Origin: Occallatibacter sp.
Lineage (GTDB): Bacteria > Acidobacteriota > Terriglobia > Terriglobales > Acidobacteriaceae
Direction of reading: 5' to 3'
Assembly: GCA_031296305.1 (NCBI GenBank)
Contig: JARLFZ010000030.1
Location: 1 to 39,666 of the forward strand
DNA: 39,666 nucleotides
A program made the position numbers and the translations under genes. Of the stretch, positions 1 to 39,666 are shown one piece after another; position 1 is the first letter of the stretch, and every line of letters starts with the position of its first letter. The notes beneath the pieces were generated by a model. That model saw only the letters and a list, made by a program, of their open reading frames with translations. It did not search any database and was not told where the DNA came from.

Positions 1-240
1 TACCAACGCATGGCGCGCGATCTGGGCGCGCAGGTGGTTACGCTGACGGACCGAAATGTTTCTGATGCGCTGATCCGGTTTGCGCAGCAGGAGAACATCA
101 GCCACGTAGTGTTCGGGCAATCGGCGCGCTCGCGTTGGGACATTATTTGGGGCGGGTCGGTGCTGAACCGGTTTCTGTCGGAGGTGCGCGACGTGACGGT
201 GCAGGTGGTGCCGATGGCGAAGCCGGTCAAACGGGGGTAG
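1..240 (+). CDS. C-terminal end of KdpD-like universal-stress sensor protein (5' end outside window)
   Basis: The open frame enters from the left edge and stops at 238-240. The visible 79 residues match the end of the universal-stress-protein (Usp) domain that follows the KdpD sensor domain in potassium sensor kinases: ARDLGAQVVTL, then ALIRFAQQENISHVVFGQS, then a basic SRWDIIWGGSVLNRF stretch and a final beta-strand VTVQVV. The reading frame ends eight residues later, so no membrane-spanning region and no HisKA/HATPase kinase domain follow. In E. coli KdpD these domains continue in the same chain. This is therefore a short, kinase-less KdpD (sensor plus Usp), or less likely a stand-alone Usp protein. 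The N-terminal part lies outside the window, so the sensor domain is inferred. Its partner kinase and the kdp transporter genes are not visible. Confidence 0.7.
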   Translation, partial: YQRMARDLGAQVVTLTDRNVSDALIRFAQQENISHVVFGQSARSRWDIIWGGSVLNRFLSEVRDVTVQVVPMAKPVKRG

Positions 241-243
241 AAA

Positions 244-321
244 CAGGGACTAAGGGACATAGGGACTAGGGACTAAGGGAGCAAGCAACTCTCCCTTTGC
301 ACCTCGGTCCCCCGGTCCCTG
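244..321. terminator. G-rich/C-rich inverted repeat between convergent genes
   Basis: The 81 bases between two convergent stop codons hold about five GGGA(C/G) units on the left and C-rich complements on the right. The outer ends CAGGGAC (244-250) and GTCCCTG (315-321) pair perfectly, and GGGAG (277-281) can pair with CTCCC (291-295). It can fold on either strand and is placed as a bidirectional terminator would be, although there is no clear T-tract. The word GGGACTAAGGGAGC (269-282) recurs exactly after dnaE at 30447-30460, so this is also a dispersed repeat. Confidence 0.45.
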
Positions 322-783
322 CTATTCGCAGAAGACGCGGACTTTGGCCTTTTCCTCTTTGGCATCGACGTCGACTGTCAGATCTTCCAGATGGTCGATG
401 AGCTCCTCGAGATTCTCCGGCTTAATTTGCGACAGGGTAAGCGGAACACCATGCTTACTCAGCGTTGCGTCCAACTGGTCGTGCGCCTGCTTGGGGATGA
501 GGCTGGCGAGACGCACCCCGGCGCGGAGCAATTGCATCGGCACGCGCACGTTGACGGTGGTCGGCTCACCTTTTTCATTCGCCTCGACAAGGACGCGCAG
601 ATACTTGGCGCGGGTCTTCACAGTGGATTCGGCTGAGGAATCGGAGACTGGGATTTTGCCGGTGAATGTACCTGCGGTTGCGAAGGTGCCGGGCTCGAGA
701 GCGGCCAACAGCTGCTCGGCCTCATCGGCGGTGATCTTGCCTGCGGCTAACATTTCCAGGATTTGACGGCGATTCTCGTTCAT
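322..783 (-). CDS. SHOCT-like domain protein
   Basis: A 153-residue protein, third gene of a small operon. The start at 783 is chosen because AAGGAG lies nine bases upstream; an in-frame start at 840 would run into a palindromic repeat. Residues about 4-28 form a SHOCT-like amphipathic motif, ILEMLAAGKITADEAEQLLAAL, a short oligomerisation or interaction module. The rest has a beta-rich stretch (LRVLVEANEKGEPTTVNVRVPMQLL) and an alternating charged C-terminus (VDAKEEKAKVRVFCE). The conserved-looking VNVRVPMQLLRAGVRLASLIP segment resembles proteins found beside DUF2089 regulators. No signal peptide or membrane helix is visible, so it is probably cytoplasmic. Its biochemical role is unknown. 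The DUF2089 protein of the same operon ends with a similar motif, which suggests (inference) that the two proteins touch. Confidence 0.75.
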   Translation of the reverse strand: MNENRRQILEMLAAGKITADEAEQLLAALEPGTFATAGTFTGKIPVSDSSAESTVKTRAKYLRVLVEANEKGEPTTVNVRVPMQLLRAGVRLASLIPKQAHDQLDATLSKHGVPLTLSQIKPENLEELIDHLEDLTVDVDAKEEKAKVRVFCE

Positions 784-820
784 GGGGGTTCTCCTTCGAG
801 GATGATTTCTCCTGATCTGT

Positions 821-868
821 GCGGGCCTGGAGGCCCGCACTACAGCCGGTCAGGAGACCGGCGGTACA
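821..868 (+). repeat. 48-bp double-hairpin repeat, copy 1
   Basis: Two hairpins in tandem. The first pairs GCGGGCC with GGCCCGC around a TGGA loop, and two more flanking base pairs extend the stem. The second pairs GCCGGTC with GACCGGC around AGGA. The copy ends in GGTACA five bases past the stop codon of the minus-strand gene at 874. The other copies are at 5102, 19275, 22283 and 31500. Confidence 0.9.
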
Positions 869-873
869 GTTCG

Positions 874-1134
874 TTACAGAATGCGCACCAGGACTTTGCT
901 GTCGTGCGCGCTGACGTGGACATGGGTTCCGGGCAAATTGCAAAGAATCGACCAGAAGACCGCGATGGCGCGCCACGGGTTTATGCGGCCAGCAATACAA
1001 AGACCAAGAATCACGATCAAGATAAGCGGCGAGAGCAGAATGACGGGAATCCAGAGCAGAAAGAGCGGCAGCCACAGGCGCGGCATGTGGAAGTGCGTCG
1101 CTTCAACTTGCAGGATGGCGAAACTTGGAATCAC
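874..1134 (-). CDS. small membrane protein
   Basis: An 86-residue protein with a GTG start at 1134. That GTG overlaps the stop of the DUF2089 gene by four bases (GTGA) and has GGAGG seven bases upstream, so translation is probably coupled. A strongly hydrophobic stretch from about residue 18 to 47 (LWLPLFLLWIPVILLSPLILIVILGLCIAG) can form one long or two short membrane helices. It is followed by a small amphipathic region (RAIAVFWSILCNLPG) and a polar C-terminus rich in His and Val. No family could be named. Its place between a helix-turn-helix regulator and a SHOCT-like protein suggests a membrane-stress or envelope-sensing operon, but this is inference from context. Confidence 0.7.
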   Translation of the reverse strand: MIPSFAILQVEATHFHMPRLWLPLFLLWIPVILLSPLILIVILGLCIAGRINPWRAIAVFWSILCNLPGTHVHVSAHDSKVLVRIL

Positions 1135-1529
1135 TTGAGAGCCTCCAATGCGCGGATGGCTTCGGCGGGGGTGATTTCGCCTTTCTGGAGCCGATCCAAA
1201 AGGTCGGTGCGAATCTCAGGGCGCGTGGGGGATGGATTGGTCTCGACAAACTCCAACTGGCTGGAGATGCGGTTGAGGCGCGCCTTGATAGTGGGGTAGC
1301 TGACGCCAAAGGTCTGCTCCATCTCCTTGATGGTGCCGTGGCAACGGAGAAAGGCGATGACGAAGACCTGGTCTTCAAGGCTGAGCCGGGCGAGTTCGGG
1401 CAAGGTGAATTGGCCTTCGACGGCGATCTGTTTCGCGGGCATGCGGACGCGTTCGATGACCAGCGGCGATCCCTGGGCGATGCGGAGTAGGTCTTGCCAG
1501 TCGGAAGCGGATTTGGTGTCGGAAGGCAT
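1131..1529 (-). CDS. DUF2089-family helix-turn-helix regulator
   Basis: A 132-residue protein. The central part, FTLPELARLSLEDQVFVIAFLRCHGTIKEMEQTFGVSYPTIKARL written here as its recognisable order of segments, is the DUF2089 signature: an acidic-hydrophobic helix, then a helix-turn-helix (TIKEMEQTFGVSYPTIKARL) like that of sigma-region-4 or TrmB-type proteins. The C-terminus LLDRLQKGEITPAEAIRALEAL repeats the SHOCT-like motif found at the start of the third gene of the operon. ATG 1529 is preferred over an in-frame TTG at 1562, because the best promoter -10 element covers 1562-1567 and would exclude the TTG. Neither start has a good Shine-Dalgarno. It is probably a transcriptional regulator of its own operon (inference from the palindrome over the promoter). 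Confidence 0.75.
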   Translation of the reverse strand: MPSDTKSASDWQDLLRIAQGSPLVIERVRMPAKQIAVEGQFTLPELARLSLEDQVFVIAFLRCHGTIKEMEQTFGVSYPTIKARLNRISSQLEFVETNPSPTRPEIRTDLLDRLQKGEITPAEAIRALEALK

Positions 1530-1561
1530 GGGCGGAATCGAGAATCTTGAACTCGATTTCA

Positions 1562-1591
1562 ATGGTAATTGATAATATTAATAATGTCAAT
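1562..1591 (-). promoter_or_regulatory. promoter with overlapping palindrome, DUF2089 operon
   Basis: Read on the minus strand, a perfect TTGACA (1585-1590) is followed after 17 bases by TACCAT (1562-1567, 4 of 6 matches to TATAAT). This predicts transcription starting near 1555 and a leader of about 26 bases. An AT-rich inverted repeat at 1568-1591 (two 12-base arms, 10 of 12 complementary, outermost ATTGA/TCAAT) fills the spacer and -35 box. That is a typical position for a repressor operator. Confidence 0.5.
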
Positions 1592-1728
1592 ACGTCTTAT
1601 TGATTTTAATTATTCCCGCCGCACTGTAAATTGAGATTTCGCGATGGGTACTTGATGATCTGCTTGAGAGTTGCGCCCTACTGTTTTCGAATTCAACGAC
1701 TTAACTAACTCAGCGGTACTGGCGCGAC

Positions 1729-4700
1729 CTACGGCACGGTGAACGGCCGCATGCCGTCCCACGGGAAGAGGCCGGTGGGGTTGGTGGCTGCGGACGGTTG
1801 CTCGCGGAATAGGAAACGGACGAAGAAGCCTACAGAGGTAGAAGTGTAGTCGCGGGAGTTGTTCGCGGCGAGGTAGCCGCCGACGAACCAGTGGGGGCTG
1901 AACTGATAGGCTACCTGGCTGCGGACGTCGTAGTTGCCGCTGACGGTGGTGACATCGGGCAGCCTGGGGTTGTTCTGCGCGATCTCAAGCGGCTTGTCAC
2001 CGGCCAGTGGCCAGAGCGGCGCGGAATTCTCTTGAAAGCCCTGCGCGCCGACTGCGCCCATGATGTTGTAGTGCCAGCGATTGATGTAGTGGCCCGACCA
2101 TGTGAAAGGCACGTTGCCAAGGAAGTACCCCTGCGGGCTGAAGTAGCCGCCCATGCCGTGCGTGAAGGCGTTCTGGTTATTCGCGTAACGCATGGCGAAG
2201 AAGTTAGCGCCCACGCTGAGGGTGCCGTACTCGGGCGAAGTGAAGACGCGCCAGTAAGCGCCGCCGTTGCCATCGATGCGATTGTTGTTGAGGACGTGGT
2301 AGCCGGTGATGTACTGGCCGCCGGCGTTGAAGTAGTAGCCCGACTGCGCATCGCCGTGCGCGAACTGCACCTGGCCCTGGTCGTAGACGACGCCACCCCA
2401 GATCGGGCCGGGGTTGCTGAGGTTGGCAAGGCCGGGATCGCGAAGACCCGCATAGGAGAGCTGCGAGTCCTTGATGGAGTCGCGGGTGAGCGAGAAAGTG
2501 AAAGGTCCGTTGCCCGGCTTCCAGACGAGACGCCCTGTGAAGTTGGCGACGAGGAAGTTGTAAGGCGTGTAGCCGCCGGCGATGGCGAAATGGGGAAAGG
2601 CCAATTGCAGTTCGCCGCCGATGCCGACCGCATTTTGCTGCGCGGGCGGGATGACGTTGGTGGCGGTGAGCGTGCCGATGGGCTCGGGAATGGCAGTGAG
2701 CGCGCTGCCGGAGACTGTGGACTCAAGAACGGAGATGACGGCGGTGCCGTCAGCCTGGCCGGAGTCGAGAAAGACGGGCCGGGCGATGGCTGTGATGCGC
2801 GCGCTGTAGCCGAGATGCGCAGAAGCTTCAAAGGGGGCCTCGATGGCGGCGAGTTGGCTGTAGCCGAGAGCGCCGGTGCGGTAGTTGAGCACGGTGCTGC
2901 CGCCGAGCCAGCCGCTGTAGCCGCTTTCAATGGCCTGTAACTGCTGCTCGGCCAGGTCGCGTGGGGTGGGCTGATTGTCCTGGCGCTGAATGCGAATCCA
3001 GGGGCCGCGCAGCGGTGGCAGACTGCGCTGCTCGAGTTCTTCGTCGCTAAGGCCGGTGGAGGTGGTGGATTCAGAAGACGGCTCCTGCGGCGCGGGGGCG
3101 GGCTGCTGGGGCTGCTGGGCCTCGGGCGGAGGTGCGGTTTCGATGGCAGGAGCAGCGGCTTCGGGCGGAGGATTGCTGGTGCCGGTAGTCTGTGCTTGCT
3201 GACTCTTCTTCCGCTTGTGGTGTCCGGTTGCGCTGGCTTGGGGCTTGGCCGGAGGCTGCGGCGGCGTGGCTTGAGGCTGTTGTTGCGGCGTCGGCTGTTG
3301 CGGTGCGGAGTAGGCGCCCGTCGCGGCTTCCTGCGCAGAGGGCGTGTACTGGGCCGTGTTGTAGGCGCCCTGACCGTCGTTCTTTGCAGGCGGCGTCTGG
3401 GCCATGGGCGTCGATTGCACGGGTGGCATGGGTGCGACCGGCGCATTGGGCACGTTGTGAATGACAGTTGCCGAACCTTGAGTGAGCTGACTATCGGTTT
3501 GCTCGGCGATCAGGGCTTGCGTTTGCGCAGCCGCGGGACCCATGGGCTCGGAAGTAATGCGGGGATTGGCAGGCGGAGTTTGCGGCGCAGCATTCTTCGA
3601 TGTCTGCGGCGGGAGGCTCGGACTCCCTTCACTGTCCGTGGTGTTGATGGTTTCTTCCGTGGGTGGGAGTTGAACTCGACCTGTTAAGGGCGGTTGCGAA
3701 TTGCGCTGCTCAACGAATGCGGGGCCGGAGGACGAAGGATTGCGGTTGGCTGCATGCGGAACATACGGGGGCTGATTCGAGGGCGCAGTTCCCTGCCCCA
3801 TCGGCATATCGCCGGAACTTCGCGGAAGCGGAAGCGGTTCAGCAGACGGCGCAGTTGCCTGCGGAGCCGGCGCAGTTGCAGGCCGGCCTGGCACGAACAC
3901 GGGAGCCTGCGTGGTGGTCTGCGGCTTATAGGAAGGCAATGGCGCAAGTTGCTCGAGAGTCGAGGCCGAATCAGGACGCGGGTCGAGTTGTGGATTGAGG
4001 AGACGCTTCGCGTCGCCGGGCCCGGGCGTGCGGTAGGTGGTGCCCGGCGGCATGACGAGACCGTAGTCGAGGCTCTTGACGCCGGTGCCGGGAGGCATGG
4101 CGGCGATGGCGGCACGCCAGAAGGCGCTGGCGCGTTCGTTGTTGCCGCGCGCCTGCTCAAAGCGCGCGGCAAGGCCGAGGACGATGGGATCGTTGGGATA
4201 CTTGCCCAATGCAATGCGCAGCCAGGCCTCTGCCTGGGCCATGTCTGCGGCGGAGATGGCCGCAGAGACTGCGCCCTGGAAATCTCCGACACTGGCCTCG
4301 TTCATGTTGAGCGACTTGAAAAGGGTGACAGCTTCCTGCGAACGGCCGACGCGCGCGTAGGCTCCCGCTACGGCAAGACGCACGGTCATGTTGCCGGGAT
4401 AATCCTGCGACGCAGCCTGCAAGATCTCTACGCCACGCGCGAGATTGCCGGCTTTCATGGCATCATCGGCGCGGCGCACGGCCCATTCGGCCCAGAGAGT
4501 TTCGACCTGCTGGCGCTGATCGGCGGTCAGGCCCTGGCGGGCATCGAGGCGCTGGAGAATCGGATAGAGTGCGACATCGTCCCTGAGGTTGTAGAGTAGC
4601 CAGGCGTGCTGCACTTCGAGGTTGGCGGGTAGAGCGGTGTGATGCACGAGCAGGTAGTTTTCGACGCGATGCAGATAGAGCGTGGCGTGCTGGGTGTCGC

Positions 4701-7700
4701 CGACGGCGAAGTAGAGACTGGCGACGCCCTGCACCCATTCGACGTCGGCTTCGAGCTGGCGGCGCACGTCGGGCGGGATCTTGCCGAGTTCGGAGAGCGC
4801 CTCGGCGTTGCGATTGCCGGCCATGAGGGAGAAGACGAGGCCCTTCCAGGAGTCTGCGGCGAGCGAGTGCGGCGGATTGGGAATGATGGCGACCTGGCCG
4901 AAGGCTTCAATCGCGGATTGAATGGCGGGGTGAATTTGGATGACGTGCATCGACGCGCGGGTGAGCGGAAACGAGGGGCGCGCGCGGATCGTCGTGGGCG
5001 ACCATGATGCGTGGACGAGGTGAGGCTCTCGCACGAAGGGATGGCGGTAGGAATAATTCTCAGCGTTGTACGGACGGACTTGCGATGCGTGCATCGCTTC
5101 TGGCGGCGTGGACGCCGCCAGTACAGCCGGTCCGGAGACCGGCGTTACAAAGGCGCCGGGGCCGGTTGTCGCCGCGGGAGGCACAGGATTGGTTTCGGCG
5201 GGTGGCGTCGGCGGCAACACTACCGGCGCGGGGTTATAGGGATCGGGACCGTAGGTGGGCAGAGGCGGAAGCTTGGTGGTTTTGGCGAAAGGCTCGTAGT
5301 CGGGATCGAGCAGATGCTTGAGATCGGCCGCGGTGACGGCGCGATGGACTCGTGTGTCCGTCTCGGGGTAGACGAGGACGTGGGCGAGGCGGTCGACAGG
5401 CGAAACCTTGGGCATGGCGGCCAGCGAAGCACGATAGTAGTCGGCGGCGCGCTCGTTGTCGCCGCGGGCTTGCTCGTAACGTCCCGCCAGAGCGAGGATG
5501 GCGGGATCGGTGGCGAAGCGCTCGAGGGCTTGACGCAACCAGACCTCGGCCTGACCTCTGTCGTTGGCGGCGAGAGCTGCGCCAACCGCGCCTTCAAAGT
5601 CGCCCGCAGATGCGTCCTGCATGGGGACGGTTTTGAAAAGCGCCAACGCTTCTCTGGCGCGGCCTACGCGCGCAAACCCACCGGCCACGGCCTTGCGCAC
5701 GGTGAGGTTGTTGGGAAAGGCCTGAGCGGCTGCTTCGAGAATGTCGACGGCGCGTTGCGCGTTACCGTTGTCGAGAGCAGCGGCGGCGCGGCGCACGCTC
5801 CAGTTGGCCCAGATGGTCTGCACGGTCTCGCGCTGGGCGAGGCTGAGATCGGTGCGGCCGCCGATGCGCATCAGGGCCGCGTAAAGCGCACGATCGTTGT
5901 CCATGTTATAGAGCAGCCAGACATTCTGGATATCGACGCTGGGCGGCGGCTCTTCTTTGGCCTTGGCGTAATAGGCCTGCACGCGGTTCATGTATTGCAC
6001 GGCGTGGGTAGTGTCGCCGGTGGTGGCGTAGAGGCTGGCCTCGGTTTCGAGGAAGTCGATGTCGCCGTCGAGCTGCTTGCGCGCAGGCGCGGGAATCTGC
6101 GCGATTTCCTGAAGGGCTTCCTGATCGCGGTGCGTGGCCGTGAGCGCTGCGATGAGGCCTTTCCATGCGTCCGCGCGATCGGGGTGGTCGGTGAGCACCT
6201 GGCGGTAGAGCGCGTAGGCCTGATCGTTGTTGTTGCGGACGAGATAGATGGCGGCCAACTGCAGTTGCAGGGCTACGCTTGGCTGACCACCGGCCGCGAT
6301 CGCAAGTTTTAGAGAGCGCTCCAGCAGCCCCTGTGCGACTTCGAACTGATTGGCCTGCTGATAAATGGAGGCGAGCGTCGCTAGAAAGCTGGGATCGGCC
6401 AGCGCGGTTTCGTAGGTTGCAGCGGGCATCTTCTGGACGTCGGCAATGGCGTCGGTGTCCTGCCCCATTTCGTGCTGGGCGCTGATGCGGCCTTCCCACG
6501 CGGAGACATTGGAGGGATCGCTCGCGAGCACCTGCGAAAAGACCGCGAGAGCCTGATCGTAATGCTTGGCGTCCATCAGGATGCCGGCGTATTGCAGCTT
6601 GGTGCCGGCCAAGAGCGTGGCGCTGTTATCGGGAAACGGCAAGGAGAGCGCGAGAGCGAGGATACGTTGCGCCTCTGCGGGGCGGTTCTGGGCTTGATAG
6701 ATGCCTGCGAGCGCGTGCAGATACTCAGGGTCCTTATCGAGTGAGGCCTTGACCTTCGCGGGAAACCGCGCCGCGATGGCCAGCGCCTTGGCGTTCTGAT
6801 TGTCGTGTGCGTAGGCGAGGAAGAGGCCGCGCCATGCCTCAAGCAAAGCGGGCTGGATTTGCAGGAGCTGCTGGTAGACCGTGGCGGCGGCGGAGTACTG
6901 CTGTTGCCGAGTGTAGACGCCGGCGAGGCCGTCGAGGGCGTCGGCGCTGCGCGGATTCATTTCGAGCGCGGCACGGAACTTGGTGGCCGCCAGATCGAGC
7001 TGATTTTCGTCGAGAGCCTGCGTACCCTCGCCCAGGGTGAGCCAGAAGCGGGAGGTGGCGAGCGCGGTCTCAACGGTCGTGACCTTGTGGCCGTTCTTCT
7101 CGGCCTGAACTAGATAGCCAATCGCGCCACTGAAGTTTTTCTGCTGCATGCGCAGAAAACCCATACCGGCGGCGAGGCGTCCGTTATTGGGATCAGCGGC
7201 GAGAAGCGCGGTGAAGCGCTGCTCGGCCTCGTCGATGCGGTGCGCGTTGAGCGCGGCAAACGCGGCGCGCTCGGCGGGGGTGCGCGCGATGCCAGTGTTC
7301 ATCTGCGCCAGCGTGGTTTCACTTTTGCGGAGAGCGCCGGAGATTTCGGTGTCATTGGGATGGGTCTTGAGATACTCGCGCAGCTCTGCAGCCGAAGCGG
7401 GATTGGCGGAATCCCAAATTAGCGCCTGGCGATAGGCGGCCTGCGCATCGGGATCGCCGGCGTGCGTGCGGAGAATGCGGATGCCTTCAGCTCGCGTGTG
7501 CTGGTCGCGAGTGAGCATGACGCCCAGTTGCACGGCATAACGCGGATCGCCGGGGTTGCGTTCGGCCAGGCCGCGCATGCCGGCAATGGCTTCCTGCTTA
7601 CCGCCTGCGGTGCCGTAGAGAGTTTGAAAGTAGGCCAGCGCGATGTCGCCGTCGGGCGGATGGTCGCCATAGACACGGCGATAGATGCGCATGGCGTCGT

Positions 7701-8124
7701 CGTTGCGGCCTTGCTTGGCCAGGTCGCCGGCCTGGCGCAACTCATCGCCTGGGCCGTTGGCGGACATGGCTTCGATTCTGGCGATGTTTGGATCGTTAGG
7801 ATGGACGCGGCGCAAACGCATGAGGGCCGCATCGGCCTTTGCTTGGTCGCCGGTAAGTTTGTAGTCGCGCGCGACGCCTGCAAGAGCATCAGCGTTGTCG
7901 GGCGCGGAGAGAAGAATCTGCTGCCAGATCTGGAGGGCGAGGTCGGGGCGGCCACGGGCTTCAAGATCGCGGGCCTTGACGGCGAGGCTGGCGCGCGTGG
8001 CATCGGCAGAGACGGATGGGGAGCCGGACCTGGAGGATTTTTGGGCGTGTACTGGCGGAACCGTCCACAGGAGACAGACTGCTACAAGCAAAAGTGCTTT
8101 CCAAGCTCCCCAGCGCACCCTCAT
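1729..8124 (-). CDS. bcsC: cellulose export outer-membrane protein BcsC, very long form
   Basis: BcsC carries nascent cellulose across periplasm and outer membrane. This one has about 2,131 residues, against roughly 1,150 in E. coli. Visible parts, numbered from MRVRWGAW: a signal peptide ending VHAQ near residue 28; a long array of TPR helices (for example ADALAGVARDYKLTGDQAKADAAL); two related TPR blocks at about 680-970 and 1120-1408; a Pro/Gln/Ala-rich linker to about 1690; and a C-terminal BCSC_C beta-barrel beginning near SLPPLRGPWIRIQRQ and ending in a VRFLFREQ region. The start at 8124 gives an ATGA overlap with bcsZ and places the signal peptide at the N-terminus; an ATG four codons earlier is possible. 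The linker between the two TPR blocks contains an in-frame copy of the dispersed 48-bp palindrome. Last gene of the bcs operon. Confidence 0.92.
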   Translation of the reverse strand: MRVRWGAWKALLLVAVCLLWTVPPVHAQKSSRSGSPSVSADATRASLAVKARDLEARGRPDLALQIWQQILLSAPDNADALAGVARDYKLTGDQAKADAALMRLRRVHPNDPNIARIEAMSANGPGDELRQAGDLAKQGRNDDAMRIYRRVYGDHPPDGDIALAYFQTLYGTAGGKQEAIAGMRGLAERNPGDPRYAVQLGVMLTRDQHTRAEGIRILRTHAGDPDAQAAYRQALIWDSANPASAAELREYLKTHPNDTEISGALRKSETTLAQMNTGIARTPAERAAFAALNAHRIDEAEQRFTALLAADPNNGRLAAGMGFLRMQQKNFSGAIGYLVQAEKNGHKVTTVETALATSRFWLTLGEGTQALDENQLDLAATKFRAALEMNPRSADALDGLAGVYTRQQQYSAAATVYQQLLQIQPALLEAWRGLFLAYAHDNQNAKALAIAARFPAKVKASLDKDPEYLHALAGIYQAQNRPAEAQRILALALSLPFPDNSATLLAGTKLQYAGILMDAKHYDQALAVFSQVLASDPSNVSAWEGRISAQHEMGQDTDAIADVQKMPAATYETALADPSFLATLASIYQQANQFEVAQGLLERSLKLAIAAGGQPSVALQLQLAAIYLVRNNNDQAYALYRQVLTDHPDRADAWKGLIAALTATHRDQEALQEIAQIPAPARKQLDGDIDFLETEASLYATTGDTTHAVQYMNRVQAYYAKAKEEPPPSVDIQNVWLLYNMDNDRALYAALMRIGGRTDLSLAQRETVQTIWANWSVRRAAAALDNGNAQRAVDILEAAAQAFPNNLTVRKAVAGGFARVGRAREALALFKTVPMQDASAGDFEGAVGAALAANDRGQAEVWLRQALERFATDPAILALAGRYEQARGDNERAADYYRASLAAMPKVSPVDRLAHVLVYPETDTRVHRAVTAADLKHLLDPDYEPFAKTTKLPPLPTYGPDPYNPAPVVLPPTPPAETNPVPPAATTGPGAFVTPVSGPAVLAASTPPEAMHASQVRPYNAENYSYRHPFVREPHLVHASWSPTTIRARPSFPLTRASMHVIQIHPAIQSAIEAFGQVAIIPNPPHSLAADSWKGLVFSLMAGNRNAEALSELGKIPPDVRRQLEADVEWVQGVASLYFAVGDTQHATLYLHRVENYLLVHHTALPANLEVQHAWLLYNLRDDVALYPILQRLDARQGLTADQRQQVETLWAEWAVRRADDAMKAGNLARGVEILQAASQDYPGNMTVRLAVAGAYARVGRSQEAVTLFKSLNMNEASVGDFQGAVSAAISAADMAQAEAWLRIALGKYPNDPIVLGLAARFEQARGNNERASAFWRAAIAAMPPGTGVKSLDYGLVMPPGTTYRTPGPGDAKRLLNPQLDPRPDSASTLEQLAPLPSYKPQTTTQAPVFVPGRPATAPAPQATAPSAEPLPLPRSSGDMPMGQGTAPSNQPPYVPHAANRNPSSSGPAFVEQRNSQPPLTGRVQLPPTEETINTTDSEGSPSLPPQTSKNAAPQTPPANPRITSEPMGPAAAQTQALIAEQTDSQLTQGSATVIHNVPNAPVAPMPPVQSTPMAQTPPAKNDGQGAYNTAQYTPSAQEAATGAYSAPQQPTPQQQPQATPPQPPAKPQASATGHHKRKKSQQAQTTGTSNPPPEAAAPAIETAPPPEAQQPQQPAPAPQEPSSESTTSTGLSDEELEQRSLPPLRGPWIRIQRQDNQPTPRDLAEQQLQAIESGYSGWLGGSTVLNYRTGALGYSQLAAIEAPFEASAHLGYSARITAIARPVFLDSGQADGTAVISVLESTVSGSALTAIPEPIGTLTATNVIPPAQQNAVGIGGELQLAFPHFAIAGGYTPYNFLVANFTGRLVWKPGNGPFTFSLTRDSIKDSQLSYAGLRDPGLANLSNPGPIWGGVVYDQGQVQFAHGDAQSGYYFNAGGQYITGYHVLNNNRIDGNGGAYWRVFTSPEYGTLSVGANFFAMRYANNQNAFTHGMGGYFSPQGYFLGNVPFTWSGHYINRWHYNIMGAVGAQGFQENSAPLWPLAGDKPLEIAQNNPRLPDVTTVSGNYDVRSQVAYQFSPHWFVGGYLAANNSRDYTSTSVGFFVRFLFREQPSAATNPTGLFPWDGMRPFTVP
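5102..5149 (+). repeat. 48-bp double-hairpin repeat, copy 2, inside bcsC
   Basis: The stem GGCGGCG/CGCCGCC surrounds TGGA, and GCCGGTC/GACCGGC surrounds CGGA, the same plan and orientation as the intergenic copies. It lies wholly inside bcsC and is translated on the minus strand as about 16 residues (VTPVSGPAVLAASTPP) in the linker between the two TPR blocks. As the unit is 48 bases long it does not shift the frame. Confidence 0.88.
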
Positions 8125-9302
8125 CGGCGCTTCCATTCTACGTTCAGTTCGCCCCCGGGGCCAAACCAGAATCTGCGATCGAGAAAACCAGTAGCAAATA
8201 GGCTAAGATTCTGATCGTAATACGCTTTGTCCTTCCCATACAATCCCGAAGCTGCGTCTTTCTGCGCGCTTAGGCGGATCATTTGTCGAGCGATGGCCCG
8301 CGAGGAATCCGGGTAGGCGCGCAGATAAGGCATGACGGCCGCAGAAAAGCCTACAGGTCCATCTTGCTCCCCCGGAATGCCCTGCTCACTCACCATTTCC
8401 CGGGGGACATCATGATTGGCAAGAAAACCGCTCATGGCGGGGACAGCTTGGAGGACGAGATCGCGGGAGGGGTCGTGCGAGTCGATCATGCCGGCCCAGA
8501 GATAGACACGGATGGCATCGTAGCTGCCGCCGGGACCTGCGGCATTGGGGCCGTTCTGATTGGCGTCCGAGGGCTTGGGCATGGGATAAAAGCCATCACC
8601 GGGCACGTATTCTACCCAGTCCATTGCGTAACCATGAGGCGAGCTCTGCGCGAGAAGCTTTGGAATGCTCAGTACGATCTGCTGCCAGGGACCGGCGGGA
8701 TCGAGGGCCGCGAACCGCTCAAAGAGAAAGATGGGCAGATAACTGGGATTCAGGATCCAGTTGCTGCCGAGTTGGAAACCGGCGGGACCGGGCACGAGCA
8801 TGGGCCCAAAGCCGGGAAGGCTCACGACTTCTTTGCTGGCGATAAGCGCGAGCATGCCGCGGCCAAGATTGGTGTCGCCACTGGATTTCCAGAGGCGTCC
8901 GGCCTCAAGAAGCGTGTATGCCATCCAGACGTCGGCGTCGGAGGCGGAGTTGGCATCGAGGATCTTCCACTGGCCGTCCTTATCCTTGCCCCATAGCCAG
9001 GCCGGAAGATGGGTGCTGAGATCGCCGCTGGCGAGATTCTTCTCGGTCCACGCAAGGACGCGATTGAACGCGGGGCGGTCGTTGTCGGCCAGGGAGAAAA
9101 AGAGCGCGTAGGCCTGGCCTTCCGATGTGGTGCGCTGATCTCCGTTGGGATCGAAGACGCGGCCTTGCGAGTCGATGAAGCGGGATGCGTAGGAGTTCCA
9201 GAGCTGCCAGGGACCTTCCTTGCAGCCGCCTGTTATGGAACACATGGATAAAGCCACGATCAGCAGGGCGCGCTTCCCTGCCCGGGATGTCGAGAGGCCC
9301 AT
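8121..9302 (-). CDS. bcsZ: periplasmic endo-1,4-beta-glucanase BcsZ (GH8)
   Basis: A 393-residue family 8 glycoside hydrolase that trims cellulose in the periplasm and aids export. The N-terminal hydrophobic segment LLIVALSMCSITGGC could be a lipoprotein signal with Cys27, although the lipobox is not perfect; otherwise it is an ordinary signal peptide. GH8 hallmarks: Glu61 in TSEGQAYALFF (general acid position), the Asp-rich SASDADVWMAY (Asp122, Asp124), and the later SYDAIRVYLWAGM segment. Length fits E. coli BcsZ (about 370). The stop overlaps the bcsC start by four bases. The start at 9302 has GGAG ten bases upstream. The 234-base gap to bcsA-bcsB upstream holds only repeats, so it is likely still one operon. 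Confidence 0.92.
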   Translation of the reverse strand: MGLSTSRAGKRALLIVALSMCSITGGCKEGPWQLWNSYASRFIDSQGRVFDPNGDQRTTSEGQAYALFFSLADNDRPAFNRVLAWTEKNLASGDLSTHLPAWLWGKDKDGQWKILDANSASDADVWMAYTLLEAGRLWKSSGDTNLGRGMLALIASKEVVSLPGFGPMLVPGPAGFQLGSNWILNPSYLPIFLFERFAALDPAGPWQQIVLSIPKLLAQSSPHGYAMDWVEYVPGDGFYPMPKPSDANQNGPNAAGPGGSYDAIRVYLWAGMIDSHDPSRDLVLQAVPAMSGFLANHDVPREMVSEQGIPGEQDGPVGFSAAVMPYLRAYPDSSRAIARQMIRLSAQKDAASGLYGKDKAYYDQNLSLFATGFLDRRFWFGPGGELNVEWKRR

Positions 9303-9316
9303 CGTTCGTGTCTCCA

Positions 9317-9361
9317 GGAGCTAGCGGAGCTGGCGGAGTTAGCGGTGTTTGCGGAGCTAGC
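9317..9361. repeat. five tandem 9-bp units upstream of bcsZ
   Basis: Units on the plus strand: GGAGCTAGC, GGAGCTGGC, GGAGTTAGC, GGTGTTTGC, GGAGCTAGC. On the bcsZ mRNA they read GCTAGCTCC-like and could pair with the GGAG ribosome-binding region just downstream. No function is known. Confidence 0.8.
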
Positions 9362-9414
9362 GCGGCGTCCTTCGCAACAGGTTCCATTATCGCGCTTGAA
9401 GAGACATCCCTCAG

Positions 9415-9466
9415 CGGCTAAAGCCGAGCCATTATGCCCTGCTAATGGCACGACTGAAGTCGTGCC
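9415..9466. repeat. two short hairpins with TRAA loops
   Basis: CGGC-TAAA-GCCG at 9415-9426 and an eight-base-pair hairpin GGCACGAC-TGAA-GTCGTGCC at 9447-9466. They belong to the same group as the three hairpins at 22131-22232. Both lie in the 234-base gap between bcsA-bcsB and bcsZ. Confidence 0.75.
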
Positions 9467-9536
9467 CTTCCAAATCAGCGCGTCTTGCAGCGAGCCGTAA
9501 AATCGCACTCTTCAAAACGCTGTTACGAACCAGCTC

Positions 9537-12500
9537 TTAATCGCCCGTCATCGTGAGGCGTGCTCTGGCCCTGGCGCGCAACCATTGCCGGGTCCAGATA
9601 GCGAGCAGGAAAGCCAGAATAATAATCACCACTGCCGCCAGCCATGGCACCTGCGTGAACCACAACATCAAGCGCGTCCACCAGGGCAGCACACCAACAT
9701 GATAGACCTTGGAGCCGATGCGGAAAGACTCAAACTGCGATCCATGGAAGACCGCGACGGAATCCGAGATGTCGTGAGTCTGCTGCACCTCCATGAATTT
9801 GTCCATGAAGGGTGCGAATGCGGCGTCATCTTTGAAATGAAAGGCGACGATGGTGCGGTTGCCGGCGATGTCATAAGGGGATTGAATGCTCTCAATGATG
9901 GCGTCGGGGGTGCCTCCTGCGGTCAGAGTGCCGGATTCGGTGTGCTCGTTCGATTCGAGCTTCCACCAGGCGTGGTGCAGCAGGTTGACGAAGAAACCGT
10001 TCGTATCCCGCACCTGGATCTGCCCGCTGCCGAGAGAGACGGGAAGATGCGAGGCGAGCGTGTCGAAGGCTGGTTGATCGTTGCCCGTGCCGATGATGAG
10101 GAAGTCGGTGTTGGCGCCTTCATGCAGGGCATCGGGGCCGGCGACGGTTACGCGCAGACTAGGGTAACCGGTTTGGCGGCCGAAGTGGCCCATGAGCGTG
10201 ACGAAGGTTTCGATCTCCTGCTCGGTGGGCGCGAGTGGCAGCACCACCGTGGTTTCGGTCAGATCGGCAACGCGCGTGAACGGGAAGCCGGCGTTCGAGA
10301 AGAGTTCGAGATTGGGCATCGCAGCCCAGTGGGGATAATCACGCAGATCCAGATATGAATCGCCCAGGATGGCGCCCTGCATATTGATGGGTGTCGTATT
10401 CTTGCAGCCCGCATCTTTGAGCAACTGGAAGGTGAAGTCGAAGGACAACGTGTTGGAGAAAGGGCGAAGGTTGACGATAGGGACTGGCACGTCGGTTTGC
10501 ATGCGACGCGAGGTTTCCTGTCCGGGGATGAGCGGAATGGAGCCCATGAAGGCGTTGTTGACCTTCACCTGCATGCTGGAGATAGGCCCGATGGGAACGG
10601 AGTTGTAGCGGTAGACCACGTGAAGTCTGGTGTTGGGTCCTTCCGTGTTGAAGTAAATGTCGGGCGGAATGCGGAAGTAGACATTGAGCGGCGCGGTGCC
10701 GTCGCCCTGCATCTGGTCGGCTGTCGAGTAATCCCAGAGTGCGATGGTGCGGTCGGTGCGCGCCCAGCGCGGGGCATCATCGGGCGTGCGCTTGTCAGGC
10801 AGCTTGAGTGTGTTGATGGGGGCCTGCGGCCCGTCAAGCACCTCGGTATGGAGAGCGACGGCCTGCGCCGCCTTGATGAGATCGTTGGCATCGCCGCCCG
10901 TCACGATCAGGAGCTTGCTGGCCGGATCGCTGGGATTGTCGCGCATGGCCACGGTGGGCGAATGAATGCCGGATAGATTCAAGCCCGGTGGCAGGCTTGA
11001 CGGGTTCTCGGCAATGAGGATGACGTTGCCCGAAGGGATAGTTCCGATGTGCACCGGGAAACGGACCGGCCGATTCTCAGAGACCATGCCGAAGTAGCTG
11101 GTGACGATGCCGGCGGCTTGAACGGCTTTGAGCGAGGGCGCTGTAAGAAAGACCACGGGAACGCTGATGGGTTGAATGACGGCGGGATCGACGAACGGCA
11201 TGGGCAAATGCTTGAGGTCGTCGGCCAAATGCAGCAGATTGCCGCGAATGTCAATGTAGGTGCTGGGAAACACTCGGGCCCACAGCGTGGTGTTGGCCGG
11301 GTCTTCGCACTCCATGGTGTAGTGGCCAATGAATTCGAAGGTGAGCGTGTTGTTGTGGACCAGGAGTTCGGAAGGAATGGTGAAATCGGCCTCGGCATCG
11401 CGGCTGTCGGAACGGCCATTCGCCCCCGGCGTGGGCTGAATGGTGGCGAAAAGAGTTCCGTTCAACAAAAGCTGGAGGTGGCTCAACTGAGGAAGGAGGC
11501 TGGGCGAGAACGCGTAATGAACGTGGATCTTCGCGGCACCGATTACGTGGGTTTCAGGCAGCGTGAAGTAGACGCTGTGCCGGGTGTCGATCGAATGCAG
11601 TTCGATCTGGTCGATCTGGGATTCGCCGGCTTCGGCGAGCGTGAAGTGATCGTGATACTCGCCGGGAGGAACGGGAGCATTGATGTCGGTAGCGGGCGTC
11701 TGCGGAGCGGTGGCATTGGCCTGCGGCTGGGCGTGCGTCCCCTGGGCGTGCATGCTTTGACCGCCCCATGCCAGCGCCGCAGCCAGAAAGAGCAGGATGA
11801 GAGTGCGGGCGATGGAGAGCGAACTGGGCTTGCGCTTGGGCGAGTCGTGGTCGCTGAAGATGCTGCGCGCGGTGACCCACATGCCGCGCATGGAGATTTG
11901 GAAGATGCGACCCAGACTGCGCAGTACATTGTCGCTCTCGCGAGACTCGCCCCAGCCGAGCCAAGAGTCGGCGCGTGAAAAAAGCGCGACAGTCAGCACT
12001 TCCTGTTCTGCGATAGTCAAGTTTTCAAAACACACGCGCAACACCGATCCCTCCGAAGATACAACCGTAGCAGGTAGATCGACGGCCGCGGACGAAACGG
12101 AAAAGGCCAGATGCACCTGGGCCTGAGACATCACGTCGAGGGCCTCTGCGAGACGAATGCCGGTACCGCCGCTGGAGATGTCGATGGTTTCGGCGGCGAC
12201 CGATCGGCCGTCGGGGAATTTGACCACGAGCGGAGTCACGACATTGATGCGCACCGTGGCGCGCAACTGACGGAGTTCACGAGCGACGGCCGTACAAACG
12301 CCCAGGATGATGATGTTGAACGCGCACCACATGACATTCATCAGCACCGTCCCCGGATGGTCACGGTCGAAGATCAAAAAGCGTGGAATGGCAGCGATGA
12401 GGCCGGCAAAATTGAAGATGAGCAGAACCAGGAAAGGCTGAGCGATCCTGGAATCGTAAAAAGTATTCTTGACCACGCCGCCCTTGGCGGTGACGTTGAA

Positions 12501-13982
12501 CTTGCCCAGCCTGGGATTGATGAGCGCCAGCATGGTGGGCAGCAAAATGTAGGGCGAGAGCACGGTTTCGTAGATCTCGTTCCAGAACGAATAGCGGTGA
12601 TCGCCCTGGATGCGGGAATTGGTGACGTTGGAAAGAATGAGGTGAGGCAAAGCGTAGGCCAGAATGGCGGCCCAGTAGCCGGGAATGTTGGTGTGATTGA
12701 GAAGCAGATAGATCAGCGGCGCGGTGAGGAAGATGAGGCGCGGCACCGCGTAGAGGAAATGGCCCATGGCGTTGAAGTAGCAGAGCCGCTGCGGGAGGGT
12801 GAGTCCGGGGGCGAAGAGCGGATTGTCGGTGCGCAGCACCTGAATCATGCCGCGCGCCCAGCGAATGCGCTGGCCCACGTGCGCGGAGAGGCGCTCGGTC
12901 GCGAGTCCCGCGGCCTGGGGAATGTTGATGTAAGCCGTGTTCCACTTATGCATCTGCATGCGCAGAGCGGTGTGCGCATCTTCGGTGACGGTTTCGACGG
13001 CGATGCCGCCGATCTGGTCGAGCGCTTCGCGCCGCAGCACGGCACAGGAACCGCAAAAAAAGGCGGAGTTCCAGAAGTCGTTGCCGTCCTGGACGATTCC
13101 GTAAAAGAGCTCGCCCTCGTTGGGAATGATGCGGAACTGGGCGAGGTTGCGCTCAAATGGATCGGGAGAATAAAAGTGATGCGGAGTCTGCATCACGGCG
13201 AGCCGCGGGTCGCGCATAAACCAGCCCACGGTCATTTGCAAAAAACTGCGGGTAGGCACGTGATCGGAGTCGAAGATCGCGATGAGCGGAGAGTTGATGG
13301 TTTTGAGGGCGGCGTTGATGTTGCCCGCCTTGGCATGCTTGTTGTCAGGGCGCGTGCGGTAGCCAATGCCTGCATCGCGGGAGAACTGCTCGAACTCCGG
13401 CCGGCGGCCATCGTCGAGGAGGTACACGTGGAGTTTCGCAGCGGGCCAATCCATGTTGAGAGCACCCAGCGCGGTGTAACGGACCACGTCGAGAGGCTCG
13501 TTGTAGGTGGGAATGAGCACGTCGATGTGCGGCCATTCCCCGGGATTGTCGGGTAGCGCAACAGGAGCGCGGCGCAACGGCCAGATGGTCTGAAAATAGC
13601 CGAGGAAAAGAATGACGAATGCGTAGGCTTCGGCGCCCAGAAGACAAATGATGAAAAAGGCGTCGATGGCTCCGGCGTGGCTGGCCGGGTCCTGAAAGAA
13701 CCGCACCACTTGCGCGATGCGCCAATATCCGTAGCGGAAGGTGCAAAACACTGACAGCATCATGAGGGCGAGCGTGATGAGGTAGGAGTCGGAACCGCGC
13801 GCCAGAGCCAGCGCCACGGCGATGCTCACCAGGCCCAGGACCGCTTGCTGCTCCCAGTTGAGAGGCAAAACCGCTATGAAGAAGAAAACTGCCGCGGCCG
13901 CAAGCAGGAAAAGGAGCCGGATAATCCTGGTGAAGAAATTTTCGCCTGCCCCGATATCCTGCCAAACGCCCGAAACCGTCAT
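9537..13982 (-). CDS. bcsA: cellulose synthase, catalytic BcsA fused to BcsB
   Basis: A single 1,481-residue chain that joins the inner-membrane synthase BcsA to periplasmic BcsB. The BcsA half starts with several membrane helices, then a GT2 domain with DD 190-191 (LLDDGRRPEF), DSD 238-240 (FDSDHVP), TED with Asp335, and QRIRW 371-375. Next come further membrane helices and a PilZ c-di-GMP-binding domain (RQLRATVR with Arg571, 574 and 578; DISSGGTGI from Asp601). A hydrophobic signal-anchor at about 714-745 starts the BcsB half, which has carbohydrate-binding-like beta modules and a C-terminal membrane anchor (VPWLAAVVIIILAFLLAIW). Catalytic motifs are intact, so UDP-glucose polymerisation controlled by c-di-GMP is expected. 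Similar AcsAB fusions are known in acetic acid bacteria. The ATG overlaps the stop of the upstream gene by four bases. Confidence 0.95.
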   Translation of the reverse strand: MTVSGVWQDIGAGENFFTRIIRLLFLLAAAAVFFFIAVLPLNWEQQAVLGLVSIAVALALARGSDSYLITLALMMLSVFCTFRYGYWRIAQVVRFFQDPASHAGAIDAFFIICLLGAEAYAFVILFLGYFQTIWPLRRAPVALPDNPGEWPHIDVLIPTYNEPLDVVRYTALGALNMDWPAAKLHVYLLDDGRRPEFEQFSRDAGIGYRTRPDNKHAKAGNINAALKTINSPLIAIFDSDHVPTRSFLQMTVGWFMRDPRLAVMQTPHHFYSPDPFERNLAQFRIIPNEGELFYGIVQDGNDFWNSAFFCGSCAVLRREALDQIGGIAVETVTEDAHTALRMQMHKWNTAYINIPQAAGLATERLSAHVGQRIRWARGMIQVLRTDNPLFAPGLTLPQRLCYFNAMGHFLYAVPRLIFLTAPLIYLLLNHTNIPGYWAAILAYALPHLILSNVTNSRIQGDHRYSFWNEIYETVLSPYILLPTMLALINPRLGKFNVTAKGGVVKNTFYDSRIAQPFLVLLIFNFAGLIAAIPRFLIFDRDHPGTVLMNVMWCAFNIIILGVCTAVARELRQLRATVRINVVTPLVVKFPDGRSVAAETIDISSGGTGIRLAEALDVMSQAQVHLAFSVSSAAVDLPATVVSSEGSVLRVCFENLTIAEQEVLTVALFSRADSWLGWGESRESDNVLRSLGRIFQISMRGMWVTARSIFSDHDSPKRKPSSLSIARTLILLFLAAALAWGGQSMHAQGTHAQPQANATAPQTPATDINAPVPPGEYHDHFTLAEAGESQIDQIELHSIDTRHSVYFTLPETHVIGAAKIHVHYAFSPSLLPQLSHLQLLLNGTLFATIQPTPGANGRSDSRDAEADFTIPSELLVHNNTLTFEFIGHYTMECEDPANTTLWARVFPSTYIDIRGNLLHLADDLKHLPMPFVDPAVIQPISVPVVFLTAPSLKAVQAAGIVTSYFGMVSENRPVRFPVHIGTIPSGNVILIAENPSSLPPGLNLSGIHSPTVAMRDNPSDPASKLLIVTGGDANDLIKAAQAVALHTEVLDGPQAPINTLKLPDKRTPDDAPRWARTDRTIALWDYSTADQMQGDGTAPLNVYFRIPPDIYFNTEGPNTRLHVVYRYNSVPIGPISSMQVKVNNAFMGSIPLIPGQETSRRMQTDVPVPIVNLRPFSNTLSFDFTFQLLKDAGCKNTTPINMQGAILGDSYLDLRDYPHWAAMPNLELFSNAGFPFTRVADLTETTVVLPLAPTEQEIETFVTLMGHFGRQTGYPSLRVTVAGPDALHEGANTDFLIIGTGNDQPAFDTLASHLPVSLGSGQIQVRDTNGFFVNLLHHAWWKLESNEHTESGTLTAGGTPDAIIESIQSPYDIAGNRTIVAFHFKDDAAFAPFMDKFMEVQQTHDISDSVAVFHGSQFESFRIGSKVYHVGVLPWWTRLMLWFTQVPWLAAVVIIILAFLLAIWTRQWLRARARARLTMTGD

Positions 13983-15430
13983 CGCTCACTCCAGCGCACT
14001 CCGCGGAAGCTGGTGCTTGCGGCTGCAGAGAGGCTTTTGACCCATCCCGCAAGGCTGGAGTAATCCTCGGTCACGGCGGAGTTGGGAGCATAATCCATCA
14101 CGGTCATGCCCTCGGCCAACGCCTCGCTGACGGCCGGGGTGTGGCGCAGAGTGAAAGGCAGCAGCCGATCGCCCAACTGTTCACGGAGCACTTCGCGCAC
14201 GTCGAGATGCAGCGGCAGTGAGGGATCGAACTGGTTGAGCACATAGTAAGGAAGTGCCGCCTTGCCGTTGGTGCCGTTGTTGTGGTCGAAGAAAGCGTCG
14301 ATGGAGCTGACGCTGACCACGGAACACATGTCGGGAACCAGGGGCACGAGGATCTGCGGCGACAAACGCATGATGCGGCGTGTGGTGGCGCCTGAGGCAG
14401 TGGCCAGATCGATGACGACGCGACTGACGCCGCGGGCGTGTTTGAGAATCTCTGCCGTGAGCGCTTCAGCGCTGGCCAGTTCAGAGTCCAGCGTCTCGGG
14501 ATCGAGAGTGATCATCTGGATGGGCGCGTCGCCACTGGCGACTGGCGGACTGAAGGTGCGTATCAGGCCGGGGCGCTGGTCGCGGGCGCCAAAGAAAAAG
14601 GGCAACAAGCCGTAGGCAGCGGTATCGACCAGCAGAACGCGCTCGCCACGCGCGGAAAGCACGCGGCCGAGAGTGGCCACGAGGCTGGTTTTGCCCACGC
14701 CTCCGGCCAGCGAAAAGACCGCGAGAACGGGAGCGCGCGCGGTCGCGGGCGCCGGCGCAGACTGCGCGGGTACATTGTCTTCAAAGACGCTGCGCAGAGC
14801 GAACCAGCGCGACACGAGGTGATCGCGCGAACTCTGCAGCGTGTCCACAGGCGAAGGCGGTAGCGCAGGCGGGCCGACGGATTCGGGACGCTCCGGCATC
14901 AGCCAGGCAGGGCGGCCAGCGTCTTCGCTGGCATCGGTTGACAACCATGGCCCGCGCTGCGGAGAAGCTGCGCCTTCCTGCGAGGGAGCGGAAGCGGCCG
15001 GTGGTGAAGGCTGGAGTTGGGGAGGCATCGCAGGGTAGCGATCCTGCGGCGGTTGTTGCCAAGCACGTTGTTGCGCGGCTTGCGGAGCAACTTGTGCCTG
15101 CTGTGCGGCACGTTGCGCAGCCAACTCCGCGGCCTGGCGCGCACGCTCCTGTGCGGCTTCCCGCGCAGCTTGCTGCGCGGCAAGTTCGCGCTGCCGCATT
15201 TCATCGGGAGTGCGAGCGGCTTCGGCAGCGGGTTGCGCCTCAGCTTCCTGCTGTGCCCGCAGCCTTTCTTGTTCGATGGCCTCTTCCGTGCGCTGCCGGG
15301 TTTTCTCGCGAATCTCCGCGCGCGAGGCCGAGAAATCGCGATACTTGCCACCGTGCAAATTAGCCCAGGAATATAAGGATGCCACGTCCTCCGGCGGCTC
15401 GTTCGGATCGGGTAGCGCGTGCTCAGTCAT
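13979..15430 (-). CDS. bcsQ: BcsQ-type ATPase with N-terminal BcsR-like segment
   Basis: A 483-residue first gene of the bcs operon. Residues about 13-45 (EDVASLYSWANLHGGKYRDFSASRAEI, read as its main segments) resemble the BcsR/BcsP short domain. A long Gln/Ala/Glu/Arg coiled-coil (about 45-120) and a Pro-rich linker (to about 215) follow. From about 232 there is a MinD/ParA-like ATPase: P-loop LAGGVGKTS with Lys247, LLVDTAAYG (Walker A'), VVIDLATASGATT and LVPDMCSVVSVSS. The P-loop has the usual lysine but Ala where deviant Walker A proteins have the signature Lys. BcsR and BcsQ form a complex in E. coli that supports and localises the synthase; here they seem joined in one chain. The start at 15430 has only a weak AGGGG upstream. 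BcsR identity rests on local similarity and is less sure than BcsQ. Confidence 0.8.
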   Translation of the reverse strand: MTEHALPDPNEPPEDVASLYSWANLHGGKYRDFSASRAEIREKTRQRTEEAIEQERLRAQQEAEAQPAAEAARTPDEMRQRELAAQQAAREAAQERARQAAELAAQRAAQQAQVAPQAAQQRAWQQPPQDRYPAMPPQLQPSPPAASAPSQEGAASPQRGPWLSTDASEDAGRPAWLMPERPESVGPPALPPSPVDTLQSSRDHLVSRWFALRSVFEDNVPAQSAPAPATARAPVLAVFSLAGGVGKTSLVATLGRVLSARGERVLLVDTAAYGLLPFFFGARDQRPGLIRTFSPPVASGDAPIQMITLDPETLDSELASAEALTAEILKHARGVSRVVIDLATASGATTRRIMRLSPQILVPLVPDMCSVVSVSSIDAFFDHNNGTNGKAALPYYVLNQFDPSLPLHLDVREVLREQLGDRLLPFTLRHTPAVSEALAEGMTVMDYAPNSAVTEDYSSLAGWVKSLSAAASTSFRGVRWSER

Positions 15431-15896
15431 TGTTTACCCCTGCACAGCTGCTCTTCTTCCGGATGCCAATTGATAGCGGCGCTTCGTGCGGCTTTTGGGT
15501 TCGGAAAAAGCCGGGAATGCGCACCCGGATGGAGGGTGTTCTCACCGGTAATCTTAGCGGCGCTACTGTTGCCAGAACAATAACACTTGCAAGGCCACGT
15601 TGCTAACACTTTCTTGCCATGAAAGGAGCGGGAAATGCCCCATTTTCTGAGTGATGCGGGGATTTCTCCCCCATCAGTAATCGAGCGCTTGCGGCCTTGC
15701 GATTACCATGGTACCAGCATGGGTAGTTACCTGAAAAGTCAACGTCCGCGGCGATCGATGGCGCTCTGAAAAACTCTCCGAGGCACTGGGTTGGTTGAGA
15801 CAGAACGCGTAGCTTTTTTCGGGATGCGAAAGGGCCCGGACAGAGTGCGCGCGGGTGAACTCTTGCTGTGGTAGTTTGGAAGAAGCAGTCTTAAAC
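15431..15896. other. non-coding leader region between bcs operon and tRNA-Lys
   Basis: This 466-base stretch must hold the promoters of the bcs operon (minus) and the tRNA (plus), but no strong -10/-35 pair was found for either. On the minus strand a small hairpin CCGGG/CCCGG (15511-15528) is followed by CTTTTT (15505-15510), about 80 bases before bcsQ. It could be a weak terminator or attenuator in the operon leader. No c-di-GMP riboswitch core was recognised. A 60-codon minus-strand frame (15427-15609) is present but not convincing. Confidence 0.4.
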
Positions 15897-15972
15897 GAGC
15901 TCGTAGCTCAGTTGGTAGAGCAACGCCCTTTTAAGGCGTGGGTCGTGGGTTCGAATCCCACCGAGCTCACCA
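15897..15972 (+). tRNA. tRNA-Lys (anticodon TTT)
   Basis: A full cloverleaf: acceptor stem GAGCTCG/CGAGCTC; D-arm GCTCAGTTGGTAGAGC; anticodon stem ACGCC/GGCGT around loop CTTTTAA (anticodon TTT); variable region GGGTC; T-arm GTGGG-TTCGAAT-CCCAC; discriminator A (15969). The terminal CCA (15970-15972) is encoded. It decodes AAA/AAG lysine codons. Confidence 0.97.
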
Positions 15973-16089
15973 CCCAGGCTGCAAACTCCCTTCCCTGACA
16001 ATTCCCGTTGACATGAGAACGCGTCGTCCGCGTGTTTCCCCTTGTCCAAGCATCTGGACCCCGATGGGCAAGGACGAAGGCACCGGGCT

Positions 16090-17367
16090 TCACGGCACAA
16101 TGGCAGTTTTGATTTCGCTTTCGGTCGACCGGTTCATCAACTTCTCAAAGACGCGGTTTAGCTCGTACAGGTGGGCATGGCCGGTGATGAAGGCGCTGGC
16201 CTGGAAGCGTCCACTGGCGATGAGCGCGAGGGCTTTGCGGCAGATGGCCGGCGTGTGATGGAAAGTGGCGCGGAGCGTGATGTCGCTATAGTGAATGCGG
16301 TTGGTGTCGAGCGTGACGTGAGTGTTCTTGGCGCAGCCGCCGAAGAAGTTCACGGTGCCGCCCTTGCGCACCAGTTCCACCGCTTCCTGCCATGCCTCGG
16401 GCACGCCGACAGCCTCAATGGCGATATCGACGCCGCGGTCTTTGGGCGTGAGGGCACGCGCCTCCAGGATCGCTTTGCGGATCGAGGAGCTCTGCACCAC
16501 GTGGGTCGCGCCCAGTTGCCGCGCCGCCTCCACCTGGCCGTCGTGTCGCACCAGAGCGATGGTCTCGTATCCCGCCAGCGCGGCCACATGCAGAATCATG
16601 AGTCCGAGCGGGCCGCCGCCGATGATGGCGATGATGTCGCCCTCGCGGGGACGCGAATCTTCGAATCCATGGACGGCGCAGGCCAGCGGCTCAGTGAGAG
16701 CCGCGTGCTCCAGCGGCACATTTTCCGGAACGATGAATGTATTCTTCGCAACGATTCGTTCCGGAATGCGGATGAACTCGGCATAGGCTCCATTGTTGAA
16801 GAGCAGGTCGTCGCACAGATTCTCCTGGTCGCGAGTGCAGAAGTAACATTTGCCGCAGGGCGCGGAGTTGAGCGCCACCACGCGGTCGCCGGGCGCGTAA
16901 TCCGTGACGCCTTCGCCTGCTTCGACCACAGTGCCCGCCATTTCGTGGCCGAAGAGCGCGGGGGGCACAATCATGCGCGCGTGATAGCCGCGGCGAAAGA
17001 CCTTCAGGTCGGTGCCACAGGTGAGGGCCGCGCCCACGCGAACGACCAGCTCGCCGGTTTCGGCTTTGGGAATCGGAACCTGCTCGATGCGGACGTCTTC
17101 GCGGCCGTGGAGGACGGCGGCCTGCATGGTGCCGCGCCCGAGAAACGCATGCTCAACGGTTCTGCGGCCGAGGCTGACTGCGGATTCGACCGTGCGACGG
17201 CCTTTGACGACCACCGCGTCGACGGTATTGAGACCGGCTTCGACAACCGTTTCGACGGTATCCAAGCCGCCCTCGACAACGTTCTCGACGGTCTTGCGGC
17301 TCTCTTCGACGACGGTTTCAACCGTTTTGCGGCCGCGACGGATCGCGTCTTTCACCGTATTCGCCAT
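16090..17367 (-). CDS. zinc-dependent MDR dehydrogenase with N-terminal 11-residue repeats
   Basis: A 425-residue protein: about 80 extra N-terminal residues followed by a complete medium-chain (sorbitol/threonine-type) dehydrogenase. Core features: catalytic zinc ligands Cys117, His141-Glu142 (GHEMAG) and Glu226 (TEPLAC); structural zinc Cys171, 174, 177 and 185; Rossmann glycines IIGGGPLGLM. The N-terminus is six consecutive 11-residue units with core (K/R/D/N)TV(E/D)xVV, residues 11-76, likely a long amphipathic helix. The start has GAGG six bases before the ATG. Last gene of the hopanoid cluster, 26 bases after a related dehydrogenase. It should oxidise or reduce an alcohol/aldehyde with NAD(P)(H). 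The substrate is unknown; a hopanoid side-chain sugar is suggested by context only. Confidence 0.85.
   Translation of the reverse strand: MANTVKDAIRRGRKTVETVVEESRKTVENVVEGGLDTVETVVEAGLNTVDAVVVKGRRTVESAVSLGRRTVEHAFLGRGTMQAAVLHGREDVRIEQVPIPKAETGELVVRVGAALTCGTDLKVFRRGYHARMIVPPALFGHEMAGTVVEAGEGVTDYAPGDRVVALNSAPCGKCYFCTRDQENLCDDLLFNNGAYAEFIRIPERIVAKNTFIVPENVPLEHAALTEPLACAVHGFEDSRPREGDIIAIIGGGPLGLMILHVAALAGYETIALVRHDGQVEAARQLGATHVVQSSSIRKAILEARALTPKDRGVDIAIEAVGVPEAWQEAVELVRKGGTVNFFGGCAKNTHVTLDTNRIHYSDITLRATFHHTPAICRKALALIASGRFQASAFITGHAHLYELNRVFEKLMNRSTESEIKTAIVP
17140..17337 (-). repeat. six 33-bp tandem units coding 11-residue repeats
   Basis: On the protein: RGRKTVETVVE, ESRKTVENVVE, GGLDTVETVVE, AGLNTVDAVVV, KGRRTVESAVS, LGRRTVEHAFL. 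On the DNA, GACGGT-type words recur every 33 bases in the first units, so the array arose by tandem duplication. Hydrophobic V/V/V positions with flanking charge fit an 11/3 helix. Confidence 0.93.
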
Positions 17368-17393
17368 CGAGTCCTCTTCAGGTTTGGCCGGGC

Positions 17394-18548
17394 CTACTCT
17401 GCGCCGGCCCCGGGCACAGGCTCCATCATAATCTTCATGGAACCGGGGCGGGGATTGGATGCGATTTCAATAGCTTCGACCGCTGCTTCAAACGGGAAAC
17501 GATGCGAAATCAGTTGCGTCAGGTCGAAACCGTTGCGGTAGCCATCGAAGACCAGGCCCGTTACTTCATCCAGGATCGGGAACGATGAAGAGTATGAGCC
17601 GAGCAGGGTCTTCTCGTCCACACAAACCGCAGCCGGGTCAAAAGTGGCCTCGCCGTGCTGGGTCTGGGCAAAGAGCATCACTTTGCCGCCGGGGCGTACC
17701 GCATCCATGGCAGTGCGGATGAGCGCGTTGCCGCCCACGGCCAGGATGACGGCATCCGCGCCACGGCCTTCGGTCTCGGCAAACACGCGTTCCACCACAT
17801 TCTCGGTGCCCGCGTGGATAGGGTTGGTGAGGCCGAATCGCGCGGCGATGGAGTGGCGCTCATCAAAAAGGTCAGAGGTGAGCACGCGAGCGCCGGTGCG
17901 CGCGGCGAGCACGGCGTGCATGAGGCCGATGGGGCCCTGGCCGATGACGAGCACCGTATCGTCGGCGGCGAGATTGAGAAGCTTGGTGCCTTTAAGCACG
18001 GTCATCAGGGGCTCGACAAAAGCCGCCTGCTCGAAGGGCACACCGTCCGGAATGTGCACCACGCCGCGGTTGGCCACGACGAAGTCCATGACGCGGATGT
18101 ACTCTGCAAAGCCGCCGCCTGAGGGCTCGAAGCCCGCGGTAGCTCCGGTTCTCTTGTAGAGCGGGCACTGCGCGGGTGTGTTTTTGCGGCAGTAGTAGCA
18201 CTCGCCGCAGGGGACGTGATGAAAGGACATGACGCGGTCGCCGACGGAAAAATTCGTGACGCCTGCGCCTACCGCCGCGACGACACCCGCCATTTCGTGG
18301 CCGAAGATGCGCGGCGCGGAGTGCGAGCCCATGTGGATCTTTTTGAGATCTGTGCCGCAGACGCCGCAAGTGGCAATCTTGATGAGCAGTTCGCCCGAAC
18401 CGATCTGCGGAACGGGGACGGTTTCAAGGCGCATGTCGTTGATGCCGCGATAGACGACGGCGCGCATGGTGGAGGGGATTTTTTCGTCGAGATGCAATTT
18501 GGGGTTGGAGATTTGGGTAGCCATTCTGTTGTTCTTGTGTGACCTCAT
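17394..18548 (-). CDS. zinc-dependent MDR dehydrogenase (sorbitol/threonine dehydrogenase type)
   Basis: A 384-residue medium-chain dehydrogenase. Catalytic zinc ligands are Cys64 (CGVCGTDL), His84-Glu85 (GHEMAG) and the EP of FVEPLMTV; structural zinc cysteines are 114, 117, 120 and 128; the cofactor motif is VLVIGQGPIGLM. The ATG at 18548 overlaps the hpnG stop by four bases (ATGA), so it is probably translationally coupled; a later in-frame ATG at 18524 is the more usual-looking N-terminus and is also possible. It has no repeat extension, unlike its neighbour, with which it shares the fold and probably a common ancestor. Substrate unknown. The tight coupling to hpnG makes ribosylhopane-derived aldehyde or alcohol a reasonable candidate (inference); general polyol oxidation is the alternative. 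Confidence 0.85.
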   Translation of the reverse strand: MRSHKNNRMATQISNPKLHLDEKIPSTMRAVVYRGINDMRLETVPVPQIGSGELLIKIATCGVCGTDLKKIHMGSHSAPRIFGHEMAGVVAAVGAGVTNFSVGDRVMSFHHVPCGECYYCRKNTPAQCPLYKRTGATAGFEPSGGGFAEYIRVMDFVVANRGVVHIPDGVPFEQAAFVEPLMTVLKGTKLLNLAADDTVLVIGQGPIGLMHAVLAARTGARVLTSDLFDERHSIAARFGLTNPIHAGTENVVERVFAETEGRGADAVILAVGGNALIRTAMDAVRPGGKVMLFAQTQHGEATFDPAAVCVDEKTLLGSYSSSFPILDEVTGLVFDGYRNGFDLTQLISHRFPFEAAVEAIEIASNPRPGSMKIMMEPVPGAGAE

Positions 18549-19237
18549 TGATCGGCAGATTGCCCATCGAGGAATTCAAGCAGCGATTCCGCGATGCTTT
18601 GGGAAGCCTTTTTACTATTTTCGCCCATCCGGAGGAGTGCGGGCCAGTACCAGGGGCGCAGAATGGCAAAGAGAGTAAACCGTGCGAGCTGAAATTGGCC
18701 GGTGGGCGTGAGGAATCGATTGAAGTCCGGCAGGCGGTCGGTGAGGGCGTCGCTCACTCCTTTGATGGCGTAAAACGGAATCTCGCGCATGGCGGCGAGG
18801 CGGGCGATCGCGGCGGCTTCCATGTCGACGAGGGAGGCCTGGTAGGTGGACGTGAGGCGGCGTTTTTCGGAATAAGGAGCGACTTTGGGGCTGGTGGCCA
18901 GCCAGAGTTCTCCCGCGCCGGCGTCGCAGCGAAAGCGCTCGCCTGTACTCACGTCGATGACTCCGGCGACGTTGTAGGCCGTGCCTGCGGGGATTTCGGC
19001 GCGAAGTGCTCCGGCCCAGCCGATGGAAAAAACCAGATCGATGGGTCCGCCGTCTTCAATGGCGGCGAAGGCGCGGGTTGCGGCGGCTTGACCGGCTCCG
19101 GCGCAGGCGGCGATCCATTCTTCTTCTTCGTCGCGTTGCGCCCAGAAGTGGATGCCGTTGCGGGTTGAGTGCGGCCAGCCGGCGACGAGCGGCTTGAGCT
19201 CGCCGGGCATGGCGGCGATGATGGCGGTGCGGGTCAT
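18545..19237 (-). CDS. hpnG: HpnG, adenosylhopane nucleosidase/phosphorylase
   Basis: A 230-residue nucleoside-phosphorylase-superfamily protein. It begins TAIIAAMPGELKPL, typical of hopanoid HpnG and MTA/SAH nucleosidases. Substrate-site signature LVDMEAAAIA (Asp138, Glu140) and catalytic-type Asp163 in AIKGVSDAL are present. HpnG removes adenine from adenosylhopane to give (phospho)ribosylhopane, the branch point for bacteriohopanetetrol and aminotriol. The start at 19237 has GAGG four bases upstream. It lies between hpnA, separated by a 48-bp palindrome, and the first MDR dehydrogenase, which it overlaps. Confidence 0.88.
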   Translation of the reverse strand: MTRTAIIAAMPGELKPLVAGWPHSTRNGIHFWAQRDEEEEWIAACAGAGQAAATRAFAAIEDGGPIDLVFSIGWAGALRAEIPAGTAYNVAGVIDVSTGERFRCDAGAGELWLATSPKVAPYSEKRRLTSTYQASLVDMEAAAIARLAAMREIPFYAIKGVSDALTDRLPDFNRFLTPTGQFQLARFTLFAILRPWYWPALLRMGENSKKASQSIAESLLEFLDGQSADQ

Positions 19238-19274
19238 GGAGCCTCAAACCTTTGCTTCATCTGCAGCCCTCGGT

Positions 19275-19322
19275 GCGGGTCTGGAGACCCGCGCGACAGC
19301 CGGTCTGGAGACCGGCGCTACA
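19275..19322 (+). repeat. 48-bp double-hairpin repeat, copy 3
   Basis: GCGGGTC-TGGA-GACCCGC, then GCGACA, then GCCGGTC-TGGA-GACCGGC and GCTACA. It ends five bases beyond the hpnA stop codon on the minus strand. Confidence 0.92.
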
Positions 19323-19327
19323 AGTTC

Positions 19328-20317
19328 TTACGGTGCGTAGCCGTTGGCGCGGAACCAGTCGATGGCGGCGCGCATGGCGGGGTAGACGGGGAGGATGCGG
19401 AAGCCGAGCTCTTGCTGGGCGCGGGCGCTGGAGGCGTACATTTTCTTGCGGCCCATGCGGACTTCTTCGAGCGTGGCGCGCGGCTCTTCGCCACGGATGC
19501 GGCCGGTGATGAGCTCCTCAAAGAACGCGTAGGTGGCGGCGACGGCGAAGGGGATTTTGACCGTGGGCGAGGGTATGCCGGTGATGGCCGACATCTTGTC
19601 GAGGATCTGCTTGAGGGTGAGGTTCTCGCCGCCGAGGATGTAGCGGCGGCCGGGTGTGCCTTTGGTGAGAGCGAGAACGTGGGCGCGCGCCACTTCGGTG
19701 ACGTCGACGAGATTGAGGCCGGTGTCGATGTAGGCGGGAAATTTGCGGTTGAGAAAGTCGACGAAGATGCGGCCTGTCGGCGTGGGCTTGCGATCGTTGG
19801 GGCCAATGGGGGTGGTGGGGTTGAGGATGATGACCTGCTGACCTTTGTGCGCGGCTTGGATCGCTTCCTGTTCCGCCAGGAATTTCGAACGCTTGTAGTG
19901 ACCGACCATGTCGCCGAGCGAGACCGGCGTGTCTTCGTTGGAGACGATGCCGTTGGTAAAGAAGTGCATCGTCGCGACGCTCGATGTGTAGACGAAGCGC
20001 CTGACGCCGGCCTCGCGGGCCATGCGCAGCAGCTCGCGCGTGCCGTCGACGTTGGCGCGGTACATAGCTGCGGGATCGGGAATCCAGAGGCGGTAGTCGG
20101 CGGCAACGTGGACGACGGCGTCGATGCTGGCGAGAGCGCCTTTTATTGACTCTGGATTCGCGAGATCGCCGACGACAGCTTCACCAGGGATGCCTTCAAG
20201 GTTGGCGAGACTGCTCGATTTACGGGTGAGGAGGCGTAGGTTGGCGCCCTCGGCCGCCAAGGCCTTGGCTACGTGATGGCCGACAAAACCGGTGGCGCCT
20301 GTGACGAAAACGTTCAT
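19328..20317 (-). CDS. hpnA: HpnA, hopanoid-associated NAD-dependent sugar epimerase
   Basis: A 329-residue extended short-chain dehydrogenase. It has the Rossmann motif GATGFVG (7-13) at the extreme N-terminus, VVHVAADYRLW, the catalytic Tyr141/Lys145 pair (HYKRSKF) and the NPTTPIGPND segment characteristic of the hopanoid-associated epimerase family. The precise reaction of HpnA is not firmly established. It is found in hopanoid clusters and is thought to modify the C35 side-chain sugar or a sugar attached to it. The start follows the preceding gene by 24 bases. Length is normal for the family. Confidence 0.88.
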   Translation of the reverse strand: MNVFVTGATGFVGHHVAKALAAEGANLRLLTRKSSSLANLEGIPGEAVVGDLANPESIKGALASIDAVVHVAADYRLWIPDPAAMYRANVDGTRELLRMAREAGVRRFVYTSSVATMHFFTNGIVSNEDTPVSLGDMVGHYKRSKFLAEQEAIQAAHKGQQVIILNPTTPIGPNDRKPTPTGRIFVDFLNRKFPAYIDTGLNLVDVTEVARAHVLALTKGTPGRRYILGGENLTLKQILDKMSAITGIPSPTVKIPFAVAATYAFFEELITGRIRGEEPRATLEEVRMGRKKMYASSARAQQELGFRILPVYPAMRAAIDWFRANGYAP

Positions 20318-20341
20318 TTGTCGAGTGAAGCTGGCAGCAGT

Positions 20342-20770
20342 TTACTCCAGCGCTTCGGGATGGAGGGCGATGTTCTTTTCGCCGGCGGCTTTCTTTTCGT
20401 TCCAGGCTTTGACCCAGTCTTCCCAATGCTTGCCGGCGGCGCGGTCTTTGCCGGTGAATTCGAGGCGGGCGATTTCGGCGTAGGAGACTTTGCGCTTGTC
20501 GGGCGCGCTGGGGGTGAAGTACTGCACCCAGGAGTCGGCCAGCGTGGCGCCGGTAGAGCGATTGAAGATGTAGGCTTCAATCTTTTCACCGGATTTGAGC
20601 GTGAGCGTAACGTCGCCGCGATAATCGAAGGCTTTTTCGAGAGCGTTCTTCAGATCTTCGTCACTGGCGAGCGTGGGAACCAAGCCTTCGAGCTGTTCGT
20701 GCTCGGATCCGGGAGCAAGCTCGAGGGATTCGATTTGTTCACGTGTATATTTCTGGACTTCGGCGGTCAT
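20342..20770 (-). CDS. unknown small protein inside the hopanoid cluster
   Basis: A 142-residue protein with a good AAGGAAACC-ATG start. No family was recognised. The sequence is highly charged and lacks a signal peptide or membrane helix. A helical first part (EQIESLELAP...DEDLKNALEKAFDY) is followed by a beta-rich centre, GDVTLTLKSGEKIEAYIFNR, that resembles a small SH3- or Sm-like barrel strand pattern. Then comes VQYFTPSAPDKRKVSYAEIARLEFTGKDRAAGK and a Trp-rich WEDWVKAWNEKKAAGEK helix. It sits between hpnH and hpnA, 24 bases before hpnA on the same strand, so it is probably co-transcribed and works in, or regulates, side-chain synthesis. Confidence 0.75.
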   Translation of the reverse strand: MTAEVQKYTREQIESLELAPGSEHEQLEGLVPTLASDEDLKNALEKAFDYRGDVTLTLKSGEKIEAYIFNRSTGATLADSWVQYFTPSAPDKRKVSYAEIARLEFTGKDRAAGKHWEDWVKAWNEKKAAGEKNIALHPEALE

Positions 20771-20806
20771 GGTTTCCTTAGCGGGGTTGGCGAGTCAGCT
20801 TGGTCT

Positions 20807-20917
20807 CCCTTGTCCCCAAAGGCTAGGGACAAGGGGCACCCGGCGGAGTTAGTAAGTCGACGAATTATCCGGGTGGCACGGTTCCCTGGTCCCCAAGTGC
20901 GAGGGACCGGGGGCACC
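20807..20917. repeat. pair of related hairpins between hpnH and the unknown gene
   Basis: CCCTTGTCCC/GGGACAAGGG (20807-20835) and CCCTGGTCCC/GGGACCGGGG (20884-20912) have equal stem lengths and similar nine-base loops beginning CAA. Both are followed by GGCACCC. They are diverged copies of one element in the 165-base gap, different from the 48-bp family. Confidence 0.75.
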
Positions 20918-20935
20918 CAATTCTGGCGGAGCGCA

Positions 20936-22048
20936 TCACTGCTTAGCCAATTCGCGCTCTGGTTCAGTGATCTGCACCAGCGACGACGGGCCGGTGGGCA
21001 TTTGCTCATTAAGCAGGTCGAGCGCGTGCTTGTCGGGATAGAGCGAGAAGTTGGCCTTGACCATAGCGAAGAAGCCTTTGAGCGAACCGAAACCATCGAG
21101 TACGGCAGTGGGCTCGTAGCCGCAACTCACCATGCAGTTGGCGCACTTGGGATTACCGGAGCCTACGCCGTACTCTTCCCACCTGGTGGTTTCCATTAGC
21201 TCCTTGAAGGTGTCGGCGTATCCGTCCTGGAGCAGATAGCAGGGGCGCTGCCAGCCGAAGATATTGAAGGCGGGCGAGCCCCACGGCGTGCAGTCGTAGT
21301 TACGGTCGCCCATCAAAAACTCAAGAAAGAGGGGCGACATGTTGAACTTCCACGTCTTCTTGCGGTTCGACAGAATGGCGCGGAAGAGGCGGCGCACGCG
21401 GGCGCGGCCCATGAAGTGGGTTTGGTCGGGCGCCTTGTCGTAGCTGTAGCCGGGCGAAAGCACGATGCCCTCGACGCCGATGGCCATCATCTCATCAAAA
21501 TGAGCGCGAACGTGGTTAGGATCGGTGCCATCAAAAAAGGTGGAGTTGGGCGTGACGCGAAAGCCGCGCTTCACGGCCTCCTTGATGCCTTCGAGGGCAA
21601 TGTCGTATCCGCCCTCGCGGCAGACGGCGAAGTCGTGGTCATCGCGCTGGCCATCGAGATGCACGGAGAAGGTGAGGTACTTCGAAGGCGTGAATTCGTG
21701 CAGCCGGCGCTTGAGCTCAAGTGCATTCGTGCACATATACACGTACTTTTGGCGCGCAACAAGGCCATTCACGATGTCGACAATTTGGGGATGCAGCAGC
21801 GGTTCGCCGCCGGGAATAGCGACCATGGGCGCGCCGCATTCTTCCGCGGCCGCGAAGCATTGCTCCGGGGTGAGCTGCTTTTTGAGGATGTGCGGCGGAT
21901 ACTGCACCTTTCCGCAGCCGGCACAGGCCAGGTTGCAGCGGAACAGCGGCTCCAGCATGAGCACGAGTGGATAGCGCTTGCGGCCCGTGAGCTTCTTCTT
22001 GAGGACGTAGGTTGCGACCGTCCACATCTGGGAGATTGGAACTGCCAT
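20936..22048 (-). CDS. hpnH: HpnH, radical SAM adenosyl-hopene transferase
   Basis: A 370-residue radical SAM enzyme that joins the 5'-deoxyadenosyl group of SAM to diploptene, giving adenosylhopane, the first step of side-chain extension. The cluster motif is CNLACAGC (Cys38, Cys42, Cys45). Also typical are KYPL-like RKRYPLVLMLEPLFRC, IPGGEPLLHP, LDGQRDDHD and a C-terminal domain with PKCANCMVSCGYEPT. It starts MAVPISQMWTVATYVLKKKL, as in characterised HpnH. It is separated from shc by 286 bases of repeats. Confidence 0.95.
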   Translation of the reverse strand: MAVPISQMWTVATYVLKKKLTGRKRYPLVLMLEPLFRCNLACAGCGKVQYPPHILKKQLTPEQCFAAAEECGAPMVAIPGGEPLLHPQIVDIVNGLVARQKYVYMCTNALELKRRLHEFTPSKYLTFSVHLDGQRDDHDFAVCREGGYDIALEGIKEAVKRGFRVTPNSTFFDGTDPNHVRAHFDEMMAIGVEGIVLSPGYSYDKAPDQTHFMGRARVRRLFRAILSNRKKTWKFNMSPLFLEFLMGDRNYDCTPWGSPAFNIFGWQRPCYLLQDGYADTFKELMETTRWEEYGVGSGNPKCANCMVSCGYEPTAVLDGFGSLKGFFAMVKANFSLYPDKHALDLLNEQMPTGPSSLVQITEPERELAKQ

Positions 22049-22130
22049 GTCTGGGTAAACCCTCCGTGTTCGTTGCTGCTCCGGGCTCTTAGCTTACAGA
22101 AGCTGAGCTATCGTCGCGTTCTGATTCGGC

Positions 22131-22232
22131 AGGGGCTGAAGCCCCTGACTTTTCTGATTGCGTTACGGCGCGACTAAAGTCGCGCCCTGATACAAAACTT
22201 AATCAACTTGTGGCACGACTGAAGCCGTGCCC
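22131..22232. repeat. cluster of three hairpins with TRAA loops
   Basis: AGGGGC-TGAA-GCCCCT (22131-22146), GGCGCGAC-TAAA-GTCGCGCC (22167-22186), and GGCACGAC-TGAA-GCCGTGCC (about 22212-22231, one mismatch). They share loop TRAA but have different, self-complementary stems, like the two hairpins at 9415-9466. Confidence 0.8.
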
Positions 22233-22282
22233 TTTCAAAACCGATCAAACTCCGATTGCTACGTTAGCGCCGGGATTGCGAT

Positions 22283-22330
22283 GCGGGTCTGGAGACCCGC
22301 ACGACAGCCGGTCTGGAGACCGGCGCTACA
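22283..22330 (+). repeat. 48-bp double-hairpin repeat, copy 4
   Basis: Almost identical to copy 3: stems GCGGGTC/GACCCGC and GCCGGTC/GACCGGC, both with TGGA loops, ending GCTACA. It lies four bases past the shc stop codon on the minus strand. Confidence 0.92.
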
Positions 22331-22334
22331 ATGT

Positions 22335-24362
22335 TCAGCCGCTGATTGCGGCGCGTTCCATGGCCCGCTTGTAGGTTGTGAGCGCCATCAGCGGGAAATA
22401 CTGGCGATACATGGTGTAGGCCAAATAGAAAACCTTGGGGAAGCCGGTTCCGGTGATGATTCCCTGGCGCGTAGGCCCATCGCCCATGGACTCGTCCCAG
22501 CTTCCGTCTTCGCGTTGCCGCTCGAGCAGCCAGCGCACGCCCTTGGCGATGGAATCAGAGCGGTCGTCGCCCGCAGCAAGCAGCGCCATCAGCGCCCACG
22601 CGGTTTGCGACGGAGTGCTCGTACCGATGCCGCGCGTGTCGGGCTCATCGTAGGTGCCGACACTCTCGCCCCAACCGCCATCGGCATTCTGCACCATGCG
22701 AATCCACTCGGCCGCCTGCTGCACCTGCGGCTCCAGATGATCCACACCAATGGCGTCGAGACCGCGCAGCACCAGGAAGGTGCCGTAGATGTAGTTCACA
22801 CCCCAGCGGCCGAACCAGCTTCCGTCGGGCTCCTGCTCTTTGAAGATGAAGTCAATGGCCTTTTGCACTCGCTTGTCATCGCGAGTGTAGCCGTAGACGG
22901 CCAGCGTCTCCAGCATGCGCCCCGTGATGTCGACCGACGGCGGATCGAGCATGGCGTTGTGATCGGCGAAGGGGATGTACTGGAAGATCATCTTGGTGTT
23001 GTCTTTGTCGAAGCTGCCCCAGCCGCCGTTCCTGCATTGCATGGCGAACTCCCACGCAATGGCGCGCTGCGCCACCTGGTGCTGGTAGCGTTCGCGGGGA
23101 TTGTCGACCTTACTAAGCGCAAGCAGAACCTGCGCCGTATCATCGGTATCCGGGTAAAACTCATTGTTGAACTCGAAGTACCAGCCGCCCGGTTCAGTGT
23201 TGGGCACCTTTACTGCCCAGTCGCCCTTGTGGCGGACTTCTTTGGCCAGCATCCAGTCAACAGCTTTCAGCATGCGTGGATCGTCGCGCGGCACGCCTGC
23301 TTCGCCCAGCGCGTAGACGGCCTGCGCCGTATCCCACACCGGACTCATGCACGGCGTCATGCGGAAGGTCGGCTCGGGCATCTCCGGAGTGGGCGCCTGC
23401 TCGATGCCCAGCTTCTCAAACTCGTCGCGCGCGCGAATCACCTGCGGATCGTCTTCGGAGTAACCCAGGCAACGCAACGCAATGATGGCGTTGAGCATGG
23501 CAGGATAAATCGCGCCGAGACCGTCGGTCATTTCCAGGCGGTCGAGCATCCACTTCTCGGCACGCTTCAAAGCCAGTTTGCGCAGCGGGCGAATATGCAC
23601 GGCCTCAGACCAGTGCATGAGGCGGTCGAGAACCAGAAAGAAATTGCGCCACGAGATGAAGTGCTTGCGATCGACGCGCAGACGCATAATGGCGTTGGCG
23701 CGGCCGCCTACGAAGAGTTCGTCGATTCCCTGCTCCGCGGGGATTTTCTTGAACGGCTTTTTGGCGAACATGATGGCCAACGGCACGAGGATGGACCGCG
23801 ACCACGACGAGATTTCGTAGATATTGAAGTAGAACCACTTGGGAAAGAGGACAATCTCCGGCGGAATGGCGGGCACGGCGTCGTAGTCGTACTCGCCCAA
23901 TGCACAGAGATACATTTTTGTGAAAGTGTTGCACGCAGTGACGCCGCCATGCGCCAGCACCCACTCGCGGCACTTGGTAAGGTGCGGGTCAGTGGCTGGA
24001 ATTCCCATCAGCTTGGCCGCGGAGTAGCACTTGACCGAGAGCGAAATGTTGCCGGGACCGCCGGGATAGATGCTCCAACTGCCGTCGTCGTTCTGGTAGC
24101 GCATCATCTCGGTGCAGGCGCGCTGGAGGCGACCCGGATCTCCGCTTTCGAGCAGGGTATGCAGAAAGATGTAGTCGGCCTCGAGCATCGAGTCGGCCTC
24201 GAGTTCGCTGCACCAGTAGCCGTCAGGATGCTGCAGGCTGAGCAGGAAATCGCGCGCGAGGCCGATCGCCGCATCGACATCGCCCAAGTCGGCGTCGATC
24301 CGTCCAAATCTGGGCTGGCCGAAACTGGGCGTTACGCTATGTGTCTTCTGCTCTGGAGTCAT
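22335..24362 (-). CDS. shc: squalene-hopene cyclase
   Basis: A 675-residue triterpene cyclase that converts squalene to hopene/hopanol at the membrane. The catalytic DTDDTA motif is at 405-410, with Asp407 as the likely general acid. Several QW-type repeats are clear: GYWCSELEADS, DDGSWSIYPGG, NGGWGSFDKDN, PDGSWFGRWG, ADGGWGESVG and EDGSWDESM, ending GTGFPKVFYLAYTMYRQYFP. The ATG at 24362 is chosen: the frame stays open to 24518, but that would overlap ispH, and there is no other start codon between them. No clear Shine-Dalgarno is seen. Length is normal for the family. It follows ispH by 103 bases. Confidence 0.95.
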   Translation of the reverse strand: MTPEQKTHSVTPSFGQPRFGRIDADLGDVDAAIGLARDFLLSLQHPDGYWCSELEADSMLEADYIFLHTLLESGDPGRLQRACTEMMRYQNDDGSWSIYPGGPGNISLSVKCYSAAKLMGIPATDPHLTKCREWVLAHGGVTACNTFTKMYLCALGEYDYDAVPAIPPEIVLFPKWFYFNIYEISSWSRSILVPLAIMFAKKPFKKIPAEQGIDELFVGGRANAIMRLRVDRKHFISWRNFFLVLDRLMHWSEAVHIRPLRKLALKRAEKWMLDRLEMTDGLGAIYPAMLNAIIALRCLGYSEDDPQVIRARDEFEKLGIEQAPTPEMPEPTFRMTPCMSPVWDTAQAVYALGEAGVPRDDPRMLKAVDWMLAKEVRHKGDWAVKVPNTEPGGWYFEFNNEFYPDTDDTAQVLLALSKVDNPRERYQHQVAQRAIAWEFAMQCRNGGWGSFDKDNTKMIFQYIPFADHNAMLDPPSVDITGRMLETLAVYGYTRDDKRVQKAIDFIFKEQEPDGSWFGRWGVNYIYGTFLVLRGLDAIGVDHLEPQVQQAAEWIRMVQNADGGWGESVGTYDEPDTRGIGTSTPSQTAWALMALLAAGDDRSDSIAKGVRWLLERQREDGSWDESMGDGPTRQGIITGTGFPKVFYLAYTMYRQYFPLMALTTYKRAMERAAISG

Positions 24363-24465
24363 GCGGTCTGAAACGCCTCGAATTTCTGGGGAAAGCGTAT
24401 CTGCCTTCGAAACATTTGCGCCCCATGGCGCGCTCAAGTGCCGCGCCGGTTCTCGCGATCGAGTT

Positions 24466-25494
24466 TTAGCTGACGGCGATGGATTCGGATCCGCTGGCGC
24501 TGCCAATGGCCTGCACAATCTCGGGGGGAAGGCCGAAGCGCACGTTTTCTGGCATCACCTCAACCTCTTCGACGTTTTCAAAGCCGTTCTGACGCAAATA
24601 ATTCACCACGTCCTCGACCAGGACCTCCGGAGCTGACGCGCCGGCGGTAACAGCGACTGTGTCGACACCGGCGAGCCACTTGGGATTGATGGCCTGAGAG
24701 TTATCAATCAGGTACCCGATGGTGCCGAGGTTGCGCGAGACCTCGACAAGGCGGTTGGAGTTGGAGCTGTTTGTGGATCCCACGACCAGGACTAACCCTG
24801 CATTGTGCGCCACGTTGCGCACCGCAACTTGACGGTTCTCGGTGGCGTAACAGATGTCCTGCGAGTGGGGACCGACGATGTTGGGATACTTGACCTTGAG
24901 TGCGTGAATAATGTCGCGTGCCTCGTCGAGCGACAGCGTGGTCTGGGTGAGATAGGCGACGCGGTCGGGATTGGGCACCTGCAGCACCTCGACCTCGGCA
25001 ACGTTTGAAACCACTTGGGTTACGCCTGGCGCCTCGCCCAGCGTGCCCTCAATCTCGTCGTGGTCGCGATGGCCGATGAGCACTAGCGAATACCCCTGCT
25101 TGGCAAATTTGACGGCCTCAAAGTGCACCTTGGTTACAAGTGGGCAGGTGGCGTCGATGACCTTTAAATTGCGGCCTTTGCTGCGCTCGCGCACTGCCGG
25201 CGACACGCCGTGTGCCGAGTAAATGACGCGCTGACCGTCGGGGACGTCGTCGATTTCATGGACAAAGATCGCGCCCTTTTCCGCTAATTCGTTCACAACA
25301 TAGCGGTTATGCACAATCTCGCGGCGCACGTAGATGGGCGCGCCGAAGGTTTCAAGCGCAATCTTCACGATGTCGATGGCGCGCACCACGCCGGCGCAAA
25401 AACCACGTGGCTTGAGCAACAACACCCTCTTCTGGCTGGGGGAAGTGCCGGGGGATCCGTGATGGGGAATGGAATCGAGGACAGTCGTAGTCAC
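24466..25494 (-). CDS. ispH: 4-hydroxy-3-methylbut-2-enyl diphosphate reductase IspH
   Basis: A 342-residue [4Fe-4S] enzyme of the MEP pathway that makes IPP and DMAPP. The three cluster cysteines are visible: Cys33 (GFCAGV), Cys117 (DATCPLV) and Cys215 (DICYAT). Also present are the conserved YSAHGVSP, GHRDHDEIEGTLGE and GSTNSSNSNRLVEV substrate-binding segments. GTG start at 25494 with an extended -10 element only six bases upstream, so the mRNA may be leaderless. As first gene of the hopanoid cluster it ties precursor supply to hopanoid synthesis. Confidence 0.96.
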   Translation of the reverse strand: MTTTVLDSIPHHGSPGTSPSQKRVLLLKPRGFCAGVVRAIDIVKIALETFGAPIYVRREIVHNRYVVNELAEKGAIFVHEIDDVPDGQRVIYSAHGVSPAVRERSKGRNLKVIDATCPLVTKVHFEAVKFAKQGYSLVLIGHRDHDEIEGTLGEAPGVTQVVSNVAEVEVLQVPNPDRVAYLTQTTLSLDEARDIIHALKVKYPNIVGPHSQDICYATENRQVAVRNVAHNAGLVLVVGSTNSSNSNRLVEVSRNLGTIGYLIDNSQAINPKWLAGVDTVAVTAGASAPEVLVEDVVNYLRQNGFENVEEVEVMPENVRFGLPPEIVQAIGSASGSESIAVS

Positions 25495-25500
25495 CCACTA

Positions 25501-25509
25501 AGTATACCA
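25501..25509 (-). promoter_or_regulatory. extended -10 promoter of ispH/hopanoid cluster
   Basis: On the minus strand TGG-TATACT (25509-25501) matches an extended -10 element (TGn plus 5 of 6 TATAAT bases). Only six bases separate it from the GTG start, so transcription would begin at or next to the start codon. Confidence 0.5.
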
Positions 25510-25679
25510 ACCGGCGAGTTGAAGCGATAGGAGAGAAATGGGGCTGAGGGCCGCCTCCGTCAGGCAGCTTCACACGGCAAATCCGCCACTACCTTGAGGT
25601 TGCGGGCATCGATGGCGCGATAGGCGCGCGATGGTCATAGTAACTTTGGAAATGGATTTGCCAAGCGGCATACCAGGCC

Positions 25680-25817
25680 ATGAAAAAAATTCTGCTCGGA
25701 CTCGTGCTCATCTTCTGCTTCGCATTACCCTATGCGGCGCAGGCGCAGGTCGTGGTGGTAGTACACCACCGCCATCACCATCATCATCATCCCCGCCTCC
25801 AGATCAACAACCAGTAG
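25680..25817 (+). CDS. tiny secreted His-rich peptide
   Basis: A 45-residue frame beginning MKKILLGLVLIFCFALPYAAQA, a textbook Sec signal peptide with an AQA-Q cleavage site. The mature part of about 23 residues is QVVVVVHHRHHHHHHPR plus six polar residues. It thus consists of a five-valine strand and a block of eight histidines. The start has only a weak AGG upstream. It is not a shadow of another gene, since no convincing gene overlaps it on either strand. A metal-binding periplasmic role (Ni, Cu, Zn) is suggested by composition only. Neighbours are ispH (divergent) and a toxin-antitoxin pair (convergent). Confidence 0.6.
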   Translation: MKKILLGLVLIFCFALPYAAQAQVVVVVHHRHHHHHHPRLQINNQ

Positions 25818-25947
25818 TTGCTTGAGAATCCCGTTGTCCCACCCTTGCCGCGATCGCATTCTTCGCAAAGAGACGTCAAGGATGGGGCGCCCGATTTCAT
25901 GCCAGCTTTCGGAGCAGCGTGGGACACGCGCTGGTAAGAGCGCTCGC

Positions 25948-26259
25948 TCAAGCGACTGCGGATTCAACCGGCCGCAGGCTCACTTGCACATCGACTCGTG
26001 TTCCGAGGCGGTTGAGAACCGACATCAGGCGATCGAGGGTGAAGCGGCGAAGGTCGGCGTTGCGGATGCGAGAAAAATCGGCCGCGGCGATGCCGGTCAG
26101 TGCGTGCGCGGCGCGGACGGTCATTTTCTTGCGGTCTAGCTCTTTAATGATTTCGGCGGCGAGGATCGCCTTCAACTGTTCGACATCAGGGTTTGCATAG
26201 CCGAAGTCGCGAAAAACGTTGCCGCTGCCGTGCACGAGTTCGATCTTTTCGAGTTTCAT
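25948..26259 (-). CDS. HigA-like antitoxin, helix-turn-helix (HTH_37/XRE type)
   Basis: A 103-residue DNA-binding protein. Residues about 27-85 fit the HTH_37 family found with Gp49-like toxins: NPDVEQLKAILAAEI, then KKMTVRAAHALTGIAAADFSRIRNADLRRFTLDRL, with recognition helix AAADFSRIRNADLRRFT. The ATG at 26259 overlaps the toxin stop by four bases, so the two are translated as a pair. It is expected to neutralise the toxin and repress the operon, probably through the palindrome at 26614-26629. It is the second gene, as in HigBA systems. Confidence 0.85.
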   Translation of the reverse strand: MKLEKIELVHGSGNVFRDFGYANPDVEQLKAILAAEIIKELDRKKMTVRAAHALTGIAAADFSRIRNADLRRFTLDRLMSVLNRLGTRVDVQVSLRPVESAVA

Positions 26260-26603
26260 CCGAGTGACTCCTTTAACGCCTTTAGCCGGTTCCTGATCAA
26301 ATCGATTTCGTGTTGCGGAGTTTTGATACCCCGCGTCGATTTCTTCTGGAACGCGTGAATGACCCAGATCGCACTAGCAATCTGCACAGCGTAAACGACC
26401 CGAAAGGCGTTTCCGCGAAAAGGCAGTGCAATTTCAAAAACTCCGGAGCCGACGCCTTTGAATGGCTTGACTACATCTGCCTTTTCGCCCTCTGCCGCGA
26501 TGGTCAATGCTCTGAGGCACGTGGCTTGTGCCTCTGCGGGAAACTTCTCGAAGTCCTTGCGGGCGGCCTTGATCCATGAAATAGGTCTCGTAGCGAGAGC
26601 CAT
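26256..26603 (-). CDS. HigB/RelE-type toxin (phage Gp49-like family)
   Basis: A 115-residue RelE-fold protein. Recognisable parts: ISWIKAARKDFEKFPAEAQ (first helices), VFEIALPFRGNAFRVVYAVQIASAIWVIHAF (the beta sheet) and QKKSTRGIKTPQHEIDLIRNRL, the K-K-T-TP-EI signature of Gp49-like toxins. Members cleave mRNA at the ribosome. The start ATG at 26603 has an excellent GGAGG five bases upstream; a TTG further upstream is rejected because it would put that ribosome-binding site inside the gene. It is the first gene of the pair. Confidence 0.85.
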   Translation of the reverse strand: MALATRPISWIKAARKDFEKFPAEAQATCLRALTIAAEGEKADVVKPFKGVGSGVFEIALPFRGNAFRVVYAVQIASAIWVIHAFQKKSTRGIKTPQHEIDLIRNRLKALKESLG

Positions 26604-26613
26604 AGCATCCTCC

Positions 26614-26629
26614 GTCAATTGATATTGAC
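26614..26629. promoter_or_regulatory. palindrome at the toxin-antitoxin ribosome-binding site
   Basis: Perfect inverted repeat GTCAAT-TGAT-ATTGAC, ending just before the GGAGG of the toxin gene. It is well placed as the operator through which the antitoxin represses its own operon. Confidence 0.5.
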
Positions 26630-26748
26630 CACCCCTCAGAGAGGAGCGCTATTTGGCGCGGCTTCATTTCGCGCAATGGACTCAATCTCCCTTGCGGCCT
26701 ATTTCGCACGAATCAGAACAGACCCGTACTAACCGACTGTAGTCATAT

Positions 26749-26765
26749 TTGACAACATTTGTCAA
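26749..26765. promoter_or_regulatory. 17-bp perfect inverted repeat between TA pair and dnaE
   Basis: TTGACAA-CAT-TTGTCAA. It lies about 145 bases upstream of the toxin and 130 upstream of dnaE, so it could control either. It contains the same TTGAC half-site as the palindrome at 26614, in the opposite arrangement. Confidence 0.45.
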
Positions 26766-26895
26766 GAATGGGTCCCATTCGCACTCCAGCCCTCGGAGAT
26801 TAGATAAGGATCTCTCTTTTCCTCAGGAGGGTGGGTTTTCAACCGGGCTTTGACCACGATACCCAATGTGCTCCCTCGGTAGAATCAATCTAGTC

Positions 26896-29800
26896 ATGTC
26901 TGAATTCACCCATCTGCATTTGCACACTGAGTATTCCCTGCTGGACGGCGCGTGCGACGTTTATAAACTTGTGGATCGCGTGGCGGCGCTGGGGCAGAAA
27001 TCCGTGGCCATGACGGATCACGGGAATATCTATGGAGCGGTGCACTTTTTTGACGCGGCGAAGGCTAAAGGCATTAAGCCGATACTGGGCTGCGAGCTCT
27101 ACGTGTGCAAGGCGGAGGATCATCGCGCCGATACGCCCAATGACCAGTACAACCACCTGCTGGTTCTGGCGGAAAACGAGGAGGGCTACCGGAACCTGAT
27201 CCGGCTTACGTCGGAGGCGAGCCTGAATGGGTTTTACCGCAAGCCGCGCGTAAGCAAAAAGTATCTGGCGGAAAACTGCAAGGGGTTGATCGGCACATCC
27301 GGTTGCCTGAGCGGCGAATTGTGCGAGGCGCTGGGCGACGCGAATTTGGACCCTGCGGAGAGATACCTGAGGGCCAAGGCCGTCGCGCAGCAGTACGAGG
27401 ACATCTTTGGCAAGGGCAATTTCTTTCTGGAGGTTCAGGACCAGGGCCTTGAAGACGAGCAAAAGATACGCGCCGACCTGTTTCGTCTGGAGCGCGACCT
27501 CGGCATTCCGCTGGTTGCTACGAATGACTCGCACTACCTGTGCGGCGAGGACTCGCACGCGCACGACGTGATGCTGTGTGTGCAGACTGGCGCGAAGATT
27601 CACGAGAGCAATCGGTTCAAGTTCGATAGCGATCAGTTTTTTGTGAAGAGCGGGGACGAAATGGCCCAGCTCTTCAAGGACGCGCCTGCGGTGGTCGAGC
27701 GGACCATGGCGATTGCCGAGCGCTGCAACCTGAAACTGCAGAAGGTGAAAAATCCGTTTCCCGAATTTGCGGTGCCGCCGGGGCACACCATCGACAGCTA
27801 CTTCGAGGAGGTGTGCCGCGCGGGAATGAAGAAGCGGCTCGACACGTCTGTGCGGCAACTGGAGCTGCGCGGAATTCGCCGCTCGACTCCGGAAGAATAC
27901 GAAGCGCGGCTTAATTATGAAATCGATGTGATCAAGCAGATGAGTTACTCGGGCTACTTCCTGATCGTGTGGGATTTCATCAAATACGCGCGCGACAACG
28001 GAATTCCCGTGGGCCCGGGACGCGGATCGGCGACGGGATCGCTCGTGGCCTACGTCATGGAGATCACGAACATCGATCCGCTGCAGAATGTTCTGCTCTT
28101 TGAGCGGTTCCTGAATCCGGAGCGCGTGACGATGCCGGATATCGACGTGGACTTCTGCATGAACCGGCGCGGCGAAGTGATCGACTACGTGACGCGCAAA
28201 TATGGCCGCGAGCAGGTGGCGCAGATTATCACCTTCAACACCATGGCGGCCAAGGCGTCGATCAAGGATTGCGGGCGCGCGCTCGACATGCCCTACGGCG
28301 ACGTAGACCGCGTTGCCAAGCTGATACCGGCCACGGTGGGCATGACCATCGACAGAGCGCTTGAGGATGTGCCCGATCTGCGCAAGTTGTACGACAACGA
28401 CAAGCAGGTGCGTGAGCTGATCGACACGGCGAAGAAGCTCGAAGGCTTGGTGCGCGGCGCAGGGGTGCACGCCTCCGCGGTGGTAATTGCGCCACGACCG
28501 CTTACGGAACTGGTGCCGCTGAACCGCACCAAGAACGATGAAATCGTAACGGCATACGATATGAAGGCCGTAGAGAAGATGGGCCTGCTGAAGATGGACT
28601 TCCTCGGCCTGACAACTCTCACGGTGATCAGTGATGCCGTAAAGCTGATTGCGCAAACGCGCGGCGAGACGCTCGACATCGAGGCTATTCCGATTGACGA
28701 CCCCGAGACTTTCAAGCGCGTGTTTCACACCGCGCTGACTTCGGGCGTGTTCCAGTTTGAATCATCGGGGATGCGGGATATTTTGCGGCGCTACAAACCG
28801 GATACGGTGGAAGAGCTGACGCAGTTGAACGCGTTGTTCCGTCCGGGGCCGATGAACATGATCGACGATTTCATCGAGCGCAAATGGGGACGGCGCAAGG
28901 TGGAGTTTGCGCTGCCAGAGCTCGAGGTCATCCTGAAGGATTCGCTGGGCGTGACGGTTTACCAGGAACAGGTAATGCGCATTGCGCAGGTGCTGGCAAA
29001 TTTCAGCCTGGGCGAGGCCGACCTGCTGCGGCGCGCGATGGGAAAGAAAGATCAGAAGGCGATGGCGAAGATGCGCGATCGCTTTATGAATGGCGCGCAG
29101 AAGCTGGGACATCCGAAGGCGGCGCTGGAAGAGTTGTTTGAGCAGATGGCGAAGTTTTCGGAATATGGATTTAACAAATCGCATTCGGCGGCTTACGCGT
29201 GGGTGGCTTACCAGACGGCATATTTGAAGACGCACTATCCGGTCGAGTTCATGGCCGCGCTGCTTACTTCGGAAACCTCGAAGCCCGACAGCGTGGTGAA
29301 GTACATCGGCGAATGCCGCGAGATGGGGATCGCCGTCGAACCGCCGGACGTGCAGGTTTCAGGGGCGCAGTTCACGCCGCACGGTGAGGCAATCCGCTTT
29401 GGGCTGGCCGCGGTGAAGAACGTGGGCGGCAACGCCATCGAATCGATCATGAAAGCGCGCGCCGAGGCGGACGGACGCTTCAAGACGTTCTGGGAGTTCT
29501 GCGAAAAAGTCGATCTGCGCGTGATGAATAAACGTGTGATCGAGTCGCTGATCAAGGCCGGCGCACTGGACGCGCTGGGTAACCGCGGGCAACTCAGCAA
29601 TGCCATCGACAAGGCCATGGAACGCGCGCAAAAGACGCAACGCGACGCGGAGCAAGGGCAGAGCGGATTGTTCGGTCTGTTTGACGAAACGCCGGCACGC
29701 GGCCACGATGCCGACTCGCTGCCGCTGGCCCCGGATTGGGAAGAGTCGGTGCGCCTCGCGAACGAGAAAGAAGTGCTGGGATTCTTCGTCTCCGGACATC

Positions 29801-30417
29801 CGCTGGACAAGTATGCGGAGAAGCTGCGCAACCTGACGGGCGTGATTACGGTCGCCGAAGCGCTGGAACGCACGCCGCCGGAACGGCGCTGGGGCGGGCA
29901 GCAAGACCCGGCCGATGAACTTCAGGTGGCGGGAATCATGCAAGGTCTGCGCGTACAGAAGAGCCGGCGCGACCAGCGGCTCTACGCACAAGCCCAACTC
30001 GAAGACGCGACCGGGAAGATCGAACTGATCTGTTTTGCGCGCGATTACGAGAAGCTGGCCGCGCAGTTGAAGATGGAAGTACCGGTGCTGGTGCGCGGCA
30101 TGTTGATGGGCGATGAGGACGCCGCGCCCAAGATCGCGATCAGCCAGGTGCTGGCGCTCGAAGAGGTTCAGGTGAAGCTGCCCACGGGCATACGCATCCG
30201 CATCAATCTCGACCGGGCTACGGATGAGATGCTGGCTGCGCTCAAGAGCGCTGCTGACGCCGCACCGGGCCCCGGCAAGGTGCTGCTACAGCTCGAGAAG
30301 AAAGGTGAATACGCCGTAATTCTTGAGCCGGAAGGCATGAGCGTCTCCGCGGACCGCGGCTGGGTGGAACGCGTGGAAGAACTGGCCGGCAAGGGATCGG
30401 TGCAGGCGGTGGGGTAA
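26896..30417 (+). CDS. dnaE: DNA polymerase III alpha subunit
   Basis: The replicative polymerase, 1,173 residues (E. coli 1,160). It starts MSEFTHLHLHTEYSLLDGAC, the normal beginning of the PHP domain; ATG 26896 is preferred over an in-frame ATG at 26866, which would add ten atypical residues. PHP motifs include AMTDHGN and ATNDSHYL. The palm has GPGRGSATGSLVAY and the catalytic PDIDVDF aspartates near residues 414-418. Later parts are the fingers, the YGFNKSHSAAYAWVAYQTAYLKTHYP segment, a helix-hairpin-helix region and a C-terminal OB fold (LQVAGIMQGLRVQKSRRDQRLYAQAQLED). No Shine-Dalgarno is apparent; a TAGAAT (26880-26885) ten bases before the ATG may be its -10 box, but no -35 fits. Confidence 0.97.
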   Translation: MSEFTHLHLHTEYSLLDGACDVYKLVDRVAALGQKSVAMTDHGNIYGAVHFFDAAKAKGIKPILGCELYVCKAEDHRADTPNDQYNHLLVLAENEEGYRNLIRLTSEASLNGFYRKPRVSKKYLAENCKGLIGTSGCLSGELCEALGDANLDPAERYLRAKAVAQQYEDIFGKGNFFLEVQDQGLEDEQKIRADLFRLERDLGIPLVATNDSHYLCGEDSHAHDVMLCVQTGAKIHESNRFKFDSDQFFVKSGDEMAQLFKDAPAVVERTMAIAERCNLKLQKVKNPFPEFAVPPGHTIDSYFEEVCRAGMKKRLDTSVRQLELRGIRRSTPEEYEARLNYEIDVIKQMSYSGYFLIVWDFIKYARDNGIPVGPGRGSATGSLVAYVMEITNIDPLQNVLLFERFLNPERVTMPDIDVDFCMNRRGEVIDYVTRKYGREQVAQIITFNTMAAKASIKDCGRALDMPYGDVDRVAKLIPATVGMTIDRALEDVPDLRKLYDNDKQVRELIDTAKKLEGLVRGAGVHASAVVIAPRPLTELVPLNRTKNDEIVTAYDMKAVEKMGLLKMDFLGLTTLTVISDAVKLIAQTRGETLDIEAIPIDDPETFKRVFHTALTSGVFQFESSGMRDILRRYKPDTVEELTQLNALFRPGPMNMIDDFIERKWGRRKVEFALPELEVILKDSLGVTVYQEQVMRIAQVLANFSLGEADLLRRAMGKKDQKAMAKMRDRFMNGAQKLGHPKAALEELFEQMAKFSEYGFNKSHSAAYAWVAYQTAYLKTHYPVEFMAALLTSETSKPDSVVKYIGECREMGIAVEPPDVQVSGAQFTPHGEAIRFGLAAVKNVGGNAIESIMKARAEADGRFKTFWEFCEKVDLRVMNKRVIESLIKAGALDALGNRGQLSNAIDKAMERAQKTQRDAEQGQSGLFGLFDETPARGHDADSLPLAPDWEESVRLANEKEVLGFFVSGHPLDKYAEKLRNLTGVITVAEALERTPPERRWGGQQDPADELQVAGIMQGLRVQKSRRDQRLYAQAQLEDATGKIELICFARDYEKLAAQLKMEVPVLVRGMLMGDEDAAPKIAISQVLALEEVQVKLPTGIRIRINLDRATDEMLAALKSAADAAPGPGKVLLQLEKKGEYAVILEPEGMSVSADRGWVERVEELAGKGSVQAVG

Positions 30418-30460
30418 AGGCAGGGACTGAGAGACTAAGGGACTGCGGGACTAAGGGAGC
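30418..30460. repeat. GGGACTAAGGGA-type repeat after dnaE
   Basis: Contains GACTAAGGGACTG and an exact 14-base copy (30447-30460) of GGGACTAAGGGAGC from 269-282. No C-rich partner is present here, so it is not a hairpin. Confidence 0.6.
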
Positions 30461-30500
30461 TATCTGGCAGGAAAAGCTGGCGTTTGGCGAGTGAAGGTTT

Positions 30501-31472
30501 GTGCGATATAGAAAATTGGGCTGCGGCCCGCTTGAAGTTTCGGAGTTGAGTTTCGGCACGTGGCTCACGGTGGCCGGCGGCGTGGCGCGCGAGCAGGCGA
30601 TTCGCTGCATCCACGCGGCGCTCGATCACGGGATTTCGCTTTTCGATACGGCCAATCAGTATGGTGCGGGCGAAGCAGAGCGGGTGCTCGGCGAGGCGCT
30701 CAAGAGTTATCCGCGTGATCGCTACCTGATCGCCACCAAGCTTTATTTCCCCGTGGGAGACGAGCCCGATCGGGGACTCTCTGCCGCGCAGATTGAAAAA
30801 CAACTGCATCGCTCGCTGGAACGGCTCGGCGTGGACGCGATCGATCTCTACCAGTGCCATCGCTACGATCAGGACACTCCCCTTGAGGAGACCATGCTTG
30901 CGCTGGACGGCGCAGTACGCGCTGGCAAGGTGCGCGCCATCGGCTTCAGCGAGTGGAGCGCGGAGCAGATCGACGCTGCAGCGGCGATGGCCGGAGCACA
31001 TGCGCTGGTTCCCTTCTCCGCAAGTCAGCCGCAGTACTCCATGTTGTGGCGCAAGCCTGAGGCCGCCGTTTTTCCCGCGTGCGCACGCGATGGAATCGGC
31101 AACCTGGCATTCTCGCCCCTGGCGCATGGCGTGCTAACGGGTAAATACGCGCCGGGCGAACCGCCTCCGCCGGGAACGCGCGCTGCGAGCGAAGAGATGA
31201 ATCAGTTCATGGAGACGGCCGGCCGGCACTATCGCTCCGATTCTTTGCTCTCCGCTGTCGCGCGGCTGAAGCCCATCGCCGCAGAGTTGGGACTGACCAT
31301 GGTGCAGATGGCGCTGGCGTGGGTGCTGCGACGGAGCGAAGTTGCTTCGGCGATCATCGGCGCGTCTCGTCCCGAGCAGATCGCCGACAATGTGCGTGCT
31401 GTGGGCGTGACGCTGCCTGCAGAGGCGATTGAACGGATCGATCAGGCGCTTGACGGGGTTGTCGTGCGGTAG
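30501..31472 (+). CDS. aldo/keto reductase (potassium-channel beta-subunit-like)
   Basis: A 323-residue NADPH-dependent oxidoreductase of the AKR superfamily, closest in look to the Kv-beta/YghZ group. The catalytic tetrad is visible: Asp and Tyr in SLFDTANQYGAGEAE, Lys in LIATKLYF, His in YQCHRYD. The cofactor region near the end includes SAIIGASRPEQIADN. GTG start at 30501 with GAAGG four bases upstream. It reduces carbonyls; the substrate cannot be told. It sits 83 bases after dnaE on the same strand. Confidence 0.9.
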   Translation: MRYRKLGCGPLEVSELSFGTWLTVAGGVAREQAIRCIHAALDHGISLFDTANQYGAGEAERVLGEALKSYPRDRYLIATKLYFPVGDEPDRGLSAAQIEKQLHRSLERLGVDAIDLYQCHRYDQDTPLEETMLALDGAVRAGKVRAIGFSEWSAEQIDAAAAMAGAHALVPFSASQPQYSMLWRKPEAAVFPACARDGIGNLAFSPLAHGVLTGKYAPGEPPPPGTRAASEEMNQFMETAGRHYRSDSLLSAVARLKPIAAELGLTMVQMALAWVLRRSEVASAIIGASRPEQIADNVRAVGVTLPAEAIERIDQALDGVVVR

Positions 31473-31499
31473 TGGTCTCGTTTTTCGGCACGCACGTGT

Positions 31500-31590
31500 G
31501 CGGGCGTGGACGCCCGCGCGACAGCCGGTCTCCCACCCCAAGAATCAAAGACCGATTCTTGGGGGCCCCGGTCTGGAGACCGGCGCTACA
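31500..31590 (+). repeat. 48-bp double-hairpin repeat, copy 5, interrupted
   Basis: The first hairpin GCGGGCG-TGGA-CGCCCGC and spacer GCGACA are intact. The second is split by a 43-base addition, after which CCGGTC-TGGA-GACCGG still forms. It ends in GCTACA eight bases past the stop of the minus-strand gene at 31599. Confidence 0.9.
31532..31567. mobile_element. 36-bp palindromic insertion in repeat copy 5
   Basis: A separate hairpin, CCCCAAGAATC/GATTCTTGGGG (11 perfect pairs, loop AAAGACC), occupies the interior. It is bounded on both sides by CCGGTCT (31525-31531 and 31568-31574), a 7-bp direct repeat of the host sequence, as expected for a target-site duplication. Confidence 0.6.
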
Positions 31591-31598
31591 TATTGGCC

Positions 31599-31967
31599 TT
31601 AGCAGGCGGCTTTGGGGTTGGGATAGGTGTCGCGGTTGCCGGCGTGGCTCGGGTCGAGGCAGGCGAAGTCCTTTTCGATAGCGACTTCAAGGGAGCCGGA
31701 GCCGTTCGGGACATCGCAATATATGCCGACATCATCGCCGTCGGCCCACGCTTGCGCGACGCTCGTGGGCACAGTCACAGTCACTTCATCGAGCGCGTGA
31801 GATACGGCGACGCATTCCGCAGCCGCTGCGTGCTGAAGCACGTAGCTAAGTCGGACGCCGGGCGCGAAGTGAATGGTTTCCGCAACGCGACCAGAGGCGA
31901 TGAGCCGCTGCACCTCCGACGGGCCCACGCGAAGGCGCAACGAATCTCCTTTGATGCGTAATTTCAT
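31599..31967 (-). CDS. DUF7009 family protein
   Basis: A 122-residue cytoplasmic protein of unknown function. It starts MKLRIKGDSLRLRVGPSEVQRL, and its C-terminus VAIEKDFACLD...YPNP ends in a cysteine, the pattern I know from small DUF7009 proteins, including those of Bacteroidota. The family usually carries the EKDFxCLD motif, which may bind metal or form a disulfide with the final Cys. GAGG eight bases before the ATG supports the start. A GC-rich hairpin lies just upstream in the leader. It is probably monocistronic and convergent with the aldo/keto reductase. Confidence 0.7.
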   Translation of the reverse strand: MKLRIKGDSLRLRVGPSEVQRLIASGRVAETIHFAPGVRLSYVLQHAAAAECVAVSHALDEVTVTVPTSVAQAWADGDDVGIYCDVPNGSGSLEVAIEKDFACLDPSHAGNRDTYPNPKAAC

Positions 31968-31981
31968 CGAACTTGCCTCGC

Positions 31982-32002
31982 GGCGCGGAGCCGGTCCGCG
32001 CC
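31982..32002 (-). promoter_or_regulatory. 8-bp GC hairpin in the DUF7009 leader
   Basis: GGCGCGGA/TCCGCGCC with a five-base loop, ending 14 bases before the ATG and just upstream of the ribosome-binding site. It could affect translation. On the plus strand it is followed by TTTGCTTTC, which is too weak for a clear terminator. Confidence 0.4.
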
Positions 32003-32142
32003 TTTGCTTTCGATGCTACTCAAGAGAGGACGGCCGCAGCAATGCGACAGGCGAAATTCCTATGAGTAGGATCCGATTCCTTTCTTGATTTCGAGAGAAG
32101 CAAGTTGCTTGTGTTGAGTTTCATTCAAGTGATGCGAGTGCG

Positions 32143-33738
32143 CTAGGGAATCCGCCGGAAGCGCAACGCCTGAAAAGGCCGGCCGGTAAGCTTCAGCTTG
32201 GTTTTTCCACCAAACGTGCCGGGCAGCGGGGTGATCTTCATTTCCCAGGGATCGATAAGCTCGGCGGTGAACTTTCCGTCGGGGAGAGGAAAATCGTAAA
32301 AGACGGGCTGGTGATAATCCATATAGTAGAGAATCTCTTCCGGCTGTCTATTGGACTGGTTTACGACGGAGGCATTCAGGTAGTAGGCGACCGGCTGCGC
32401 TTCAAGGCCGGGACGTCGCGTGGGGGAACCGGCTGCCGACTCCTCCACCAGCTTGCGAAGAAAAGCGATGCGCGCGGGGCTGGTTCCGTGCAGAGTGCCG
32501 CCATGCGCCCACCACAAAGTGGGCGTTCCATTCTCGTCGAGCGATGAATCCGGATCGAGCAAGGTCTCGCCATGGGTGACATAGCATCCGGCCATGACGC
32601 CGAGCCAGAAGCGGCGCGCCATCTCCTCACCGGAGAGGTTTCCCCAGCGGCTGTTGAGGTTACCCTCGTACTGGACCTCGTCGAAGCAAATGGGTTTTTG
32701 CCAGGCTGCGAGCCATTCCGGGGCCTGTTCGAATTTTGCAATCTGCAGACTGGCGTGCGTGACCCAGGGATGCCCGTAGTCGTACATGGTGTGGCCGTGG
32801 TGCACGGAGCGAAGGTGGCTCACGGGGTCGTTCTGCTCAACGATATGAAAGAAGCGGTCGAAGTCCTGGGTGGTTTTGGCGCGCATGAAGTCGTACTCAT
32901 TTGCCAGCGACCACCAGATGTTCCGGTAGGCGGACATGCGAGCGAGGACATACCGAAGATAGCGGTCATCGGCTTCCGACGGCATCGTGGCATAGCCCCA
33001 GCGGTCGTAAGGATGAAACAGGATCAGGTCGGCTTCGATGCCCAACGCACGGAGATCGGCGATGCGCTTCTCAATATGTGCGAAAAACGCCGGATTCGGC
33101 TTGGTGAAATCGGAAACGCCAGACGCATTGCGTTCGAAGGGATAATAAGGCGGCTCGTTGTGATTATATTGATAGCTCTTGGGAAAGATGCACATGCGAA
33201 TTTTGTTGAATGGAGCGGAGCGCAGTGTTTCGAGCGTCTGCTGCTGCAGGCTCTCCGATTGATGGACCCACGCGTAACAAGTGGTGCCGAAGGGAAAGAA
33301 GGGGGTGCCATCGGCGTAGGCAAAGTGCTGGCCATTGCTCACTCCCACCGGTCCGTGTGCTCCGACCAGGGGCGCGACACACGAAAATCGTCCCGTTTTG
33401 CCCGAGAGCTCTGACACGGAGCTCTCCGTCACATAGGACCATTCGCCCTGCGCATCCGGCATAAAGCGCACTTTGAAATGACCTTCGCCGTCGTAGAATC
33501 CATTGGTCGCAATGGTGCGATGGCCAAGCGTGAACTTTGCCGAAAGCTGAACCTCGGTAAAGGGGTTCCCTTCGACAGGGCCGGGAAGAGCGATTTCGAA
33601 CACCTCCCATTGCGGAACTGGCGCGTGTTGAATTCCGGAATCAGCCTCGGCGATAGCCTGGGATCCAGGCAGGATAGTCGCTGCCAGCGAACTGGCAGAT
33701 CCGAGCTTCAGCATTTCGCGACGATTTATCAGGCTCAT
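32143..33738 (-). CDS. Tat-exported glycoside hydrolase, DUF5060-DUF4038 (apiosidase-like)
   Basis: A 531-residue exported hydrolase. The N-terminus INRREMLKLGSASSLAATILPGSQAIA is a Tat signal with the twin Arg. An Ig-like DUF5060 domain follows (about 44-120, WEVFEIALPGPVEGNPFTEV). The TIM-barrel DUF4038-like domain has GTPFFPFGTTCYAW, the acid/base candidate Glu281 in SLANEYDF and the nucleophile candidate Glu354 in CFDEVQYEG. The C-terminal beta domain (DGKFTAELIDPWEMKITPLPG) resembles DUF5605. AAGGAG nine bases upstream fixes the start. DUF4038 members include GH140 apiosidases, so release of apiose or another pentose from plant polysaccharide is likely, but substrate is inference. It lies 200 bases after the TonB receptor. 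Confidence 0.8.
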   Translation of the reverse strand: MSLINRREMLKLGSASSLAATILPGSQAIAEADSGIQHAPVPQWEVFEIALPGPVEGNPFTEVQLSAKFTLGHRTIATNGFYDGEGHFKVRFMPDAQGEWSYVTESSVSELSGKTGRFSCVAPLVGAHGPVGVSNGQHFAYADGTPFFPFGTTCYAWVHQSESLQQQTLETLRSAPFNKIRMCIFPKSYQYNHNEPPYYPFERNASGVSDFTKPNPAFFAHIEKRIADLRALGIEADLILFHPYDRWGYATMPSEADDRYLRYVLARMSAYRNIWWSLANEYDFMRAKTTQDFDRFFHIVEQNDPVSHLRSVHHGHTMYDYGHPWVTHASLQIAKFEQAPEWLAAWQKPICFDEVQYEGNLNSRWGNLSGEEMARRFWLGVMAGCYVTHGETLLDPDSSLDENGTPTLWWAHGGTLHGTSPARIAFLRKLVEESAAGSPTRRPGLEAQPVAYYLNASVVNQSNRQPEEILYYMDYHQPVFYDFPLPDGKFTAELIDPWEMKITPLPGTFGGKTKLKLTGRPFQALRFRRIP

Positions 33739-33873
33739 TGCGGCAATCTCCTTTTACGTGGATGCCAGACCGTATCGGATCAAGTCCTGAGCATCTCCAA
33801 GCATCAAGTATCCGGGAAAGAACTATGATTCATTTCCACTTCTTTGCATGAACGGTGAATGCACACGATATTA

Positions 33874-33914
33874 GCCTCCAGAGACGAATGGAGGCCACCT
33901 GGCCTCCATTCGTC
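33874..33914 (-). terminator. 14-bp perfect hairpin with an alternative pairing arm
   Basis: GACGAATGGAGGCC/GGCCTCCATTCGTC around a four-base loop (33883-33914), 24 bases after the TonB-receptor stop. GCCTCCA at 33874-33880 can instead pair with TGGAGGC at 33889-33895, giving a competing hairpin. No T-tract follows, so it is either a Rho-type or processed 3' end, or a leader element of the hydrolase gene. Confidence 0.5.
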
Positions 33915-33938
33915 CAAGCGATTTGGCCGGACATGCGA

Positions 33939-36900
33939 TCAGAACAAAAGCTTGAGAGAGAGTTGCGCGATGCGAGGTGAGATGTCGGAGGTAATGCGAC
34001 CGAAGCTGGCCGAGGATTGCGTCAGATTGGGGTCGCCGAGGTTGGTGTGGTTGAGGAGATTGAAGTACTCTGCGCGGAATTCAAGGTTGGTGCCCTCACG
34101 GCCAAGTCCGAAGTCGCGCTTGAGGCTGCCGTCCCAGTCAACGTAGCGCGGGCCGACGAGCGAGTCCTTCTTGAGATTGCCGAAGGTGTCGTTGGCGGGG
34201 CGGGCGAAAGCTGTGGGATCGAGGTAGTTGGTGCATGTGGTCGTGGCCGCGGTGCCATAGGTACAGGCCGAGCCGCCGTGGCCGCCGGCGATGCGGTTGG
34301 GCACGTCGATGCCGGTGCCAAAGCCGACAAGCGAGGTGTCCGCGCCGACGATGATGTTGAGCGGATCGCCGCTATGGACCGCGAAGATGCCGGTGGTCTG
34401 CCAGCCGTTCACGATCTGGCGCACGATAAAATCGCTGCCCTTGATCGCCGGGAAATCCCACACGTAAGAAAAAGTAATGTTGTTGCGATGGTCGAAGACC
34501 GAGGGACCGGTGTCGAGACGTTTGAAGTTAGACACGTAGCTGGGAAGCACGAACGACTGGCCGGTGCCGGCGCTGGTGACGGCCGTGTCCCAGGGAATGT
34601 TGTCGATGCTCTTGGACCAGGTGTAGTTGAGAGTGCCGCTGAGGCCGTACCGCGCGCGCTCGCGGAGAGACACCTGCAGAGCATTGTAGTTGGAATTGCC
34701 GCCCATGTTCGACTCGGGGATGTTGGAGTAACCCTGATATGGACGGCGGGCGTTTTCGTTGCCGGCGGTATCAGTGCTGCCAGTCTGGACGGCAGGGTTG
34801 AGTTCGGGGCAGTCAAAGAGATGGCTGCCGTGCGAGGCCACGTAGGCAAAGCGCGAACTCATACTGGTGGTTATTTGCTGCTCGAACACCAGGTTCCAGT
34901 TGTACATGACGGGCACCTGGAAGTTGCCAGAGGGATCGAATGTGATGACTGAGAACGGTGACGTGAAGGTGACGTTGGAGGGCAAGGGCGTAGGCACCGG
35001 AAAGGGATTGGCGGTCTTGCCGTAGGGGCTGCTGAAGGTGGCCGTGGGGTCGGAGGCGGTGGGGTTCGAGATCGAGTAGGATTCGACGAAAGGCAAGCTG
35101 CCAATCCAGCCGTTGTTGAAGAGGTCGTTCATGCGGGTGTCGTAGAACATGCCCGCGCCGCCGCGGACGCTGGTTTTGCCGTTGCCGAAGAGGTCATAGG
35201 CGAAGCCGATGCGCGGCATGAAGTTCTTGTAAGTGTTGCGCACGCCGTTGGCAGGCATTCCTGTGTCGCCGGGAAAACGCAGGCCGATGGGCGCGTTTGG
35301 ATACATGGTCGAGTGTGTGGCGGACGCGTAGTAAGTGGGGTTGAACTGGCCCATGCGGCCGTCAGCGGATTGCGGAATGAAGGGTTCCCAGCGCAGGCCG
35401 TAATCGAACGTGAGCTGGTGATTCACCTTCCAACTGTCTTGTGCGTAGGCGCCGATGAATTTTCCGGTGTTGTTCTGGAAGCTTCCCGAGGCCTGGCTGA
35501 ATGAGCTGAGATATCCGAGGAAGAAGCTGGCCATGGCGTTGTTGGTGGTGGTGGAGGTGAAGGAGAAGCTCCCGGGCTGGCCGTTGGTGTTGATGACTTC
35601 GAGATGGCTCAATTCGCCGTGGAAGCCGAAAGCGATATTGTGCGTGCCGCGGATCCAGTGGAGATCTTCAGCAACTGTGGTGTTGGAGCGCTTAAAGGTC
35701 GCGTGCGGATTCTGACCGAAGGAAAAGTTGCCGGTTACGCCGACCGATTGAAACGATGGGAAGGCCGGCTGCCAGATGTTGACACCCAACGTTCCCACGT
35801 CGATGCCGCCGGGCAGCGGGCCGCGGATGGAGCTTTCGCGCTGATAGCTGACGATGAAACTATTTAGCAGGCGATCGTTGAAGGTGTGTGTCTCAGAAGC
35901 CATCGCATTCATATAGAGAATGTCGGACTGATCCTGATAGGTGAGGTAGTTCTTGGGATCGAGAACACCGTTGAGGTGGAACTTGTCGAGGAAGTAGCGC
36001 GTGGAGATGCGATCTTTGGAGTGGATGTCCTGATCGTAGCGGCCGATGAACTCGTTGTAATTTTGCGAATTGGGCTGAAGGTAGGAGAAGGGCGTACCGC
36101 TGGACGAGGCCACCGGGATGTAGTTGAGGAGAGCCAGGGAGGCCTTGTCGAAGCGCGTGGTGGGAATGGTAGCCACGTAGTTGTTGCCGCTTACGTTGGT
36201 GTAGGGGAAGCAGGCTTTCGGACTGGACGCTGGATCGACGATGCAGTTGGCAGTGGTGACGGTTCCGGTAGCGGTGAAGGGGAATTGACCGGCTTGGTTG
36301 CCCGTGGAAGGCAGCGAGGCATCACTCGAAGTGGTCGCCGACGTATCGCGCCAGCGGCTGCTCTGAAAGCCGCCAAAAAAGAAGCCCTTGTTGGCCTTCC
36401 AAAGATGTGGAATCTCGAGCGGGCCGCCGAAGGTGCCGCCGAACTGGTTGCGCTTGAGGGGATCGGTGTAAGGCGTGAGCACGCCGTTCTGGACCACGGT
36501 CGAGAAGTGGTCATGAGCGTTGAAGACGCGGTTGCGGAGATATTCGAAAAGATCGCCGTGATATTTGTCGGTGCCGGACTTGGTGATGATGTTGACCACG
36601 CCGCCCGCGTTCTGGCCGTACTCGGCCTGGTAGTTGCTGGTCTGCACGCTGAACTCCTGCAGCGCGTCTGGGAAGGGGAACGGCGCGTTGACGTTGGTGT
36701 ATTCGTCAACGTTGTTGCCGCCGTCGAGAAGGAAGTTGGTCTGGTTGGTGCGCGCGCCGTTGGAGGTGATAAGGATGTCGACGGGGAAGGTCTTGGTATT
36801 GCCCTGGTCGATGGAGGCGATGTTGGGCGCGACGTTGATGCCGGGCGTGAGCGTAGTGAGCTGGGCGGCATTGCGCCCGTTCAGCGGCAATTGATTTACG

Positions 36901-37355
36901 CGGGCGGTGTCGACCACCTGCGAAATCGTGCCGGTGGTGGTGTCCACCTGCGGCGCTTCAGTTGTCACAGTGACAGTACTGGTGGCGACGCCGACCCTGA
37001 GCGTGGCGTTGACGGTGAGCGCCTGATCGGCTTGAAGAGTCGCCCCGCTTTGCGTGTAAGCGGCGAAGCCCGGAGAGGAGATCGTGACGTCATACCTGGT
37101 CGGCGGCAGAGCCGGAAAGACGTAACCGCCGGAAGAATTTGTCACCGTTTCCGTGACCACGCCGGTTGCCGATTGCGTAGCTGTAACTTTGGCGCCGGCT
37201 ACGGCCGCTCCACTGGAATCGACGACAGTGCCCACGATGCTGCCCAGGCCTTGTGCACGTGCAGTTGGTGTAACGTCAATGGCAAGAAGCAGCAACGCAA
37301 CCGGTAGAAGCAACGCCGCCAATGAATGCAGTCGAGACACTCCTATGCTTGTCAT
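33939..37355 (-). CDS. Oar-type TonB-dependent outer-membrane receptor
   Basis: A 1,138-residue receptor. The signal peptide ends TARAQG near 35. A carboxypeptidase-regulatory-like domain follows (GSIVGTVVDSSGAAVAGAKVTATQ to about 120), then a plug region (QLPLNGRNAAQLTTLTPG; FLLDGGNNVDEYTNVNAPFPFPDALQEF; YGQNAGGVVNIITKSGT). The remaining 850 or so residues form the beta-barrel, ending with the outer-membrane signature LSLKLLF (terminal Phe). Such receptors are abundant in Acidobacteriota and take up large or plant-derived oligosaccharides. The substrate is unknown. It is divergent from the transketolase genes and upstream of the hydrolase, so all are probably used together. The ATG at 37355 lies eight bases below its -10 element, suggesting a leaderless mRNA. 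Confidence 0.92.
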   Translation of the reverse strand: MTSIGVSRLHSLAALLLPVALLLLAIDVTPTARAQGLGSIVGTVVDSSGAAVAGAKVTATQSATGVVTETVTNSSGGYVFPALPPTRYDVTISSPGFAAYTQSGATLQADQALTVNATLRVGVATSTVTVTTEAPQVDTTTGTISQVVDTARVNQLPLNGRNAAQLTTLTPGINVAPNIASIDQGNTKTFPVDILITSNGARTNQTNFLLDGGNNVDEYTNVNAPFPFPDALQEFSVQTSNYQAEYGQNAGGVVNIITKSGTDKYHGDLFEYLRNRVFNAHDHFSTVVQNGVLTPYTDPLKRNQFGGTFGGPLEIPHLWKANKGFFFGGFQSSRWRDTSATTSSDASLPSTGNQAGQFPFTATGTVTTANCIVDPASSPKACFPYTNVSGNNYVATIPTTRFDKASLALLNYIPVASSSGTPFSYLQPNSQNYNEFIGRYDQDIHSKDRISTRYFLDKFHLNGVLDPKNYLTYQDQSDILYMNAMASETHTFNDRLLNSFIVSYQRESSIRGPLPGGIDVGTLGVNIWQPAFPSFQSVGVTGNFSFGQNPHATFKRSNTTVAEDLHWIRGTHNIAFGFHGELSHLEVINTNGQPGSFSFTSTTTNNAMASFFLGYLSSFSQASGSFQNNTGKFIGAYAQDSWKVNHQLTFDYGLRWEPFIPQSADGRMGQFNPTYYASATHSTMYPNAPIGLRFPGDTGMPANGVRNTYKNFMPRIGFAYDLFGNGKTSVRGGAGMFYDTRMNDLFNNGWIGSLPFVESYSISNPTASDPTATFSSPYGKTANPFPVPTPLPSNVTFTSPFSVITFDPSGNFQVPVMYNWNLVFEQQITTSMSSRFAYVASHGSHLFDCPELNPAVQTGSTDTAGNENARRPYQGYSNIPESNMGGNSNYNALQVSLRERARYGLSGTLNYTWSKSIDNIPWDTAVTSAGTGQSFVLPSYVSNFKRLDTGPSVFDHRNNITFSYVWDFPAIKGSDFIVRQIVNGWQTTGIFAVHSGDPLNIIVGADTSLVGFGTGIDVPNRIAGGHGGSACTYGTAATTTCTNYLDPTAFARPANDTFGNLKKDSLVGPRYVDWDGSLKRDFGLGREGTNLEFRAEYFNLLNHTNLGDPNLTQSSASFGRITSDISPRIAQLSLKLLF

Positions 37356-37363
37356 GGGGAGGA

Positions 37364-37393
37364 ATTCTAGGTCTGCCCTTGATGAGCTGTCAA
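37364..37393 (-). promoter_or_regulatory. promoter of the TonB-dependent receptor
   Basis: TTGACA (37388-37393, minus strand), an 18-base spacer and TAGAAT (37364-37369, 5 of 6). Eight bases remain before the ATG, so the mRNA should have almost no leader. A perfect 10-bp palindrome CATAATTATG lies just upstream (37411-37420) and may bind a regulator. Confidence 0.65.
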
Positions 37394-37628
37394 GTATATT
37401 TGTAGATGTGCATAATTATGATACCGCGAAACGCCTAAGGCAAATGGGATCAACAACGGCATGCCCACGTTTTGCCAGCGACTCATCTGCATATCTATGC
37501 ACGCGCGAACAATACAGGGCTCATACTCGTTCCCGTTACGAGAGTGGGGCGCGAGTGCTATCGGGTAACTACGCAAGGCCATGGTTGCCGCAAGGATTAG
37601 CATATTTATGCGGTACCCGTGCATTATG

Positions 37629-37657
37629 TTGTCATACGCCAACCGATTCGATACAAT
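37629..37657 (+). promoter_or_regulatory. promoter of the split transketolase operon
   Basis: TTGTCA (37629-37634), a 17-base spacer and TACAAT (37652-37657), each 5 of 6 matches. The predicted start is near 37664, giving a leader of about 60 bases. The other 230 or so bases of the 369-base divergent region hold a CTCGT/ACGAG inverted repeat but no other clear signal. Confidence 0.55.
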
Positions 37658-37724
37658 TCCGGTTCGGGCAGAATTGCGGAGATTCTCTATTGAATAGAAC
37701 AGGCCGCGGTAAGGATCGATCATC

Positions 37725-38591
37725 GTGAAAGAGATGGCATTCAAAGACCTGACCCGTCCGGTCGACCGCTCTCAGTGGCTCAAGCGTCAAGCGAATTGGA
37801 TCAGATTGAGCGCCATGACCATGACGAACCATGCGCAGCTCGGGCACACGGGAGGCGATCTTTCCTGTGCGGACATTCTCTCCGTCCTTTATCTGGGCGG
37901 AATCCTGCGCGTTGATCCATCGCAACCGCTCTGGCCGCAGAGGGATCGCTTCATTCTTTCCAAGGGGCATTGTGCCGGAGCCTTCTATTCCACGCTCGCT
38001 GCCAAGGGTTTCTTCCCTGTCGAACAATTGAAGACATTCATGGATCCGCTTTCGATGCTCAATGGCCACCCGGATCGAAAAGCGTTGCCGGGAGTGGAAG
38101 CCAATACGGGTCCGCTTGGACATGGCCTTCCGATTGCAGTCGGTGCTGCGTTAGGCGCCAGAATGCGGCATGAATCGTGGCGGGTATTTGTGCTTACCGG
38201 CGATGGAGAACTCCAGGAGGGATCAAACTGGGAGGCCGCGATGACAGCGCAACACTACGGCCTCGACAACCTGATCGTCATCGTCGATCGCAATCGGCTT
38301 CAGCAGGGAGACTTCACTGAGAATACTTTGCGCATGGAACCTCTGGCGGACCGGTGGCGCGCCTTCGGCTTCTCAGTCGCGGAGGTGGATGGTCACGATC
38401 CGGAGGCGCTTCTCAATCGCTTCAGTGCGCTACCGATAGCATCGGGGAAACCCACCTGTCTCATTGCCCATACGATAAAAGGCAAGGGCTTTTCATTCGC
38501 TGAAAACAAGCCCGCATGGCACCACGGCGTTCCTACGCGCGAACAGTTGGTTGAGGCAGGCCGGGAACTGGGTGTGGAGGTAAACTGGTGA
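37725..38591 (+). CDS. transketolase, N-terminal subunit
   Basis: A 288-residue thiamine-diphosphate-binding half of a split transketolase. HAQLGHTGGDLSCADILSVLY, LSKGHCAGAFYSTLA and NTGPLGHGLPIAVGAALGARM are typical of the family. The GDGELQEGSNWEAAMTAQHYGLDNLIVIVDRN stretch (described by its order GDG, then N about 30 residues on) is the metal/diphosphate site. GTG at 37725 is chosen: AAGGA is nine bases upstream, whereas the ATG at 37734 has no spacing from its AAAGAG. It works as a heterotetramer with the next gene to move two-carbon units. In a sugar locus like this one it probably acts on a special phosphosugar, such as apulose-4-phosphate, rather than the housekeeping pathway. Confidence 0.93.
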   Translation: MKEMAFKDLTRPVDRSQWLKRQANWIRLSAMTMTNHAQLGHTGGDLSCADILSVLYLGGILRVDPSQPLWPQRDRFILSKGHCAGAFYSTLAAKGFFPVEQLKTFMDPLSMLNGHPDRKALPGVEANTGPLGHGLPIAVGAALGARMRHESWRVFVLTGDGELQEGSNWEAAMTAQHYGLDNLIVIVDRNRLQQGDFTENTLRMEPLADRWRAFGFSVAEVDGHDPEALLNRFSALPIASGKPTCLIAHTIKGKGFSFAENKPAWHHGVPTREQLVEAGRELGVEVNW

Positions 38592-39571
38592 GCATCGTGG
38601 ACAAGGTAGGCGAACCCAAGGTCATAGAGAAGCAGGCGTTATTCGACTGCCGTGAAGCCTACTCCTCTGTGCTGGAGGAACTGGCGGCGCAGGATCAACG
38701 TGTATGCGCCGTGATCAACGATTCCCTGTCCTCGGCAAGACTTAAGAGCTTCAAAACGAAATATCCGGATCGCTTTGTCAATGTCGGCATCGCCGAGCAA
38801 AATCTGGTGGGAGTGAGTTGTGGGCTGGCCAACAGCGGCATGATCCCGTATGTATGCGCCGCATCGTGCTTCTTGACCGCACGGTCAATGGAACAGATCA
38901 AAGTTGACCTCGCCTATTCCAAAACTAATGTCCGGCTTTGCGCCATGTCGCCGGGTATGGCCTACGGCCAGCTCGGTCCTACGCACCACTCCATCGAAGA
39001 TCTCGCCTGGATGCGTGTGCTGCCCAATCTTACCGTGATTGTTCCGGCCGACCCCGTGGAGACCGCAGCTGTCATGCGCTACTCGCTCCTGCACGAGGGG
39101 CCAATGTTTCTGCGCATCGCGCGCTTGCCCGTGCCGCGCGTGCATGGCGACGATTACGAATTCCGTTTAGGCAAGGCGGTGCGCCTTCGCGAAGGCTCCG
39201 ACGTGACGCTGATCGCGAACGGCCTGATGGTGTGCCGCGCCCTCGATGCGGCCAAAGCGCTTGAGGCGCGTGGCATTTCGGCGCGCGTGCTCAACATGAG
39301 CACCTTGAAACCACTCGATCATGAGGCGATCCTCGATGCGGCCCGCACCACGCGCGGTATCGTAACTGCTGAAGAAGCGCTGGCGGCAGGCGGATTGGGC
39401 GGCGCGGTAGCCGAGGTGCTTGCGCAGCAACATCCCACCCCCATGCGCATCCTGGGCGTGCCCGACGTCTTCGCTCCCACGGGCAAGGCGGAGTTTTTGC
39501 TCGAACATTTTGGGCTGACCGCGGCGGGGATCGAACGCGCCGCTCTGGAACTGTTGGCGCGCGAGGGATAA
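38588..39571 (+). CDS. transketolase, C-terminal subunit
   Basis: A 327-residue partner half: pyrimidine-binding domain (FVNVGIAEQNLVGVSCGLANSG with the activating Glu; PGMAYGQLGPTHHSIEDLAWMRVLPNLTVIVPAD read as its main segments) and transketolase C domain (GIVTAEEALAAGGLGGAVAEVL). GTG at 38588 overlaps the stop of the N-terminal subunit by four bases (GTGA), so equal amounts of both halves are expected. Both visible halves are complete and in frame. Confidence 0.93.
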   Translation: MSIVDKVGEPKVIEKQALFDCREAYSSVLEELAAQDQRVCAVINDSLSSARLKSFKTKYPDRFVNVGIAEQNLVGVSCGLANSGMIPYVCAASCFLTARSMEQIKVDLAYSKTNVRLCAMSPGMAYGQLGPTHHSIEDLAWMRVLPNLTVIVPADPVETAAVMRYSLLHEGPMFLRIARLPVPRVHGDDYEFRLGKAVRLREGSDVTLIANGLMVCRALDAAKALEARGISARVLNMSTLKPLDHEAILDAARTTRGIVTAEEALAAGGLGGAVAEVLAQQHPTPMRILGVPDVFAPTGKAEFLLEHFGLTAAGIERAALELLAREG

Positions 39572-39666
39572 ATGGCCTGCGAATGGATTCTCGCGATTGA
39601 CCAGGGCACGACCAACACCAAAGCGCTGTTGGTCGATCGCGAAGGCCGTACGGCTTATCGGGCTTC
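39572..39666 (+). CDS. FGGY-family carbohydrate kinase, N-terminal fragment (runs off window)
   Basis: The ATG at 39572 immediately follows the transketolase stop. The 31 visible residues begin MACEWILAIDQGTTNTKALLVD, the phosphate-1 motif (DQGTTNTK) of FGGY kinases such as xylulokinase, glycerol kinase and apulose kinase. The frame is open to the window edge. The sugar specificity lies outside the window. With the split transketolase it would phosphorylate the keto-sugar that the transketolase then cleaves. Confidence 0.85.
   Translation, partial: MACEWILAIDQGTTNTKALLVDREGRTAYRA

What the first reader, a model, noticed from the sequence alone, without database searches (positions are those of the whole stretch)
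16090..17367. Dehydrogenase with six hendecad repeats at its N-terminus
The MDR enzyme has an extension made of six 11-residue units with a TVE-VV core, ahead of a normal zinc dehydrogenase. Eleven-residue repeats form 11/3 amphipathic helices, as in alpha-synuclein and LEA proteins, which lie on membranes or form coiled assemblies. I know of no zinc dehydrogenase with this architecture. In a hopanoid cluster, a membrane-lying helix would bring a soluble enzyme to a lipid substrate.
Basis: partly seen in the sequence, partly recalled or inferred. Interest (0 to 1): 0.75.

Follow-up and report, generated by a model that had tools for sequence, protein, structure and literature searches.

The report
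Dehydrogenase helix made from its own start
In one genus of soil Acidobacteria, an enzyme of the hopanoid (membrane lipid) gene cluster often carries an extra front arm of 11-residue repeats that look like copies of the enzyme's own first eleven residues, since changed towards a fat-surface helix of the perilipin and synuclein type.

Summary
42 of 84 distinct homologue sequences carry such an array, as do 43 of 80 genomes of the genus. Extension length is exactly 4+11n residues in 35 of 42, and the units match the enzyme's own N-terminal 11-mer better than any other part of the enzyme (42 of 42 protein, 40 of 42 DNA). I read this as tandem duplication of the gene's first codons, turning a strand-forming segment into a helix. 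The array is coding and constrained (dN/dS 0.11, enzyme 0.07), nearly proline-free and amphipathic at the 11/3 angle. AlphaFold2 gives one long helix at low to medium confidence. Presence is patchy and linked mainly to the gene's 5' end, as if the allele moves by recombination. Lipid-surface anchoring is the likeliest role (about 0.5), untested. The enzyme lies in an operon with hpnG and is a candidate, unproven, for the missing ribosylhopane reductase.

The parts
16090..17367 (-). MDR1: extended zinc-dependent dehydrogenase, 425 aa
   Evidence: Pfam ADH_N 1e-24 and ADH_zinc_N 3.5e-23
17128..17367 (-). N-terminal extension, residues 1-80
   Evidence: dN/dS 0.107 for the extension over 11 pairs of homologues
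   Evidence: best match to the enzyme's own N-terminal 11-mer among 336 in-frame windows, DNA and protein (L001 row)
17161..17325 (-). five full units TVExVVExGxx, residues 15-69
17131..17160 (-). last unit, one residue short, residues 70-79 (TVEHAFLGRG)
   Evidence: sequence; alignment A3
17098..17130 (-). parent segment: enzyme's own first 11-mer TMQAAVLHGRE (residues 80-90), strand 1 of the fold
   Evidence: strand 80-88 in the model; best match to the window's units among 7110 in-frame windows of 11 window CDSs, protein and DNA
16093..17127 (-). catalytic MDR domain, residues 81-425
   Evidence: Foldseek best 4ejm E 2e-33, and 1e3j (sorbitol dehydrogenase) 1.3e-32; C117, H141, E142, C171, C174, C177, C185 invariant in 43 rows
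17394..18548 (-). MDR2, paralogous zinc dehydrogenase without the array, between hpnG and MDR1
   Evidence: directly before MDR1 in 77 of 80 loci
18545..19237 (-). HpnG-like phosphorylase
   Evidence: TIGR03468 5e-24, 85 bits, below its cut-off of 187.1
19328..20317 (-). HpnA
   Evidence: TIGR03466 1.4e-138, over cut-off
20936..22048 (-). HpnH
   Evidence: TIGR03470 1.1e-157, over cut-off
22335..24518 (-). squalene-hopene cyclase
   Evidence: TIGR01507 2.1e-220, over cut-off
24466..25494 (-). IspH
   Evidence: TIGR00216 6.7e-94, over cut-off

Best explanation
A zinc-dependent MDR of the hopanoid cluster gained an N-terminal array by tandem duplication of the first 33 or so coding bases of its own gene (supported by sequence comparison; the event itself is inferred). 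The parent segment is strand 1 of the enzyme fold; the copies have drifted, under selection against amino-acid change, into a nearly proline-free amphipathic 11/3 helix of 6-8 units (constraint, moment and composition shown; helix predicted). The likeliest role (inferred) is a reversible, weakly hydrophobic anchor that lays the enzyme on a lipid surface, the membrane or a squalene/hopanoid-rich phase, in the manner of perilipin and synuclein 11-mers. It assists a lipid-pathway enzyme but is not needed for catalysis, so it is gained and lost between species, probably by recombination of the gene's 5' end (inferred). The enzyme's reaction is not known; reduction of ribosylhopane to bacteriohopanetetrol is a candidate.
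For: Origin: units rank first against the own N-terminal 11-mer in 42 of 42 (protein) and 40 of 42 (DNA) long genes; first of 7110 windows for the window's own units; extension length 4+11n in 35 of 42, the 4 being the MATT-type start of the short form; in L013 the head matches its own N-terminus at 30 of 33 nt; the N-terminal motif is present in unextended outgroups, which gives the direction. Constraint: dN/dS 0.107 for the extension and 0.070 for the enzyme over 11 disjoint pairs. Helix: moment at 98.18 degrees beyond shuffles in 42 of 42; median 0.30 against 0.10-0.16 for head-to-tail copies of the unmutated parent 11-mer of five short genes, so the amphipathicity arose after duplication; 3 prolines in 3063 residues; helix 4-74 and 3-78 in two models. 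Lipid likeness: hydrophobic fraction 0.36, aromatics 0.008, charged 0.30, against 0.35-0.47, 0.002-0.02 and 0.15-0.24 printed for Plin4, Plin3 and alpha-synuclein, moments 0.257-0.35 (PMC5889406 Table 1 as shown in a passage). Setting: hpnG-MDR2-MDR1 order in 71 of 80 loci. Movement: the tree with all long rows held together is rejected, p-AU 0.0007; the label is tied most strongly to codons 1-30 of the enzyme and the last 15 codons of MDR2.
Against: No lipid-binding data. Pfam Perilipin (E 0.1) and Phasin_2 (E 0.16) are far below cut-off, and an unrelated Fer2_BFD scores a little better (E 0.051). Block pLDDT of the helix 53-67. 8 of 42 extensions peak at 163 degrees, and 4 of 42 do not pass the shuffle test as a maximum over 80-120 degrees. 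Near-zero net charge (median +1.5) is not classic for acidic membranes. A Plin4 peptide of 66 residues was cytosolic (PMC5889406), so 66-88 residues may be marginal. Type C units (L065) rank the parent only second or third in the wider panel, and the window's margin there is modest. The tree is poorly resolved: bootstrap not settled, and one held-together subset beat the free tree; the protein tree's starred branches force only one change. Some windows away from the 5' end also show slight linkage.
Confidence: 0.5

Rival explanations
1. The array is a right-handed hendecad coiled coil that joins subunits or a partner (for example MDR2 or HpnG); it assembles enzymes rather than binding lipid.
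For: 11-residue periodicity and a narrow Val/Val/Ile face; many E and R/K residues that could pair; MDR enzymes are oligomers (recalled). Plin4 helices too are suggested to contact each other by polar residues (PMC8064757, abstract).
Against: Gly at the ninth place of the unit in 223 of 236 units is unusual for a stable coiled coil (recalled); few Leu and Ile (0.061 and 0.025 of residues); unit number varies from 6 to 8, which a fixed partner would hardly allow.
Confidence: 0.25
2. A replication-slippage product that is tolerated, disordered and without a role.
For: Patchy presence in the genus (43 long, 28 short, 9 without an orthologue-level match, of 80) and origin by tandem duplication.
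Against: dN/dS 0.107 over 11 pairs; V, E and G kept in 229, 214 and 223 of 236 units while unit pairs within genes differ at 0.58 of synonymous sites; amphipathicity higher than in unmutated copies; none of 42 has fewer than 6 units.
Confidence: 0.12
3. The extension matters at the level of RNA or translation (start context, MDR2-MDR1 coupling), not as protein.
For: It lies exactly at the 5' end, and the linkage of the label is strongest there.
Against: Median distance from the MDR2 stop to the start codon is alike in both forms; strong bias against non-synonymous change.
Confidence: 0.05

Closest known systems
Perilipin 4 / perilipin 3 and alpha-synuclein 11-mer amphipathic helices
   Same: 11-residue units plotted as 3-11 helices; almost no aromatics; T, V and G prominent here as printed for Plin4; similar hydrophobic fraction and moment
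   Different: Eukaryotic; no family match here (Pfam Perilipin 12 bits against a cut-off of 33); here only 66-88 inserted residues, fused to an enzyme, more charged, and apparently derived from the enzyme's own N-terminus
Zinc-dependent MDR polyol/threonine dehydrogenases (sorbitol dehydrogenase 1e3j, 4ejm, TDH)
   Same: Whole catalytic domain, zinc ligands, fold
   Different: None of the 23 NCBIfam families matched reached its cut-off; N-terminal array in part of one genus only
ug2 of the acidobacterial hopanoid clusters (Sinninghe Damste et al. 2017, PMC5462960, passages seen)
   Same: Zn-binding alcohol dehydrogenase of about 350 aa preceding hpnC; in T. gabretensis (L093) the MDR1 orthologue is followed by ORFs that look like hpnC-hpnE (gene names by eye)
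   Different: The passages seen do not mention an extension; in this genome MDR1 is followed by tRNA-Lys and the HpnD-like hits lie on another contig
YtxH and DUF883 proteins
   Same: Weak hits of the array profile elsewhere in the genus (E 2e-6 to 7e-6) fall on such proteins (two of the three scanned)
   Different: They carry what looks like a transmembrane segment of their own (by eye); no relation by descent is claimed

Membership tests
Zinc-dependent MDR dehydrogenase | ADH_N and ADH_zinc_N domains over Pfam cut-off | tested here: met
   87.2 bits (cut-off 23.5) and 82.4 bits (cut-off 31.8)
Zinc-dependent MDR dehydrogenase | catalytic and structural zinc ligands conserved (ligand roles recalled) | tested here: met
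   C117, H141, E142 and C171, C174, C177, C185 invariant in 43 rows
Known MDR equivalog (TDH, IolM, etc.) | score over the curated cut-off | tested here: not met
   best hit tdh 162.6 bits against 458.35; none of 23 listed families over cut-off
Perilipin family | Pfam Perilipin match over cut-off | tested here: not met
   12 bits against 33
11-mer (3-11) amphipathic lipid-binding helix | hydrophobic moment near 98 degrees above shuffles | tested here: met
   at 98.18 degrees 42 of 42; maximum over 80-120 degrees 38 of 42; global peak at 97.5-99.5 in 34 of 42 (window's at 98.0) and at 163-163.5 in 8 of 42
11-mer (3-11) amphipathic lipid-binding helix | binds lipid and folds on it | not testable with these tools
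   needs circular dichroism, flotation or fractionation
Hendecad coiled coil | defined oligomer held by the array | not testable with these tools
   only single chains were folded
Ribosylhopane reductase | gene in the hopanoid cluster with hpnG | tested here: met
   hpnG-MDR2-MDR1 order in 71 of 80 loci, MDR2-MDR1 alone in 6, MDR1 alone in 3, two of these Verrucomicrobia
Ribosylhopane reductase | reduces ribosylhopane to BHT | not testable with these tools
   the responsible enzyme is stated as not yet established (PMC12583986, passage)

The most novel reading that the evidence does not exclude
A lipid-surface helix born inside bacteria from an enzyme's own first beta strand: the first 33 coding bases were tandemly copied, the copies were selected into an amphipathic 11/3 helix above a minimum length (six or more units, none shorter among 42), and the resulting anchor allele moves between species of one genus, bringing the missing ribosylhopane reductase, or another hopanoid oxidoreductase, to the membrane.
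Probability: 0.3. Interest if true: 0.8.

Novelty: new variant of a known kind. Interest (0 to 1): 0.62.

Why it matters
It offers a traceable birth of an amphipathic helix: parent segment, copies, unextended relatives and selection can all be read in one genus. It points to a specific gene pair for the open step from ribosylhopane to bacteriohopanetetrol. Two named strains, Occallatibacter savannae AB23 (long, L061) and Terracidiphilus gabretensis S55 (short, L093), form a natural comparison.

Tried and rejected
Start-codon artefact (true start at M81): rejected on synonymous/non-synonymous rates and start spacing. PDB sequence hits of the extension (designed armadillo proteins, E down to 1.2e-12) rejected: in the three alignments shown each single stretch scores at most 7.4 bits, so the sum is a repeat effect. 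The profile's best PDB hit, 7rdr (circular tendon repeat protein, E 1e-11), likewise has no stretch that passes alone; 2ptf (E 0.0067, one stretch) and weaker hits were not followed. Pfam beta-solenoid YdcK for L053 (E 6e-4, 20 bits, cut-off 30) not accepted, but it agrees with the 163-degree peak of that type and is left open. PHROGs gave only hits of unknown function (best E 6e-4 for L048). The array as a module of other proteins: found at this gene in 43 of 80 genus genomes, elsewhere in the genus only as three weak hits of YtxH/DUF883 type, and in 2 of 396 genomes of a phylum sample, both of this genus. An order sample gave 22 of 249, of which 20 of the genus and two at E 0.008 whose fetched stretches showed none of the motifs I sought. 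Intermediate forms with 1-5 units: none among 42 long genes, nor among the 12 other 5' ends read. Literature searches: by titles and abstract starts, no listed paper reports this architecture; only open-licence full texts are held.

Rows dropped: of 110 loci, L091 lacked the anchor motif, and loci with identical catalytic DNA were merged, leaving 84 (42 long, 42 short); 9 more were left out of the DNA tree and 19 out of the linkage counts (65 rows, 59 for MDR2). The first dN/dS table held a pair with a frameshifted catalytic part (L049) and loci used twice; one search replaces it, with 11 hand-picked pairs of equal extension length. The shuffle test (41 of 42) compared a wider and finer set of angles in the real arrays than in the shuffles and is withdrawn; one search repeats it on equal terms. 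Ranks, pairs and label permutations concern related sequences and are not independent trials.

Full report
The observation. The ORF at 17367-16090 (minus strand) encodes 425 residues: a complete zinc-dependent MDR dehydrogenase from residue 81 (Pfam ADH_N and ADH_zinc_N; nearest folds 4ejm and sorbitol dehydrogenase 1e3j) behind an 80-residue extension. The extension is a tandem array of 33 bases per unit (TRF score 92). The finding is real and its coordinates are right.

How widespread. Among 149 related genomes (own genome included), 43 of 80 genomes of the same genus have a match that runs into the array (three cut by contig ends), 28 have one that starts after it, and 9 have no orthologue-level match; these are my counts from the listed rows. 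Outside the genus the best matches start at query residue 51 or later, and the five of them whose 5' ends I read have no array (L124, L125, L126, L131, L132). A profile of the array finds the same 43 at this gene, plus two genomes with weak hits elsewhere (45 of 80), and 2 of 396 genomes of a phylum sample, both of this genus. From I took 84 distinct homologues: 42 long and 42 short. T. gabretensis S55 and two distant Verrucomicrobia rows are short; Occallatibacter savannae AB23 is long.

Where the repeat came from. Short genes of the genus typically begin MATT-MKAAILHGRED; long genes begin MAxT-VKDAILRGRK or similar and then repeat. Extension lengths are 4+11n in 35 of 42 (70, 81 or 92 residues), and one or two residues off in 7; by register 17 have six inserted units, 23 seven and 2 eight. 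For each long gene I compared its units with every in-frame 33-base window of its own catalytic domain. The first window, the enzyme's own N-terminal 11-mer, ranked first in 42 of 42 at protein level and 40 of 42 at DNA level; for the head unit alone in 34 and 32 of 42. Against 7110 windows of 11 genes of the window, the window's own units again prefer that segment, by a modest margin (mean 18.8 against 17.3 identical bases), and MDR2's homologous N-terminus comes second at protein level; type C units (L065) put it second or third. In L013 the head matches its own N-terminus at 30 of 33 bases. Outgroups have the N-terminal motif without an array, so the enzyme segment is the parent. The distance from the MDR2 stop codon to the start codon is alike in both forms (medians 9.5 and 10 nt), as expected for growth just inside the gene.

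Constraint. Over 11 hand-picked pairs of homologues that share no locus, the extension has pS 0.379 and pN 0.055 (dN/dS 0.107), against 0.070 for the enzyme. Units within a gene differ at 0.58 of synonymous and 0.27 of non-synonymous sites, and at 0.10 of non-synonymous sites in six core positions. V, E and G of the motif are kept in 229, 214 and 223 of 236 units. The array is thus translated and selected.

Structure. AlphaFold2 with a 43-row alignment gives a single helix 4-74 (block pLDDT 53-67) and then strand 80-88, which is the parent segment. A second model, of the L048 homologue, gives helix 3-78 (blocks 60-72 for residues 1-70, 44 for the next) but no clear strand 1, in a stretch of pLDDT under 50. 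If the first is right, the same ancestral letters are strand in the enzyme and helix in the copies. The hydrophobic moment at 98.18 degrees exceeds 1000 shuffles (p<0.05) in 42 of 42; as a maximum over 80-120 degrees, or over 80-180 degrees, in 38 of 42. The global peak lies at 97.5-99.5 degrees in 34 of 42 and at 163-163.5 in 8, all of one sequence type. Head-to-tail copies of the unmutated parent 11-mer of five short genes would have only 0.10-0.16 at 98.2 degrees, the real arrays 0.22-0.36: the amphipathicity was gained after duplication. Prolines are 3 in 3063 residues.

What it resembles. The composition (hydrophobic 0.36, aromatic 0.008, charged 0.30; T 0.12, V 0.19, G 0.10) and moment (median 0.30) lie close to the values printed for Plin3, Plin4 and alpha-synuclein (PMC5889406, passages; computed there by Heliquest, for long helices as a mean over consecutive helices, so only roughly comparable). 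Pfam's weak matches of the window's extension include Perilipin (E 0.1) and Phasin_2 (E 0.16), well below cut-off, beside Fer2_BFD (E 0.051) and MEDS (E 0.2), which mean nothing here: likeness, not membership. The Plin4 paper also reports that a 66-residue Plin4 peptide stayed cytosolic while longer ones bound, so arrays of 66-88 residues may be near a threshold; that none of 42 has fewer than six units fits, but common descent could explain it too.

Patchiness. On a DNA tree of the catalytic part without its first 11 codons (75 rows) long and short need 17 changes, and holding all long rows together is rejected (p-AU 0.0007). Caution: the bootstrap had not settled, many forks are open, a subset test found a better tree than the free search, and on the protein tree (13 changes) starred branches force only one. 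Between-type over within-type distance is 1.18 in codons 1-15 and 1.07 in codons 16-30 (0 of 1000 permutations each) and 1.07 in the last 15 codons of MDR2 (3 of 1000); the 12 other MDR1 windows tested lie at 0.99-1.03 (two of them at 44 and 48 of 1000), the other MDR2 windows at 1.00-1.04 (one at 13, one at 42 of 1000). I read this as exchange or loss of the 5' end by recombination, after what may be one origin, since the 42 long genes share a recognisable head. Three sequence types of array need 8 changes among the long rows of that tree, in line with movement or with poor resolution.

What the enzyme does. The gene row is ispH-shc-hpnH-hpnA-hpnG-MDR2-MDR1, all on the minus strand. hpnG-MDR2-MDR1 is found in 71 of 80 loci, long or short; 6 show MDR2-MDR1 and 3 show MDR1 alone, two of these Verrucomicrobia (most of the rest are short contigs). 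In T. gabretensis MDR1 is followed by ORFs that look like hpnC-hpnE (by eye), which makes it ug2 of Sinninghe Damste et al. 2017 (PMC5462960, passages), there a gene of unknown function, absent from Chloracidobacterium thermophilum. A 2025 paper states that the enzyme converting ribosylhopane to bacteriohopanetetrol has not been established (PMC12583986, passages). A polyol-dehydrogenase-like pair next to hpnG is a natural candidate (inference). Against it as the general answer: C. thermophilum, which makes bacteriohopanepolyols, lacks ug2 by that paper.

Verdict. A real, selected, genus-limited innovation on an ordinary enzyme fold, with a readable origin. Lipid anchoring is the likeliest role, coiled-coil assembly the main rival, and neither has been tested.

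Noticed in passing
17394-18548: MDR2, a second zinc dehydrogenase directly between hpnG and MDR1, conserved in the gene row; with MDR1 a candidate pair for the missing reductase step of hopanoid side-chain synthesis.
   Followed up: partly
18545-19237: The HpnG-like protein scores only 85 bits against a cut-off of 187.1 for TIGR03468: a strongly diverged HpnG.
   Followed up: no
G000:C113:11736-13549 (L137-L139): HpnD-like hits (below the family's cut-off) lie on another contig in this genome, whereas in T. gabretensis (L093) such genes appear to follow MDR1 directly (by eye).
   Followed up: partly
1729-15430: Cellulose synthesis genes beyond tRNA-Lys: a BcsQ-like ATPase (Pfam), a 1481-aa ORF that looks like fused BcsA-BcsB, and a 2135-aa TPR-like ORF that looks like BcsC (the last two by eye).
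   Followed up: no
L152, L153: YtxH-like proteins of the genus carry 11-mer VDRGKEQV repeats; the L152 one has a sub-threshold Apolipoprotein match (E 4.6e-6, 26.9 bits, cut-off 90).
   Followed up: partly
L048, L051, L053, L054, L055, L056, L060, L070: Arrays of the RATVETAIEHG type peak at 163 degrees, a strand-like period, so some arrays may prefer another structure.
   Followed up: partly
L049 (catalytic part), L044 (C-terminus): L049 looks frameshifted in the catalytic domain and L044 has about 30 extra C-terminal residues; possible assembly errors or decay.
   Followed up: no
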